Assembly: GCF_008642355.1 (NCBI RefSeq)
Contig: NZ_CP029193.1
Span: forward strand, 5,542,001-5,606,000
DNA from: Streptomyces venezuelae
GTDB taxonomy: Bacteria > Actinomycetota > Actinomycetes > Streptomycetales > Streptomycetaceae
Length of the DNA: 64,000 nt
Reading direction: 5' to 3'
How positions within the stretch are numbered: the stretch's first letter is position 1; every line of letters starts with the position of its first letter. Position numbers and translations under genes: made by a program. Positions 1 through 64,000 of the stretch are shown here, in pieces. The notes below the pieces were generated by a model, which had not been told where the DNA came from, searched no databases, and saw nothing but the letters and a program-made list of their open reading frames with translations.

Positions 1-159
1 TACGAGACGGCCGCCGAGCGCGCCGGGGTCGCCCCCGCCCGCTGCCTCTTCGTGGACGACCGGCAGGAGAACGTGGACGCCGCCGTCGCGCTGGGCATGA
101 CCGGTCTGTTGTACGGCGAACCGGCGGACCTGCGCGCGGCGTTGGCCCCGCTGGTCTGA
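1..159 (+). CDS. HAD family hydrolase, C-terminal fragment (cut by window start)
   Basis: The first 52 codons of the window read as the end of a haloacid-dehalogenase-type hydrolase. The stretch CLFVDDRQENVDAA is the HAD motif IV (hhhhDD) with the acidic pair that binds magnesium, and GMTGLLYGEP is the usual strand and turn that follows it. The nucleophile Asp (motif I) lies outside the window, so the substrate (phosphatase or other phosphotransfer) cannot be judged. It ends in TGA 38 bp before the convergent stop of the MarR gene. The family call is secure; the function is not. Confidence 0.8.
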   Translation, partial: YETAAERAGVAPARCLFVDDRQENVDAAVALGMTGLLYGEPADLRAALAPLV

Positions 160-196
160 CCGCGGCGGCCCGCGTGGCGGGTCAGGACGCGGGCTC

Positions 197-697
197 TCAG
201 CAGGAGTCCTCCAGGTAGGTGCGGGCGAGGGCCGCGGCGCCGGTGAGCCAGTCGGTGATCACCGCGAGCTCGTCCGCCGAGTACCGCGCGCAGAGGTCGG
301 TGAGCAGCTTCGCGTACGGGCCGTAGACGGCCTGTACCCGCTCCGCGGCGGCCGGGACCGGGGTGACGTGCACCCGGCGCCGGTCGGTGGGGTCGGGTCT
401 GCGCTCCACGAACCCGCCGCGCTCCAGACGGTTCAGGATGCCGGTGACGGCGCCCGTCGTGACGTGGGCGCGGGCGGCCAGGTCGCCGGCGGTGACCGGG
501 GCGTCCGACTCCAGGACGTGCGCGAAGCAGACCAGGTCCTTGACGCTCAGGTCCAGGTTGCGGGCGAGTTCCTGGCGTCCGACGAGGTTCGTGGCGACGA
601 GGTCGTCCAGCGCGCCGATGGCGTCGGCGGCGGTGGCGGCGGGACGTGGCGCCCCCTGTTCCTCCCGCTCTCCATGCCCGCTCAGCTCTCCCTGCAT
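197..697 (-). CDS. MarR family transcriptional regulator
   Basis: A 166-residue protein with a MarR-type winged helix-turn-helix. The DNA-reading part is AARAHVTTGAVTGILNRLERGGFVERRPDPTDRRRVHVTPV (described by its key residues: recognition helix around TTGAVTGILNRLE, wing around DPTDRRRV). The first 25 residues are a low-complexity Gly/Glu/Ala leader, so translation may begin further in. The gene is divergent from the small membrane protein at 789, and a palindromic AT-rich element lies directly in front of its start. This suggests autoregulation and perhaps control of the neighbour. MarR proteins usually sense small phenolic or oxidising ligands; no ligand can be read from the sequence. Confidence 0.85.
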   Translation of the reverse strand: MQGELSGHGEREEQGAPRPAATAADAIGALDDLVATNLVGRQELARNLDLSVKDLVCFAHVLESDAPVTAGDLAARAHVTTGAVTGILNRLERGGFVERRPDPTDRRRVHVTPVPAAAERVQAVYGPYAKLLTDLCARYSADELAVITDWLTGAAALARTYLEDSC

Positions 698-710
698 TGA
701 ACTCCCTTAC

Positions 711-747
711 TGTCTAAGATAAATTCCTCACCCGCTAAGACATCTTA
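711..747. promoter_or_regulatory. Candidate MarR operator
   Basis: In the divergent gap between the MarR gene and the gene at 789, TAAGACATCTTA (736-747) is a palindrome with perfect 5-base arms (TAAGA/TCTTA). A second half-site TAAGA starts at 715, exactly 21 bp (two helical turns) upstream. The patch is clearly more AT-rich than its surroundings, as expected for promoter plus operator DNA. No binding evidence is available; the assignment is inferred from position and symmetry. Confidence 0.45.
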
Positions 748-788
748 CGGCGTGCGTGTGCGGGCGTGTACAAGAAGGAGGCAGGGAC

Positions 789-1103
789 GTGAGTGGACTC
801 CACGACGAGGGCCACACGGTCGCGGGGTGGACGGGCTCCCTCATCGCGATGCTCGGGACCGTGTCGGCAGGTGTGGGCGTCGTCGGCTGGCGCCCGGGGA
901 TCTGGCTGGGGGTCGGTCTCCTGGTGGTGGCGGTGCTGGCCACCTGGATCCTGCATCTGGCGGGCTGGGGCAAGCCGCCGATACCGCGCGGCCTCGACCA
1001 GCGGGGTTTCTCGGCGCGGGACTTGACCGCGCGTGCCGGGCACGCGAACTGCGTCGGGTGCCGGCTGGCAGGCCGGTCGGTCAGGGGCGCGGAGGCGTCC
1101 TGA
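789..1103 (+). CDS. HGxxPAAW-like small membrane protein
   Basis: A 104-residue protein begun at GTG 789, because AAGGAGG (775-781) sits 7 bases upstream; an earlier in-frame start at 756 has no such site. The N-terminus EGHTVAGW is a diverged form of the HGxxPAAW signature of a small actinobacterial membrane-protein family. Two hydrophobic helices follow (about residues 10-30 and 35-55). The tail HANCVGCRLAGR, with two cysteines, is also typical of that family. No biochemical role is known to me. It is transcribed away from the MarR gene and may share its operator. Confidence 0.65.
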   Translation: MSGLHDEGHTVAGWTGSLIAMLGTVSAGVGVVGWRPGIWLGVGLLVVAVLATWILHLAGWGKPPIPRGLDQRGFSARDLTARAGHANCVGCRLAGRSVRGAEAS

Positions 1104-1118
1104 CCGCACGGAGCACGA

Positions 1119-1748
1119 CTATCCTCCGCGCACCGCGTCCAGTGCCGGTGCGATGACGGCGAAGACCCGGTCCGTCAGCGCGGCCGGGTCCTCCGCGCCG
1201 TCCCCGGCGCTCCATCTCTGCAGAACGGCCCCGAAGGCGGACAGGGCGATACGGGCCGCCAGTTGCGGATAGAGGTCCGTCCGCGGGTCGAGGCCGAGAC
1301 GGTGGGCGAGTTCCTCGGCCAGTTCGCCGCCCCACTGTGCCTGGCGCTCCAGGAAACGGGCGTGCAGGGCGGGGCTCTCGAGGATCAACTGGGTGACGCG
1401 CAGGGCCTGTTGCCCCGGCCCCGCGCAGGCGTTCACGGAGACCCAGACGGTGTGGCGCAGCGCGACCGACGGCGGTTCGCCGACCGGGCGGGACGCCAGC
1501 TCCGTCCGCATGTCGGTGCCCACGTCGGCGAGCAGGTGGATCACCACGTCCTCCTTGGACGCGAAGTACCGGAAAAAGGTCCGCTTGGAAACCCCCGCGA
1601 CGGCCGCGATCTCGTCGGCCGTCACCGCGTCGAACCCCCTGCGGGCCAGCAGTCGCAGCGCGGCCGACGTCAGCTCGTCCGAGACGAGTTGGCGCTTGCG
1701 TTGGGCCAGGCTCACTTCCGGGTGGGTACTCACTGCCTCAGTGTACAT
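1119..1748 (-). CDS. TetR family transcriptional regulator
   Basis: 209 residues. The N-terminal helix-turn-helix is typical TetR: AALRLLARRGFDAVTADEIAAVAGVSKRTFFRYFASKEDVV (recognition helix around VSKRTFFRYF). The rest is a helical ligand-binding domain of the MftR/AcrR-like type with no recognisable ligand. ATG 1748 is preferred because CAGGG lies about 7 bases upstream; a GTG at 1733 is an alternative. It is divergent from the short-chain dehydrogenase at 1835, the common arrangement for a TetR repressor controlling an enzyme, so that gene is the likely target. Confidence 0.88.
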   Translation of the reverse strand: MYTEAVSTHPEVSLAQRKRQLVSDELTSAALRLLARRGFDAVTADEIAAVAGVSKRTFFRYFASKEDVVIHLLADVGTDMRTELASRPVGEPPSVALRHTVWVSVNACAGPGQQALRVTQLILESPALHARFLERQAQWGGELAEELAHRLGLDPRTDLYPQLAARIALSAFGAVLQRWSAGDGAEDPAALTDRVFAVIAPALDAVRGG

Positions 1749-1798
1749 TTCGTGCCCTGAACGTCATCAAGAGTAGCGACAGGCATTGAGGGAACGCC

Positions 1799-1827
1799 TT
1801 GACACCGAGTGCCATGTAGGGCAGCTT
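1799..1827 (+). promoter_or_regulatory. Candidate promoter of the short-chain dehydrogenase gene
   Basis: TTGACA (1799-1804) is a perfect -35 hexamer. After a 17-base spacer comes CAGCTT (1822-1827), which keeps the A2 and T6 of the -10 consensus. The ATG at 1835 lies 7 bases beyond the -10 element, so the transcript would start at or next to the start codon and be leaderless. This fits the lack of a well-placed ribosome binding site. Confidence 0.45.
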
Positions 1828-1834
1828 GTGTCGT

Positions 1835-2773
1835 ATGAGTAATCAGCGTGGCTGGACCGCCGAGCAGATCCCTGACCAGAGCAACCGAGTCGTCGTCGTC
1901 ACCGGGGCCAACAGCGGCATCGGGCTCGCGACCACCCGGGCCTTGGCGCGCAAGGGCGCGCACGTGATCCTCGCCGTGCGCGACGAGGCGAAGGGCCGGG
2001 CCGCGGTCGACCGGCTCACCACCGAGATCCCGGGCGCCCGACTGGAGGTGCGGCGGATCGACCTGGCCGACCTGGACTCCGTCCGCGCCTTCTCCGACAA
2101 GCTGCACGCGGACCACGCGCGCCTCGACGTGCTCGTGAACAACGCCGGCCTGATGGCGCCGCCGAAGCGTCTCCTCAGCCCTCAGGGCCACGAGGTGCAG
2201 TTCGCCGCCAACCACCTCGGCCACTTCGCGCTCACCGGGCTGCTGCTCGACCTCCTGGAGGCCGGGGACGACCCCCGCGTGGTGACCGTGAGCTCGCCCA
2301 ACCACCGCCAGGCCGACCTCTTCTTCGACGACATCAACGGCGAGCGCAAGTATTCGCCGATGGGCCATTACAACCAGTCGAAGCTCGCGAACGCCGTCTT
2401 CGGCTGGCAGCTCCACCAGAAGCTGACCGCGGCGGGCAGCCGCGTGCGCAGCCTGCTGGCCCACCCCGGCTACACCTCGACCAACCTCCAGACGAGTTCA
2501 CCCGCGGGCATGGTGAAGTTCCTGTTCGGACGGCTGCTGCTGCCTCTCGCCCAGACCCCGGACCAGGGTGCGCTGCCGACGCTGTTCGCGGCGACGGACC
2601 CGAGCGTGACGGGCGGCCGGTTCATCGGCCCCGACGGCATGGCCGAACTGCGCGGCGCGCCCAAGACGGTGGAGCTCGCGCCCCGCGCCGCGGACGCGGA
2701 GAGCGGCCGCAAGCTGTGGGACCTGTCGGAGGAACTCACCTCCGTGCGCTTCACGTTCCGCGCGGCGGCCTGA
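1835..2773 (+). CDS. Short-chain dehydrogenase/reductase (retinol dehydrogenase-like)
   Basis: 312 residues. NAD(P)-binding motif TGANSGIG near residue 25, the NNAG motif (VLVNNAGLM) near 105, active-site Ser in VVTVSS near 150 and catalytic YNQSK (YxxxK) near 178. The layout (WTAEQIPDQS start, NHLGHFALTGLLLDLL) is that of the retinol dehydrogenase-like or light-dependent protochlorophyllide reductase-like SDR branch that is common in Streptomyces. It would oxidise an alcohol or reduce a carbonyl in the cytosol; the substrate is unknown. It ends 19 bp before the type II thioesterase gene, so it may be co-transcribed with the cluster, or may simply be the TetR-controlled edge of it. Confidence 0.85.
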   Translation: MSNQRGWTAEQIPDQSNRVVVVTGANSGIGLATTRALARKGAHVILAVRDEAKGRAAVDRLTTEIPGARLEVRRIDLADLDSVRAFSDKLHADHARLDVLVNNAGLMAPPKRLLSPQGHEVQFAANHLGHFALTGLLLDLLEAGDDPRVVTVSSPNHRQADLFFDDINGERKYSPMGHYNQSKLANAVFGWQLHQKLTAAGSRVRSLLAHPGYTSTNLQTSSPAGMVKFLFGRLLLPLAQTPDQGALPTLFAATDPSVTGGRFIGPDGMAELRGAPKTVELAPRAADAESGRKLWDLSEELTSVRFTFRAAA

Positions 2774-2792
2774 CCGCGAAGGGGACGTGGGG

Positions 2793-3560
2793 ATGACCGC
2801 GAAGACCGCCGGGAGCAGTGCCTGGATCCGCCGGTACCGGCCGGCCGACGAGGCGCGCGCCAGGCTGCTGTGCCTGCCGCACGCCGGCGGCTCCGCTTCG
2901 TTCTACCTTCCGTTCGCCCGCGCGTTCGGGCCCGACATCGACGTACTGACCGTGCAGTACCCGGGGCGGCAGGACCGCTGGCACGAGCCGTGCGTGGACT
3001 CCGTGACGGGCCTCGCCGACGCGCTGGTCGACGAGGTGCTGCCGTGGGCCGACCGGCCGCTCGCGCTCTTCGGGCACAGCATGGGTGCGATGGTCGGTTA
3101 CGAACTGGCCGTACGCCTGGAGCGCGCGGGGTCGCCGCCGCTGGCCGTGTTCGCCTCCGGGCGGCGCGCGCCGTCCCGGCTGCGCGCCGACCCGTCGCCC
3201 GTCCACCTGCGCGACGACCGCGGCCTGATCGACGAACTGCGGTCGCTCAGCGGCACCGACGCCCGGGTCTTCGAGGACGAGGAACTGCTGCGCAGGGCGC
3301 TGCCCGCGATCCGCAGCGACTACAAGGCGGCCGAAACCTACCGCTACGTCCCGAGCCCCCGGCTCTCGGCGCCCGTCCACGTGATCGTCGGTGCCGACGA
3401 CGGCCGCGTCACGCCGGACGAGGCGCGTGCCTGGGCCGACCACACGGACGGCGGTTTCGAAATGGAGACACGTCAGGGCGGGCATTTCTATCTCACGGAA
3501 CAAATGTCAAGTGTCGCCGAGAGCGTTTCGAGCCGGATTCTAGCGAGACTATTGCCGTAA
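2793..3560 (+). CDS. Type II thioesterase (PKS editing hydrolase)
   Basis: 255 residues of the RifR/TEII alpha/beta hydrolase family. It starts with LLCLPHAGGSASFY (oxyanion region), has the nucleophile elbow GHSMGA with Ser96, the acidic residue region around GADDGRVT, and the catalytic His in GGHFYL (His231). Stand-alone enzymes of this kind remove aberrant acyl groups from PKS carrier proteins and so restart stalled modules. ATG 2793 is chosen over GTG 2787 because AAGGGG lies 8 bases upstream of the ATG. As no integrated thioesterase exists in the PKS proteins here, this is the only classical thioesterase of the cluster; editing remains the more likely job. Confidence 0.93.
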   Translation: MTAKTAGSSAWIRRYRPADEARARLLCLPHAGGSASFYLPFARAFGPDIDVLTVQYPGRQDRWHEPCVDSVTGLADALVDEVLPWADRPLALFGHSMGAMVGYELAVRLERAGSPPLAVFASGRRAPSRLRADPSPVHLRDDRGLIDELRSLSGTDARVFEDEELLRRALPAIRSDYKAAETYRYVPSPRLSAPVHVIVGADDGRVTPDEARAWADHTDGGFEMETRQGGHFYLTEQMSSVAESVSSRILARLLP

Positions 3561-3593
3561 TCCAGCGCGGCTGATGCGGAATTGCATTTATCG

Positions 3594-3609
3594 TGTGACC
3601 TCGATCACG
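3594..3609. promoter_or_regulatory. Crp-like palindrome upstream of the P450 gene
   Basis: TGTGACCTCGATCACG has the TGTGA-N6-TCACR architecture of Crp/Fnr-family sites, with GTGA/TCAC arms in perfect symmetry. Its centre (3601.5) is about 67 bp upstream of the transcription start implied by the promoter at 3635-3662. Streptomyces Crp is known to bind GTG-N6-CAC type sites near secondary-metabolite genes; binding here is inferred only. Confidence 0.45.
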
Positions 3610-3634
3610 GCAAAATGTATTCCGGTAAACCGCC

Positions 3635-3662
3635 TTGTTTGAGCCAACCCCCTTGTTAGGCT
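3635..3662 (+). promoter_or_regulatory. Candidate promoter of the P450-ferredoxin genes
   Basis: TTGTTT (3635-3640), a 16-base spacer and TAGGCT (3657-3662, matching TAnnnT) form the best sigma-70-like promoter in the 146-base gap. The expected start near 3669 leaves a leader of about 38 bases. A GCAGGA ribosome binding site lies before ATG 3707. Confidence 0.4.
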
Positions 3663-3706
3663 GAATTCCTCTTTCGGATGCGAGTCGTGCGAGGTGCAGG
3701 AAAAAC

Positions 3707-4939
3707 ATGGGGGACGTGGACGTGGCCGAGACAGACATTGCCGGCCTGCCGGCATACCCGTTCATCGGGCCGGACGACAATCCGTTCGTCCCGGTCACGG
3801 GGGCTGACCTGGAACGGCTCGAAAGGCCTGTGGGGAAGGTGAAGCTTCCGTTCGGGGGATGGGCGTGGCTCGTCACCCGCCACGAGGACGTGCGGCAGCT
3901 GCTGCGGCACCCGGGCTTCAGCTCCGATCAGTACAAGCCCGGGTTCCCGGTGCTCAACCCGATTCCGCCGAAGCAGGACGACGCGTCGGGCCTGTTCATC
4001 TTCATGGACGGCGAAGCGCACAGCCGGTTCCGCAAGATGCTGACCGCCGAGTTCATGATCAAGAACATCCGGCGGATCGAACCGCTCATCGAGGAGACGG
4101 TCGTCGAGGCGCTGGACCGGATGGAGAAGCTCGGCGCGCCCGCCGACCTGATGGCGGAGTTCGCGCTCCCCGTGCCGTCGATGACGATCTGCCACCTCCT
4201 CGGCGTCCCGTACGCCGACCACGACTTCTTCCAGGACCACAGTCGCGTGATCATGGACAGGAAGTCGGGACCCGCGGAGGTCGAGGCGGCCCTCGGCGCC
4301 CTCGCGGGCCTCCTCGGCGACCTCGTCGAGGCCAAGCGCGAGAACCCCGGCGAGGACCTCCTCAGCCGGCTCACCCTGGAGCGCGTGGACACCGGCGAGC
4401 TGCGCAAGGACGAACTCGTCAGCCTGGCCATGCTCCTGCTCGTGGCGGGTCACGAGACCACCGCGAACATGATCGGCCTCTCGGCACTGGTGCTCCTGCA
4501 GCACCCCGAGCACCTCGAAGCGCTGCGCGAGGACCCGTCGCTGGCGCCGGGCATGGTCGAGGAACTCCTGCGCTACCTCACCGTCGTACGCACCGGGCTG
4601 CCGCGCCTGGCCATGGAGGACGCCGAGATCGGCGGGCAGCGGATCCGCGCCGGTGAAGGCGTCGTCGCGATGCTCGCGATGTCCAACCGCGACCAGTCGG
4701 TCTTCTCCGACCCGGACCTGTTCGACCCGCAGCGACGCGAGGCCCACCGCCACATGGCGTTCGGCTTCGGCCTCCACCAGTGCATCGGCCAGCCGCTGGC
4801 CCGCGCCGAGCTGCGCGTGGCCCTCGTCGAACTGGCCCGCCGCTTCCCGGAGCTGCGCTCCGAACTCTCCCTCGCCGACGTCCCGCAGCGCCCCATGGCC
4901 GTGACGTTCGGTGTGGCCGAGCTCCCCGTGACGTGGTGA
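3707..4939 (+). CDS. Cytochrome P450 monooxygenase
   Basis: 410 residues of the bacterial class I (CYP105/107-like) type. The I-helix oxygen-binding motif AGHETT is at residues 247-252, the K-helix EELLRY (ExxR) near 290, and the haem-binding loop FGFGLHQCIG has the axial ligand Cys359. It would hydroxylate or epoxidise the polyketide, with electrons from the ferredoxin encoded 4 bp downstream. Subfamily and site of oxidation cannot be told by eye. It sits between the thioesterase and the regulator, ahead of the PKS genes, so it belongs to the cluster with high likelihood. Confidence 0.95.
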   Translation: MGDVDVAETDIAGLPAYPFIGPDDNPFVPVTGADLERLERPVGKVKLPFGGWAWLVTRHEDVRQLLRHPGFSSDQYKPGFPVLNPIPPKQDDASGLFIFMDGEAHSRFRKMLTAEFMIKNIRRIEPLIEETVVEALDRMEKLGAPADLMAEFALPVPSMTICHLLGVPYADHDFFQDHSRVIMDRKSGPAEVEAALGALAGLLGDLVEAKRENPGEDLLSRLTLERVDTGELRKDELVSLAMLLLVAGHETTANMIGLSALVLLQHPEHLEALREDPSLAPGMVEELLRYLTVVRTGLPRLAMEDAEIGGQRIRAGEGVVAMLAMSNRDQSVFSDPDLFDPQRREAHRHMAFGFGLHQCIGQPLARAELRVALVELARRFPELRSELSLADVPQRPMAVTFGVAELPVTW

Positions 4940-4943
4940 CGGG

Positions 4944-5162
4944 ATGACGATGCGGATCACGGTGGACAGGGAGCTGTGCGCGGGCGCGGGCAACTGCGTG
5001 GCGACGGTCTCGGAAGTGTTCGACCAGGACGAGAAGGAGGGGCTCGTGCTGCTGCAGATCGCGGAGCCGCCCCAGGACCTGTACGAACTGGTCGAGACGG
5101 CCGCACAGATGTGCCCGGTCGGCGCGATCGAGATCGAGGAGCGCGTGCCCGCGTCGTCCTGA
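4944..5162 (+). CDS. 3Fe-4S ferredoxin, P450 redox partner
   Basis: 72 residues. Cys12, Cys18 (C-x5-C) and Cys57 followed by Pro give the three-cysteine pattern of single-cluster [3Fe-4S] ferredoxins that serve Streptomyces P450s; the residue between the first pair that would complete a 4Fe-4S site is not Cys. The start is ATG 4944 or ATG 4950 (MTM). The gene follows the P450 stop by 4 bases, so the two are surely co-translated. The matching ferredoxin reductase is not in the window and would be supplied from elsewhere in the genome. Confidence 0.93.
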   Translation: MTMRITVDRELCAGAGNCVATVSEVFDQDEKEGLVLLQIAEPPQDLYELVETAAQMCPVGAIEIEERVPASS

Positions 5163-5183
5163 CGGGCTGCGCCCGCGCCGTCC

Positions 5184-5199
5184 CTGGTCCTTGGACCAG
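5184..5199. promoter_or_regulatory. Palindrome CTGG-N8-CCAG upstream of the LuxR gene
   Basis: CTGGTCCTTGGACCAG is a 16-bp inverted repeat with perfect 7-base arms, placed 99 bases before the regulator start and just upstream of an A/T-rich stretch (5209-5224) that could hold a -10 element (TAAATA, 5219-5224). The symmetry centre is about 40 bp from the implied start point, a usual position for an activator. The same CTGG-N8-CCAG frame recurs at 6016-6031 before the first PKS gene. It is not a terminator: no T-run follows on either strand in the right order. Confidence 0.45.
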
Positions 5200-5298
5200 T
5201 ACGGCGCTCAAAAAAATCTAAATAGGCCGGTGCGTTCTTTTTCGGTGGGTGAAATATGCGCAACGAAAAGAAGGCCCGATCAACGGGGGGTCTTCAAG

Positions 5299-5931
5299 TT
5301 GGACCGGGGAATCAAATCACGAGTCATCATCTGCGACCCGCATCCCTATGCGCGTCTCGGAATCCGAAGATCGCTGGAAAAGGATCCCGCACTGTCCGTC
5401 GTCGCCGAGGTCGCCGAACTCTCGGAGCTCCTTTCCGCGGCGGAATTGTATGATCCGGATGCCGTGGTGCTCGACGGGCAACTGCACCTCGGCCACGCCC
5501 GGGAACTCGCCGGTCTCGACGCCGCTCTGGTCGTCGTCGGGGACACGGATTCGGCCACCCGCTGGATCGGCCTCACGCAGGTGGACGTGGGTGCGCTGGT
5601 GCACTGCTACGACCCCGTGGAGGACCTCGTCGTGGCCGTCCGCAAGGCGGTCGACGGCAGCGGCTACGTATCGCCCGGCCTGAGCGGGGCACTGCTCAAG
5701 CTCACCCGGGCCATGGCCCCGCGCCACCTCTCGGCGGTGCCCACGCATGCGCCGCTCACCTCCCGCGAGTCCGAGGTGCTGCAACTGGTGCGCAGGGGGC
5801 TCGCGAACAAAGAGATCGCCCGGCGGCTCGGCCTGAGTGAGAAGACGATCAAATTCCATGTCTCGAATGTGCTCGCGAAGGCCCATGTGGCTTCCCGGGC
5901 ACAGCTGATCGCCCTGGCGCCCGCGATGTAG
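5299..5931 (+). CDS. LuxR/NarL family regulator with atypical receiver domain
   Basis: 210 residues from TTG 5299, chosen because a G-rich ribosome binding site (5285-5290) sits 8 bases upstream; a longer reading from 5191 runs through the palindrome and promoter-like DNA. An N-terminal receiver-like domain (VIICDPHPYARLGI; possible phospho-acceptor Asp59 in VVLDG) lacks the conserved Lys of response regulators (VHCYDP replaces the usual LLKDA-type segment). The C-terminal LuxR helix-turn-helix is intact (TSRESEVLQLVRRGLANKEI, SEKTIKFHVSNVLAK). No partner kinase lies beside it. It is probably the pathway-specific activator and may respond to something other than phosphorylation. Confidence 0.85.
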   Translation: MDRGIKSRVIICDPHPYARLGIRRSLEKDPALSVVAEVAELSELLSAAELYDPDAVVLDGQLHLGHARELAGLDAALVVVGDTDSATRWIGLTQVDVGALVHCYDPVEDLVVAVRKAVDGSGYVSPGLSGALLKLTRAMAPRHLSAVPTHAPLTSRESEVLQLVRRGLANKEIARRLGLSEKTIKFHVSNVLAKAHVASRAQLIALAPAM

Positions 5932-5956
5932 GGGCGGCCCGGAAGTACATGAAGGC

Positions 5957-5993
5957 GGGGGTGCCCGCACGGTCCGGCCGTGCGGGCACCCCC
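5957..5993 (+). terminator. Strong hairpin terminator after the LuxR gene
   Basis: Perfect 16-base arms GGGGGTGCCCGCACGG (5957-5972) and its complement (5978-5993) around a TCCGG loop, 26 bases past the regulator stop. There is no U-tract, as is common in Streptomyces. It would isolate the regulator from the PKS transcription unit. Confidence 0.8.
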
Positions 5994-6010
5994 GTCGTCG
6001 TACGGGGCAC

Positions 6011-6036
6011 GGAACCTGGCCGAAAGTCCAGGTTCC
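6011..6036. promoter_or_regulatory. Second CTGG-N8-CCAG palindrome, upstream of the PKS operon
   Basis: GGAACCTGG (6011-6019) and CCAGGTTCC (6028-6036) are perfect 9-base arms around an 8-base centre. The core CTGG-N8-CCAG has the same spacing as the element before the LuxR gene. A direct repeat of CTGGCCGAAGTCC-like sequence follows at 6081-6093. The position, behind a terminator and about 90-110 bp before the first PKS codon, fits an operator for the cluster regulator better than a second terminator. Confidence 0.45.
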
Positions 6037-6123
6037 GCAGCTCGTACCTGCCCCTAAGCCCGGCCGACGAGCACCGTCCTCTGGCCGAAGTCCGTACCCG
6101 GGTCCGAAACAGATACTCGCCGT

Positions 6124-9100
6124 ATGAAGGCATCCAGGTCAGACGCGCAGAGGACGGGCGAGGCCCGCGGCACCGCCATCGCAGTGATCGGGGCCTCCTG
6201 CCGAGTGCCCTCGGCGTCGACTCCGGCACAGCTGTGGAGCCTCCTCATGGAGGGCACCGACGCCGTCTCGGCCTGGCCCGCGGAGCGCGGTGCCGGCAGC
6301 CCGTCCTGGCGCGGCGGATTCCTCGACGACGTCGCCTCCTTCGACGCCGCCTTCTTCGGCATCACCCCCGACGAGGCCGCCGCGATGGACCCCCAGCAGC
6401 GCCTCGCGCTGGAACTGGTCTGGGAGGCCATGGAGGACGCCGGTGTCCGGAACGACCGGCTGCGCGGCTCCCGTACCGGCGTCTTCGTCGGCGTCTCCTC
6501 CGACGACTACGCGGGCCTCGCCGCCCACGGCGGAACCCCGGGACCCGGCGGACCGCACGACTTCACGGGCCGCCACCGCGCCGTCATCGCCAACCGCGTC
6601 TCCTGGCACCTGGGCCTGCGCGGCCCCAGCCTCGCCGTCGACGCGGCCCAGGCCTCGTCGCTGGTCGCCGTCCACCTCGCCTGCGAGAGCATCCGCAGCG
6701 GCGACGCCGACCTCGCCTTCGCCGCCGGCGTGAACCTCATCCTCTCGCCGGAGAGCATGCGCGCCACCGCGAACCTCGGCGCCCTGTCCGCGAAGGGGCG
6801 CTGCGCCACGTTCGACGAGAACGCCGACGGGTTCGTACGCGGCGAGGGCGGGGGAGTCGTCCTCCTCAAGCCGCTGGACCGCGCCCTGGCGGACGGCGAC
6901 CGCGTCTACTGCGTCATCGAGGGCAGCGCCGTCAACAACGACGGCGGCGGCGAACGCCTCACCGACCCCGACGCCGACGGCCAGCGCGACGTGCTGCGCC
7001 GGGCCTACGCCGACGCCGGGATCAGCCCCGACACCGTCCAGTACGTCGAACTCCACGGCACCGGTACGCCGGTCGGCGACCCCGTCGAGGCGGCGGCCGT
7101 CGCCGACGTCATCGCACGCGGCGACGCCGGCGGGGACGCGGGCCGGGAGCCCCTGCGGGTCGGCTCCGTCAAGACCAACCTCGGGCACCTGGAGGCCGCC
7201 GCGGGCATCGTCGGCCTGCTCAAGGCCGCGCTGTCCCTGCGCCACCGCCGCCTGCCGCCCACCCTGCACTTCACTGCGCCCAACCCGGCGATCCCGCTGG
7301 ACGAGCTGAACCTGCGGGTGCAGACCGAGCCGACCGACTGGCCCGCGCCCGACGGACAACTCGTCGCCGGGGTCAGCTCGTTCGGAATCGGCGGTACGAA
7401 CTGCCATGTCGTCCTGACGGAGGCGCCCGAGCCGGCCGAGGTTCGCGACGACACCCCCCGCCCCACGCCCGACCGCCCCCTGCCCTGGGTCCTGTCGGCC
7501 CGTACCGGCGAGGCGCTCGACGCGCAGGCCGCGCGCCTGCACACGTACGTGCAGCAGCACCCGGAGACCGGCACCGCAGACATCGCCCACTCGCTCGCCG
7601 CCGGACGCGCGACGTGGGAGCACCGCGCCGTCGTCGTCGGCGAGGACGGGGACGACCTCACGGCCGGTCTCGCGCGCCTCCACGAGCAGGCCGTGACCGG
7701 GGTCGCCGAGCCGGGCCGGACCGCGTTCCTGTTCTCCGGCGTCGGCTCCCATCGCGTCGGCATGGGACGCGAACTGTACGAGGCCTACCCCGTGTTCGCG
7801 GCCGCCCTCGACGAGGTGCTCGACCACTTCGTCCCCGGCCTCGACCTGCGCGCGGTGCTGCTCGGCGACGACCCCGCCGCGGCCGCCGAGGCGCTCGACG
7901 GCATGCGCTACATGCAGCCCGCCCTGTTCGCCTTCCAGGTCGCCCTGTACCGCCTCGTCACGTCGTGGGGCGTCACCCCGGACCTGCTGGTCGGCCACTC
8001 CTTCGGCGAGATCGTCGCCGCCCACGTCTCCGGCGCCCTGCCGCTCGCCCACGCCGCCGCGCTCGTCGCCGCCCGCGGTGAACTCATGGAGCAACTGCCG
8101 CCCGGCGGCGCCATGATCGCGGTCGAGGCCACCGAGGAGGAGCTGCTCACCGCACTCGACGGCGTCGACGACGTGTCGGTCGGCGTCATCAACGGCCCCC
8201 GTGCCGTGGTGCTCTCCGGCGCCGACGAGTCGGTCACCCGGATCGCCGGGACGCTCGCCGCCGACGGCCACCGAACGAGCCGCCTGCGCGTGAAGAACGC
8301 CGCGCACTCGCCGCTGATGGCCCCCATGCTGGAGGAGTTCGCCCGCCGCATCCACGGCCTCGACGTCTCCGCGCCCGCCGTCCCCATCGTCTCCACCGTC
8401 ACCGGAAGGACCGGCGCCGAGCTCACGGAGGAGTACTGGGTCGAACACCTCAGTGCCACCGTCCGCTTCCACGACGCGCTCGCCGAGTGCCGGGCGCAGG
8501 GCGTGACCCGGTTCGTCGAACTCGGCCCCGGCAGCGTGCTCACCCCACTCGTCGCACCCGGCGAGACGGAGACGGCGGTCGCCCTCCAGCACCGCGACCA
8601 CCCGGAGACGCGGGCCCTGCTGACCGGCCTCGCCACGGCCTGGACCGCGGGCACTCCCGTCGACTGGGCGGTGGCCGTCGGCCCGGCGCGGAGGGTGGAC
8701 CTGCCCACGTACGCCTTCCGGCGTCGCCGTCACTGGCTCGACGAACGGCCCGCCGTCGAGGAGGCCGAGGAGCACCTCAGCTCCGCGACGCTCGCCCTGC
8801 GCGACAGCATCAGCAGCGAACCCGACGGCTTCCTCATCCGCTGGCTCGCCGACCACATGGCGCACCTCACGGGCAGCGCGGCCGTCGGCCCCGACGCGAC
8901 CTTCCGCGACCTCGGCCTGGACTCCGTGCTCTCCGTCGAGCTGCGCAACCGCCTCGTCTCGGCGACCGGACTGCGGATGCCCGCGAGCATCCTCTTCGAC
9001 TATCCGACGCTCCGCGACCTCGCCGACCACCTGCACGAACGTATCGTCGGCGCGTTCGCACCCGCGCCTGCGCCCGCGCCCGCGTCGGATGCCTCCGCGG

Positions 9101-12100
9101 CAGTCGCCGGGTCTCCGGGGGCGACGGCGGTCGACGACGACGATCCCGTCGCGATCGTCGGCATGGCCTGCCGGCTGCCCGGCGGCATGGACTCGCCGCA
9201 GCAGTTGTGGGACGCGCTCGCCGCGGGCGTGGACGCCACCTCCGACTTCCCCGAGGACCGCGGCTGGGACCTCGCGAACCTCTTCGACCCGGACCCGGCC
9301 AACCCCGGCACGACGTACACGCGCCGCGGCGGTTTCCTGTCCGCAGCCGGTGACTTCGACGCGGAGTTCTTCGGGATCAGTCCGCGTGAGGCGGCGGCGA
9401 TGGACCCGCAGCAGCGGCTGCTCCTGGAGACGGCGTGGGAGGCGCTGGAGCGGACGGGCATCGACCCGGACTCCCTGCGCCGCAGCAGGACCGGCGTCTT
9501 CGTCGGTGCCACGAACATGGAGTACGGCCCGCATCTCGACGCGCCGACCGACGGCACCGAAGGCTTCCGGCTCACCGGCAACACGAGCAGTGTGGCGTCG
9601 GGCCGCATCTCGTACCAGCTGGGTCTCGAGGGCCCGGCGATGACGGTCGACACGGCGTGTTCGTCGTCGCTGGTGGCCCTGCACCTGGCGGTGCAGTCGA
9701 TCAGGAACGGTGAGTGCTCGCTGGCCCTGGCGGGCGGCGTGACCGTGCTGTCGACGCCGGGCATGTTCGTCGAGTTCTCCCGCCAGCGCGGCCTCGCGGC
9801 CGACGGCCGCTGCAAGCCGTTCTCCGACGACGCGGACGGCACGGGCTGGGCCGAGGGTGTGGGCCTGCTGGTCGTGGAGCGGCTTTCGGAGGCGCGGCGG
9901 CTGGGGCATCAGGTGCTGGCCGTGGTGCGGGGCAGTGCGGTGAACCAGGACGGCGGCAGCAATGGTCTGACGGCGCCGAACGGCCCGTCGCAGCAGCGTG
10001 TCATCCGCGACGCGCTGGCGAACGCGCGGCTGTCCTCGGCGGATGTGGACGTGGTGGAGGCGCACGGCACGGGTACGTCGTTGGGCGATCCGATCGAGGC
10101 GCAGGCGCTGCTCGCCACGTACGGGCAAGGGCGGGACGCGGAGCGGCCGTTGTGGCTGGGTTCCGTGAAGTCCAACATCGGTCACACGCAGGCGGCGGCG
10201 GGTGTCGCGGGCGTCATCAAGATGGTCCAGGCGATGCGGCACGGCGTCATGCCGCGCTCTCTGAACGTCTCCGCGCCGTCCCGCCACGTGGACTGGGAGT
10301 CCGGTGCGGTGAGCGTGCTGGAGTCCGAGCAGGAGTGGCCGGAGCTCGACCGGCCGCGTCGGTCGGGTGTCTCGTCGTTCGGCATCGGCGGGACGAACGC
10401 GCACGTGATTCTGGAGGCGGCGCCGGTCGAGGAGGCGGCGCCGGTCGAGGAGGCGTCGGGCCCGGTGGACGAGGTGCCCGGTTCTTCGGTGGTGCCGTGG
10501 GTGCCGTGGGTGCTTTCGGCGCGGAGTGAGGCGGCGCTCGCGGAGCAGGCGGGGCGGTTGGTGGCTCGGCTCGGTGAGGGTGAGTCGCTGGGTCTGCGGG
10601 ATGTGGCGCACACGTTGGTGAGTGGGCGTGCGGGGTTGGAGCATCGGGCGGTTGTGCTCGGTGACGACGTCGGTGAACTGGCGGCGTCGCTGCGCGAGTT
10701 GGCGGCCGGGCGTGAGGCGTCTGGTGTTGTGTCGGGCCGCGTCGGCTCCGGTGCCGCTGACGCGGGTGCGGTGTTCGTGTTCCCGGGGCAGGGTTCGCAG
10801 TGGGTGGGGATGGCGCGGGAGTTGTTGGAGTTCTCGCCGGTTTTTGCGTCGCGGATGGCGGAGTGTGGGGCTGCGCTTGAGCCGTTTGTGGATGGCTGGT
10901 CTTTGCTGGATGTGGTCCGGGAGGGCGATGAGGGGCTGCTGCGTCGGGTTGATGTGGTGCAGCCGGTGTTGTTTGCGGTGATGGTGTCGCTGGCGGAGTT
11001 GTGGCGTTCGCTGGGTGTGCGGCCTGTTGCTGTGGTGGGGCATTCGCAGGGTGAGATCGCTGCGGCGTGTGTCGCGGGTGGGTTGTCGTTGGGGGATGCG
11101 GCGCGGGTGGTGGCGTTGCGGTCGCGGGCGATTGTGCGGCTTGCGGGCAAGGGCGGGATGGTGTCCGTTCTGGCGCCGGAGGCGCGGGTTGTGGGGCGGT
11201 TGACGGCCGGTTTGCAGGTGGCTGTGGTCAATGGTCCGGAGCAGGTGGTGGTGTCGGGTTCGCCTGGCGAGCTGGATGCGTTCGTGGCTGCTTGTGAGGG
11301 TGATGGGGTGCAGGTGCGGCGGATTGCCGTGGATTACGCCTCGCATTCGCCGCAGGTCGAGGAGTTGCGGGATGAGCTCTTGGATGTGCTCGCGCCCATC
11401 GAGCCTCGGGCCGGTCAGGTGCCGCTGTTCTCCACGGTGACCGGTGATGTGATCGATACCGGGGTGATGGACGCGGAGTACTGGTTTACGAATCTGCGTC
11501 AGACCGTTCGTTTCGATGCTGCGCTGCGGAACCTGTTGCAGGCCGGGCATCGTGTCTTCGTCGAGTCCAGCCCGCACCCGGTGCTCGTGGGGGCTGTGTC
11601 GCAGGCGGCCGAGGGTGAGGGTGTCGCGGGTGTGACCGCGGTGGGGACGCTGCGGCGCAACGAGGGTGGTTCGGCTCGGCTGTTGCAGAGTCTGGCCGAG
11701 GTGTTCGTCGCGGGTGTGGCCGTGGACTGGTCGCCGTGGGTGGCGGGTGGGCGGCTCGTGGAGTTGCCCACGTATGCCTTCCAGCGTCGTCGTCACTGGT
11801 TGCCTGCCGGGCGGTCCGTGGTGGATGCGGCCGGGCTGGGGCTGAGGCCCGCCGGGCACCCGCTGCTCGGCGCCGCCGTTGCTCTCGCGCCGCAGGAAGG
11901 CCTCGTCCTCACGGGGCAGCTGTCGCTGAACACGTACCCGTGGCTGGAGGACCACGCCGTCTACGGGACCGTCATCCTGCCCGGCACCGCCTTCGTCGAG
12001 CTGGCGCTGCACGCCGGCAACGAGGTCGGCTGCGGTGCCGTCGACGAGCTGACGCTGGAGCGGCCGCTCGTGCTGGCGCCGGGTGTGTCGACGTCCGTGC

Positions 12101-15100
12101 AGGTGTCGGTGGAGGCCCCGGACGAGGCGGGACGCCGGACCATCTCCGTGCACTCGCGCGCCCAGGACGCCGACGCGGACATGGACGCCGGTCGGGGCGT
12201 GGAGTGGGTGCGGCACGCCGTGGGTGTGCTCGTCGACGCCGGTTCCCTCGCGCCGGAGGCGGGGTTGGAGGGGCAGTGGCCGCCGGCCGGTGCCGAGCGC
12301 GTGGACGTCGCGGACGCCTACGAGACGCTGGCCGACCTCGGTTACGGCTACGGACCCGTGTTCCAGGGCCTGAGCGCGCTGTGGCGTGCGGGGGATGAAC
12401 TCTTCGCTGACGTGCGGCTCCCGGCGGAGGCCGATGAGTTCGGCGTGCACCCCGCGCTGCTGGACGCCGCTCTGCATCCGCTGCTCGCCGGGGAGATCGT
12501 CGTTCCCTTCTCTTGGAGCGGGGTGCGGCTGCACTCGGTGGGCGCCACGGTGTTGCGGGTGCGGTTGTCGCGGGACGCCGGCGGTGCGGTTCGGCTGGTG
12601 GCGTTCGACGGGGCCGGTGTGCCGGTCGTGTCGGTGGACGAGCTGCGGTTGCAGAAGATGTCGCGGGAGCAGTTGGGCGCGGCGGTGGCGGGCGGTGACC
12701 CGCTGTACGAGGTGCGGTGGGTCGACGTACCCGTACCGGCGGCCCCTTCCGGGGCTCCGGGCGCCGGGCTTCCGGCCGACGTCGTCGTCGCCCACGTCGA
12801 GCCCGGCGGCGACGCCGGTGCGCGGGTCGCGGAGGTGCTTGCGACGGTTCAGCGTTTCCTCGCCGAGTCGACGGAGGAAGACCGGCTCGTCGTGGTCACG
12901 CGCGGCGGGATGACGGGTACGCCGGACCCGGCGACGGCCGCGGTGTGGGGCCTGTTGCGTTCGGCGCAGACCGAGCAGCCCGGCCGCATCGTGGTCGTCG
13001 ACGTGCCCGAGGGCGTCGACGCGGACGCGGACGCGGAGGCAGTGGCCGGGTCGGCACTGGCCAGTGGAGAGCCGCAACTCGCCCTCTGCGGCGACAGGGT
13101 GGTCGCGGCACGCGTGATGACCGTCTCCGCCGGGGCGGGTGCCGCGGGGGCCGGTGCCGCGGAGACGGGTGCCGCGGAGGCGGGTGCCGCGGGGGCCGGT
13201 GCCACGACGGCGCTCGACCCGGACGGCACGGTCCTGATCACGGGCGCGAGCGGCGCGCTGGGGCAGCTCTTCGCGCGGCACCTCGTGGCCGAGTACGGCG
13301 TACGTCACCTGCTGCTCGTCAGCCGTCGCGGCGCCGAAGGCTCCGAAGAGCTGGCCGTCGAGCTGGCCGAGGCCGGTGCGAGTGTCGCCTTCGCGGCCTG
13401 CGACGTCGCCGACCGGGAGAGTCTCGCGGCCGCCCTGGCGACGGTGCCGGACGACCACCCGCTCACCGCCGTCATCCACGCCGCCGGTGTCCTAGACGAC
13501 GGCGTCGTCACCGCGCTCACCGCCGAGCGGGTCGACACCGTGTGGCGCCCGAAGGCCGAGGGGGCCAGGCTCCTGGACGAGCTGACGCGGGACGCCGACC
13601 TCGCCGCCTTCGTGCTGTTCTCCTCCGCCGCGAATGTGATGGGTACGGCCGGGCAGGGCAACTATGCCGCCGCCAACGCCTACTTGGATGCGCTCGCCGT
13701 CGCCCGCCGAGCCGCAGGGCTCGCGGCGACCTCGCTGGCCTGGGGCCTGTGGGCGGGCGGCGACAGCGCGATGACCGCGCACCTCGACGAGGCCGACATC
13801 GCCCGGCTCTCCCGCAGCGGCCTCGGGGCCATGTCGACGTCCCAGGGCCTCGCCCTGTTCGACGCCGCTCTGGCGGCCGACCGGGCGACCGTCGTCCCGG
13901 CCCGGTTCGACCTGCCCGCGCTGCGCAACCAGGCGGCGCAGGACCGGTTGCCGGCCGTGTTCAAGTCCTTGGTGCGTGCGCCCGTACGCCGGGCTGCCGC
14001 GCCCACGGCGGAGGAGGCCTCTTCGTGGGCCGCCGGAATGGCGGCGCTGGAGGCGGATGAGCGGCGGGAGGCGCTGCTCGAACTGGTCCGTGGCCAGGTG
14101 TCGCTGGTACTCGGACTCGGGACGGGCGCATCGGTGGAGGCGGACAGGGCCTTCCGCGATCTGGGCTTCGACTCGCTGACGGGTCTGGAGCTGCGGCAGC
14201 GGCTCCAGACGGCGACGGGGCTGCGGCTTCCGTCGACGCTCGTCTTCGACTACCCGACACCGACCGCGCTGACCGGCTTCCTCCAGGAGGAGGTCGGAGG
14301 GGTGGATGCGGTCTCGGCGACGCCGGTACCGGCGGCCGGGGGAGTCGGCACGGTCGACGACGATCCGATCGTGATCGTGGGTATGGCGTGCCGTTTCCCG
14401 GGTGGGATCAGGTCGCCGCAGGAGCTGTGGCAGGCGACCCTCGACGGGATCGACGCGATCACCGACTTCCCCGACAACCGTGACTGGGACCTGGCGAACC
14501 TCTTCGACCCGGACCCGGGCCACGTCGGCACGAGCTACTCCCGCCGGGGCGGATTCCTGTCCGCAGCCGGTGACTTCGACGCGGAGTTCTTCGGGATCAG
14601 TCCGCGTGAGGCGGCGGCGATGGACCCGCAGCAGCGGCTGCTCCTGGAGACGGCGTGGGAGGCGTTGGAGCGGACGGGCATCGACCCGGACTCCCTGCGT
14701 GGCAGCAGGACCGGTGTCTTCACCGGGCTCATGTACCACGACTACGGGACGTGGCTCGGCGAGGCGACCGAGGACGTCGAGGGCCTGATGATCACCGGCA
14801 ACAGCGGTGGAGTGGCGTCGGGACGTATCTCGTACCAGCTGGGTCTTGAGGGCCCGGCGATGACGGTCGACACGGCGTGTTCGTCGTCGCTGGTGGCTCT
14901 GCATCTCGCGGTGCAGGCGATCAGGAACGGTGAGTGCTCGCTGGCGCTGGCGGGTGGTGTGACGGTGATGTCGACGCCGACGACGTTCGTGGAGTTCTCG
15001 CGGCAGCGGGCGATGTCCGTGGACGGTCGCTGCAAGGCGTTCTCCGATGCGGCGGATGGTGCGGGCTGGGCCGAGGGTGTGGGCCTGCTGGTCGTGGAGC

Positions 15101-18100
15101 GGCTTTCGGAGGCGCGGCGGCTGGGGCATCAGGTGTTGGCCGTGGTGCGGGGCAGTGCGGTGAACCAGGACGGCGGCAGCAATGGCCTGACGGCGCCGAA
15201 CGGCCCGTCGCAGCAGCGCGTCATCCGGGACGCGCTGGCCGCAGCACAGCTGACCACCTCCGACGTCGACGCCGTCGAGGCGCACGGCACCGGCACCGCT
15301 CTCGGTGATCCGATCGAGGCGCAGGCGCTGCTCGCCACGTACGGTCAAGGGCGGGACGTTGAGCGGCCGTTGTGGCTCGGCTCGGTCAAGTCCAACATCG
15401 GTCACACGCAGGCGGCGGCGGGTGTCGCGGGCATCATCAAGATGGTCCAGGCGATGCGGCACGGCGTCATGCCGCGCACGCTCCACGCCGACACACCGTC
15501 GCATCATGTCGACTGGGATTCCGGCCAGGTCAGGCTCCTCACCGAGAACCAGGAATGGCCGGAGCTCGACCGCCCGCGCCGTTCCGGTGTCTCGTCGTTC
15601 GGCATCGGCGGGACGAACGCGCACGTGATCCTGGAGGCGGCGCCGGTCGAGGAGGCGTCGGGCCCGGTGGACGAGGTGCCCGGTTCTTCGGTGGTGCCGT
15701 GGGTGCTTTCGGCGCGGAGTGAGGCGGCGCTCGCGGAGCAGGCGGGGCGGTTGGCAGCTCGGCTCGATGAGGGTGAGTCGCTGGGTCTGCGGGATGTGGC
15801 GCACACGTTGGTGAGTGGGCGTGCGGGGTTGGAGCATCGGGCGGTCGTGCTCGGCAACGACCTGGATGAACTGACGTATGCGCTGAATGAGTTGTCCTCG
15901 GGTCGTGAGGCCCCTGGCCTTGTTTCAGGCCGTGCGGGTGCGTCCGGTGGGGGCGCGGTCTTCGTCTTCCCCGGGCAGGGTTCGCAGTGGGTGGGGATGG
16001 CTCGGGAGTTGTTGGAGTTCTCGCCCGTGTTTGCGTCGCGGATGGCGGAGTGTGGGGCTGCGCTTGAGCCGTTTGTGGATGGCTGGTCTTTGCTGGATGT
16101 GGTCCGGGAGGGCGATGAGGGGCTGCTGCGTCGGGTTGATGTGGTACAGCCCGTGCTCTTCGCGGTGATGGTGTCGCTGGCGGAGTTGTGGCGTTCGCTG
16201 GGTGTGCGGCCTGCTGCTGTGGTGGGGCATTCGCAGGGTGAGATCGCTGCGGCGTGTGTCGCCGGTGCGTTGTCGTTGAGTGATGCGGCGCGGGTGGTGG
16301 CGTTGCGGTCGCGGGCGATTGTGCGGCTTGCGGGCAGGGGCGGGATGGTGTCCGTTCTGGCGCCGGAGGCGCGGGTTGTGGGGCGGTTGACGGCCGGTTT
16401 GCAGGTGGCTGTGGTCAACGGCCCGGAGCAGGTGGTGGTGTCGGGTTCGCCTGGCGAGCTGGATGCGTTCGTGGCTGCCTGTGAGGGCGATGGGGTGCAG
16501 GTGCGGCGGATCGCCGTGGACTATGCCTCGCATTCGCCGCAGGTCGAGGAGTTGCGGGATGAGCTCCTGGATGTGCTCGCGCCCATCGAGCCTCGGGCTG
16601 GTCAGGTGCCGCTGTTCTCCACGGTGACCGGTGATGTGATCGATACCGGGATGATGGACGCGGAGTACTGGTTCACCAATCTGCGGCAGACCGTCCGTTT
16701 CGACGCTGCGTTGAAGGGCTTGCTGGGGGCGGGGCATCGTGTCTTCGTCGAGTCCAGTCCGCACCCGGTGCTCGTGGGGGCTGTGTCGCAGGCGGCTGAG
16801 GGTGAGGGTGTCGCGGGTGTGACCGTGGTGGGGACGCTGCGGCGCAACGAGGGTGGTTCGGCTCGGCTGTTGCTGAGTCTGGCCGAGGTGTTCGTCGCGG
16901 GTGTGGGTGTGGACTGGTCGCCGTGGGTGGCGGGCGGGCGGCTCGTGGAGTTGCCCACGTATGCCTTTCAGCGTCGTCGTCACTGGTTGCCTGCCGGGCG
17001 GTCCGTGGTGGATGCGGCCGGGTTGGGGCTGCGGCCCGCCGGGCACCCGCTGCTCGGCGCCGCCGTCCGGATCGCCGGTGGTGACGAGGTCGTCCTGACC
17101 GGGCGGCTGTCCCGTTCCACTCATCCGTGGCTCGACGACCACGGAGTCTTCGGCACCGTCCTTCTCCCGGGTACCGCCTTCATCGAGATGACTCTCCGCG
17201 CCGCCGACGAGGTGGGTTGCGGTGCCATCGAGGAGCTGACGCTGGAGCGGCCGCTCGTGCCGGCGGAGGACGCCCAGGTGTCGGTGCAGGTGTCCGTGGG
17301 GGCGCCGGACGATGCCGGGCGCCGGACCGTCACCGTGCACTCCCATGTCCAGGACGCCGGCGCGGACCCGGCCGGGGGAGCGGACTGGGTGCGGCATGCC
17401 GTGGGTGTGCTGGCCGACGCCGGTTCCCTCGCGCCGGAGGCGGGGCTGGAGGGGCAGTGGCCGCCGGCCGGTGCCGAGCGCGTGGACGTCGCGGACGCCT
17501 ACGAGACGCTGGCCGACCTCGGTTACGGTTACGGACCCGCCTTCCAGGGCCTGCGCGCGCTGTGGCGCGACGGCGACGAGATGTTCGCCGAGGTCCAGTT
17601 GCCGGTGGACGCCGACGAATTCGGCGTCCACCCGGCGCTCCTGGACGCCGCCCTGCATCCGCTGCCCTCGGGCGACCTGTGGGTGCCGTTCTCGTGGAGC
17701 GGGGTGCGGCTGCATTCCGTGGGCGCCACGGTGTTGCGGGTGCGGTTGTCGCGGGACGCCGGCGGTGCGGTTCGGCTGGTGGCGTTCGACGGGGCCGGTG
17801 TGCCGGTCGTGTCGGTGGACGAGCTGCGGTTGCAGAAGATGTCGCGGGAGCAGTTGGGCGCGGCGGTGGCGGGCGGTGACCCGCTGTACGAGGTGCGGTG
17901 GGTCGACGTACCCGTACCGGCGGCCCCTTCCGGGGCTCCGGGCGCCGGGCTTCCGGCCGACGTCGTCGTCGCCCACGTCGAGCCCGGCGGGGACGTACGG
18001 ACGAGCGTCGCGGACGTACTGGAGACGGTCCAGGACTTCCTCGCCGCGTCGACGGACGACGAGAGCTCCCGGCTCGCCGTCGTCACCCGGGGCGGCATCG

Positions 18101-21100
18101 CGGGCACGCTGCCCGACCCGGCCACCGCGGCTGTGTGGGGCCTGCTGCGCTCGGCGCAGACCGAGCACCCCGGCCGCATCGTGGTCGTCGACGTGCCCGC
18201 GGAGGACGCCTCCGCCGGTGCTGAGACGCAGTCGGAGCTCCTCGCCGCGCTCGCCTCGGGGGAGCCGCAACTCGTCGTCCAAGGCGGCAAGTTGTCCGCG
18301 CCCCGGCTGATGGCCGTCAGTGTCGAGACCGCCCCCACCGCCTCCACCTGGAACCCCGACGGCACGGTCCTGATCACGGGCGCGAGCGGCGCGCTGGGGC
18401 AGCTCTTCGCGCGGCACCTCGTGGCCGAGTACGGCGTACGTCACCTGCTGCTCGTCAGCCGTCGCGGCGCCGAAGGCTCGCAGGAGCTGGCCGTCGAGCT
18501 GACCGGAGCCGGTGCGACCGTGACCTTCGCGGCCTGCGATGTCGCCGACCGGGAGAGTCTCGCGGCCGCCCTGGCGGCGGTGCCGGACGACCACCCGCTC
18601 ACCGCCGTCATCCATGCGGCGGGCGTACTGGACGACGGCGTCGTCACCGCGCTGACCCCCGACCGCGTCGACACCGTCATGCGCCCGAAGGTCGACGGGG
18701 CCCGCCACCTGCACGAGCTGACGAGGGACGCCGACCTCGCCGCGTTCGTGCTGTTCTCCTCCGCCGCCGGTGTGATGGGCACGGCAGGACAGGGCAACTA
18801 CGCCGCCGCCAACACCTGCCTGGATGCCCTCGCCGTCGCCCGCCGAGCCGAAGGGCTCACGGCGACCTCGCTGGCCTGGGGCCTGTGGGCCGGTGGCGAC
18901 AGCGCCATGACCGCGCACCTCGACGAGACCGACATCGCCCGGCTCACCCGGGGCGGGCTCGCCCCGATGACACCGGCGCAGGGCCTCGCCCTGTTCGACG
19001 CCGCCCTCGCCGCCGACCGCGCCACCCTCTTCCCGGCCCGCCTCGACCTGCCCGCGCTGCGCGGCCAGGCGGCCCAGGACCGGCTGCCCGCCGTCTTCAA
19101 GTCGCTCGTCCGCGCTCCCGCGCGACGTGCGGTGGCCGCCGTCGGAACAGGAGAGGGATCCTCCTGGGTCGCCGGAATGGCGGCGCTGAAGCCGGGGGAG
19201 CGGCAGGAGGCGCTGCTCGAACTCGTGCGGGGCCAGGTGTCGTTGGTGCTCGGAATCGGATCCGGCAGCTCCGTCGAGGCCGACCGGGCCTTCCGCGAAC
19301 TGGGCCTCGACTCGCTCACCGGCCTGGAGCTGCGGCAGCGGCTGCAGACGGTGACAGGCCTGAAGCTGCCGTCGACGCTTGTCTTCGACCATCCGACACC
19401 GACCGCGCTGGCCGGTTTCCTCCAGGAGGAGATCGGCGGGACGGACACGGCCGCGGCAGTGCCGGTCCGCACGCCCGTCGACCGAGCCACCGCCGCCGAC
19501 GACGACCCGATCGTCATCGTCGGCATGGCCTGCCGTTTCCCGGGTGGGATCAGGTCGCCGCAGGAGCTGTGGCAGGCGACCCTCGACGGGATCGACGCGA
19601 TCACCGACTTCCCCGACGACCGCGGGTGGGACATCGCCGACCTCTACGACCCCGACCCCGACCGGGCCGGCAAGACGTACACGCGGCGCGGCGGCTTCCT
19701 GCACGACGCCGCCGTCTTCGAGCCCGAGTTCTTCGGGATCAGTCCGCGTGAGGCGGCGGCGATGGACCCGCAGCAGCGGCTGCTCCTGGAGACGGCGTGG
19801 GAGGCGCTGGAGCGGACCGGCATCGACCCGGACTCGCTGCGTGGCAGCAGGACCGGTGTCTTCACCGGGCTGATGCCGATGGAGTACGGTCCGCCGCTGC
19901 ACGAGCCCGTCGAGGGCATGGACGGCTTCCGCATGCTCGGCAGCGCGTCGAGCGTGGCGTCGGGACGTATCTCGTACCAGCTGGGTCTCGAGGGCCCGGC
20001 GATGACGATTGACACGGCGTGTTCGTCGTCGCTGGTGGCTCTGCATCTCGCGGTGCAGGCGATCAGGAACGGTGAGTGCTCGCTGGCGCTGGCGGGTGGT
20101 GTGACGGTGATGTCGACGCCGACGACGTTCGTGGAGTTCTCGCGGCAGCGGGCGATGTCCGTGGACGGTCGCTGCAAGGCGTTCTCGGACGACGCGGACG
20201 GTGCGGGCTGGGCCGAGGGTGTGGGCCTGCTCGTCGTGGAGCGGCTTTCGGAGGCGCGGCGGCTCGGGCATCGCGTCCACGCGGTCGTACGGGGCTCCGC
20301 GGTGAACCAGGACGGCGGCAGCAACGGCATGACCGCCCCCAACGGGCCCTCGCAGCAGCGCGTCATCCGCGACGCGCTGGCGAACGCGCGGCTGTCCTCG
20401 GCGGATGTGGACGTGGTGGAGGCGCACGGCACGGGTACGTCGTTGGGCGATCCGATCGAGGCGCAGGCGCTGCTCGCCACGTACGGTCAAGGGCGGGACG
20501 TTGAGCGGCCGTTGTGGCTCGGCTCGGTCAAGTCCAACATCGGTCACACGCAGGCGGCGGCGGGTGTCGCGGGCATCATCAAGATGGTCCAGGCGATGCG
20601 GCACGGCGTCATGCCGCGCACGCTCCACGCCGACACGCCCTCCCGTCACGTGGACTGGGAGTCCGGTGCGGTGAGCGTGCTGGCGTCCCAGCGGGAGTGG
20701 CCCGAGCTCGACCGGCCGCGCCGCTCGGCCGTGTCGTCCTTCGGCATCAGCGGGACAAACGCGCACGTGATCCTGGAGGCGGCGCCCGAGGACGCGGGTG
20801 CGCCCGAGGTGGGCTCGGCCCCCGCGCACGCCCCGGCCTCCGTGGATGCCTCGACCCCCGCGCACGCCCCCGCCCCCACCCTCCCCTGGACCCTGTCGGC
20901 CAGGACCGCCGACGGGCTGCGTCGGCAGGCGGCGCGTCTGCTCGACCACCTCGCGGAGCACGACGAGAACACCGCCCCCGACCCCCGCGACATCGGCCAC
21001 ACCCTGGCCACCGGCCGGGCGCTGATGGACCACAGGGCCGTCGTCCTCGGCACCGGGCTCGACGGCCTCACCGAGGCACTCGCGGCCGTCGCCCGGGGGG

Positions 21101-24100
21101 AGGACAGCCCCGCCGCCGTCACCGGCGCCGTCCCGGCCGTCGGAGCGGGCGGGCTCGCCCTCGTCTTCTCCGGGCAGGGCTCCCAGCGCCCCGGCATGGG
21201 CCAGGAGCTGTACGGGCGGTACCCCGTCTTCGCCGAGGCCTTCGACGCCGTGTGCGCCGCGGTCGACGCGCACCTCGACGGGTACGCCGAACACCCCCTG
21301 CGCGACGTCGTGTTCGCGCCCGAGGAATCGCCGCTCGCACCGCTGCTGCAGCAGAGCATGTACACCCAGACGGGCCTGTTCGCCCTCGAAGTCGCCCTCC
21401 TCGAACTGCTCAGGGACTGGGGAGTGACCCCCGGACACGTCATGGGCCACTCCCTCGGCGAGATCACCGCCGCCTACGCGGCGGACGTCCTGTCGCTGCC
21501 CGACGCGTGCGCCCTCGTCGCGGCCCGCGGACGCCTCATGCAGGCCCTGCCGGAGGGCGGGGCGATGGTGGCCGTCGCGGCGGGCGAGGAGGAGACCCGC
21601 GCGTACATCGCGGAGGCGGGCCTCGCCGACGCCGTCGGGATCGCCGCCGTCAACGGGCCGCAGGCCGTCGTCGTCTCCGGCGACGAAGCCGCCGCGCTCG
21701 ACGTCGCCGACCACTTCCGGGGCACGGGCCACCGCGTGCACCGCCTCGCGGTCTCGCACGCGTTCCACTCGCACCGCATGGACGCCATGCTCGACGAGTT
21801 CGCCGACGCGCTCTCCGGCCTGACCTTCAACCCGCCCCGCATCCCCGTCATCTCGAACGTCACCGGCGGACCGGTCGACGCCGAGCGCCTGTGCACCGTC
21901 CAGTACTGGGTGGAGCACGTCCGCGGCGCCGTCCGCTTCGCCGACGGCGTGCGCGCCCTCGCCGAGCACGGCGTCCGCGCCTTCCTTGAGGTCGGCGCCG
22001 ACGCCGCCGTGACCCCCATGGCGCACGCCACGCTCGACGAGTGCCTCGGGGACGACGGCCACGTCGCCGTCGCCACCCTCAAGTCCGGGCAGGACGAGGA
22101 CCTCGCCCTGACGCGGGCCCTCGCCGAGACGTACGTGACCGGCACGCCGGTGCGGTGGCACCGGCTGCTGGCGGGTGGCCGCCCCACCGAACTGCCCGGC
22201 TACCCGTTCGCGGGCCGGCGCTACTGGCAGGACGCCGCCACCTCCACCGTCGGCATCCGGGCCGCGGGACTCACCGGCACCCGGCACCCGCTGCTCGGCG
22301 CCGCCGTCCACCTGCCCGACGGACAGACGGTGCTGACCGGGCGCATCCTGCCCGGCGCCCACCCGTGGCTCGCCGACCACGCGATCGGCGGCACGGTGCT
22401 GCTGCCCGGCACCGCCTTCCTCGACCTGGCCCTGCACGCGGGCGCCGAGACGGGCTGCCCCGTCGTCGAGGAACTCACGCTGCAAGCCCCGCTGTTGCTG
22501 CCCGCCGACACCGCCGTCTACCTCCAGGTGATCGTCGGCGCCGCGGACGCGACAGGGCGCCGTACGGTCACCGTCCACTCCTCGTCCGCCCCGGCCTCCG
22601 GCACCGAACCGCAGGTCCAGCACGCGACGGGCACCCTGACCGCCACGCCCGCGCACCCCGGCGACGCGGGGGAGCCGGTGCCCGCCGACGCCGAGCGCAT
22701 ACCGGTCGACGGCCTCTACGCCGACCTGGCCGCGCGCGGCTACGGCTACGGGCCCGCCTTCCAGGGCCTGCGCACCGCATGGCGTACGGCCGACGCACTC
22801 TACGCGGAGGCCGAACTCCCCGCGCAGCCCGGCACGTTCGGCATCCACCCGGCGCTCCTCGACGCCGCCCTGCACGCCGTCACCCTCGGCGTGCCGTCCC
22901 TGCCCGGCACGGACGGGCCGCGACCGCTGCTCCCGTTCTCGTGGACGGGCGTCACCCTGCACGCGTCCGGGGCCGCGGTGGTACGGGTCAGGCTCACCGC
23001 CACCGCCGACGGCGCCGTCTCCCTGACGGCCGTCGACACCGCGGGACAGCCCGTCGTCACCGTGGACGCGCTGCTGCTGCGGCCGATGGCCGCGGTCGCG
23101 GCGCCCGGCGCGGACGGCGGACTCCACCTGCGCTGGCGTCCGGTGGCCGTCCCGGAGACCGCCGGGGCACCCGGTTCCGGTGTCACGGTGACCGAGGTGG
23201 GGCCAGGGGGCGCGGCAGAGGGCGAGGGTGACGTGCACGCCCGGCTCTCCGAGGTGCTCGTGCGCGTACAGCGCTTCCTGGCGGAAACGACCGCCGAAGC
23301 GTCCGACGACGGTGACGAACGGCTCGTGGTCGTCACCCGCGGCGACATGATGGGCGTCCCCGACCCGGCGACCGCCGCCGTCTGGGGGCTGATCCGGGCC
23401 GCCCGGTCCGAACACCCCGGGCGTCTGCTGCTCGTCGACGTCGACGCCCGCACCGCCCGTTCCGCCGACGCCGTCGCGGCGGCCGTCGCCACCGGCGAAC
23501 CCGAGATCGCCTGGCGCGACGGGCAGGCGTACGTGCCCCGCCTGAGCCGCACGGCTCCCGACCTGCTCGTACTGCCGGAGGACGCGTCCGAGTGGCGCCT
23601 GGAGACGACCGGCGAGGGCGCGGGTTCCGGGGGTTCCGCGGATACCGCGAGTTCTGCGGGTTCCGTCGGCTCCGCGGGTTCCGCGAACGTCGGCGATCTT
23701 GCTGTCGTACCCGTCGTCTCCGCGGCCCCCCTCGCCCCGCACGAGATCCGCGTCGCCGTCCGCGCCGCGGGCATCGGCCCCGACGACCTGACCGAGAGCG
23801 GCCGGCCCGTCGGCGTCGAAGGCGCCGGAATCGTGACCGAAGTCGGCGCGGAGGTCACGGCACCCGCCGTGGGCGACCGCGTCTGGGGTGTCTTCCCCGA
23901 GGGCGGCGCGGCCGCCAGGACCGCCGTCACCGACCACCGCTCCGTCGCCCGCCTGCCGAAAGCCCTGACCTTTGCGGCGGCAGCGGCGGCGGCGACCCCG
24001 TACCTCGCCGCATGGCACGCGCTGGTGGACGGGGGCGGGCTCACGGCGGGGCAGCGGGTGCTGATCCACGCGGCCGCGGACCCCGTCGGTATCGCCGCGG

Positions 24101-26064
24101 TCCGCATCGCCCGGCACCTGGGCGCCGAGGTGTACGCGGCGTCGCCACCCGCCGCCCACGACGCCCTGCGCGACACCGGCCTCGACGCGACCCACCTCAC
24201 CGGGCCGGAGCCCGGCGACATCGCCACGCGTGTACCGGCCGGCCTCGACCTCGTCGTCGACCCGGTTCTCGACCCGCACCGCGGCACCGGCGCCGAGGTG
24301 TCGGCGGCCCTGCTGCTCGCCGCCGACGGCCGGTACGTCACCGTCGACGCGCGGGCCGCGGTCACCGCCATCGACGCCGGGCGGCGGCACGAGATCCTCA
24401 CCGAACTCGCCGGACTGCTCGACTCCGGAGCGCTGCCCGCGCTGCCGTTCACGGCGTACGACATACGGTCCGCCACGGAGGCGTACCGCGGCTCCCGCAC
24501 GGCGACCGCCTCCCACAGCCGCTCCGTCCTCACCGTCCCCCGCCCCATCGACCCCGACGGCACCGTCGTCCTCACCGGCGCGAGCGGCACGCTCGGCCGG
24601 CTGGTCCTGCGCCGTCTGGTCGCCGAGCACGGCGTACGCAACGTCCTGCTGCTCAGCCGCAGCGGGACCGAAGCCCCCGGCGACCTCCTCGACGTCCTGG
24701 ACACCCTGGACGTACGCGACGACGGCCTCCGTATCCGCTCCGTGGCCTGCGACGTCGCCGACCGCGAGCAGCTCGCCGCGGCTCTCGCGGGCATCCCCGC
24801 CGAGCATCCGCCGACCGCGGTCGTGCACACCGCGGGCGTCCTGGACGACGGGATCCTCGCGTCCCTCACCCCGGAGCGCCTCGCCACCGTGCTGCGCCCG
24901 AAGGCGGACGCCGTACGGGCCCTGCACGACGTGACCGCCGACGCGGACCTCGCCGCCTTCGTGGTGTTCTCCTCGGTCGCCGGAGTCCTCGGCTCGGCGG
25001 GGCAGGCCAACTACGCCGCCGCCAACGCCTACCTGGACGCGTACGCCGCCCGCAGGCACGCCACCGGAGCCCCCGCCGTCTCCGTCGCGTGGGGCCTCTG
25101 GCAGGAGACCAGCTCGATGACGGCCGGCCTCGGCGCCGCCGACCTCGGCAGGATCGCCCGCACCGGACTGCTGCCCACCACCACCGAGGAGGGCCTCGCC
25201 GCCTTCGACCTGGCGCTCACCGCGGCCACACCGCACCTCGTCCCGGTCCGCGTCGACACCGCCGCGCTGCGGACGGCCGACACCGTGCCGCCGCTGCTCA
25301 GGGACCTGGTGCCCGCGCCGCAGCGGAGGGCCGCGGAGAGCACATCGGACACACCCAGCGTGTCGGGTACGGCGACGACGCCCGCCGAGTCCCTGGAGAG
25401 CAGGCTGCGCGGCCTCACCGCCGAGCAGCGCACCGCGCTCCTGCTCGATCTCGTCCTGGCGGACGTCGCCCAGGTGCTGGGACACGGCGACCCGCGCGGC
25501 ATCTCCGCCGACGGGGCGTTCCGCGACCTCGGGTTCGACTCGCTGACCGCGGTGGAGCTCCGTAACAAGATCACCAACCGGGTCGGCGTGAAGCTCAGTG
25601 CGACCGCGGTGTTCGACCACCCGAGCCCGCGCGCTCTGGTCGACCACCTCGCCACGAAGCTCGCCCCGGCCCCGGCTTCCACCCCGGTCCCGACACCGGC
25701 CGCCGAAGAGCAGCCCGGCTACGAGGGGATCATGGCCGACCTCGCCCGGATCGGCGCCAGGCTGAACGGGCTGCGGCTCACCGGCGGCCAGCGCGCCGCC
25801 CTCGCCGAGACCGTCCGCGGCCTGACCGAGCCGCCCGCGCACGGACACCCCGTCCCCGCCGACGACGACGAACCGGCATCCGCGGAGCCCTCCGCGGACC
25901 TGGCCGCCGCCTCGGCCGCGGAGGTCCTCGACTTCGTCACCAGGAACCTCGGCATCTCCATCACGGGCGACGCCATGACGGGCGACGCCGGCACAGGAAT
26001 GACCGGCACAGGGACGACCGGCACAGGAACGACGCCCGACACGTACGCCACCGACCAGAGTTGA
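6124..26064 (+). CDS. Type I modular polyketide synthase: loading module plus extension modules 1-3
   Basis: 6,646 residues in one reading frame. Order: KSQ-AT-ACP (loading), KS-AT-DH-KR-ACP (module 1), KS-AT-DH-KR-ACP (module 2), KS-AT-DH-ER-KR-ACP (module 3), then a C-terminal tail of about 130 residues with a helical stretch suited to a docking domain. Each ACP has its serine for phosphopantetheine and modules 1-3 have intact KS cysteines. ATG 6124 is used although no ribosome binding site precedes it; GATACT (6112-6117) lies 6 bases before it, so a leaderless message is possible. Large parts of modules 1 and 2 are nearly identical in DNA. The next PKS gene follows after 10 bases, so one long operon is expected. 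The four modules are described separately. Confidence 0.97.
6172..9050 (+). other. Loading module KSQ-AT-ACP
   Basis: The ketosynthase has Gln176 where the active-site Cys should be (DAAQASS instead of DTACSSS), the hallmark of a KSQ domain that decarboxylates a malonyl-type unit to make the starter; its two histidine motifs (HGTGT, NLGH) are kept. The AT has nucleophile Ser626 in GHSFGE and, at residues 725-728, NAAH where malonyl enzymes have HAFH and methylmalonyl enzymes YASH, so the starter (acetate from malonyl, propionate from methylmalonyl, or another) cannot be called. ACP serine is Ser934 in LGLDSV. No reductive domains are present. Confidence 0.9.
9139..14300 (+). other. PKS extension module 1: KS-AT(methylmalonyl)-DH-KR-ACP
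   Basis: KS Cys1179 in DTACSSS. AT nucleophile Ser1641 in GHSQGE with specificity motif YASH at 1738-1741: methylmalonyl-CoA. DH catalytic His1944 in [10 protein letters not shown] (HxxxGxxxxP) and Asp2114 in HPALLDAAL, both present. KR has the Rossmann motif TGASGALG, B-type marker Leu2457-Asp-Asp, Ser2501 and Tyr2514. ACP Ser2684 in LGFDSL. The expected product is an alpha-methyl, alpha-beta-unsaturated (probably E) extension. The stretch between DH and KR is the KR structural subdomain, not an ER. Confidence 0.93.
10768..11590 (+). repeat. Near-identical methylmalonyl-AT segment, copy 1 (module 1)
   Basis: DNA coding for the AT of module 1 is almost base-identical to 15955-16790 (module 2) and 27728-28540 (module 4). 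The three copies use many T-ending and TTG/TGT/GTT codons, unlike the GC-ending codons around them, so they share a recent common source and have been copied between modules by conversion or duplication. Confidence 0.85.
14359..19435 (+). other. PKS extension module 2: KS-AT(methylmalonyl)-DH-KR-ACP
   Basis: KS Cys2919. AT Ser3370 in GHSQGE and YASH at 3467-3470: methylmalonyl-CoA. DH His3673 in [10 protein letters not shown] and Asp3841 in [12 protein letters not shown]-type motif Leu4169-Asp-Asp and Tyr4226. ACP Ser4397. The layout equals module 1 and long blocks are almost base-identical to it, so it should install a second methyl-branched trans double bond, giving a conjugated diene with the unit from module 1. 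Confidence 0.93.
15955..16790 (+). repeat. Near-identical methylmalonyl-AT segment, copy 2 (module 2)
   Basis: Second copy of the AT block. Near its 3' end it has its own variant (GLLGAGHR) where copies 1 and 3 share NLLQAGHR, so copies 1 and 3 exchanged sequence most recently in that part. Confidence 0.85.
19499..25660 (+). other. PKS extension module 3: KS-AT(malonyl)-DH-ER(degenerate?)-KR-ACP
   Basis: KS Cys4633. AT Ser5110 in GHSLGE with HAFH at 5212-5215: malonyl-CoA. DH His5419 in [10 protein letters not shown] and Asp5580. An ER-like domain spans about residues 5816-6140, but its cofactor motif reads [11 protein letters not shown] (5982-5992) where active ERs have HAAxGGVGxA, the usual LNFRDVL segment is IGPDDLTES, and the GKTD-type segment is VDARAA. 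KR B-type Leu6240-Asp-Asp and Tyr6297. ACP Ser6473. If the ER is dead the unit is an alkene; if active, it is saturated. Confidence 0.88.
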
Positions 26065-26074
26065 GAGTGAGTTC

Positions 26075-29000
26075 ATGCCCACCGAGAACGAACTGCTCCA
26101 ATACCTCAAGGCGGTCTCGCAGGAACTGCACGCCACACGCGGGCGGTTGCAGAGCCTGGAGGACCGTCGCAACGAGCCCGTGGCGATCGTCGGGATGAGC
26201 TGCCGACTGCCCGGCGGCGTGTCCTCGCCGGACCACCTGTGGGACGTCGTCCTCAAGGGCGAGGACATGATCGGCACCTTCCCCGCCGACCGCGGCTGGG
26301 ACGTCGACGCCCTCTACGACCCGGAGCCCGGCAACCCCGGCAAGACCTACACCCGCTCCGGCGGCTTCCTGCACGACGCGGCGGACTTCGACCCGGCCTT
26401 CTTCGGCATCACGCCCCGCGAGGCCCACGGCATGGACCCGCAGCACCGCCTCATGCTGGAGGCGTCGTGGCAGGCCCTGGAGAGCGCGGGCATCAACCCG
26501 CAGACCCTCAAGGACACCGCCACGGGCGTCTTCGCCGGGTCCTTCCACCACGACTACGACCCGGGCGGCGGCAGCGTCGGCAGCCTCGTGTCCGGACGCG
26601 TCTCCTACGCGCTCGGACTCCAGGGCCCCGCCGTCACCGTCGACACGGCCTGCTCGTCGTCGCTGGTGGCCCTGCACCAGGCCGTGCAGTCGCTGCGCGA
26701 CGGCGAGTGCTCGCTGGCCCTGGCAGGGGGCGTGACGGTCCTGTCGACGCCCGGCGTCTTCATCGAGTTCTCCCGCCAGCGCGGCCTCGCCGCCGACGGC
26801 CGCTGCAAGTCCTACGCCACCGCCGCCGACGGCACCGGCTGGGGCGAGGGCGTCGCCGTACTGGCCCTGGAGCGTCTGTCCGACGCGGAACGCAACGGCC
26901 ACCGCGTCCTCGCCGTCGTGCGGGGCAGCGCGGTGAACCAGGACGGCGCGTCCAACGGCCAGACCGCGCCCAACGGCCCCGCCCAGCAGCGCGTCATCCG
27001 TGACGCCCTCGCCTCGGCCGGGCTGACGACCGCGGACGTCGACGTCGTCGAGGGCCATGGCACCGGCACGACCCTCGGCGACCCCATCGAGGCGCAGGCG
27101 CTGCTCGCCACGTACGGTCAAGGGCGGGACCTGGAGCGGCCGTTGTGGCTCGGCTCGGTCAAGTCCAACATCGGTCACACGCAGGCGGCGGCGGGTGTCG
27201 CGGGCATCATCAAGATGGTCCAGGCGATGCGGCACGGCGTCCTGCCCAGCACGCTGCACGTGGACGAGCCCTCGCGCCACGTCGACTGGACCGAGGGCCA
27301 GGTCAGGCTCCTCACGGAGAACCGCCCGTGGCCCGAGGGCGACCGCCCGCGCCGGGCCGGCGTGTCGTCCTTCGGCTACAGCGGGACGAACGCGCACGTG
27401 ATCCTGGAGGCCGTGGCGCCGGTCGAGGAGGGTGCGGACGCGGGTGAGGCGCCCGGCTCTTCGGTGGTGCCGTGGGTGCTGTCGGCCCGGAGTGAAGTGG
27501 CACTCGCGGAGCAGGCGGAGAGGCTGCTGGCCCGGCTCGACGAGGGCGGGCTGCCCGGTCTGCGGGACGTGGGCCACACGCTGGCGACCGGACGCGCGGT
27601 GTGGGAGCACCGTGCGGTCGCACTCGGCAGCGATGTCGATGAACTGACAGCAGCGCTCGGTGAGTTGGCGGCAGGACGTGAGGCGCCGTCTGTCGTGTCC
27701 GGGCGCGCCGCGGCCAACGCCTCCGGTGCGGTGTTCGTGTTCCCGGGGCAGGGTTCGCAGTGGGTGGGGATGGCGCGGGAGTTGTTGGAGTTCTCGCCGG
27801 TGTTTGCGTCGCGGATGGCGGAGTGTGGGGCTGCGCTTGAGCCGTTTGTGGATGGCTGGTCTTTGCTGGATGTGGTCCGGGGGGACGACGAGGAGGCGCT
27901 GCGTCGGGTTGATGTGGTGCAGCCGGTGCTCTTCGCGGTGATGGTGTCGCTGGCGGAGTTGTGGCGTTCGTTGGGTGTGCGGCCTGCTGCTGTGGTGGGG
28001 CATTCGCAGGGTGAGATCGCTGCGGCGTGTGTCGCGGGTGCGTTGTCGTTGAGGGATGCGGCGCGGGTGGTGGCGTTGCGGTCGCGGGCGATTGTGCGGC
28101 TTGCGGGCAGGGGCGGGATGGTGTCCGTTCTGGCGCCGGAGGCGCGGGTTGTGGGGCGGTTGACGGCGGGCTTGCAGGTGGCTGTGGTCAATGGTCCGGA
28201 GCAGGTGGTGGTGTCGGGTTCGCCTGGCGAGCTGGATGCGTTCGTGGCTGCTTGTGAGGGTGATGGGGTGCAGGTGCGGCGGGTTGCCGTGGATTACGCC
28301 TCGCATTCGCCGCAGGTCGAGGAGTTGCGGGATGAGCTCTTGGATGTGCTCGCGCCCATCGAGCCTCGGGCTGGTCAGGTGCCGCTGTTCTCGACGGTGA
28401 CCGGTGATGTGATCGATACCGGGGTGATGGACGCGGAGTACTGGTTTACGAATCTGCGTCAGACCGTTCGTTTCGATGCTGCGCTGCGGAACCTGTTGCA
28501 GGCCGGGCATCGTGTCTTCGTCGAGTCCAGCCCGCACCCCGTGCTCCTCGGCGCCGTCGTGCAGAACGCCGATCACCTCCGTACAAAGGGCGTGACCGCC
28601 GTCGGCACGCTCCGGCGCGACGAGGACGAGAAGGCCCAGCTGCTCCGTGGCCTCGCCGAGGTGTTCGTCGCCGGTGTCGACGTGGACTGGTCGCCGTGGC
28701 TCGCGGGCGGCGCACTCGTCGAGCTGCCGACGTACGCCTTCCAGCGCCGCCGGTACTGGCAGCCCGCCGCGGCGGCATCCGCCGATGTCGGCTCCGCGGG
28801 TCTGGAAGCCGTACGCCACCCGCTGCTCGGCGCATCCGTACCTCTCGCCGACAGCGATGACGTCGTCCTCACCGGGCGCCTGTCCCGTGCCGCGCAGCCC
28901 TGGCTCGCGGACCACGCGGTCTTCGGCACGGTCATCCTGCCCGGCACCGCCTTCGTCGAGCTGGCCCTGCGCGCCGCCGACGAGGTGGGCTGCGACACGG

Positions 29001-32000
29001 TGCGGGACCTGACGCTCACCGCTCCGCTGCGGCTGCCCGAACAGGGCGAGGTCGACGTACAGGTGCAGGTGGGCGGCGCGGACGGCGCCGGGCGCCCCCT
29101 CGACATCTATGCCAGACCGCGCAGGTCCGACGGTTCCGGCCCGTGGACCCGGCACGCGTCCGCCGTCCTGACGACCGGCGGCACGGCAACGGACACGTCC
29201 GGCGACAACCCGCTGTACGGCGCCACTTGGCCGCCCGCGGGCGCCGAACGGCTGGACGCCGCCGCGCACTACGACACGATGGCGGACGCGGGCCTGGAGT
29301 ACGGGCCCGCGTTCCAGGGCCTCTCCGACGTGTGGCGGCTCGACGGCGAGATCCTCGCGCAGGTCGCCCTGCCAGGACGGCAGGCGGAGGAGGCGCGGCG
29401 CTTCGGCGCCCACCCCGCACTCCTCGACGCCGCGCTGCAGGCCGCCGCCGTGGACGGCCTGGACGGCGCCACGCCGCTGCCGTTCTCCTTCGGCTCGGTC
29501 ACCCTGCACAGCCGGGGCGCGAACGAGATGCGGGTACGCATCGTGCCCACCGGCGACGACACGTTCACGGTGGAGGCGGCCGACCCGTCCGGTACGCCGG
29601 TCGCGCGCATCGACTCCCTCCTCGTACGCCCGGTGGCCGCGGGCGATCTCGCCGCCCCGGACAGCAGCACGCAGTCGCTGCTCTCCCTCGCCTGGTCGCC
29701 GTACGCGGCGGACGACGGCGGGACGGGCTCGGCCGCAAACCCGGGGCCGGAGGTGTCGGACGTCACGGTCCTCGACGTCGCCACAGCCGCCGCCTCCGCC
29801 GTCGGTGACACCGACGCCGCCCGCGCGCGAGCCCTCCTCCAGGACACCGTGGTCCGGGCGCAGGAGTGGCTGGCGCGGGACCGGCCCGCGTCGGCCCGGC
29901 TGGTCGTGCTGACCCGGCACGCCGTGCTCACCGGAACCGAGGCGCCCGACGCCGTACTCGACCTCGCCCAGGCCGCCGTGTGGGGTCTCGCGAGGGCGGC
30001 CCGCGCGGAGAACCCCGGCCGCGTGATCCTCGTGGACACGGACACGGACACGGACACGGACACGGACACGGACACGGGCACGGGCACGGGCGCGGACACG
30101 GGTACGCAGGCCGCAACCGGCGGGCTCGACCAGGGCGACCTCGCCGCCGTACTGCAGTCCGCGGCGCCCGAACTCGCCCTGCGCGGCGGCCAGTTGTACG
30201 TGCCGTCCCTCCGTCCCGAAGACGCCCAGGCCGCTCCCGGTACCAGCCCCGCCGCCGCCCTCGGTACCGGCACCGTCCTCATCACCGGCGGCACCAGCGG
30301 CCTCGGCGCGCAGGTCGCCCGGCACGCCGCGCGGCTCGGCGCCCGGCACCTCCTCCTGCTGTCCCGGCGCGGCCCGGCGGGCGAAGGGGCGGCGGCCCTG
30401 AGCGACGAGCTCACCGCCTCCGGCACCCGGGTCACCGTCGTCGCCTGCGACGTCGCCGACCGCGAGCAACTGGCGCGCGTCCTGAGCCAGTTGCCGCAGG
30501 AGTATCCGCTGACCGCCGTCATCCACGCCGCGGGCATACTCCGTGACGCCGTCGTCGAGTCCATCGACACGGACAGCCTGAACGCCGTGCTGCGGCCGAA
30601 GTCCGACGCCGTCTGGAACCTGCACACGCTGACCGAGGGCACGGAACTCTCCGCCTTCGTCGTCTTCTCCTCCCTCGCCGGTGTCATCGGGGGCGCGGGC
30701 CAGGGAAGTTACGCCGCCGCCAACGCGTTCCTCGACGCGCTGATGCGGCAGCGCCGCCGTACCGGACTGCCCGGACTCTCCCTGGCCTGGGGCCTGTGGG
30801 CCGAGGCGACCGGCATGACCGGACACCTCGGCGACGCCGACCTGGAGCGGATCAACCGCGGCGGCATCGCCGCGCTCTCCACCGAGCAGGGGCTCGCGCT
30901 CCTCGACGCGGCGCTCACGCGGGACGCGGACGACGCGCTGCTCCTGGCAGCCGCCCTCAACGAACCCGTCCTGCGCACCACCGACCCCGCGCTGCTGCCC
31001 CCGCTCCTCGCGGGCCTGTACCCGCCGCGCCGCCGCCTCGCCGGGTCCCGCAAGGAACGTCGGGCGGACACCGGCGGACGGCTCTCCCTCGACTCGCGGG
31101 ACGCGGTCGTCGACCGGCTGCGGTACCGGTTCGCGGCGACGATGGGCTTCGACACCGAGGAGCTCGACACCGGCGCGGCACTCGTCGGGCAGGGCCTCGA
31201 CTCCGTGATGGCCATGCAGATCCGCAGCCTGATCGAGGCGGACTTCGGCCAGTCCCTGCCGATCGCCTCGCTGTTCAACGGCGCGAGCGTGGACTCCATC
31301 GCCGACCAGCTGATCGCGGGCGCGGAAGGCGCCGTCGAGGCCCCGCCGGAGGGCGCCGCCGCCACGGACCCCGTCGAGGACGCGGAGATCGTCCACGATG
31401 TCGTACGCCATCCGGCCACCCGCGACGTCGTACGTCTCCTCCGCGCCGAACAGCACGGCACGCCCGGTGTCACCCACCACATCGGACTCGCCGTGCGCCT
31501 CACCGCGCCGACGACCCCGGAGCGGCTCGCAGAGGTCGTCGCCTCGCTCGCCGCCCGGCACGCAGCGCTGCGCACCGCGATCGTCCAGGACGCCGACGGC
31601 GTACAGCAGTTGGAGGTACGCCGCACACTCGACGGCGACCTCGTGCGGTGGTCGGACGTCGCCGAGGACACCGACGTGGACGAACGGCTGTGCGCGCTGA
31701 TGGAGCCGCCGTTCGACCTGGCCACTGCGCCGCTGTGGCGGTTCGAGCTGCTCGCGCGTCCGTCCGGCGAGCAGGTCCTCGTGTTCGGCGCGCACCACGC
31801 CGTGTCCGACCTGGCGTCGCTGATGCTCGTGGCACACGGCCTGGGCGCCGGGCTCGCGGGGGCGGAGCCGACGGCCGCGGTCACCAACCGCGACATCGAC
31901 CTGCTGCTGAAGGCGCAGAGCGGGCCCACCGCGCAGACCGGGGCCCCCTCGCAGTCGGACGACTGGCGCGCGGACTTCGCGGGTGCCGGACGGCTCGACC

Positions 32001-34546
32001 TGGAACTGGCCGCGCCGCGTCCCGCGCAGCGGTCGTACCGCTCGGCCATGCACCTCGCCGAGCTGCCGAAGGAGCTCCAGGAGCGGGTGGAGGGCCGGGC
32101 CAGGGCGCTCGGCATCACGCCCGCCGCGTTCTGGCTCGGCGCGCTCACCGCGCACCTCGCGCGGCTGCGCGACCGGGACCGGTTCGTCCTCGCCGTACCC
32201 GTGGACACCCGCATGCACGTGGCGGCGCTCGACGCCGTCGGCTACTTCGGGCTGCCGATCCCGTACGCCGCGCAGGTCGACGCCGACGACACCGCCGAGG
32301 ACGTCCTGCGACGCACCGACAGCCGGCTCAGCCGGGTCCTGGAGCGCGGCGTCACGTTCTTCGACGCGATGTCCGCGCTCGTGCAGGAAGGCCTGTACCG
32401 CAAGGACGCGCCGCTCGTCGAGGTCTACTTCAACTACATGCCGACGCAGGCCGGAGCGGCGGAGGGCCTGCACATCGTCCCGGCGGGCACCGGCTACTCC
32501 GACCTCGACCTGATGGTCACGGTGATGCCGGGGCTCGGGAAGGTAGGACTGGAGTACAACACGGACGTACTCGACGACGTGTCCTGCGCGTCGCTCGCGG
32601 AGGACTTCCTGCGGCTGGCGGAGCGGTTCGCGACGGACGCGACGACACCGGCGAGGCGAGCCGCACTGACCGGTGCGCCCGTATCCGCAGCACCGCTGAC
32701 CGCCCCCGACCCCGCGTCCGCAGCGGCCGAGACCGTCCCTGAACCTGTACCCGCAGCGACCCTGACAGCTCCGGACTCCGCGTCCGCAGCGACCCTGACC
32801 GCCCCGGACTCCGCGTCCGCGGCAACTCTGACCGCTCCGGAATCCGCCTCCGCGGCAACCGCAACCGCCCCCGACCCCGCGTCCGCAGCACCCCAGCCCA
32901 CCCCCGGACCCGCCCCCCACATCGCTCTCGCCGCGACCTTCGCCCTCGGCAACCTTCCGGCCATGCTGTCCTTCGCCGTGCGGGAAGCGGGGGTCGAGGG
33001 CGGACCCTTCGACGTGGCGGAGGCGCCGTACCACCAGGTGCTCGCGAGCCTGCACGACCCGGGCAGCGTGTTCGTGCAGGGCGCGACGGCCGCAGGGCTC
33101 GTCCTGCTGCGCCCCGGCGACCTCACCCGCTTCGCGGACGACGGAAGTGGACCGGCGGACGCGCTGCTCGACCAGCTCGCCGACGAGTACCCGGCCGCAC
33201 TGCGCTCCCTCGCCGAGCGCACCCGCAAGCCGCTCGTCGTCGCCTTCCTGCCCGAGAGCGCCGACGACGGACGCCTCCACGACTGGGAACGACAGGTGAC
33301 GGGACGCCTCGCGGACGTCCCCGGCATCGCCGTCCTGCCCTCCGACACGTGGACCGGCGACGACTACCCGGTGGCGGACGTGTTCGACGCCCACACCGAC
33401 GCGATGGCGCACCTGCCGTTCCAGGACGAGTTCCAGGCACTCGTGGCGCTGCGCCTCGCCGACGTACTCCAGCAGGTGTGCCGACGGGCACCCAAGGTGA
33501 TCGTCGTCGACGGCGACGAGACGCTGTGGAGCGGCGTCGCGGGCGAAGTCGGCCCGGAGAACGTCGACTTCACCGGGGCGCGTGCCCTGCTCGCCGCACG
33601 GCTCCTCCAGTGGCGGGAGGCGGGCGTGCTGCTCGCGATGGTCTCCAACAACGACGAGGAGACCGTGCACCGCATCCTCGACCGGCCCGACAGCCCGCTG
33701 CACCGCGAACACTTCGCCGCGATCTCTGCCGCCTGGGAACCCAAGTGGACCCGGATCATGCGGATCGCCGACGATCTGCGGCTCGGCCTGGACAGCTTCC
33801 TCTTCCTCGACGACAACCCCGTCGAAATCGCCGGTGTGCGCGCCCAGTTGCCGGAGGTGCTGTGCCTGACCTGCCCGAGCGCGGACGAACTGGCGGAGTT
33901 CGTCGCACGGTTGTGGCCGATGGTGCCGCGGGCGGCGACGGCGGAGGACTCCGCGCGGGCCGACTTCTACCGGCAGGAGCAGGTGCGCGACGAGGCGCGG
34001 GCCCAGCTCGGCTTCGCCGAGTTCCTGGAGAACCTGCGGCTCGAACTCGACATCGAGCCGGTGAACGAGGAGACCGCTGAGCGCACGGTCCAGCTCAGCA
34101 GGCGCACCAACCAGTTCAACCTGCGGCCCCGCCCCCTGGACGACGCGGAACTGGCGCGGCTGTGGCAGAGCGGGGAGGTGTGGACGGCGACCGCACGGGA
34201 CCGCTTCGGCGCGTACGGGCAGATCGGCGTCCTGGCCGTCGCCGTCGACGGTGACGCGCTCGAAGTCGTCGCCTGGATGATGAGCTGCCGCGTGCTCGGC
34301 CGGGGCGTCGAGGACCGGCTCCTGCAGTGGCTCGCCGACCGGGCCGAGGCGCACGGCTGCACCACGGTGCGGCTGATCGCCGAGAACACGCCCCGCAACA
34401 TCCCCGCCCGACGCCTCGTGTCCCGCCTCGGCGGCGGCGACGTCGACGCGCCACGCCTGGAGGCGGCGGTGGGGCTCGCACACCTACGGGAGTTCCGTTC
34501 CTGGGACCCCGCATCCGATCATGCAGCGGAGGACAGCAATGCCTGA
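26075..34546 (+). CDS. Type I PKS module 4 with C-terminal condensation and FkbH-like domains
   Basis: 2,823 residues. An N-terminal coiled-coil docking helix (residues 1-30) is followed by KS (Cys193), AT (Ser644 in GHSQGE, YASH 741-744: methylmalonyl), DH (His947, Asp1118), KR (Leu1489-Arg-Asp, Tyr1546) and ACP (Ser1710 in GLDSVMA). Then comes an NRPS-type condensation domain (about 1775-2190) with intact HHAVSD (His1907, His1908, Asp1912). After a repeated Ala/Thr/Pro linker comes an FkbH/HAD-IIIC domain (about 2281-2810) with DGDETLW (Asp2479, Asp2481) and the acyltransferase cysteine in [10 protein letters not shown] (Cys2738). FkbH enzymes make glyceryl-S-ACP from 1,3-bisphosphoglycerate. 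I infer that the C domain joins the finished acyl chain to that glyceryl group. No adenylation domain is present. Confidence 0.94.
27728..28540 (+). repeat. Near-identical methylmalonyl-AT segment, copy 3 (module 4, second PKS gene)
   Basis: Third copy, in a different gene. Identity with copy 1 stops abruptly near 28538: up to the SSPHP codons the bases agree, then the same Pro-Val-Leu peptide is coded with GC-ending codons (CTCCTCGGCGCC). This marks a recombination breakpoint. Confidence 0.85.
30035..30106 (+). repeat. GACACG hexanucleotide tandem repeat inside the PKS gene
   Basis: Seven perfect GACACG units (30035-30076) pass into GGCACG, GGCGCG, GACACG and GGTACG variants. They encode an Asp-Thr then Gly-Thr run from residue 1321, in the linker of the KR structural subdomain. 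The unit is six bases, so length changes stay in frame; the tract is a likely polymorphic microsatellite. Confidence 0.85.
32752..32890 (+). repeat. 33-bp tandem repeat encoding the C-FkbH linker
   Basis: About four to five imperfect copies of an 11-residue unit (consensus [11 protein letters not shown]) join the condensation domain to the FkbH-like domain. The flexible Ala/Thr/Pro-rich linker would let the two domains reach the same carrier protein. Copies differ mostly at third positions. Confidence 0.8.
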
Positions 34547-37073
34547 GGCGGCCGGCGGCACGAGTCGCAACCGCAGTGTCAACCGGCGACCGGAGGAGGA
34601 GGCGATCGAACGGCGGGGCCCCGGCCGCAGCGCAGCGGCCGACCTCCTGGCCCACTTCCGGAAACCGCGGCCCGCACCTGCGGCGCCGCAGCGGTCCGCC
34701 GGGGCGACGCGGCCCGCGAGCTCTGCGGGGCCCGTCAGTCCTGCGCGGCCCGCGCAGGCCGGCTCCGCCACCGAGACGACGCAGCCGGTGGGTCCCTCGG
34801 GGTCCGCGAGTGCCGCGCAGGACACGCACGGCGTGCAGGGCGGCGATGCCGCCGGGCAGCGGACGTCCGAGGCGACGCGGCCCCTGGGTTCCCCGGGGCC
34901 CGCGCACGGCGGGCAAGCGGCGCACGGCGCGCCCGCCGCGCCGGTCTCCGGACCCGTCGACGGCCCGCCCGCGCGGACCGTCGCCGCGGTCGCCGCCGAC
35001 ATCGCGGCCCGCGCCGCCCGCTTCCTGCCCGGCGGTACGCCCGACCCCGAGACGGACCTGTTCGACGCGGGGCTGTCCTCCGTCGACGCGGTCGAGCTCG
35101 TCGCGCTGATGGCGCGGGAACTCGACGTACAGCTGACCCTCGACGACGTCTTCGCCGACGCCCGCCCGCGACGCCTGGCCCAACGCTGGGCCAAGGCCCT
35201 GGGCCTGCCCACGACGGTGTCGCCCGCGCCGGGAGCCCTCGCGAGCGGGGACCCCGCGTCCGGGATACCCACGCACGCGGCCTTCCCGCCCGCGGCCCCC
35301 GCGCCCGGGACCTCCGCGCAGGGCGCCCCCGTGCCCGGAACGCCGGCGCCCGGAGCCTCCGCCCCCGGCACCCCCGTGCCTGGGGCCCCCGCACCCGCGG
35401 CCCTCGGGCCTGGGACTCCCGCGCCCGGCGTCTCCGTGCCCGCGGTGCCCGCACCCGCGGCCCCCGCCCCCGGCACCCCCGTGCCCGGGGCCCCCGAATC
35501 CCCGGCCCCTGAGCCTGGTGCCTCCGTGCCCGGGGCCGCCGTACCCGCGGCCCCCACGGCGAGCGCGGCAGCCCCCACGCCCGCGGCCCCGGCCCCACCC
35601 GCAGCCCTCACCCCCGCGACCCAGCCCCCCACAACCACCCCCACCCCGACGTCCCACTCCCTTCCCCCCGTCGTAATCCCAGCCCCAGACACCGACGCCG
35701 CCCACGAGGACCTGGAGGTCATCCTCGGAGATCTCGCGCTCGCCGACCGCCTGCCGTTCAGTCGGCAGGCCGACCCCGTCCCGCCCCGCCGCATCCTGCT
35801 CACCGGTGCCACCGGGTACCTCGGGAGTCACCTTCTGCTCGATCTGCTGCGGCAGGGCGACGCCCACGTCGTATGTCTCGTGCGCGCGGCCGACGACGCC
35901 GCGGCGGAGCGGCGGCTCGCCGACGCGCTCGCGAGTTTCGACCAGCCGTGGACCGCCGAGGTGCGGCGCCGGGTCACCGTTCTCGCCGCCGACCTGCGGC
36001 AGCCGTTCCTCGGGCTCGCCCAGGACATGTGGGAGGGACTCGCCCAGGAGCTGGACTCGATCGTCAACGTCGCCGCCGCCGTCGACTTCCTGCGCGGCTA
36101 CCCCTCCCTGCGCCAGACCAACGTGCTCGGCCCGCTCGCCCTCGCCGAACTGGCGATGACGGGACGAGCCAAGCCGCTGCACCACATCTCCTCGGTCGCC
36201 GTCTTCAACGAGGTCGGCATCGAGAAAATGGGCGAGGACGACCCGGTCGCCCACATCGACCGGCTCTTCGCCGGTTACGACAAGTCGAAGTGGGCGGCGG
36301 AAGCCGTGCTGCGGCGCGCCCGCGAGCACGGGCTCACCGTCACGTTCCTGCGGCCCGGCGCGATCGGCGGACACACCCGCACCGGCGTGTACAACCCGCG
36401 TGACCTCAGCACCGGTCTGATCGGCGCGTTCTCCCGGTACCGGACCGTACCGGCCTTCAAGTTCATGAACCTCGCCCCGGTCGACTGGATCAGCAAGGTG
36501 ACGGCCGCCGTCGTCTTCGACCCCGCCGCGTGGGGCCAGAACTACAACGTCACCGGCCGCGCCGAGACCCTGCCGCAGCTGGTGAAGGACATGAAGCTGG
36601 CCGGCATGAACGTCCGCGTGGCCAACTGGCGCGAGTGGCGGGACGATCTCATCGCGCGGCACGCCGCCGACCCCGTGCCGGAGCTCGACTTCCTGATCCG
36701 CATCCTGCGCAGCCCCACCGCGATGAAGCTCTTCGAGGCGCTGATGTTCGGCCCCGAGGCGGGCTCGGAGCGCACCGACCGGTTCGTCGCCCGGAAGCGG
36801 CTGCCGGAGGCCGAACGGTACGGGTCGCAGGCCCAGTTGAAGGCGTTCGAGCGGATGGCGAGGGACGGTGTCGCCCGGCTTCCCAGCCGCGAGGACCCGC
36901 CCTATCTGCAGTTCCGTGAGCGGACCAAGGGGCGGGTCGGGCCCGTCGGCGAGGACCGTGACTCCAAGTGCAGGATGGCGCTCACCCTCTCCATCGCCAG
37001 CATGTACCAGGTCGTACGCCACCGGAAGATCGACGTACGCGGCGAGGTGTTCTGCGAGCGGCTGCACCCGTAG
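34539..37073 (+). CDS. ACP-thioester reductase protein (reductive release); C-terminus interrupted by TAG
   Basis: 844 residues from ATG 34539 (GGAGGA at 34528-34533, 5 bases upstream), overlapping the PKS stop by 8 bases. A carrier domain (about 135-215) has GLSSV with Ser181 as the phosphopantetheine site. A roughly 150-residue Ala/Pro/Gly-rich linker follows. Then comes an NAD(P)-binding thioester reductase domain of the carboxylic acid reductase/Lys2 type (about 400-740): TGATGYLG (Gly423, 426, 429), Tyr580-x3-Lys584 and FLRPGAIGG. Such domains free the acyl group as aldehyde or alcohol. The carrier is the probable acceptor for the glyceryl group made by the FkbH domain. The last 35 residues look like the first half of a beta-rich domain that continues in the same frame beyond the TAG. 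Confidence 0.92.
35215..35690 (+). repeat. Ala/Pro-rich repetitive linker of the ACP-reductase gene
   Basis: Codes for about 155 residues made almost only of Ala, Pro, Gly, Val and Thr in short irregular repeats of the APGxPxPGAPAP kind. It separates the carrier domain from the reductase domain and is likely disordered. Its repetitive, very GC-rich DNA is prone to slippage and assembly error. Confidence 0.75.
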
Positions 37074-37082
37074 CCGCTGACC

Positions 37083-37574
37083 GTGGAGGCGGGCGAGATC
37101 TGGGTCCGTCCGGACGAGGGCGTGCCGCTGCGGCACGGGAGCGACCACCCGCTGCTGCGCTACCGCCTCGTCCTCGTCGACCGGGACGGCGGCCGCTGGT
37201 GGCTGGAGGGCTGGAAGACGGCCCGCGCCAGCCGCGACTTCTGGAAGCAGACCCGCACCATCGACGTCACCATCGGCCGCGAGAACGAACCCGCGAGCCT
37301 CGAGGGTGTCGTCAAGGTTCCCGGCAAGAGCTACGTGCCCGACCAGATCGACGGCATCGAGGTCGACCCGCGCCTCACCCCGCAGGAGCAGCGCCTCGCC
37401 AAACTCGCCTGGCTCTCCTGGTTCTTCGTGCAGGTCGGCATGGGCCTCGCCGAGCCGTCCCTGCGCGCCGTCGCCGAACTCCTCGACCTGCGCAAGGACG
37501 CCATCGACCGCGACCAGGACAAGCTGCAACGCAAGATCAGGAAGCTGATGATCAAAAGGGAGCAGACCCGATGA
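37083..37574 (+). CDS. Continuation of the beta-rich domain downstream of TAG (separate ORF or split gene)
   Basis: 163 residues from GTG 37083, only 9 bases after the TAG of the preceding gene and in the same frame. The opening TVEAGEIWVRP...LRYRLVLVDRDGGRWWLEGWK...FWKQTRTIDVTI resembles the second half of the beta-domain found at the C-terminus of cholesterol-oxidase-like GMC oxidoreductases, while the end of the reductase protein ([13 protein letters not shown]...KIDVRGEVF) resembles its first half. A helical segment follows (residues 95-160). No ribosome binding site is visible, so it depends on re-initiation, on read-through, or on a sequencing error at the TAG. It overlaps the hydrolase gene by 4 bases (ATGA). 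Function unknown. Confidence 0.6.
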   Translation: MEAGEIWVRPDEGVPLRHGSDHPLLRYRLVLVDRDGGRWWLEGWKTARASRDFWKQTRTIDVTIGRENEPASLEGVVKVPGKSYVPDQIDGIEVDPRLTPQEQRLAKLAWLSWFFVQVGMGLAEPSLRAVAELLDLRKDAIDRDQDKLQRKIRKLMIKREQTR

Positions 37575-38674
37575 CGACGCTGAGGCCCCTCCACCACGCA
37601 CTCGGCGCCCGCGTCGAGGACATCCCCTTCACCGCCTCCGACGGCACCCGGCTCGGCCTCACCCGCGTCGCCCCCGAGGACGGCTCCACCGACCGCCCGG
37701 TCGTCCTGATCCTGCACGGACTGACCGCGTCGGCCGACATGTTCACGCTCCCCGAGACCCGCAACCTCGTGGACGTCCTGCTCGACGCGGGCTACGAACC
37801 GTGGCTCCTGGACTGGCGGGGCAGCTGCCGGCTGCCGTACAACGAGGGCCGGGTCCGCTACACCTTCGACGACGTCGCGCTCTACGACATCCCCGAGGCC
37901 GTTGCGCTGATCAAAGAACGTATCGACGGACGCGAACTCCTCGTCGTCGCGCACTGCATCGGCGCGATGTGCCTGTCGCTGAGCATGGCCGCCGGGCTCG
38001 TGCCCGGTCTGTCCGGTGTCGTCGCGCAGGGCGTGTTCCTCACCCCGAAGATGTCCTGGAAGACCCGCGCCCGCCTGCACTTCGGCGGGGAGCTGCTGCG
38101 CTCCCGCTTCGTCAACATCCCCACCGACTTCAAGAAGGTCGGCCTGTGGTCGAAGCACTCGCTGATCTTCGCGGAGGTGTCGCTGGGCGCCGAGTGCAAG
38201 GACCCCAACTGCCAGATCCTGCACAACGATTCGTGGGGGGTCGGCGGCTCGCTCTTCGAGCACGACAACCTCCACGAGGTCACCCACGACCGCCTCGCCG
38301 ACCTGTACGGCACGGTGCCCATGTGGATCCTGCCGCACCTGCGCAGCATCGAACTGGCGCACACGATGATGCGGTACAACGACGGCGACGGCCGCTACGA
38401 CGCGCTCCCGAAGAACGCGCTCGACGAGGCGGGCTCGTTCGACACCCCGCTGATGCTGCTCTCCGGCAGCGACAACCGCTTCTGGTACGACTCGAACGAG
38501 ATCTGCCACGACGTCCTGAAGCGCCGCTACCCCGAGATGGACGTCCGGTACGTGGAGGTGCCCGGCTACGGCCACCTCGACGCGTTCATCGGCCGCAACG
38601 CCGCGCTCGACGTGTTCGGCCACATCGTCGACTTCCTGGACGAGTGCCGGGTCTCCGATGACGTCCGCGCCTGA
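37571..38674 (+). CDS. Alpha/beta hydrolase with cysteine nucleophile
   Basis: 367 residues of alpha/beta-hydrolase fold: oxyanion region LILHGLTASADMF, nucleophile elbow VVAHCIGAM (Cys in place of the usual Ser), an acidic region LLSGSDNRFW, and catalytic His in VPGYGHLDAF. The Cys elbow and the sequence YEPWLLDWRGS are those of hydrolases that occur fused to, or next to, GMC oxidoreductases carrying the same beta-domain as the preceding ORF. The gene order reductase, beta-domain, hydrolase therefore mirrors a known multidomain layout. A Cys nucleophile also suits acyl transfer (as in polyhydroxyalkanoate synthases), so it could hydrolyse, transfer or cyclise the released product. Confidence 0.8.
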   Translation: MTTLRPLHHALGARVEDIPFTASDGTRLGLTRVAPEDGSTDRPVVLILHGLTASADMFTLPETRNLVDVLLDAGYEPWLLDWRGSCRLPYNEGRVRYTFDDVALYDIPEAVALIKERIDGRELLVVAHCIGAMCLSLSMAAGLVPGLSGVVAQGVFLTPKMSWKTRARLHFGGELLRSRFVNIPTDFKKVGLWSKHSLIFAEVSLGAECKDPNCQILHNDSWGVGGSLFEHDNLHEVTHDRLADLYGTVPMWILPHLRSIELAHTMMRYNDGDGRYDALPKNALDEAGSFDTPLMLLSGSDNRFWYDSNEICHDVLKRRYPEMDVRYVEVPGYGHLDAFIGRNAALDVFGHIVDFLDECRVSDDVRA

Positions 38675-40097
38675 CCGCCCTGCCGCCCCGGCGCCCGGCA
38701 CCCGCCTGCTCATGCCGGTCATCCTGCTCGCCATCTTCACGGTGCCGCTGTCGGTCTCCGGCACCGCCGTGTCCCTGGGCGACATCGCCGACGACCTGGG
38801 CAGCTCGTCGGTCGGCGAGCAGTGGGTCCTCAACGGCTACAACCTGACGTTCGCCTGCTCCACCCTCGTCTGGGGGTCCGTCGCCGACATCATCGGGCGG
38901 TGGCAGGCCCTGTTCTTCGGGCTGCTCACGTTCGGCGCGGGCTCCGCGCTCAGCCTCTTCGCGGGCAACTACTGGGTCCTGGACGGGGCCCGGCTGCTCG
39001 CGGGCGCGGGGGCCGGGGCGGTCTTCTCGGTGGGCACGGCCGTGGTCTCGTCGAACTTCGAGGGCGAGCGGCGCACCCGCGCCTTCGCCCTCCTCGGGTC
39101 GGTCGCGGGCCTCTCGCTCGCGTTCGGCCCGTCCCTGTGCGGCCTGCTCACCCAGCTCGCGGGCTGGCGGCTCGTCTACGGCTTCCAGCTCGCCTGCCTG
39201 GTCCTCGCCTGCGCGGGCATGCCGCTCATCCGCCGCGCCGCCGCCCACGAGAAGCGGCGCGCGGCCCGCATCGACTGGCCGGGCGCGGCCCTGTTCTGCA
39301 CGGCGACCACCGTCACGCTCGGCGGCCTCGCCCTCGGCTCCGCGACGGGCTGGGCCTCCGCGCCCTTCCTGCTCTGCACGGCCGTCGGCATCGGCTGCTA
39401 CGGCCTGTTCGCCTGGCGCGAGTCCACCGCGCCCAACCCGCTCCTGAGCCTGGGCACCCTGCGCAGCAGGCGGTTCTCCGGCATCACGCTGGTGGTCGCG
39501 GTGGCGTCATTCACCTTCACCAACGCGGTCGCCTACCTGCCGGTGTTCTTCCAGGGCGCGTATGGCGCGTCGGCGGGAGCCAGCGGCGCGTACCTCATGT
39601 TCCTGACGCTGCCCGTCCTCGTCGCGCCGCTGATCGCCGCCCGCCTGACCGCGCGCGGCACACCCGCCCACACCATCTTCACGTGGAGCATCGGGCTGCT
39701 GGTCGTCGGCCTCGTCCTCGCGGGCGCGACCGCCTCTCCCGGGCTCGTCTGGATGACGCTGCCGATGGTCGCCGTCGGCATCGGGTTCGGACTCCAGGCG
39801 GGCCTCGTCGACGGCGAGGCGCTCGCGCACGTGCCGCCGGAGGAGGCGGGCATGGGGGCGGGCTGGATCAACACGGTCCGGCTCGGCAGCGAGGCCATCG
39901 CGGTGTCGCTCTTCGGCTCGCTCTTCGCCAGCTTCGCGGGCGACGCCGACGACGCGTCGCGCGGCGGGTTCGCCGCCATCACCATCGGCTCCACGCTGTG
40001 CGCGGCGGTGCTCGGCGTCGTCTCGGTCCTCCTCATGCGACGGCCGGGCCCGGCGGCCCCGGCCGAGGAGCCGAGGGCGGCGGACCACGTCGCCTGA
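38658..40097 (+). CDS. MFS exporter, DHA2-like 14-helix drug/proton antiporter
   Basis: 479 residues with about 14 hydrophobic helices in the arrangement of the DHA2 (QacA/EmrB) drug:H+ antiporter family. The loop between helices 2 and 3 (GSVADIIGRWQALFFGLL) is the motif A equivalent, and LDGARLLAGAGAG (motif B-like) follows. ATG 38658 lies within the end of the hydrolase gene (17-base overlap), so it is translated with the cluster. It is the likely exporter of, and self-protection against, the cluster product. Confidence 0.92.
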   Translation: MTSAPDRPAAPAPGTRLLMPVILLAIFTVPLSVSGTAVSLGDIADDLGSSSVGEQWVLNGYNLTFACSTLVWGSVADIIGRWQALFFGLLTFGAGSALSLFAGNYWVLDGARLLAGAGAGAVFSVGTAVVSSNFEGERRTRAFALLGSVAGLSLAFGPSLCGLLTQLAGWRLVYGFQLACLVLACAGMPLIRRAAAHEKRRAARIDWPGAALFCTATTVTLGGLALGSATGWASAPFLLCTAVGIGCYGLFAWRESTAPNPLLSLGTLRSRRFSGITLVVAVASFTFTNAVAYLPVFFQGAYGASAGASGAYLMFLTLPVLVAPLIAARLTARGTPAHTIFTWSIGLLVVGLVLAGATASPGLVWMTLPMVAVGIGFGLQAGLVDGEALAHVPPEEAGMGAGWINTVRLGSEAIAVSLFGSLFASFAGDADDASRGGFAAITIGSTLCAAVLGVVSVLLMRRPGPAAPAEEPRAADHVA

Positions 40098-40102
40098 CCT
40101 GG

Positions 40103-42142
40103 TCACCGGCGGGTGGTGGCGGCGTCCTCCCGTCCGCCGCCACTGGTCCTTCGCACCACGCGCAGCAGATAGTCCTTGCGGTGGAGCGGATCGTGGTCGG
40201 TGCGCTCGCGCGTCGGAACCGTGCCGCCGCGCACGGGCCGGTAGTGGTCGAAGGCGGACTCCAACTCGCCCTCGCCCCGCGTGAGTCCGGGCAGGAGCTG
40301 CTCCAGCGCGTGCACCCGCTGCGCGGGGATGTCCCCCTCCAGCCGGTACGACGCCCCGGCCCCGCCCGTCGTCTGCGTGTGCGGGACGGCGCGCAGCCGG
40401 GCGAGCGCGGGCAGGACAGCGCCGACCGTGTCGGCGGGCACGTCGAGCCGGAAGCGGTGCATCGGCTCGTGCACCTCCGTGCCCGCCGCCCGCAGTGCGT
40501 CCATCAGGACCAGCGGCGTCAGGTGCCGGAAGTCCCCCGCGGTGCTCGACATGCTCTTGTCGAACGTGCCGTGGGCGTGGCTCTGCCGCGGCCAGTATCC
40601 GGCGTGCGTCATCGTGACCGTGCAGTCGGGGACGCGCCAGCCGTGAACGCCCTGGTGGAGCGTCTCCCTGACGGTCTCCTCGACGGCTCGGAAGAACGCG
40701 TACGGCATGGACCCGAGCTCCACGCCGAGCCGGAACTCCACGCCCGCCCCGACCGGCGCGGGCTCCACCCGCAGCCCGACCGTGGCCAGGAACGGATTGG
40801 GGTCCGTGTCGATGACCTCGTGCGCCGCACCGGTGCCGACGACCCGCTCCACGCAGATCGTCGTGGTCTCCCGGAACGTCACGTCGAGCCCGTACTCCTC
40901 GGCGAGCGTCGCCTGGATGACCTCCTTCTGCACCTCTCCGTAGAGCGAGACCGAGACCTCCTGACGGACGTCGTCCTGCCGCAGGTCGATCAGCGGGTCC
41001 TGCTCGGCGAGCTGACCGAGCGCGAGGTGCAGCGCACCGCGGTCGTCGGCGCGCAGCGGGCTGACGACGGTCTCCAGGGTGGGCGGCGTGAAATGCCGCG
41101 CACCGGCCTGGTCCCCTTCGCGCGGTACGCCGATGACGTCCCCGATCCGTACGTCCCCGAGCCCCCGTACCTTCCCGATCTGCCCCGCGCGCACCTCGTC
41201 ACGCGGTACGTCGGCGCCCTGCTCGAAGACGCTGACGCCGGTGACCTTGCCTTCCCGGAGGCGGTCGCGGACGCGGACGGTGCCCGAGAACATGCGTACG
41301 TAGGCGATCTTCTCCCCGGCGGCACCGCGCTCCACCTTGAAGACGCTGCCGGAGGCGGGAGCGTCGGCGTCCCCGCGGCGGGCGGGGAGCAACTCCCTTA
41401 TGCCGCACATCAGTTCAGGTACCCCTACGCCCGTGACGGCCGACCCGAAGAAGACCGGGTGCACGAGGGCGCGACGGGTCTGCCGGGCGAGCTCCGCGCG
41501 GAGCCGGGCGTACGAGAGGGACGCCGGGTCGTCGACGTACGCGGCGAGAAGCGCGTCGTCGTGCTCGGCCAGGAGCTCGGAGAGCCGCGCGCCGAAACCC
41601 TCGTCCCCCTCCGCGAACGGGACGAAGCGTGCGCCGCGCGTGCCGATGCCGGGGACGGACCCCATCGGGACGACGTCGGGCGTCAGACGCTCGGCGATGT
41701 GCCGCAGCACGCCCTCGTACCGTGCGCCGCGGCGGTCCGTCTTGTTCACGAAGACCAGCGTGGGGATGCGAAGCCGGCGCAGCGTCCGCAGCAGGACGCG
41801 GGTCTGCGCCTGCACGCCTTCGACGGCGGACACCACGAGCACGGCCCCGTCGAGCACGCTGAGCACGCGCTCCACCTCGGCGATGAAGTCCGGGTGGCCC
41901 GGGGTGTCGATGAGATTGACGGCCGTGCCGCCGATGCTGAAGGAGACGACGGCGGACTTGATGGTGATGCCGCGCCGCCGCTCCAGGGCGAGCGAATCGG
42001 TCTGCGTGTTCCCGTCGTCGACGCGGCCGACCTCGTCGATGACACCGGCGGCATGCAGGAGCCGCTCGGTCAGGCTGGTCTTACCGGCGTCGATGTGGGC
42101 CAGAATGCCCAGGTTCAGGGTGTGCGGAAGAGGTGATTGCAC
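40103..42142 (-). CDS. Tetracycline-resistance-type ribosomal protection protein (Otr(A)/Tet(M) family)
   Basis: 679 residues from GTG 42142 (GAAGGA lies upstream at a slightly long distance). An EF-G-like GTPase: G1 AHIDAGKTS, G3 DTPGHPDF, G4 NKTD. The EF-G-type domains follow and the closing part matches ribosomal protection proteins (GVHGWRVPDCTVTMTHAGYW, then the domain IV/V region with HRFRLDVPADTVGAVLPAL). These GTPases push tetracyclines off the ribosome. Whether it protects against the product of this cluster, which is not a tetracycline by gene content, or is a general intrinsic resistance gene, is unknown. It converges with the exporter gene with only 5 bases between them. Confidence 0.9.
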   Translation of the reverse strand: MQSPLPHTLNLGILAHIDAGKTSLTERLLHAAGVIDEVGRVDDGNTQTDSLALERRRGITIKSAVVSFSIGGTAVNLIDTPGHPDFIAEVERVLSVLDGAVLVVSAVEGVQAQTRVLLRTLRRLRIPTLVFVNKTDRRGARYEGVLRHIAERLTPDVVPMGSVPGIGTRGARFVPFAEGDEGFGARLSELLAEHDDALLAAYVDDPASLSYARLRAELARQTRRALVHPVFFGSAVTGVGVPELMCGIRELLPARRGDADAPASGSVFKVERGAAGEKIAYVRMFSGTVRVRDRLREGKVTGVSVFEQGADVPRDEVRAGQIGKVRGLGDVRIGDVIGVPREGDQAGARHFTPPTLETVVSPLRADDRGALHLALGQLAEQDPLIDLRQDDVRQEVSVSLYGEVQKEVIQATLAEEYGLDVTFRETTTICVERVVGTGAAHEVIDTDPNPFLATVGLRVEPAPVGAGVEFRLGVELGSMPYAFFRAVEETVRETLHQGVHGWRVPDCTVTMTHAGYWPRQSHAHGTFDKSMSSTAGDFRHLTPLVLMDALRAAGTEVHEPMHRFRLDVPADTVGAVLPALARLRAVPHTQTTGGAGASYRLEGDIPAQRVHALEQLLPGLTRGEGELESAFDHYRPVRGGTVPTRERTDHDPLHRKDYLLRVVRRTSGGGREDAATTRR

Positions 42143-43226
42143 GTACGTCCATGTCCTTCGGAGGAGTGGGGATTCCATTCGCGTGGGACATGCACGAACG
42201 CCGCATTTCCTTCTCCTCCATGGACGACGCCGACCTTCCGCCGACACCACCCAGTCCAGCAACACCCGCCGCCTCCGGCAACTGATTAACGCCGACTCCA
42301 CGGCGGCTCGCCAGGCGCAGCACGAGGGCCGCGTACCCGCAGAGCATCACCACATCGACACCCACCGCCATCCGGTCCATGTCGGCGGCCGTCTCGTCGG
42401 AGGCCAGCGCACCGGCCACCGCCGCCGAGACGCCCATCGCCAGCAGGTTGTTGACCACGTGCAGACCGATCGCCGCCTCCAGGCCCCCCGTACGGACCGT
42501 CAGAACCCCCGCCACCAGTCCGAACACCACGAGGTCCGCGAAACCCCACGGCGTGCCCCAGCCGTGCGCCGCCGCGAACAGCAGCGCCTGCGGCACGAGC
42601 GCAGGCCACGGCGTACGGCACCACGCCCCGACCGCCTGGACGAGCCAGCCCCGGAACACGTACTCCTCCGCCGACGCCTGGAACGGCACCAGCACGCACA
42701 CCATCGCCAGGCCGAGCAGGAAGTCCGGCCACCCCGCCCACTCCGCGCCGCCACCGCCGCCGTCCACGCCGCCGCCCGCCGACTCGGGCAGCAGCATCAT
42801 CACCCCCGACGACGCGCAGACCAGCGGCAGTGCGACGAGGAGACACCACCCCAGCCAACGCCACCGGAGTCCGCCCGCGACCGACGACAGCGTGCCCGCC
42901 GGGCGCCGCTGCGCCCAGCGCGCGGCGAGGAACACCACGGGCGTGAGCAGGGCGAGCGAGAGCAGCGCGCTGCCCGTCTCGCCGATGCCGCCCCACACAT
43001 GGAAGCCGTCCTTGTCCACGGGCCGGTCCAGGACCGCTCCCGCGATCTCGCCGCCCAGCAGCACGGCGACCGCCGCGACGAGCGCACCGGCCAGCACCAG
43101 AGCGGTCCCCGCCAGGGGGCGCCACCAGCGGTGGCGGCCGGTGGCGTGGGCGAGACGGTGATAGGGGAGCGGGGCGTCGGGGAACGGCGGGGGAAGCGGA
43201 GCGTCGGGGAACGGTGTAGCGGTCAT
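42081..43226 (-). CDS. CPBP family intramembrane glutamic endopeptidase
   Basis: 381 residues from ATG 43226 (a further ATG at 43238 is possible). Several hydrophobic helices surround the CPBP/Abi signature EEYVFRG (EExxxR), then FAAAHGWGTPWGF (FxxxH-like) and IGLHVVNN (HxxxN), the three motifs of this Rce1-like protease family. Role in Streptomyces unknown; members process prenylated or signal-type peptides or give phage or bacteriocin immunity elsewhere. The last 21 codons overlap the beginning of the downstream Otr(A)-like gene, so the two may be coupled; the C-terminal tail after the last helix has no family similarity that I recognise. Confidence 0.8.
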   Translation of the reverse strand: MTATPFPDAPLPPPFPDAPLPYHRLAHATGRHRWWRPLAGTALVLAGALVAAVAVLLGGEIAGAVLDRPVDKDGFHVWGGIGETGSALLSLALLTPVVFLAARWAQRRPAGTLSSVAGGLRWRWLGWCLLVALPLVCASSGVMMLLPESAGGGVDGGGGGAEWAGWPDFLLGLAMVCVLVPFQASAEEYVFRGWLVQAVGAWCRTPWPALVPQALLFAAAHGWGTPWGFADLVVFGLVAGVLTVRTGGLEAAIGLHVVNNLLAMGVSAAVAGALASDETAADMDRMAVGVDVVMLCGYAALVLRLASRRGVGVNQLPEAAGVAGLGGVGGRSASSMEEKEMRRSCMSHANGIPTPPKDMDVRAITSSAHPEPGHSGPHRRR

Positions 43227-43332
43227 GGACACCAGCATCCCGGCGGCAACGGCCCCACACGTCGGCCGCCCGCACGATCACGCTCTCCAACCAGAGATAG
43301 AGAGACCCCGCCTCCGTATCATCGAGCCCGAT

Positions 43333-45711
43333 ATGGAGCGAATACGTGACTGGCTGCTGCCCGTCCTGCTGACGGCCCTGCAACTGGCCCACTGGCCGGG
43401 CCGCGCCCTGCGCGAGGACGACGCGGCGGCCGGCGCGGGCCCGCTCGTGGCCGCGTTCGCCGCCGCGGCGGTGCTCACCGCGGGGCTCGCCGTACGCCGC
43501 CGTCGCCCCCTCGTCGCGGCGCTCGCCGTCGAGGCCGCCCTGGTCGCCTGCCTGCCGCTCCCGCTCCCGGAGGACGCGACGCTCGTGCACGGTCTTGCCG
43601 TGCTGATCGCCCTGTACTCGGTCGCGGTGCGGTGCCCCGGGCGGACGACGGCCGTCGTGGGCCCAGTCCTCGCGTGCTGCGAAGGGGTCCGCTCGGCGGT
43701 GCTGCTCGACGCACCGGGGGACGCGGCGGGCGAGGCCGCGGCCAACTGCGTGCTCCTCCTCATCGTCGCGGGCCTCGGCCGCAGCCGCCGCCGCTGGCTC
43801 GCGGGCCGGCGGGCCGCGGCGCGGGAGCTGGCACGGGCCGAGTCCGAACGCGCCCGCGCCGCGCTCACCGAACGCGAGCGCCTCGCCCGCGAACTGCACG
43901 ATGTGAGCGCCCACCACCTCACGTCGGTGGTCGTCACCGCGGACGCGGCGCTGCGGCTCGGCGACCGCAAGCCGGAACTGACGGCGCAGGCGCTGGAGTT
44001 CGCGGCGGCCACGGGGCGCGAGACGACGGCGGCGCTGCACCGTCTGGTCGCCCTGATGCGGACGTCGGCGGCGGACGAGGAGAGTCCCCTCGGCGAACGC
44101 GTCACCGAACTCGCCGCCGGATTCGCCCGCCTGGGCCTGCACCCCGCCGTGCGGGTGGACCCCGCGGCGACACCCCTGACCGGACCGACGGCGGAGGCGG
44201 CCTTCGGGATCATCCGCGAGGCCCTCACGAACGCCCTGCGCCATGCCCCGGGTTCGACGGTACGCATCCACATCCTGTCCACGACGGCGGACGGCACGGT
44301 GGACGTCACCGTGGAGGACGACGGAGCGGCGGCGGACGCCCCCGCCGTGCGGCAGCGACTGGGAGGCGGCCGGGGAACCGTCGGAATGCGGGAGCGGGCC
44401 GACGCACTCGGCGGCACGCTCACGGCAGGACCGCGCCCGGACGCTGCGGGTTGGGCGGTCCAAGCCCACTTGCCGGGAACGACGAGCCCCCTGCACCCAC
44501 GGGCTGCGGGCCACGACGCCCCATACCCGCAGGCTGCGGGCCACGGTGCCCTGCGCCGACAGGCCGCGGGCCACGGTGGCCTGCGCCGCCGACAGGCCGC
44601 GGGCGACGGCGCCCCACATCAGCAGCCTGTGGGCCGCGGCGCCCTTGACCCGCTTGCTGTGGGCCACGGTGATTCGTACGCGCGGGCTGCGGGCGGTGGC
44701 GGTCCGCGAGAGCGGCCCGCGGGCCATGACGCCCTGCACCAACGGGCTGCGGCCGACGGTGCCCCGCTTCAGCAGCCCGTCGGCCACGGCGCCCCGCGCC
44801 GGCAGCCCGTGAGCCCGCTCGCCCTGTCCCCGCACGTCGTGCGCCGCACCACCCTGCCCCAACGCGTCCTGCGCCACCCCGCCCTGAGCGGTCTCGACCT
44901 GTCCGACGGGGCCGTTGCCGTCGCCGTCGCCGCGCTGCCGGTCTTCGCCGTCGTCGTCGACGAACCCTCCGCCGTCGGACTCGCCTGCGGTCCCGCCGTC
45001 GCGCACGCGCTGCCGCTGCTGTGGCGGCGGCAGGCCCCCTGGGCGGTGCTCTGCGCCGTGCTCGCCACGGCCTGGCTCGCCCCGCTCGGACTCGCGTTCG
45101 GACTGGTCTCGGCCGACGTGGGCCTGTGCCTGGTAGTTGCGGGGGCCGTCGCGGAGTGCGTCGCCGTGTACGCGGTGGGGGCGTTCGCCGGGCCCGCGCG
45201 GGTCACCTGGCCCGTCATGGTCGCCGGGTCCGCGGGCCTGAGTCTGTCGTGTCTCGCCCTCGCGGCGGCCGACGGCATGACGGAGATGGAGCGGGGCGGC
45301 GGCATCGGGCTCCTGCTGTTCCTCGCCGCCGTCGTCGGCACCGCGTTCCTGCCGCCGATGGCGGCGTTCTGGGGGCTCGGCGCCGCCGTACGGTCCCGGC
45401 GCGAACGCGTCGAAGCCTGGGAGGACCACGCACTCACGGCCACGGTGTGGGCGGCGGTCGCCGAGGCGCACGAGGAGCGGCGCCGCATCGCCGCGGAACT
45501 CCGTGCCCAAGTCCTGCGGCACGCCGACGCCGTGGTCGCACGCGCCGAGGCGGGCGACCTGGACGGCGTCGCCGCGGAGGCGCGGGCGGGGCTCGCCGCG
45601 ATGCGCGAACTGCTGGCCGCGCTGCGCGAGGTGACGTCCCCCGGTGGCGCGGCAGCCGAGTGCGCCGCCACGACGGAGCGGAAGACATCCCCTCAAGGAG
45701 CCCTCACATGA
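43333..45711 (+). CDS. Tandem LuxR-type histidine kinase with decapeptide-repeat linker
   Basis: 792 residues from ATG 43333. First half: about four membrane helices, then a HisKA_3 dimerisation domain with ERLARELHDVSAHH (His189), and a HATPase (EALTNALRHA, VEDDGAA, GTVGMRERA). Second half: ten tandem decapeptides, about five to six more membrane helices, then a helical part EERRRIAAELRAQVLRHA in which the HisKA_3 pattern is kept but the phospho-His position is Arg/Ala, and no second ATPase domain. This looks like an in-frame fusion of two sensor kinases of the same family, the second decayed. The stop overlaps the response regulator start (ATGA). Confidence 0.88.
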   Translation: MERIRDWLLPVLLTALQLAHWPGRALREDDAAAGAGPLVAAFAAAAVLTAGLAVRRRRPLVAALAVEAALVACLPLPLPEDATLVHGLAVLIALYSVAVRCPGRTTAVVGPVLACCEGVRSAVLLDAPGDAAGEAAANCVLLLIVAGLGRSRRRWLAGRRAAARELARAESERARAALTERERLARELHDVSAHHLTSVVVTADAALRLGDRKPELTAQALEFAAATGRETTAALHRLVALMRTSAADEESPLGERVTELAAGFARLGLHPAVRVDPAATPLTGPTAEAAFGIIREALTNALRHAPGSTVRIHILSTTADGTVDVTVEDDGAAADAPAVRQRLGGGRGTVGMRERADALGGTLTAGPRPDAAGWAVQAHLPGTTSPLHPRAAGHDAPYPQAAGHGALRRQAAGHGGLRRRQAAGDGAPHQQPVGRGALDPLAVGHGDSYARAAGGGGPRERPAGHDALHQRAAADGAPLQQPVGHGAPRRQPVSPLALSPHVVRRTTLPQRVLRHPALSGLDLSDGAVAVAVAALPVFAVVVDEPSAVGLACGPAVAHALPLLWRRQAPWAVLCAVLATAWLAPLGLAFGLVSADVGLCLVVAGAVAECVAVYAVGAFAGPARVTWPVMVAGSAGLSLSCLALAAADGMTEMERGGGIGLLLFLAAVVGTAFLPPMAAFWGLGAAVRSRRERVEAWEDHALTATVWAAVAEAHEERRRIAAELRAQVLRHADAVVARAEAGDLDGVAAEARAGLAAMRELLAALREVTSPGGAAAECAATTERKTSPQGALT
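44503..44805 (+). repeat. Ten tandem decapeptide (30-bp) repeats in the histidine kinase gene
   Basis: Ten consecutive units with consensus [AP][AV]GHGAxxxQ; one unit has an extra Arg. They lie between the ATPase domain and the second membrane block. The sequences differ enough for selection to be acting on the peptide pattern (Gly-His core) more than on the DNA. The many His residues are notable for a possible metal-binding or hinge role. Confidence 0.85.
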
Positions 45712-46418
45712 CCGACCCCGCCCCCGCCCCCATCCGGGTGATGGTCGTCGACGACCAGGCCGTCGTCCGCGCCGGATTCGCCGCGATCGTCGACGCGGAA
45801 CCGGACCTCCACGTGGTGGCCGAGGCGGCGGACGGCGCCCACGCCGTGCAGCTCGCGTCCGAGCACGCCCCGGACGTCGTCCTGATGGACATCCGCATGC
45901 CCGGCATGGACGGCCTGACGGCGACCCGCCTGCTCACGACCGCCGCCCCCGCCACCGGCACCCCGCGCGTCCTCGTCCTGACCACCTTCGACCAGGACGC
46001 GTACGTCCACGACGCCCTGCGCGCCGGCGCCTCCGGGTTCCTCCTGAAGGACGCGCTGCCCGAGGAACTCCTCGCGGGCATCCGCATCGTGGCCTCGGGC
46101 GAGGCGATGCTCGCCCCCACCGTCACGCGCCGCCTCATCGACGCCTTCGCCGGCACGACGCCCGCCCCGACGGCCGTCCCGCACCCCGAAGCCCTGGAGT
46201 CCCTCACGCCCCGCGAGCGCGAGGTCCTGACCCTGGTGGCCGCGGGCCACACCAACGCGGAGATCGCCGACGCCCTCGGCGTCACCACCGGCACGGTGAA
46301 GTCACACGTCAACGCGGTCCTCGGCAAACTGGGGCTGCGCGACCGCGTGCAGGCCACGATCCTCGCGTACGACCTGGGCCTGGCCAGACCACGGACGGCC
46401 GCACCACGGACGGGGTGA
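45708..46418 (+). CDS. NarL/LuxR family response regulator
   Basis: 236 residues from ATG 45708 (AAGGAG at 45695-45700). Receiver domain with the acidic pocket VVDD, phospho-acceptor Asp in VVLMDIRMPGMDG, and conserved Thr and Lys (VLTTFD, FLLKD). The LuxR helix-turn-helix follows: LTPREREVLTLVAAGHTNAEIADALGV and the recognition helix GTVKSHVNAVLGKL. Partner of the tandem kinase with which it overlaps by 4 bases. Targets are unknown; the divergent CPBP/Otr(A) pair is a nearby candidate. Confidence 0.95.
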   Translation: MTDPAPAPIRVMVVDDQAVVRAGFAAIVDAEPDLHVVAEAADGAHAVQLASEHAPDVVLMDIRMPGMDGLTATRLLTTAAPATGTPRVLVLTTFDQDAYVHDALRAGASGFLLKDALPEELLAGIRIVASGEAMLAPTVTRRLIDAFAGTTPAPTAVPHPEALESLTPREREVLTLVAAGHTNAEIADALGVTTGTVKSHVNAVLGKLGLRDRVQATILAYDLGLARPRTAAPRTG

Positions 46419-46423
46419 AACGC

Positions 46424-46462
46424 CGACAGCACCCGGCTCCGCGCGGATGCCGGGTGCTGTCG
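46424..46462. terminator. Bidirectional terminator between the response regulator and sodN
   Basis: Perfect 14-base arms CGACAGCACCCGGC (46424-46437) and complement (46449-46462); the 11-base centre is itself able to pair. It serves the converging response regulator and sodN transcripts. Confidence 0.85.
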
Positions 46463-46494
46463 TGCACGCTGGAAGAACTGACGCGGCGCGTCAG
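46424..46494 (-). ncRNA. Candidate sodN 3'-UTR-derived small RNA (s-SodF-like)
   Basis: In Streptomyces coelicolor a small RNA processed from the sodN 3' UTR represses the iron superoxide dismutase mRNA (established for that species). Here the sodN 3' region has the same build: a first palindrome CTGACGCG-C-CGCGTCAG spans the stop codon (46478-46494). It is followed by an unpaired pyrimidine-rich stretch (RNA sense GTTCTTCC) able to pair with a purine-rich ribosome binding site, and then by the strong terminator stem. The sodF gene is not in the window, so pairing cannot be tested. Confidence 0.35.
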
Positions 46495-46886
46495 GCCTTC
46501 TTCGTCTCCCAGAAGATCTTGTCGATCTGGGCGATGTAGTCGAGCGCCTTCTGGCCCGTGGCCGGGTCGGTCGAACCCTTGGCGGCCGAGAGGGCCTTCA
46601 GGGTGTCGTTGACCAGCTGGTGCAGCTCCGGGTACTTCTCGAAGTGCGGGGGCTTGAAGTAGTCGCTCCACAGCACCGAGACGTGGTGCTTGGCGAGCTC
46701 GGCACGCTGCTCCTTGATGACCACGGCGCGCGCCTGGAAGTGCGCGTCGTCGTTGGCGGCCATCTTCTCCTGCACGGCCTTGACCGACTCCGCCTCGATG
46801 CGGGCCTGGGCCGGGTCGTACACGCCGCAGGGCAGGTCGCAGTGCGCGCTGACCTTCACCTTGGGGGCAAACAGGCGGGTGAGCAT
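46491..46886 (-). CDS. sodN: Nickel superoxide dismutase
   Basis: 131 residues. After a 14-residue leader (MLTRLFAPKVKVSA) comes the nickel hook HCDLPCGVYDP: His1, Cys2 and Cys6 of the mature enzyme bind nickel once the leader is cut off. The length and the helical remainder are those of Streptomyces NiSOD, which removes superoxide in the cytosol as a hexamer. A GAGGAGG ribosome binding site precedes the ATG. It is divergent from the processing protease gene sodX. Known regulation in Streptomyces is nickel-dependent through Nur; no Nur box was recognised with certainty here. Confidence 0.98.
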   Translation of the reverse strand: MLTRLFAPKVKVSAHCDLPCGVYDPAQARIEAESVKAVQEKMAANDDAHFQARAVVIKEQRAELAKHHVSVLWSDYFKPPHFEKYPELHQLVNDTLKALSAAKGSTDPATGQKALDYIAQIDKIFWETKKA

Positions 46887-47030
46887 GTTGCTGTCCTCCT
46901 CGTGATCGTCTTCTCAGGTGGGACATTACTCCGTGAGAGACGGGTTTTCGCGAGGGCCCCCATGGGCTTAGGACAAAAGTCCAGGGTCAGACTGGGACTG
47001 GTGGAGGATAGGACCGGGGAGGTGCCGGTG

Positions 47031-47465
47031 ATGCCGGAGCTGTCGCAGGAGAGCGAGCGCGGGAGGGCCCTCGTGCCGTGGGGCGCCGCGGAGGTGACGG
47101 GCCCTTCGATGGTGCCGACGCTGCACCACGGGGACCGGCTGCTCGTGCAGTGGGGGGCGCGGGTGCGTCCGGGTGACGTGGTGGTCCTTCGCCACCCCTT
47201 CCAGCAGGACCTCCTCGTGGTCAAGCGGGCCAAGGAGCGACGCACGGGCGGCTGGTGGGTGCTCGGCGACAACCCGTTCGCGGGCGGCGACAGCACGGAC
47301 TACGGAGTCGTCCCCGATGAACTCGTCCTCGGGAAGGTCCGGTTCCGCTACCGTCCGCCGGCGCCGGGTCGCCGTTCGCCGTTCGCGGCGGCGCGCTGGG
47401 CGCTGGGCGCGGTGCGGCCGGTGTTCGCGGAACGCTCCGTCTCCAGACGCTTGCGGGCACGGTAG
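47031..47465 (+). CDS. sodX: Nickel-type superoxide dismutase maturation protease (S26 family)
   Basis: 144 residues from ATG 47031 (GGGAGG 8 bases upstream). Signal-peptidase-like fold with the nucleophile Ser26 in GPSMVPTL and general base Lys65 in LLVVKRAK, then the GDNPFAGGDSTDYG box. It removes the SodN leader to expose the nickel-binding His. The gene is divergent from sodN, as is usual. Its last 118 bases overlap the end of the convergent CGNR gene on the other strand. Confidence 0.95.
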   Translation: MPELSQESERGRALVPWGAAEVTGPSMVPTLHHGDRLLVQWGARVRPGDVVVLRHPFQQDLLVVKRAKERRTGGWWVLGDNPFAGGDSTDYGVVPDELVLGKVRFRYRPPAPGRRSPFAAARWALGAVRPVFAERSVSRRLRAR

Positions 47466-47998
47466 GCGGCGACGTTGGCACGGGTCGCGCAGCGGTCCGA
47501 GCAGTAACGCCGGGAGCGGTTCGTCGACGTGTCGAGGTAGGCGTTGCGGCACGGCGCCGCCTCGCACAGGCCGAGGCGGTCCACGCCGTGCTCGGTGAGG
47601 TGGAAGGCGAGGCCCATCGCGGCGATCGCGGCGTACCCGGCCGTCGCGTTCGAGGGATGGTCCGCCAGGTGCAGGTGCCACAGCGGGCGGTCGTCGTCGT
47701 CCCGGTGGTCGTGGCCCGAGATCTGCGGGCTGACGGGGAACTCCAGGAGCAGTGAGTTCAGCAGGTCGACCGCGAGGGTCTCGTCGCCACCGTCCGCCGC
47801 CTCGAAGACGGCCCGGAGCCTGGCCCGCACGGACCGGAAGCGCGTCACGTCGGAGTCCGTGGCGCGGCGGGCCATCTGCGTGCTCGGCCCGAACAGCTCC
47901 CTGATCGCCTCGACGGACGTCAGCGTGTCCTTGTTGCGGCCCGGCTCCTCGCTGTTGACCAGGCGTACGGCGTAGTCCGAGTAATAGGCCAGTTCCAC
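47348..47998 (-). CDS. CGNR zinc finger protein (ABATE domain)
   Basis: 216 residues from GTG 47998 (AAGGA 7 bases upstream). The N-terminal ABATE domain (about 1-140) is followed by the CGNR zinc finger: CEAAPCRNAYLDTSTNRSRRYCSDRCATRANVAAYRARK (key Cys pairs C-x4-C and C-x3-C with YCSDRCATRANV). This is a putative stress-linked transcription regulator family of actinobacteria; no target is known. The extreme C-terminus overlaps sodX on the opposite strand and is low-complexity. Confidence 0.9.
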   Translation of the reverse strand: MELAYYSDYAVRLVNSEEPGRNKDTLTSVEAIRELFGPSTQMARRATDSDVTRFRSVRARLRAVFEAADGGDETLAVDLLNSLLLEFPVSPQISGHDHRDDDDRPLWHLHLADHPSNATAGYAAIAAMGLAFHLTEHGVDRLGLCEAAPCRNAYLDTSTNRSRRYCSDRCATRANVAAYRARKRLETERSANTGRTAPSAQRAAANGERRPGAGGR

Positions 47999-48099
47999 TT
48001 GTAGTCCTTACGAGGGCGGGCTAGGGTCATTCCCATCGGCCGGTAATGGCCGATTGCGGTACCAGGGTATTACGTGTCTGACGTACTGGAGGGCTTCTG

Positions 48100-48885
48100 A
48101 TGACGGAAACGGGGACCGGAACCGATGCCGGCGCCGCGCTCGGCACCGACTGGCGCGCCTGGCAGGACAGCTGGGACCGGCAGCAGCAGTGGTACCTGCC
48201 CGACCGCGAGGAGCGATTCCGGATCATGCTCGACATGGTCGAGGCCACGGTCGGCACCGCGCCGCGCGTCCTCGATCTGGCGTGCGGTACGGGAAGTATT
48301 ACGGACCGGCTGCTCAAGAGGTTCCCGGACGCGACGAGCGTCGGCGTCGACCTCGACCCCGCGCTGCTCACCATCGCGGAGGGCACCTTCGCCGGGGACG
48401 ACCGGGTCACCTTCGTCACCGCCGACCTGAAGGACCCGGACTGGACCGCGGCGCTGCCGCACGACTCGTACGACGCCGTGCTCACCGCCACCGCCCTGCA
48501 CTGGCTCTTCAGCGAGCCGCTCGCCGCGCTCTACGGCCAGGTCGCCGGGCTCGTCCGCGACGGCGGCGTCTTCATGAACGCCGACCACATGCCCGACCCC
48601 GCGACGCCCCGCATCAACGCCGCGGAGAGCGCCCTGCGCCACCGGCAGATGGACCGCGCCAAGGCGGAGGGCGTCCTGGACTGGAAGGAATGGTGGCAGC
48701 TCGCCGCCCAGGACCCCGTCCTCGCAGGCCCCACCGCCAAGCGCTTCGAGATCTACGGGGAGCACGCGGACGGAGACATGCCCTCGGCGGAATGGCACGC
48801 ACGGACGCTGCGCGAGGCGGGCTTCGCGGAGGCGCGGCCCGTCTGGGCCTCGCCCTCTGACGCGGTGGTTCTCGCTCTCAAGTAG
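48100..48885 (+). CDS. Class I SAM-dependent methyltransferase
   Basis: 261 residues. SAM-binding motif I VLDLACGTGSITDRL near residue 57, acidic residue after strand 2 (GVDLDP), motif III region SYDAVLTATALHWLF. Typical of the UbiE/trans-aconitate methyltransferase-like fold (methyltransferase domain 25/12). The WEDW-type N-terminus (DWRAWQDSWDRQQQWY) is a helix cap over the active site. Substrate unknown. It stands alone between the CGNR gene and a strong terminator. Confidence 0.85.
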   Translation: MTETGTGTDAGAALGTDWRAWQDSWDRQQQWYLPDREERFRIMLDMVEATVGTAPRVLDLACGTGSITDRLLKRFPDATSVGVDLDPALLTIAEGTFAGDDRVTFVTADLKDPDWTAALPHDSYDAVLTATALHWLFSEPLAALYGQVAGLVRDGGVFMNADHMPDPATPRINAAESALRHRQMDRAKAEGVLDWKEWWQLAAQDPVLAGPTAKRFEIYGEHADGDMPSAEWHARTLREAGFAEARPVWASPSDAVVLALK

Positions 48886-48894
48886 GCCATCGAC

Positions 48895-48935
48895 GGAAGG
48901 GGCGGTACGGATCAGTGATCCGTACCGCCCCTTCC
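48895..48935. terminator. Bidirectional terminator, 20-bp stem
   Basis: GGAAGGGGCGGTACGGATCA (48895-48914) is followed after one base by its exact complement (48916-48935). It serves the methyltransferase gene and the converging ABC transporter operon. Confidence 0.88.
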
Positions 48936-49002
48936 GTGCGTTTCCGGGTGCGGGTCCGCCGTGGTTGCCCGCGCGGCTCCCCCCGCCCCTTACGGGGCGC
49001 TG

Positions 49003-49764
49003 CTACAGCACCTTCGACAGGAACGACTGCGTGCGCTCCTGCTGCGGGTTCGTCAGGACGTCGCGCGGGTTGCCGGACTCGACCACCACGCCGCCGTCCA
49101 TGAAGACGAGGCTGTCGCCGACCTCACGGGCGAAGCCCATCTCGTGCGTGACGACGACCATCGTCATGCCGGTCTCGGCGAGGTCCCGCATCACGTCGAG
49201 CACGTCGCCGACCAGCTCGGGGTCGAGCGCCGACGTCGGCTCGTCGAACAGCATCAGCTTCGGGTCCATCGCGAGCGCACGGGCGATCGCCACGCGCTGC
49301 TGCTGGCCACCGGAGAGCTGCGACGGGTAGTTGCCCGCCTTGTCGGCGAGGCCCACGCGCTCCAGGAGCTGGCCCGCGCGCTCGCGCGCCTCGGCCTTCG
49401 CGACACCCTTGACCTGGACCGGCGCCTCCATGACGTTCTCCAGCGCCGTCATGTGCGGGAAGAGGTTGAAGCGCTGGAAGACCATGCCGATGTCACGGCG
49501 CTTGAGGGCGACTTCGCTGTCCTTGAGCTCGTACAGCTTGTCCCCCTTCTGCCGGTAGCCGACCAGCTCCCCGTCGACGTACAGCCGACCGGCGTTGATC
49601 TTCTCCAGGTGGTTGATGCAGCGCAGGAACGTCGACTTGCCGGAGCCGGAAGGACCGATGAGGCAGAAGACCTCACCCGTCTTGACCTCCAGGTCGATGC
49701 CCTTCAGGACCTCTACGTTGCCGAAGGACTTGTGGACGCCTTCGGACTTCACCATGGCGGTCAT
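49003..49764 (-). CDS. Polar amino acid ABC transporter, ATP-binding protein (GlnQ-like)
   Basis: 253 residues. Walker [11 protein letters not shown]-loop [11 protein letters not shown], signature LSGGQQQR, Walker [14 protein letters not shown] and switch His in [10 protein letters not shown]: the PAAT (polar amino acid) importer ATPase pattern. It is the third gene of a binding protein-permease-ATPase operon; its ATG overlaps the permease stop by one base (TGATG). It energises uptake, probably of glutamate or glutamine or a relative. Confidence 0.95.
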
Positions 49765-50708
49765 CAGCGCACACCTCCCGCGCCGCGGTTGCTCAGCGAC
49801 AGCATGTTGGCCTTGATCTTCTGGAAGGGGGTGTCCGGCAGCGAGCGGGACGAACCGCGCGCGTAGTACCGCTCCAGGTAGAACTGACCGACGCTGAGGA
49901 TCGACGTCATGATCAGGTACCAGCAGGCGGCGAGCAGCAGCGTCTCGACGGTCGCACCGGACGACGTGCCGATGTCCTGCGCGTACTTGAGGAGCTCGTA
50001 GTACTGCACGGCGGCCACCAGGGACGTCGTCTTCAGCATGTTGATGAACTCGTTGCCCGTCGGCGGCACGACGACGCGCATCGCCTGCGGAAGCACCACG
50101 CGGCGCAGCGTCTTGTTGTGGCTCATGCCGAGGGCGTGCGCCGCCTCGGTCTGGCCCTCGTCGACCGAGAGCAGACCGGCGCGGCAGATCTCGGCCATGT
50201 ACGCGGCCTCGTTGAGGCCGAGGCCGAGCAGCGCCGTCAGGAACGGCGTCATGAAGTCCGACCACTCGTCCTTGTAGACCGGGCCGAGGTTGATGTAGTC
50301 GAAGACGAAGCCGAGGTTGAACCAGACGAAGAGCTGGACCAGGACCGGCGTGCCGCGGAAGAACCAGATGTAGAACCAGGCGATCGACGAGGTCACCGGG
50401 TTCTTCGACAGGCGCATCACCGACAGGATCACACCGCCGACGACGCCGATGAGCATCGAGAGGAAGGTGAGGATCAGCGTCTCGCGGACGCCCTTGAGGA
50501 TGCGGTCGTCGAAGAAGTTGTCGGGGATCGCGCCCCAGTTGATGTCACCCTGCGAGAAGGCGTAGACGATCGCGGCGAGCACGCCGATCGCGAGGACCGC
50601 GGCGACGTAGCGGCCGAAGTGCCGGACCGGGATGGCCTTGATGGCCTCCGCCGGGCGGGCCGCGGGGACGTCGTCCTCCGGGCCCTTCTTGGAGATGTCG
50701 GTGGTCAC
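49764..50708 (-). CDS. Polar amino acid ABC transporter, permease
   Basis: 314 residues. A cytoplasmic N-terminal stretch of about 35 residues, then the HisM/GlnP-type permease core with five or so helices. The EAA loop ([30 protein letters not shown]) is intact and couples to the ATPase. Only one permease is encoded, so the transporter is likely a homodimer. Confidence 0.93.
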
Positions 50709-50748
50709 GTGAGTGGCCTTTCAGCGACTGGGAGGGAGAGGGAGGGGG

Positions 50749-51705
50749 TCACTTGCCGCCGTTGATCTCGGCCTTCTCGACCGCGCCGTCCTCGACGCCC
50801 CACTTCTTGATGATCTTCTCGTAGTCGCCGTTCTTGATGATCGCGTCGAGGGCGGCCTTGATCGCGTCACGCAGCTCGGGGTTCTTCTTGGAGACGGCGA
50901 TGCCGTACGGAGCCGCCTCCACCTGCTCGCCGACCAGCTCGAAGTCCTTGCCGCCGCCCGAGGTCTTCACCGCGTACGCGGCGACGGGGAAGTCGGACGA
51001 ACCCGCGTCGGCGCCGCCGGAGCGCAGTCGGGTCTGGGCCTGCTGGTCGTTGTCGAACTGCTCGATCGCGATCTTCTTGCCGCCCTTGCACTTCTTCGAC
51101 TCGGCCTTCGCCAGGTCGTGCGAGACGGTGCCGCGCTGGACGACGATCTTCTTGCCGCAGAGGTCGGACCAGGTCCTGATGCCCTGGTCGTCGCCCTTCT
51201 TGGTGTAGATCGAGACGCCCGCCGTGAAGTAGTCGACGAAATCGACGCCGTCGCCGACCTTCTTCCCGGTCTCCTCGTCGACGCCCTCCTGGCGGTTCTT
51301 CGTGTCGGTCATGGCCGACATGGCGACCTGGTAGCGCTTGGAGCGCAGGCCGCCGAGGAGGGTGTCGAAGGTGCCGTTCTCAAACTCGAACTTCACGCCG
51401 AGCTGCTTGCCCAGCGCCTCGCCGAGGTCCGGGTCGATGCCGACGGTGTTGCCGGACTTGTCCTTGAACTCGACCGGCGGGTAGGCGATGTCGGACCCGA
51501 CCTTGATGACGCCCTTGTCACGGATGTCCTTGGGCAGCTTGTCGGCGAGCGGGGCATTGCTGACCGAGTCGCTCTCCTTGTCGTTGGTCTGGTCGCCGCA
51601 GCCGGAAAGCAGCAGCGAACCGACGACCGCGATCGTGCCGACCGCGGCAATCCGGGACTTCGCGGACTTGCCGACGGTCCTACGACAAATGGAGCTTGCG
51701 GTCAT
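50749..51705 (-). CDS. Polar amino acid ABC transporter, substrate-binding lipoprotein
   Basis: 318 residues from ATG 51705 (GGAGGA upstream). Signal peptide with lipobox LLLSGCG, so the mature protein is lipid-anchored outside the membrane. The family 3 solute-binding fold (SBP_bac_3) is seen in VIKVGSDIAYPPVEFKDKSG, GIDPDLGEALGKQLGV and DLCGKKIVVQRGT. Ligand type polar amino acid; the exact ligand cannot be read by eye. First gene of the operon. Confidence 0.93.
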   Translation of the reverse strand: MTASSICRRTVGKSAKSRIAAVGTIAVVGSLLLSGCGDQTNDKESDSVSNAPLADKLPKDIRDKGVIKVGSDIAYPPVEFKDKSGNTVGIDPDLGEALGKQLGVKFEFENGTFDTLLGGLRSKRYQVAMSAMTDTKNRQEGVDEETGKKVGDGVDFVDYFTAGVSIYTKKGDDQGIRTWSDLCGKKIVVQRGTVSHDLAKAESKKCKGGKKIAIEQFDNDQQAQTRLRSGGADAGSSDFPVAAYAVKTSGGGKDFELVGEQVEAAPYGIAVSKKNPELRDAIKAALDAIIKNGDYEKIIKKWGVEDGAVEKAEINGGK

Positions 51706-52261
51706 GGTGGGTCCTCCGGCGGATGAGGGAGTTGCCGAGCGGTCGGGCACACACCTTCGGGTGTCGCGACCTCGTGTGATGACCGCATCTTGCCATTCGG
51801 ACCGTCCGATTCTGGGTGCCGGAGATATCAAAATCGGATAACGGGCGTGCCTCGAAACGCAACATCCCGGTACGGCAGGGGCGTAAGGGGGTGAGAGCGA
51901 ATCACCGTTAACCAATCGGTAACCGGCTTATCTCGCGATGTGGACGATTGACATCCGGCCGGGCCGCGAAATGCCCTATTCGGAGAATCGGAAGAAATCG
52001 GTCATTCCCCAGTGACACTCGTCCCGGCCTCCAGGGACTTCTGCTGAGCATGCTGCAACCAATGTCACTCGCCCGTGCCCACCGCCTTCAGGTACAAAGG
52101 TTGGCTACACCCCTCATCCGGGGCCCAGGGCGCGTGTGCGGCGCGCTCGCGTGTCCGTACCTCCCCCCGCCGACAGGCGGGGAACGGACGCGGTGCCCGC
52201 CCACTTCCCAACCGGGAGTGGACACCCTCAACTGATGAATAAGACTTAAGGGGTCAGACAA
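51706..52261. other. Gene-free divergent region between ABC operon and malic enzyme
   Basis: 556 bases without a convincing ORF; coding-style third-position GC bias is absent in its left half. It should hold both divergent promoters. Visible elements: a direct repeat CGTTAACC / CGGTAACC (51906-51913 and 51917-51924, 11 bp apart), and near the malic enzyme a hairpin CCCCGCC-GACA-GGCGGGG (52165-52182) that can be extended by GTCCGT/ACGGAC outer arms (52153-52158, 52184-52189). I see no known riboswitch. Confidence 0.6.
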
Positions 52262-53476
52262 GTGGCAGCGGAGATCGTCAATCCTCGCAGCGACAGCAGT
52301 ACGGGTCACGAAGGTGCCGACGAGCCCTTCGATCCGGCGTTTGCGCTGCACCGCGGCGGCAAGATGGCCGTGCAGGCCACCGTGCCGGTCCGCGACAAGG
52401 ACGACCTGTCCCTGGCGTACACGCCCGGCGTCGCGAAAGTGTGCAGCGCGATCGCCGAGCGTCCGGAGCTCGTCCACGACTACACGTGGAAATCCAATGT
52501 CGTCGCCGTGGTGACCGACGGGACCGCCGTGCTCGGTCTCGGCGACATCGGCGCCGAGGCCTCCCTCCCCGTGATGGAGGGCAAGGCCATCCTGTTCAAG
52601 CAGTTCGGCGGCGTGGACGCGGTGCCGATCGCGCTCGCGACGACGGACGCCGACGAGATCGTCGAGACGGTGGTGCGCCTCGCCCCGTCCTTCGGCGGCG
52701 TCAACCTGGAGGACATCTCGGCGCCGCGGTGCTTCGAGATCGAGCGCAAGCTCCAGGAGCGGCTCGACATCCCCGTCTTCCACGACGACCAGCACGGCAC
52801 GGCCGTCGTGACGCTGGCGGCGCTGCGCAACGCGGCGAAGCTGACCGGGCGCACCCTCGGCGACCTGCGCGCCGTCATCTCCGGCGCCGGCGCGGCCGGT
52901 GTCGCCATCGCCAAGTTCCTCCTGGAGGCGGGGCTCGGCGACGTGGCGGTCGCGGACCGCAAGGGCATCGTGAGCCGCGACCGGGACGACCTCACCCCGG
53001 TCAAGCGCGAGCTCGCCGAGCTGACGAACAAGGCCGGCATCAGCGGCTCGCTGGAGGCGGCCCTGAAGGGCGCCGACGTGTTCATCGGTGTCTCCGGCGG
53101 CACCGTCCCCGAGCCCGCCGTCGCCTCGATGGCGCCGAACGCGTTCGTGTTCGCCATGGCCAACCCGAACCCCGAGGTCCACCCGGACGTCGCGCACAAG
53201 TACGCGGCCGTGGTGGCGACGGGCCGCTCGGACTACCCGAACCAGATCAACAACGTGCTGGCCTTCCCCGGCATCTTCGCGGGCGCGCTCCAGGTGCGGG
53301 CCTCCCGCATCACCGAGGGCATGAAGATCGCCGCCGCCGACGCCCTCGCGGACGTCGTCGGCGACGAGCTCTCGGCGGACTACGTGATCCCCTCGCCGTT
53401 CGACGAGCGCGTCGCACCGGCCGTGACCGCGGCGGTCGCCGCCGCGGCCCGCGCGGAGGGCGTCGCCCGCAGCTGA
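52262..53476 (+). CDS. NAD(P)-dependent malic enzyme
   Basis: 404 residues from GTG 52262 (AAGGGG upstream). Short bacterial malic enzyme: catalytic YTPGVAKVC region, Lys in MEGKAILFKQFGG, metal-binding acidic residues in NLEDISAPRCFEIE and HDDQHGTAVV, and the Rossmann motif GAGAAGVAIA. It converts malate to pyruvate and carbon dioxide, linking the TCA cycle to pyruvate and reducing power. Cofactor choice (NAD or NADP) is not safely told by eye. It stands alone with its own terminator. Confidence 0.95.
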   Translation: MAAEIVNPRSDSSTGHEGADEPFDPAFALHRGGKMAVQATVPVRDKDDLSLAYTPGVAKVCSAIAERPELVHDYTWKSNVVAVVTDGTAVLGLGDIGAEASLPVMEGKAILFKQFGGVDAVPIALATTDADEIVETVVRLAPSFGGVNLEDISAPRCFEIERKLQERLDIPVFHDDQHGTAVVTLAALRNAAKLTGRTLGDLRAVISGAGAAGVAIAKFLLEAGLGDVAVADRKGIVSRDRDDLTPVKRELAELTNKAGISGSLEAALKGADVFIGVSGGTVPEPAVASMAPNAFVFAMANPNPEVHPDVAHKYAAVVATGRSDYPNQINNVLAFPGIFAGALQVRASRITEGMKIAAADALADVVGDELSADYVIPSPFDERVAPAVTAAVAAAARAEGVARS

Positions 53477-53503
53477 CGTCCCCTGCGAGACCGCGAGACC
53501 GAT

Positions 53504-53543
53504 CGCGCCCCCTGCCCCGCCACACCGTGCGGCAGGGGGCGCG
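53504..53543 (+). terminator. Terminator after the malic enzyme gene
   Basis: Arms CGCGCCCCCTGCC (53504-53516) and complement (53531-53543), 13 bp, 14-base loop, 28 bases past the stop codon. Confidence 0.8.
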
Positions 53544-53602
53544 GTGCGTGTCACAGCCGTACGTGGTTCCGCCGGGGCGCCCCGCACCCCTAGGGTCGCC
53601 TC

Positions 53603-54565
53603 ATGTTCGCTGCCTACGCTGCTCGTATCGACCGTGACCAGCCGCTCGACGGCCTCGAGTTGGGGGAGCGGCCCGCCCCCGAGGCGCGCCCCGGCTGGTC
53701 GACCGTGAACGTCAAGGCCGCCTCCCTCAACCACCACGACCTGTGGTCGCTGCGCGGCGTCGGCCTGGCCGAGGACAAGCTGCCCATGATCCTCGGCTGC
53801 GACGCGGCGGGGATCGACGAGGACGGGAACGAGGTCGTCCTCCACTCCGTCATCGGGCAGTCGGGCCACGGTGTCGGACCGCACGAGGGCCGCTCCATCC
53901 TCACCGAGAAGTACCAGGGCACCTTCGCCGAGCGCGTCGCCGTCCCCACCTGGAACGTGCTGCCCAAGCCGAAGGAGCTCTCCTTCGCGGAGGCGGCCTG
54001 CCTGCCCACCGCCTGGCTCACCGCGTACCGCATGCTCTTCACCAACGCCGGTGTACGCCCCGGCGACTCGGTCCTCGTGCAGGGCGCGGGCGGCGGCGTC
54101 GCCACGGCGGCGATCGTCCTCGGCAAGGCCGCGGGCCTGCGGGTCTTCGCGACCAGCCGCGACGAGGCCAAGCGGAAGCGGGCGCTGGAGCTGGGCGCCG
54201 TGGAGGCCGTCGAGGCGGGCGCGCGCCTCCCGCAGAGGGTGGACGCGGTCATCGAGACCGTCGGCGCTGCGACCTGGTCCCACTCGGTCAAGTCGCTGAA
54301 GCCGGGCGGCTCGCTGGTCATCTCCGGGGCGACCAGCGGCGACCGCCCCTCGCACGCGGAGCTCACCCGCATCTTCTTCCTCGAACTCAAGGTGGTCGGC
54401 TCGACGATGGGCACCAAGGACGAGCTGGAGGACCTGCTGGCCTTCTGCGCGACCACCGGCGTGCGGCCCGTGGTCGACGAGATCCTGCCCCTGGACCGGG
54501 CCAGGGAAGGCTTCCGGCGCCTGGAGTCGGGCGAGCAGTTCGGGAAGATCGTCCTGGAGGTCTGA
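53603..54565 (+). CDS. Zinc-binding dehydrogenase/quinone oxidoreductase-like protein (MDR family)
   Basis: 320 residues of the medium-chain dehydrogenase/reductase family. N-terminal GroES-like domain with NHHDLWSLRGVG and the GCDAAG turn, then the Rossmann motif VQGAGGGVATAAI near residue 155. The Cys cluster of zinc-containing alcohol dehydrogenases is absent, as in quinone reductases (QOR type). It reduces quinones or enones with NADPH. TAGGGT (53591-53596) ends 6 bases before the ATG and no ribosome binding site is seen, which suggests a leaderless message. Confidence 0.88.
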   Translation: MFAAYAARIDRDQPLDGLELGERPAPEARPGWSTVNVKAASLNHHDLWSLRGVGLAEDKLPMILGCDAAGIDEDGNEVVLHSVIGQSGHGVGPHEGRSILTEKYQGTFAERVAVPTWNVLPKPKELSFAEAACLPTAWLTAYRMLFTNAGVRPGDSVLVQGAGGGVATAAIVLGKAAGLRVFATSRDEAKRKRALELGAVEAVEAGARLPQRVDAVIETVGAATWSHSVKSLKPGGSLVISGATSGDRPSHAELTRIFFLELKVVGSTMGTKDELEDLLAFCATTGVRPVVDEILPLDRAREGFRRLESGEQFGKIVLEV

Positions 54566-54569
54566 CTCC

Positions 54570-55646
54570 TCAGCTCTCGGCCGCCTCCTCCGTGGCCGGG
54601 GCGCGGAGGGCCGCGCCGATGTGTGCCGCCGCCTGCGACAGGTGGCGGCGCGCCTCCCTGAGCTGGGACTCCGACACGCCATGGTCGCGGGCGGCATCGC
54701 GGATGTCGTCGCGGAAGCGGTCCAGGAGGCGTTCGAGGTCACGGCCGGGGTCACCGGTGGTGTCCTCCCCGGCCCAGTCGGGCGCGTACTCCACGGGGAG
54801 GTCCTCGCGGGCGACGCTGAACGTGGGCTCGCTGCCGGTGGGCTCCTTGCCGGTGGGCGCGTCTCCGGTGGGCGCGGTCCCGGCGGGCCCGGTCCCGGCG
54901 TCGGTCCGCGCGCCGAACCCCTTGCCGAAGTCCTTGCCGAGCCGCGTCCCGAAGTCGCCGAACTCCTTGGCCAGTTCGGTCAGGCCCTCCCGCACGCCCG
55001 TCGGCCAGTCGCCCCGCGCGAAGTGGTCCTGCACCTGCTCCTGCACATGCCGGACGATGCGCTGCGCCTCCGCCTGGGCCTGCCGCGCCTGGGCGTGGGC
55101 CTGCTCCTGGGCGTCCCTCGCCTGGCGCCGGGCGCGCTGCGCCTCCTCACGGGCACGGCGGCTCTCGTCCTTCGCACGCCGCGCCTGCTCCTTCCACCCC
55201 TGCTTGGCGCGCTTGAACTCCTCCTTGGTCTGGTGCCAGCCCTCCGCGCCCTCCGAGCTGAGCGCCTCCTTCGCGGCGGCCCGCATCTCGCGGCGCAGGT
55301 CGCCCGCGGCGCCCTGCACCCCGTCGCGGATCTCGGCGGCGAGCTCGGCGACCGACTCGCGGATCTCCAGCTCCAGGTCGGCCAGCTCACCGCTGCGGCC
55401 GGCCAGCTCGGCGCGGCCCGCGTCCGTGATGGCGTAGACCTTGCGGCCGCCCTCCGTGGTGTGCGTGACGAGACCCTCGGCCTCCAGCTTCGCGAGGCGG
55501 GGGTAGACGGTGCCGGCGGAGGGTGCGTACAGCCCGTGGAAGCGCTCCTCCAGGAGCCTGATGACTTCATACCCGTGGCGGGGGGCCTCGTCGAGCAGCT
55601 TGAGCAGGTACAGGCGGAGGCGGCCGTGGGCGAACACGGGGGGCAT
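54570..55646 (-). CDS. PadR family regulator with long coiled-coil C-terminus
   Basis: 358 residues. PadR winged helix at the N-terminus: LYLLKLLDEAPRHGYEVIRLLEERFHGLYAPSAGTVYPRLAKLEAEGLV with wing GGRKVYAIT. A very long charged helical region rich in Arg/Gln/Glu follows (about 90-215, coiled coil), then a Gly/Thr/Pro linker and a short C-terminal helix pair. Most PadR proteins are about half this size. It starts one base after the stop of the DUF4097 gene, so the two are one operon, probably autoregulated through the palindrome at 56574-56607. Confidence 0.9.
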   Translation of the reverse strand: MPPVFAHGRLRLYLLKLLDEAPRHGYEVIRLLEERFHGLYAPSAGTVYPRLAKLEAEGLVTHTTEGGRKVYAITDAGRAELAGRSGELADLELEIRESVAELAAEIRDGVQGAAGDLRREMRAAAKEALSSEGAEGWHQTKEEFKRAKQGWKEQARRAKDESRRAREEAQRARRQARDAQEQAHAQARQAQAEAQRIVRHVQEQVQDHFARGDWPTGVREGLTELAKEFGDFGTRLGKDFGKGFGARTDAGTGPAGTAPTGDAPTGKEPTGSEPTFSVAREDLPVEYAPDWAGEDTTGDPGRDLERLLDRFRDDIRDAARDHGVSESQLREARRHLSQAAAHIGAALRAPATEEAAES

Positions 55647-55647
55647 T

Positions 55648-56535
55648 TCAGAGCACCTTCTTGTCGGTCGGGCCGTCGGTCGGGCCGTGGTTCTCGTCTT
55701 CGTTCTCGGCGTCGTACGGATCTTCCTCCATCTGCGGCCTGCGCAGGAGCGCGATGGATCCGGAGACCGTCGTCGCCCTGAGCCGACCGCGGCCCGCGCC
55801 GAGGCGTCCGGTGATCCGCTTGGCGCCCCACTGGCCCCCGACCCGCAGGTCCTCGAAGGCGTTGGAGACGGACCCGCTCGCCGTGTCGACCTCGACCTCC
55901 GCGTCCGCCGGGTGGGGGAGCCGGATCGCTATCTCGCCGGAGACGCTCGTCAGGGCGACGTCGGTCGGGGTGCCCGCCGGGTCGAGGTCCACGATCATCG
56001 AGCCGCTCACGGAGTCGGCCCGGACGGAGGGCCCCGCCGCCTCGACGACCGTGAGGCCGCCGGAGACGGAGTTGAAGCGGAGGTCGCCGGTGACGCCCTG
56101 CGCCTCCACGCTGCCGGACACGGTGTCCGCGCGGACCGGCCCCGCGAGGCCGAGCAGGGTCGTGTCGCCGGTGACGCCCTTCACCTCGGCGCGGCCCTCG
56201 ATGCCGGAGACCACGGCGCCCGCGCCGACCACGCCCACCTCGACGCGGGTGGTGGCGGGCACGGCCAGGGAGACGACCGCGCTGCGGCGCCAGCCCTTGC
56301 GGTCCAGCCACTTGAGGAAGCCCTTCCAGGGCAGGTCCTCGTACGCGACTGTCAGCGTGCCGCCCTCCTGGGTCACCCGCAGGGGTGGCCCCTCTATCTC
56401 GGTGACCTCCAGACGGGCGGCGGCCTCGTCCGTGCCCACCACGTTCACCGTCCCGTTGACGACACGGACGTGGAGTGCGGTCACGGGGGCGTCGAACGTG
56501 AGCTTCATCGGCTCGGTGACGGACCACTCCGACAT
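55648..56535 (-). CDS. DUF4097 family beta-strand repeat protein
   Basis: 295 residues built of short alternating strands with recurring V..VSG....V..VSG patterns (for example DTVSGSVEAQGVTGDLRFNSVSGGL), the right-handed beta-helix or beta-prism expected of DUF4097. No signal peptide or membrane helix is visible, so it is probably cytosolic. Function unknown; genes of this family commonly precede a PadR regulator, as here. The last 20 residues are acidic and not part of the repeat fold. Confidence 0.85.
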   Translation of the reverse strand: MSEWSVTEPMKLTFDAPVTALHVRVVNGTVNVVGTDEAAARLEVTEIEGPPLRVTQEGGTLTVAYEDLPWKGFLKWLDRKGWRRSAVVSLAVPATTRVEVGVVGAGAVVSGIEGRAEVKGVTGDTTLLGLAGPVRADTVSGSVEAQGVTGDLRFNSVSGGLTVVEAAGPSVRADSVSGSMIVDLDPAGTPTDVALTSVSGEIAIRLPHPADAEVEVDTASGSVSNAFEDLRVGGQWGAKRITGRLGAGRGRLRATTVSGSIALLRRPQMEEDPYDAENEDENHGPTDGPTDKKVL

Positions 56536-56573
56536 GGGCTGACCTCCTGGGCGGCGGGCCGGACCGACGCGCC

Positions 56574-56607
56574 ATATCGCGTCTTCTGCTATTCACGATA
56601 TATCGCG
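56574..56607. promoter_or_regulatory. Candidate PadR operator upstream of the DUF4097-PadR operon
   Basis: A 10-bp palindrome CGATATATCG (56596-56605) and a repeated ATATCGCG block (56574-56581 and 56600-56607, 26 bp apart) make an AT-rich island in front of the operon. PadR proteins bind dyad sites near their own promoters, hence the call. The region lies between this operon and the divergent gene at 56684. Confidence 0.5.
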
Positions 56608-56683
56608 GTACAGGGAAGTCAAGCACTCGTACGAGTGAGCGGAGTATGAGCCGATTCAGACGATCTGTCCTAGCGTGGGGGTC

Positions 56684-57493
56684 ATGTCGTCCGAAGCTGC
56701 TTCCCCCGGCGCGCTGCTGCTCTGCCGGGCCGAGCCCGACGTCGTGGAGATCGCGGCCCAACTGCTCCGCGAGCGGATGCTGCTCGCGGAGGCGGGCCGC
56801 GACTGGAGCGTGCTCGTGCCCGAGGGCAAGCCGTGGCTGCAGGGCGAGGAGCCCGTCGACCGCGTGCTGACCGGATGGGCCACCGCGCTCGCCGTCGGAT
56901 CGGCCTGGCCCGTGCTCGCCCTGTGGTGGGACGGCGACCGCTCCGGCTACACCCTCGCCTCGGGGTTCCGCCGCACGGTCGGATACGAATGGCTCGCCAA
57001 CGGGACGCCCGTCGGGGAGGACGAGGCGATGCGCACGTTCGCGGCGCGGCTCGGCCTCGACCCGGTCCTGGACATGCAGTCCCTGGAGGCCCTGGCCCGC
57101 CCCGACACGGAGGCGGACGCGCGGGCCAGGATGCTCGGACTCCTCGCCGTCCTCACCCGCGCGGGCCTCACCCTTCCGCCGGGCCTCGCCCCCGGCGAAC
57201 CGGCGGACCGCCTGCGCGAGGTGGCCCGCGTCCAGGAGGGCGTGCGCCAGGTCGAGTGGCCCGGATGGCGGGACGCGGTCAGAGCGGAGTTCGGAGCGGT
57301 CGAGAAGGGCCCTCTGGGGCCCTGGGTACGTGGCCCCCGCGCAAGGGCCCTGGCGGCCGCCCAGCTCGCCGCGGGCCTCCCGTTGGCGGTATGGGCCGTA
57401 CGACGCCGCAGCGGCGGCTGGGGCACGGCCGCGGCGCTCCTGGTGGCGCAGGGCGCGGCGGGCCTTGCGTACGACCGCGTGCGGAGCGCGTGA
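56684..57493 (+). CDS. Hypothetical protein with C-terminal membrane segment
   Basis: 269 residues. I do not recognise a named family. The first two thirds are soluble and alpha/beta-like (ALLLCRAEPDVVEIAAQLLRERM, WSVLVPEGKPW, PVLALWWDGDRSGYTLASGFRRTVGYEWLANG). The last 60 residues hold one or two hydrophobic helices (ALAAAQLAAGLPLAVWAV; TAAALLVAQGAAGLAY). TAGCGT (56671-56676) ends 7 bases before the ATG and there is no ribosome binding site, so the message is probably leaderless. It is divergent from the DUF4097-PadR operon. Confidence 0.7.
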   Translation: MSSEAASPGALLLCRAEPDVVEIAAQLLRERMLLAEAGRDWSVLVPEGKPWLQGEEPVDRVLTGWATALAVGSAWPVLALWWDGDRSGYTLASGFRRTVGYEWLANGTPVGEDEAMRTFAARLGLDPVLDMQSLEALARPDTEADARARMLGLLAVLTRAGLTLPPGLAPGEPADRLREVARVQEGVRQVEWPGWRDAVRAEFGAVEKGPLGPWVRGPRARALAAAQLAAGLPLAVWAVRRRSGGWGTAAALLVAQGAAGLAYDRVRSA

Positions 57494-57601
57494 GGGCCTT
57501 CGCGTACGACCGCGGGCCGATCTGTCTGGGGGGGCAGCTCCTGCTCAGCTCTTGCTCACGACCGCGTGCGGGGCGGTTGGGGGCCTGTGCGTACGACCGC
57601 G
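57467..57601 (+). repeat. Degenerate 87-bp tandem duplication at the 3' end of the hypothetical gene
   Basis: GCGTACGACCGCG or a near copy occurs at 57467, 57502, 57554 and 57589. The spacings 35, 52 and 35 mean that a unit of 87 bp carrying two copies has been duplicated; over the first 48 bases the two units differ at only about eight positions. The first copy codes for the end of the upstream protein (AYDRVR), the second is non-coding and leads into the oxidoreductase relic. Confidence 0.7.
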
Positions 57602-57612
57602 CGAGGGGCGCC

Positions 57613-58065
57613 TCAGGGCCTCCGCGGATGCTGGAGCTGGCCGCCGAGCGCACCTGGGGAGCGCACCCCTACTTCGTGCCCGTCGAGCACACCGCGCTCG
57701 CGCGCAGGACCCTGGGGCCCGCCGCGTTCCTCGGCGTCGAGCAGGCCGTCGTCCTCGACACGGACGTCGACCGGGCGCGCGAGGTCGCGGCACGGCACGT
57801 GGCGGCCTATGTGACGGGCGCCCCCCACCAGGAGGCGAACATGCGGCGCTCGGGATTCGGCGACGAGGACCTTGTCGGCGGCTGCCCGAGCCGCCGCCTC
57901 GTCGACACGATCACGGCCCACGGAGACGCCGACGCGCTCCACGCGCGCGTGCGGGAGCACTTCGACGCCGGTGCCGACCACGTCTGCGTGCAGCTGCTGA
58001 CCGCCGGCTCCGCCGCTCTGCCCCTGCCGCAGTGGCGGCAGCCGGCCCCCGCCCTCACGACGTGA
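57613..58065 (+). pseudogene. LLM class F420-dependent oxidoreductase, C-terminal remnant
   Basis: The frame reads GPPRMLELAAERTWGAHPYF, then VEQAVVLDTDVDRAREVA and GFGDEDLVGG, and closes with HFDAGADHVCVQLL: the second half of the TIGR03620-like branch of luciferase-like F420 oxidoreductases. Members have about 280-300 residues; here only about 150 remain. The N-terminal half (F420-binding barrel strands) is missing, replaced by repeats. An ATG at 57628 could still start a short protein, but half a TIM barrel should not fold into an active enzyme. The stop abuts the stop of the DUF6104 gene. Confidence 0.75.
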
Positions 58066-58248
58066 CTACTCGTCCTCGTCCTCGTCGTCCAGCCGCGCCA
58101 GCCACGTCGCGAGGCGCTCGACCGGGACCTCGAAGTCCGGGTTGAGGTCCACGAACGTGCGGAGCTGCTCGGCGAGCCACTCGAAGGTGACCTCTTCCTC
58201 GCCGCGCCGCTTCTCCAGCTCCTCGATGCCACGGTCGGTGAAGTACAA
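58066..58248 (-). CDS. DUF6104 family small acidic protein
   Basis: 60 residues: MYFTDRGIEELEKRRGEEEV opening, a second helix WLAEQLRTFVDLNPDF and an Asp/Glu tail (DDEDEDE). The YFTDRGIEELE start is conserved in the DUF6104 family of Streptomyces. Function unknown. It lies between the oxidoreductase relic and the 2-oxoglutarate enzyme gene. Confidence 0.85.
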   Translation of the reverse strand: MYFTDRGIEELEKRRGEEEVTFEWLAEQLRTFVDLNPDFEVPVERLATWLARLDDEDEDE

Positions 58249-58317
58249 CTCATGCTCCTGATGCGGACGGATCGTTCCACCTCAGGATAGGCGCCGGACC
58301 GGCCCGGGAACGCCGGA

Positions 58318-58355
58318 GGGCCCGGCCCCGAGTCCTGGAACTCGGGGCCGGGCCC
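58318..58355 (-). terminator. Terminator after the 2-oxoglutarate enzyme gene
   Basis: Perfect 16-base arms (GGGCCCGGCCCCGAGT at 58318-58333, complement at 58340-58355) around a 6-base loop, 22 bases beyond the stop of the minus-strand gene. Confidence 0.85.
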
Positions 58356-58377
58356 ACCCGCGTACGACCGTCGAGGG

Positions 58378-61300
58378 TTACGCCTCGAAGACCTCGCTGA
58401 TCAGCTGCTCCTGCTCGGCCTGGTGACGCTTGGCCGAACCGACCGCCGGGGACGAGCTGTGCGGCCGCGAGATGCGGCGCAGGCGCTCGCCGTGCGGGAT
58501 GTCCGCGCCGACCGCCAGGTCCAGGTGGTCGATGAGGTTGAGGGCGATGAAGGGCCACGCGCCCTGGTTCGCCGGCTCCTCCTGCGCCCACAAGTACTTC
58601 TCGGCGTTCGGGTACTTGGCGATCTCCGCCTGGAGCTCCGCACCCGGCAGCGGGTACAGGCGCTCGATGCGGATGATGGCCGTGTCGTCGGCGCCGCGCT
58701 TCTGCCGCTCGGCCTCCAGGTCGTAGTACAGCTTGCCCGCGCAGAAGACGACCTTGCGGACCGCCGACGCCTCGACGTGGCTGTCACCGATGACCGGACG
58801 GAAGCCGCCCGTCGTGAACTCCTCCGTCTTCGAGGCCGCCGCCTTGAGGCGCAGCATCGACTTCGGGGTGAAGACCACCAGCGGCTTGTGGTGCGGGTTG
58901 TGCACCTGCCACCGCAGGAGGTGGAAGTAGTTCGACGGGAGGGTCGGCATCGCGACCGTCATGTTGTTCTGCGCGCACAGCTGGAGGAATCGCTCGATGC
59001 GGGCGGACGAGTGGTCCGGGCCCTGGCCCTCGTAGCCGTGCGGCAGGAGCAGCGTGACACCGGAGTGCTGGTTCCACTTCTGCTCGGCGGCGGAGATGTA
59101 CTCGTCCACCACCGTCTGCGCGCCGTTGACGAAGTCACCGAACTGCGCTTCCCACATGACGAGGGACTCGGGGCGGGCCAGCGAGTAGCCGTACTCGAAG
59201 CCCATCACCGCGTACTCGGAGAGGAGCGAGTCGTAGACGTTGTAGCGCGCCTGGTCCTCGGAGAGGTACATCAGCGGCGTGTAGTCCTCGCCCGTCGCGC
59301 GGTCGATGAGGACCGCGTGGCGCTGGCCGAACGTGCCGCGGCGGGAGTCCTGGCCCGACAGGCGGACCGGGGTGCCCTCCAGGAGCAGCGAGCCGATGGC
59401 GAGGGTCTCGCCCATGCCCCAGTCGATCGTGCCCTCCTCGACCATCGTCGCGCGGCGCTGCAGCTGCGGCAGCAGACGCGGGTGGACGGTGACCCGGTCG
59501 GGGATGTTGACCTGGGACTCGGCGATCCGCTTGACGACCTCCTGGGAGATCGCGGTCTCGACGTGCACCGGGAACTCGGCCTGCGGCGCGGGCACGTCGG
59601 CCTGCGCGGGCTGCGAGACGGCCTCGCGGACCTCGGTGAAGACCTTCTCCAGCTGGCCCTGGAAGTCCTGCAGCGCCTGCTCGGCCTCTTCCAGGGTGAT
59701 GTCGCCGCGACCGATGAGGGACTCGGTGTAGAGCTTGCGCACCGAGCGCTTCTTGTCGATCAGGTCGTACATCAGCGGCTGCGTGAACGCCGGGTTGTCC
59801 GACTCGTTGTGCCCGCGGCGGCGGTAGCAGATGAGGTCGATGACCACATCCTTGTTGAACGCCTGGCGGAACTCGAAGGCGAGGCGGGCGACGCGGACGA
59901 CGGCCTCGGGGTCGTCGCCGTTCACGTGGAAGATCGGCGCCTCGATCATGCGGGCCACGTCGGTGGCGTACATGGAGGAGCGCGACGACTCCGGGGCGGC
60001 GGTGAAGCCGACCTGGTTGTTGATGACGATGTGGACCGTGCCGCCCGTGCGGTAGCCGCGCAGCTGCGACATGTTGAGCGTCTCGGCGACCACACCCTGG
60101 CCCGCGAAGGCCGCGTCACCGTGCAGGGCGACGGGCAGGACCGTGAAGTCCGTGCCGCCCTTGTTGATGATGTCCTGCTTGGCGCGGACGATGCCCTCGA
60201 TGACCGGGTCGACCGTCTCCAGGTGGGACGGGTTGGCGGCCAGCGAGACCTTGATCTGCTCGCCGTCCAGGCCGGTGAAGGTGCCCTCGGCGCCCAGGTG
60301 GTACTTCACGTCGCCGGAGCCGTGCATGGACTTGGGGTCCATGTTGCCCTCGAACTCGCGGAAGATCTGGGCGTACGACTTGCCGACGATGTTGGCGAGG
60401 ACGTTCAGGCGGCCGCGGTGGGCCATGCCGATGACGACCTCGTCCAGGCGCGACTCGGCGGCGCTGTCGAGCACGGCGTCGAGCAGCGGGATGACGGACT
60501 CGCCGCCCTCCAGGGAGAAGCGCTTCTGGCCGACGTACTTCGTCTGCAGGAAGGTCTCGAAGGCCTCCGCCGAGTTCAGGCGGCGCAGGATGCGCAGCTG
60601 CTCCTCGCGCTCGGGCTTGGTGGCGTGGGTCCGCTCGATGCGGTCCTGGAGCCACTTGCGCTGCTTCGGGTCCTGGATGTGCATGAACTCGACGCCGGTG
60701 GTGCGGCAGTACGAGTCGCGCAGCACGCCGAGGACGTCGCGCAGCTTCATCATCGACTTGCCGGCGAAGCCGCCGACCGCGAACTCCCGCTCCAGGTCCC
60801 ACAGGGTGAGGCCGTGCTCGGTGATGTCCAGGTCGGGGTGCTTGCGCTGCTTGTACTCCAGCGGGTCCGTGTCGGCCATGACGTGGCCGCGGACGCGGTA
60901 GGAGTGGATCAGCTCGAAGACGCGGGCGGCCTTCGTGACGTCGTCGTCGTGCGAGGCGTCGATGTCCTTGAGCCAGCGGACCGGCTCGTAGGGGATGCGG
61001 AGCGCCTTGAAGATCTCGTCGTAGAACTCGTTCTCGCCGAGGAGGAGGTTCGCGACGATCCGCAGGAACTCGCCGGAGGCGGCGCCCTGGATGACCCGGT
61101 GGTCGTAGGTCGACGTGAGCGTCATGACCTTGGAGATGCCGAGCTTGTTGAGCGTGTCCTGGCTCGTGCCCTGGAACTCTGCCGGGTAGTCCATCGAGCC
61201 GACGCCCATGATGACCGACTGGCCGGGCATCAGGCGCGGGACCGAGTGGACGGTGCCGAGGCCGCCGGGGTTGGTCAGGGAGACCGTCACGCCGGTGAAG

Positions 61301-62187
61301 TCGTCCATGCCCAGCTTGCCGTCGCGGGCGCGGCGGACGATGTCCTCGTAGGCCTGCCAGAACTCGAAGAAGTTCAGCGTCTCGGCCTTCTTGATGCCCG
61401 CGACCACGAGCTGACGGTCGCCGTTGGGCTTCACCAGGTCGATGGCGAGGCCGAAGTTGATGTGCTCCGGCTTGACCAGGGTCGGCTTGCCGTCCTTCTC
61501 CTGGAAGGAGTAGTTCATCGACGGCATGGCCTTGATGGCCTGCACCATCGCGTACCCGATGAGGTGCGTGAAGGAGATCTTCCCGCCGCGGGCGCGCTTG
61601 AGGTGGTTGTTGATGACGATGCGGTTGTCGAAGAGCAGCTTCACCGGGACCGCGCGGACCGACGTCGCCGTCGGGACCTCGATCGAGGCGTTCATGTTCT
61701 TCGCGACCGCGGCGGCGGGGCCGCGCAGCGTCACGTACTCGGGACCGGCCGGGGCCTCGGTGGCCGGCTCCGCCTTGGCGGCGGCGGGCTTGGCGGCGGC
61801 GGGCTTCGCGGCGGGCGCCGGAGCGGCGGCCGCGGGCTTCGCGGGAGCGGCCGGTGCCTGCGCCGGGGGAGCGGCGGGGGCGGCCTGGGCCGCGGGCTTC
61901 GCCGGAGCGGCGGGCGCGGCAGGGGCGGGAGCAGTGGTGGACGCGGCCCCCGCGGCCGTGTCACCCGCCGGCTTCACCGGGGCGGCGGCTGCAGAGGCGG
62001 CCGTTCCTGGCTTGTAGTCGGCGAAGAAGTCCCACCAGGCTCGGTCGACCGAGTTCGGGTCCTGGAGGTACTGCTGGTAGATCTCGTCGACGAGCCACTC
62101 GTTGGGACCGAAGGCAGCAGCAGGGTCCTTGCCCTGACCGTCTTGGTCGGTCGAGATGCTCGAGCTACTGGGGGACTGTGACGACAC
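58378..62187 (-). CDS. kgd: Multifunctional 2-oxoglutarate decarboxylase / dehydrogenase E1-E2 (Kgd/OdhA type)
   Basis: 1,269 residues from GTG 62187 ([10 protein letters not shown]; earlier in-frame starts exist). The N-terminal helix [27 protein letters not shown] is that of E1o. An Ala/Pro-rich linker follows. Then comes an E2-like succinyltransferase core ([26 protein letters not shown], catalytic His in [17 protein letters not shown]), and then the thiamine-diphosphate E1 part ([36 protein letters not shown], and a C-terminal region with [20 protein letters not shown]). This fused layout is specific to Actinobacteria. It carries 2-oxoglutarate into succinyl-CoA with lipoamide partners, in the TCA cycle. 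It has its own terminator. Confidence 0.96.
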
Positions 62188-62462
62188 GGCGGTAACCGCC
62201 CTCTTCCGCTTCACAAGGTGATGGACAGCGGAAATAAAGGCTACGCCTCCCGGAGCGCGAGGTGCAGACCGGGCCCGGCATCCGTCGCGTAAGTCACACT
62301 GGATCCGTGGTTTCGGCGCTGGAAATGGCGGGAAACAAGCGAGGTTCCACAACGCCACATGGCCGCGCGGGTACGTCGGTACGACGTCTACGCGCGGCGG
62401 CGCCCACCGGGTGCCCCGAAGTGGCCCCCGTGAATCGCTTCCAGTCGAACCCTACGTCAACT

Positions 62463-63545
62463 TCACGCCTCGGGCAGGCCCGGGAGAGTGACCTGGATCC
62501 GGCAGCCGCGAGGGGATTCGGCCACCCCGATGTGTCCTCCGTGGAGGTCGACCGCCCAGCGCGCGATGGCCAGGCCGAGGCCCGTCCCGCCGTCGTTGCC
62601 CGAGCCCTTCACGGGGGCTCCCGCGTGACTGCCGCGGTTGAAGCGCTCGAAGACGCGGTGCCACTCCGACTCCGGGATGCCGGGGCCCTCGTCGAGCACC
62701 TCAAGGTCCAGGGACTCGGGGTAGGGACCACGCCGGGCCCGTACCGTCACGCGTCCGTGCGGGGGGCTGTGCTTGACCGCGTTGTCGATGAGGTTCGCCA
62801 CGACCTGGTGGAGCCGCTCCGCGTCCGCGTGGGCCGTCAGTTCCGGGGGTGACACGTCGAGGTGCAGGTGGACGTCCGTACGTGTGTGGCTGCCGGAGCC
62901 CGACGCGATGCCCGCGCGCGCGGAGGCCACCATGTTGGCCTCCTTCAGGACACCCGACAGGTACGGCCACACCTCGAAGCGGCGGGCCTTCAGGGGGACG
63001 ACGCCGTTGTCCAGGCGGGAGAGGTCCAGGAGCGTCTCGACGAGCCGTCCCAGGCGCTCGGTCTGCTTCAGGGCCGTGCGCATCGTCTCGGGGTCCGCCG
63101 CCGAGACGCCGTCGACGACGTTCTCCAGGACGGCGCGGAGCGCCGCGATGGGGGTGCGCAGCTCGTGCGAGACGTTGGCGACGAGCTCCTTGCGCTGGGT
63201 GTCCTGGGCCTCCAGGTCGTCCGCCATGGCGTTGATGGTGGCGGCCACGTCGCCCAGCTCGTCGCGCCGGTCGGCGCCGCGGGCCCGGCGCGTGTAGTCG
63301 CCGTGCGAGACGGCGCGGGCCACCGCGTTCATCTCGTCCAGCGGGGCGGTGAGGCTGTGCGCCACGAACTGCGTGATGAGGAGCGTGGCGATGACCGAGA
63401 AGACGGTGATGAAGCGCAGCTCGGTCTGGGTCTTCATGGCCACGAGGAGCAGCCCTGTGGTGATGAACACCGAGACGACGACCAGGGCGCCGAGCTTGGT
63501 CTTGATGGAGAACGGCCGCAGTCCCCCGAAGGGCCCGTACATCAC
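62463..63545 (-). CDS. Sensor histidine kinase
   Basis: 360 residues; GTG 63545 or ATG 63542 as start. Two membrane helices (about 15-35 and 43-65) with almost no outer loop, a HAMP domain (TAPLDEMNAVARAVSHGDYTRR), HisKA with the H-box VSHELRTPIAALRAVLENVV, and HATPase motifs (N-box NLIDNAVKHS, G1 LDEGPGIPE, F-box FERFNRG, G2 GTGLGLAIA). Such short-loop kinases sense membrane or cytosolic cues. It follows the response regulator gene by 16 bases in one operon. Confidence 0.95.
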   Translation of the reverse strand: MMYGPFGGLRPFSIKTKLGALVVVSVFITTGLLLVAMKTQTELRFITVFSVIATLLITQFVAHSLTAPLDEMNAVARAVSHGDYTRRARGADRRDELGDVAATINAMADDLEAQDTQRKELVANVSHELRTPIAALRAVLENVVDGVSAADPETMRTALKQTERLGRLVETLLDLSRLDNGVVPLKARRFEVWPYLSGVLKEANMVASARAGIASGSGSHTRTDVHLHLDVSPPELTAHADAERLHQVVANLIDNAVKHSPPHGRVTVRARRGPYPESLDLEVLDEGPGIPESEWHRVFERFNRGSHAGAPVKGSGNDGGTGLGLAIARWAVDLHGGHIGVAESPRGCRIQVTLPGLPEA

Positions 63546-63561
63546 GTCACGCGCCTCCGCC

Positions 63562-64000
63562 TCACGGGGTGGGGGTCTCCAGCGCGTATCCCACGCCGTG
63601 CACCGTACGGATCCGCTCGGCGCCGATCTTCCGGCGCAGCGCCTTGATGTGGCTGTCGACGGTGCGGGTGCCGGACGCGTCGGCCCAGTCCCACACCTCG
63701 GCGAGGAGCTGCTCGCGCGACAGGACGGCGCGCGGGGTGTTGGCCAGGCAGACCAGCAGGTCGAACTCGGTGGGCGTCAGGTGGACGTCCTCGCTGCGCA
63801 CCCGGACCCGCCGCTGGGCGTGGTCGATCTCCAGCTCGCCGAGGCGCAGGATGCCGCTGCGCGGCGTCGTCGCGGCGAGGGCGGCCCGCTCGACCCGGCG
63901 CAGCAGGACGTGCACGCGGGCCGCGAGCTCGCGCATCGAGAACGGCTTGGTCATGTAGTCGTCCGCGCCGACGCCGAGCCCGACGAGCATGTCCGTCTCG
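63562..64000 (-). CDS. OmpR/PhoB family response regulator, C-terminal part (cut by window end)
   Basis: The visible 146 residues begin in the receiver domain after the phospho-acceptor Asp: GADDYMTKPFSMREL carries the conserved Lys. The OmpR winged helix follows (VHLTPTEFDLLVCLANTPRAVLSREQLLAEVW; recognition part RTVDSHIKALRRKIG; wing IRTVHGVGYAL). The frame is open to the last base, so the start lies beyond the window. Partner of the sensor kinase downstream. Confidence 0.95.
   Translation of the reverse strand, partial: ETDMLVGLGVGADDYMTKPFSMRELAARVHVLLRRVERAALAATTPRSGILRLGELEIDHAQRRVRVRSEDVHLTPTEFDLLVCLANTPRAVLSREQLLAEVWDWADASGTRTVDSHIKALRRKIGAERIRTVHGVGYALETPTP

Follow-up and report, generated by a model that had tools for sequence, protein, structure and literature searches.

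How a modular polyketide synthase frees its chain when its last module ends in a condensation (C) domain followed by an FkbH domain is the question raised by a locus in the 64,000-nucleotide stretch of DNA analysed here (the window). Judging from motifs in its translation, PKS1 starts with a KSQ-type loading module (with AT and ACP), followed by two KS-AT-DH-KR-ACP modules, which share 83% identity with each other, and one KS-AT-DH-ER-KR-ACP module; PKS2 supplies the last module, whose KR and DH motifs are intact (Table 1). The chain predicted from these modules is short and methyl-branched, a 2-methyl-2-enoyl chain and not a beta-keto one. We found none of the 60 AMP-binding (A) domain matches of the genome and none of its eight ACP_syn_III_C (FabH-type) matches within the window, although a FabH-type enzyme encoded elsewhere could still act. 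A Pfam scan of 27 window ORFs, a part of those present, detected no sugar-metabolism genes.

Table 1. Features of the locus, in window coordinates
Feature	Position	Strand	Basis or remark
Type II thioesterase	2787..3560	+	PF00975, 171 bits; same position in the G014 cluster
Cytochrome P450	3707..4939	+	PF00067, 124 bits; same position in the G014 cluster
LuxR-type regulator	5191..5931	+	PF00196, 71 bits; same position in the G014 cluster
PKS1, 6646 aa	6124..26064	+	domain motifs read off the translation
PKS2, 2823 aa, docking-KS-AT-DH-KR-ACP-C-NEX-FkbH	26075..34546	+	Pfam, NCBIfam
Condensation domain, residues 1803-2198	31481..32668	+	PF00668, 90 bits
NEX (putative FkbH N-terminal extension, between C and the FkbH phosphatase part)	32900..33490	+	assigned by position
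FkbH glyceryl transferase/phosphatase, residues 2472-2789	33488..34441	+	TIGR01686, 347 bits
CP-TR protein as encoded here (probable start)	34539..37073	+	ended by in-frame TAG at 37071-37073
Carrier protein (CP) domain, Ser in GLSSV (35070-35084)	35028..35186	+	PF00550 (PP-binding), 39 bits
Thioester reductase (TR), GATGYLG (35805-35825), YDKSK (36276-36290)	35793..36788	+	TIGR01746, 249 bits
X domain, split by the TAG at 37071 in this strain	36876..37574	+	homologues; structure model
HYD, alpha/beta hydrolase, Cys nucleophile in AHCIGA (37949-37966)	37571..38674	+	PF00561, 39 bits
MFS exporter, next gene after HYD	38658..40097	+	PF07690, 124 bits

The preliminary description of this DNA placed a C domain with intact HHxxxD and an FkbH domain with DxDxT and Cys2738 at the end of the final module, and a carrier protein fused to a thioester reductase in the next gene; profile matches and motifs agree with both statements. 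The C-domain motif reads HHAVSD (residues 1907-1912, nt 31793-31810). The hallmarks of FkbH domains are a DxDxT phosphatase motif and a transferase Cys, found here as DGDET (residues 2479-2483, that is, D2479, D2481 and T2483; nt 33509-33523) and Cys2738, and this domain is the sole TIGR01686 match in the 8.02 Mb genome. Chance matches or misread domains were ruled out, since the profile scores exceed the cut-offs (147 bits, curated, for TIGR01686; 213 bits for TIGR01746). The name NEX is borrowed from the BurF study (PMC12304814), the PKS2 region being tentatively equated with it by position. The ORF of the CP-TR protein covers 34521-37073 (850 aa), and its start is more likely at 34539, which matches an 844-aa database copy and locus L003. 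By sequence, the closest solved relative of the TR is MxaA (4u7w, E 1e-52), and the window CP-TR-X is 55% identical to a S. diastatochromogenes homologue.

Position 37073, previously taken as the end of both the protein and the release unit, is in fact the last base of an in-frame TAG, past which the TR frame remains open as far as 37574. The sequence beyond it is 82-98% identical to the best twenty matches listed, all of which are C-terminal parts of TR homologues, and it is found in 119 of the 120 homologues listed, the sole exception being the window's own entry. We call this part X; structure modelling of the uninterrupted copy from S. himastatinicus (mean pLDDT 78) predicts an eight-stranded beta-barrel plus helices. 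Lipocalin-like and avidin-like barrels are candidate families for the fold; Foldseek returned no match to the model at E <= 0.001, neither Pfam nor PDB sequence searches with this piece were informative, and a search of the strain's own genome recovered the window copy only. Fusions of a comparable barrel and hydrolase to GMC oxidoreductases may also exist. As the stop codon cuts the X barrel from the TR, the pathway in this strain may be altered or off. Accordingly, one might suppose that the cluster is decaying, release being broken here and the mechanism valid for relatives only, as the TR-to-X frame is uninterrupted in 80/80 related loci and, among 18 X matches across 121 genomes, only that of the window contains a stop. 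However, PKS1, PKS2, HYD and the other named genes are open, the TR profile match stops short of the TAG, the change looks recent, given that the sequence past it is 98% identical to the nearest homologue, and the TAG itself may be a sequencing error. We regard decay as possible but rather doubtful.

The unit does not end at the TAG either, since HYD comes next. Its closest solved relative is 1hlg, a gastric lipase (E 2e-11), and sequence comparison linked it to no solved structures other than gastric lipases and lysosomal acid lipase; the structure model of HYD is poor (mean pLDDT 60), and the window copy was the only one recovered in a search of its own genome. The MFS exporter has matches (74-93% identity) directly 3' of HYD in five of the 80 loci (L002-L006).

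These loci come from 128 stretches of named genomes that encode relatives of the CP-TR protein, 80 of which we kept and read; named loci occur in Nocardia, Amycolatopsis, Actinomadura, Kitasatospora, Actinacidiphila and Catenuloplanes. C-FkbH lies upstream of CP-TR-X in all 70 loci having upstream DNA, each of which also has a tblastn match to the NEX region, and HYD lies downstream in 79 of the 80, the remaining one ending 37 bases past its X match. The preliminary description, which proposed a genome search for this domain order, had regarded the terminal C-FkbH / ACP-TR arrangement as unfamiliar; the arrangement is instead recurrent, at least 119 further TR homologues carry the C-terminal part, and clusters of the foxicin type, with [..ACP-C-FkbH]-[PCP-..], have been in the literature since 2017 (PMC5318452). 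The active-site residues are conserved wherever covered: HHxxxD of the C domain (70/70), D, D, T and Cys of FkbH (70/70), the carrier-protein Ser (71/71), GxxGxxG and YxxxK of the TR (80/80), and Cys as the HYD nucleophile (79/79). In the last module, the KR Ser-Tyr-Asn is present in 63/63 covered loci (17 of the 80 being uncovered), and the DH HxxxGxxxxP in 61/64 (16 uncovered).

Of the 121 genomes sampled from the window's genus, 17 carry the X domain, as do three of 346 genomes in a phylum-wide sample (7 first-look candidates scored per listed genome), all three, including the window's, belonging to the same genus. Conversely, a close NEX-FkbH match (>= 58% identity) occurs in 19 of the 121 genomes, 17 of which also carry X, on another contig of a draft assembly in three cases; in one of the two genomes lacking X, the sequence breaks off at a contig boundary. 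Among 65 loci plus the window, FkbH, TR, X and HYD correlate in their pairwise distances at 0.94-0.97; KS gives 0.85-0.89 against these four parts and 0.80 against C (2142 of 2145 pairs for KS), and the short CP gives 0.80-0.84 against the other parts. Five loci (L014, L040, L055, L059 and L060) have a very different KS, at a distance of 0.64-0.68 from the window KS, with FkbH, TR and HYD at 0.32-0.35. HGTG is the motif expected in a KS; since the KS of L059, the only one of this subfamily read through, keeps its Cys and has ANGTA at that site, it looks non-elongating, and on this basis we rejected the idea that the subfamily feeds beta-keto chains.

What was observed directly is which parts are present, with which motifs and in which order, and that they are conserved together. 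We propose, with a probability of about 0.6, that the locus encodes a polyketide release cassette, C-FkbH / CP-TR-X / Cys-hydrolase, acting via a glyceryl ester and reductive release. By analogy with its family, FkbH would take D-1,3-bisphosphoglycerate, strip the phosphate and load the glyceryl unit, or perhaps a lactyl one, on the CP of the next protein, its presumed acceptor. The C domain would then transfer the completed chain, borne by the last PKS carrier, to a hydroxyl of the glyceryl thioester, most likely O2 rather than O3, to form an ester, a step shown for BurF with another alpha-hydroxy acid (PMC12304814). The TR would spend NADPH to yield O-acyl glyceraldehyde, or acylglycerol after a second reduction, and the Cys hydrolase, perhaps with the X barrel, would next act on the ester or aldehyde. 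Esterification on an FkbH-made glyceryl carrier followed by reductive release, as suggested earlier, thus stays the best reading of the domains, and the BurF and vioprolide precedents make it plausible but not new in kind. Several observations speak against the proposal. By sequence, the C domain resembles the ester-forming SgcC5 (4znm, E 1e-4) less than it does TomBC (E 5e-16) and linear gramicidin synthase, although the BurF C domain also groups with LCL domains (PMC12304814). One genome with NEX-FkbH and CP (G063) lacks TR, X and HYD in the 7.3 kb examined, two others (G049 and G061) have a stop inside the FkbH stretch, the window TR protein is truncated, and the correlation of the CP with the other parts is the lower one given above. 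Furthermore, in foxicin A, the only product found to be tied by gene disruption to such a cluster, the polyketide acyl group is described as an amide on the aminoquinone N, with no glycerol ester visible in the reported structure (PMC5318452).

The glyceryl ester could instead be a transit form. In this view, the Cys hydrolase would strip acyl-glyceraldehyde (or acylglycerol) of its acyl group, carry this group as an acyl-enzyme and deliver it to a different acceptor, a transfer for which the amide of foxicin A would call; the C3 unit might then be absent from the product. The near-universal presence of HYD with its Cys, and the action of its solved relatives on acylglycerol-type esters, fit such a route. 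To our knowledge, however, no acyltransferase activity is known for any HYD member, the foxicin ring may itself contain the C3 unit, and no A domain in the window would supply an amino acid acceptor. We consider the transit route unlikely. As for glyceryl-ester release itself, the conserved hydrolase and barrel suggest further steps: it is tentatively conceivable that, in a five-part actinomycete cassette (C, FkbH, CP-TR, X barrel and Cys hydrolase), the ester and its aldehyde are passed to the last two parts for acyl transfer to a new acceptor or rearrangement of the acyl-glyceraldehyde, chemistry that would be undescribed, with glycerate as a release handle for different PKSs.

A ring-forming TR, or an aldehyde that cyclises at once, would give an R*-like Dieckmann tetronate or a malleicyprol-like Knoevenagel butenolide. 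The domain logic is indeed shared with C-A-T-R* tetramate synthases and BurF, and the position of an alpha-acyloxy aldehyde suits formation of a five-membered ring. However, ring closure needs a beta-keto chain, which the intact KR and DH motifs speak against, so that neither a Dieckmann nor a Knoevenagel closure is likely; as the chain would not be beta-keto, the aldehyde should not close a malleicyprol-type butenolide by itself. The traits of R* Dieckmann domains of the fungal tetramate type, a beta-keto donor and a non-redox domain, are absent, as the TR Tyr, Lys and NADPH motif are intact (Tyr and NADPH motif in 80/80 loci), and the window holds no FabH-type match for a tetronate. For BurF, a tetronate intermediate was tested and excluded, according to its authors (PMC12304814). 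We rejected a tetronate or butenolide end on the KR and DH motifs, and ring formation in general appears very improbable.

Among known systems, tetronate pathways (RK-682, tetromadurin) use an FkbH-type enzyme to make glyceryl-S-ACP, which meets the finished polyketide, and they require a beta-keto chain and a FabH-like enzyme, features in which the window differs. The substrate of MxaA, the myxalamid TR domain, is not known to bear a glyceryl ester. As proposed for the window TR, MxaA releases reductively from a carrier, and it is reported to reach the alcohol by four-electron reduction (cited in PMC12304814). We know of no reductive release at an FkbH-loaded carrier in the vioprolide and cystomanamide synthetases. 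As described in PMC8949500, FkbH replaces an A domain in both, as in the window, and in vioprolide a C domain forms the ester between a fatty acyl chain and FkbH-loaded glycerate; unlike in the window, the FkbH unit of these synthetases acts early in an NRPS line and is followed by further chain extension.

Locus L015 is the published foxicin cluster of Streptomyces: its hydrolase frame is 378 aa long, two of its ORFs have exactly the lengths given in the paper (945 and 259 aa), and its foxBII-foxBIII-foxEI show the terminal order ACP-C-FkbH / CP-TR-X / hydrolase of the window (PMC5318452). According to the same description, the foxicin line starts with an ACP alone and comprises two modules, and an A-domain gene (foxBI) and sugar genes accompany it, whereas the window combines KSQ loading with four extending modules and a P450, and has no A domain. 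FoxBIII was described as PCP-TE, with the role of the C3 unit left open in the account given (PMC5318452); its sequence falls in the reductase family and gave no match to a thioesterase family, so this label seems wrong and FoxBIII appears to be a CP-TR. Among the open-licence PMC papers listed in our searches, we recognised none as describing the C-FkbH / CP-TR cassette or FoxBIII as a reductase. A single observation thereby becomes a defined release system that recurs in many soil bacteria, the published foxicin annotation is corrected, and two parts are added that the preliminary description lacked: the Cys hydrolase and, on the TR protein, the beta-barrel domain. A correct foxicin-type pathway should explain both.

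A further parallel is BurF, the malleicyprol synthase, whose C-domain esterification and reductive release were reconstituted in vitro, with mutants (PMC12304814). Its C-NEX-T-Red resembles the window cassette: its C domain joins the polyketide by an ester bond to an alpha-hydroxyacyl thioester on the carrier, its Red domain uses NADPH to release the aldehyde, and an FkbH-like NEX lies between C and T (PMC12304814). Two of its traits are present in the window, namely, a C domain with HHxxxD between the last ACP and a carrier, here with a presumed hydroxyacyl load, and a Red domain with GxxGxxG and YxxxK after the carrier. The third, a beta-keto donor for Knoevenagel closure, is absent, judging by the last-module motifs: the BurF chain is beta-keto and closes the butenolide (PMC12304814), whereas that of the window is expected not to be. 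The BurF carrier is loaded with trigonic acid by BurJ/BurH (PMC12304814), while the window would use its own FkbH; moreover, the window has CP-TR on a separate protein, plus the X barrel and Cys hydrolase. BurF is without the FkbH phosphatase and transferase parts, which its authors think may have been lost (PMC12304814), and the window FkbH is complete, so that the cassette represents an intact-FkbH counterpart to BurF.

The terminal part of the synthase is encoded by the PKS2 gene and the reductase ORF that follows it (see table), and all of the active-site motifs named in the preliminary description of the C-FkbH / CP-TR order, Cys2738 included, are in place. The FkbH and TR domains score 347 bits (cut-off 147, TIGR01686) and 249 bits (cut-off 213), respectively, and the genome, a single contig of 8.02 Mb that belongs to a Streptomyces judging from its closest proteins, holds no TIGR01686 match besides the FkbH of PKS2. 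The loading KS of PKS1 reads AVDAAQASS where DTACSSS is expected, a replacement that we take to mark a KSQ-type loading module. Modules 1 and 2 of PKS1 (residues 1006-2730 and 2746-4440) share 83% identity over 1726 aligned positions, and the relative in genome G014 has one extending module of that type fewer; this pattern fits a module duplication. The ER of module 3 (residues 5841-6130) has HAAADPVG at its cofactor motif and its G014 relative has HPGDGAVG, both of which differ from the usual motif, and the ER of PKS1 module 3 may be silent. The AT motifs read from the translation are YASH in modules 1, 2 and 4 and HAFH in module 3, which point to a methyl-branched chain. The predicted chain is methyl-branched, consists of the starter plus four units, and would carry a terminal 2-methyl-2-enoyl group.

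Synthase and reductase proteins encoded in the window
Feature	Position	Domain content	Basis
PKS1	6124-26064	loading module (KSQ-type), 2x KS-AT-DH-KR-ACP, 1x KS-AT-DH-ER-KR-ACP	domain motifs
PKS2	26075-34546	KS-AT-DH-KR-ACP, then C, FkbH	profile matches
CP-TR ORF	34521-37073	carrier protein, thioester reductase	profile matches

We scanned the named genomes with an alignment of 27 CP-TR proteins, hand-chosen among the 120 matches listed and including the window's own, and obtained 159 matching stretches, of which 128 encode a relative and 80 were kept. Upstream DNA was available for 70 of the 80 loci, the other ten starting within 91 bases of the CP-TR match, and in all 70 a C domain with HHxxxD and an FkbH with DxDxT and the Cys precede CP-TR. 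The domain order thus recurs in genome databases, and since it is also found in the foxicin cluster (locus L015), the arrangement, described at first as unfamiliar, is a known one. A hydrolase lies 3' of CP-TR-X, the carrier-reductase protein with its X domain (a predicted beta-barrel), in 79 of the 80 loci, with its Cys kept in every one; the sole locus without it stops 37 bases past the X match. In Catenuloplanes japonicus (L074:12397-13446) there is a stop inside the translated stretch of the hydrolase. As the query was made from proteins of the cassette (C-FkbH / CP-TR-X / Cys hydrolase), these counts place close relatives of CP-TR-X in the cassette and make no statement on reductases as a whole.

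In the reverse direction, NEX-FkbH (NEX being the region between C and the phosphatase part of FkbH) was searched against 121 genomes of the window's genus and matched in 21 of them at E <= 1e-60, 19 at an identity of at least 58% and the remaining two as distant FkbH (36-37%). Seventeen of the 19 coincide with the full set of genomes that carry X; in three of them (G033, G061 and G081), which are draft assemblies, NEX-FkbH and X lie on different contigs. In the other two close matches no X was found: in G001 the locus is cut by a contig end, and in G063 NEX-FkbH and a CP are present, but no TR, X or hydrolase within the 7.3 kb fetched. There (G063:C105:49000-56300, L122), the CP after NEX-FkbH is followed by a second CP-like stretch on the opposite strand; the locus is either a rearranged cluster or an assembly fault. 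The FkbH stretches of G049 and G061 contain one stop each. Across 65 loci and the window, pairwise distances correlate at 0.97 for FkbH-TR, FkbH-HYD (the hydrolase) and TR-HYD, at 0.94 for X with each of these, at 0.85-0.89 for KS with FkbH, TR, X and HYD, at 0.80 for KS with C, and at 0.80-0.84 for the short CP with the other parts, all being plain values inflated by shared ancestry.

The copy of the cassette in the window strain is interrupted. An in-frame TAG at 37071-37073 splits its TR-X protein, and the frame is open there in the relatives examined; the TAG is either a real mutation or a sequencing error.

The gene order in G014 is the same as in the window (TetR, thioesterase, P450, LuxR, loading module and modules, C-FkbH, CP-TR-X, hydrolase), which delimits the cluster to roughly 1.1-40.1 kb of the window; the MFS gene has no match in the G014 cluster. 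A ribosomal protection protein adjoins the cluster (40103-42301, minus strand), most like OtrA at 732 bits, under the curated cut-off of 900. AMP-binding domains (60 matches genome-wide) and FabH-type enzymes (8 matches genome-wide) have no match within the window, which sets its cluster apart from foxicin and tetronate clusters. The cassette can also be coupled to other synthases, since in five loci (L014, L040, L055, L059 and L060) it lies downstream of a KS very different from that of the window. No AT domain was found in the proteins of L040 and L059, the two scanned of these five, and the L059 KS is apparently without the His of HGTG.

Locus L015 comes from the foxicin strain, Streptomyces sp. 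Tue6028. Two of its ORFs, 9968-12805 (945 aa) and 14003-14782 (259 aa), are exactly as long as the published FoxBIII and FoxEII, and a hydrolase frame at 12802-13938 agrees with FoxEI in length (378 aa). FoxBIII matches the NAD_binding_4 reductase family at 184 bits together with a carrier domain, and no match to any thioesterase family was found in it. Its published description as PCP-TE therefore seems to be incorrect. According to the foxicin report, disruption of foxBII abolished foxicins, and the authors proposed a glyceryl carrier, with the chain passed to an amino acid that this carrier bears and released by a thioesterase (PMC5318452). Foxicin A is a hydroxy-acetamido-acylamino benzoquinone with the acyl chain on nitrogen, and its cluster is described there with an A-domain gene (PMC5318452), whereas the window lacks an AMP-binding domain. 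The most valuable results, in our view, are this revised reading of FoxBIII and the Cys hydrolase, which any full pathway must account for.

The window encodes a putative C/T/Red reductive release system with a complete FkbH and two further conserved parts, the X domain and the Cys hydrolase. In the malleicyprol synthase BurF, the C domain forms an ester between the polyketide and an alpha-hydroxy acid bound to the T domain, and the Red domain forms an aldehyde with NADPH; the support comes from mutants of His, Tyr and Gly, from reconstitution and from trapping with DNPH (PMC12304814). In vioprolide biosynthesis, an ester-forming C domain is reported to link a fatty acid to FkbH-loaded glycerate (PMC8949500). 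Both halves of the original proposal, esterification of the polyketide onto an FkbH-made glyceryl carrier and then reductive off-loading, thus have precedents, which makes it plausible in its first steps but not a new kind of release. The DH (HxxxGxxxxP) and KR (Ser-Tyr-Asn) motifs of the last module are present in the window and, among the covered loci of the 80, in 61/64 and 63/63, respectively; hence a beta-keto group is not expected, and neither Dieckmann nor Knoevenagel closure should follow. The first product would be an O-acyl glyceraldehyde or acylglycerol bearing the methyl-branched, 2-methyl-2-enoyl-ended chain, which would then be open to the P450 and the hydrolase. BurF also contains a NEX, 244 residues long, which lies between C and T and is similar to the N-terminal extension of FkbH-like proteins. 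According to the authors, this NEX is coupled to the remaining FkbH parts in 95% of orthologues, and they suggested that BurF has lost those parts (PMC12304814). The arrangement in the window is what the complete form, from which BurF would have lost its FkbH parts, is expected to look like, and it differs from the BurF and vioprolide systems in the donor chain.
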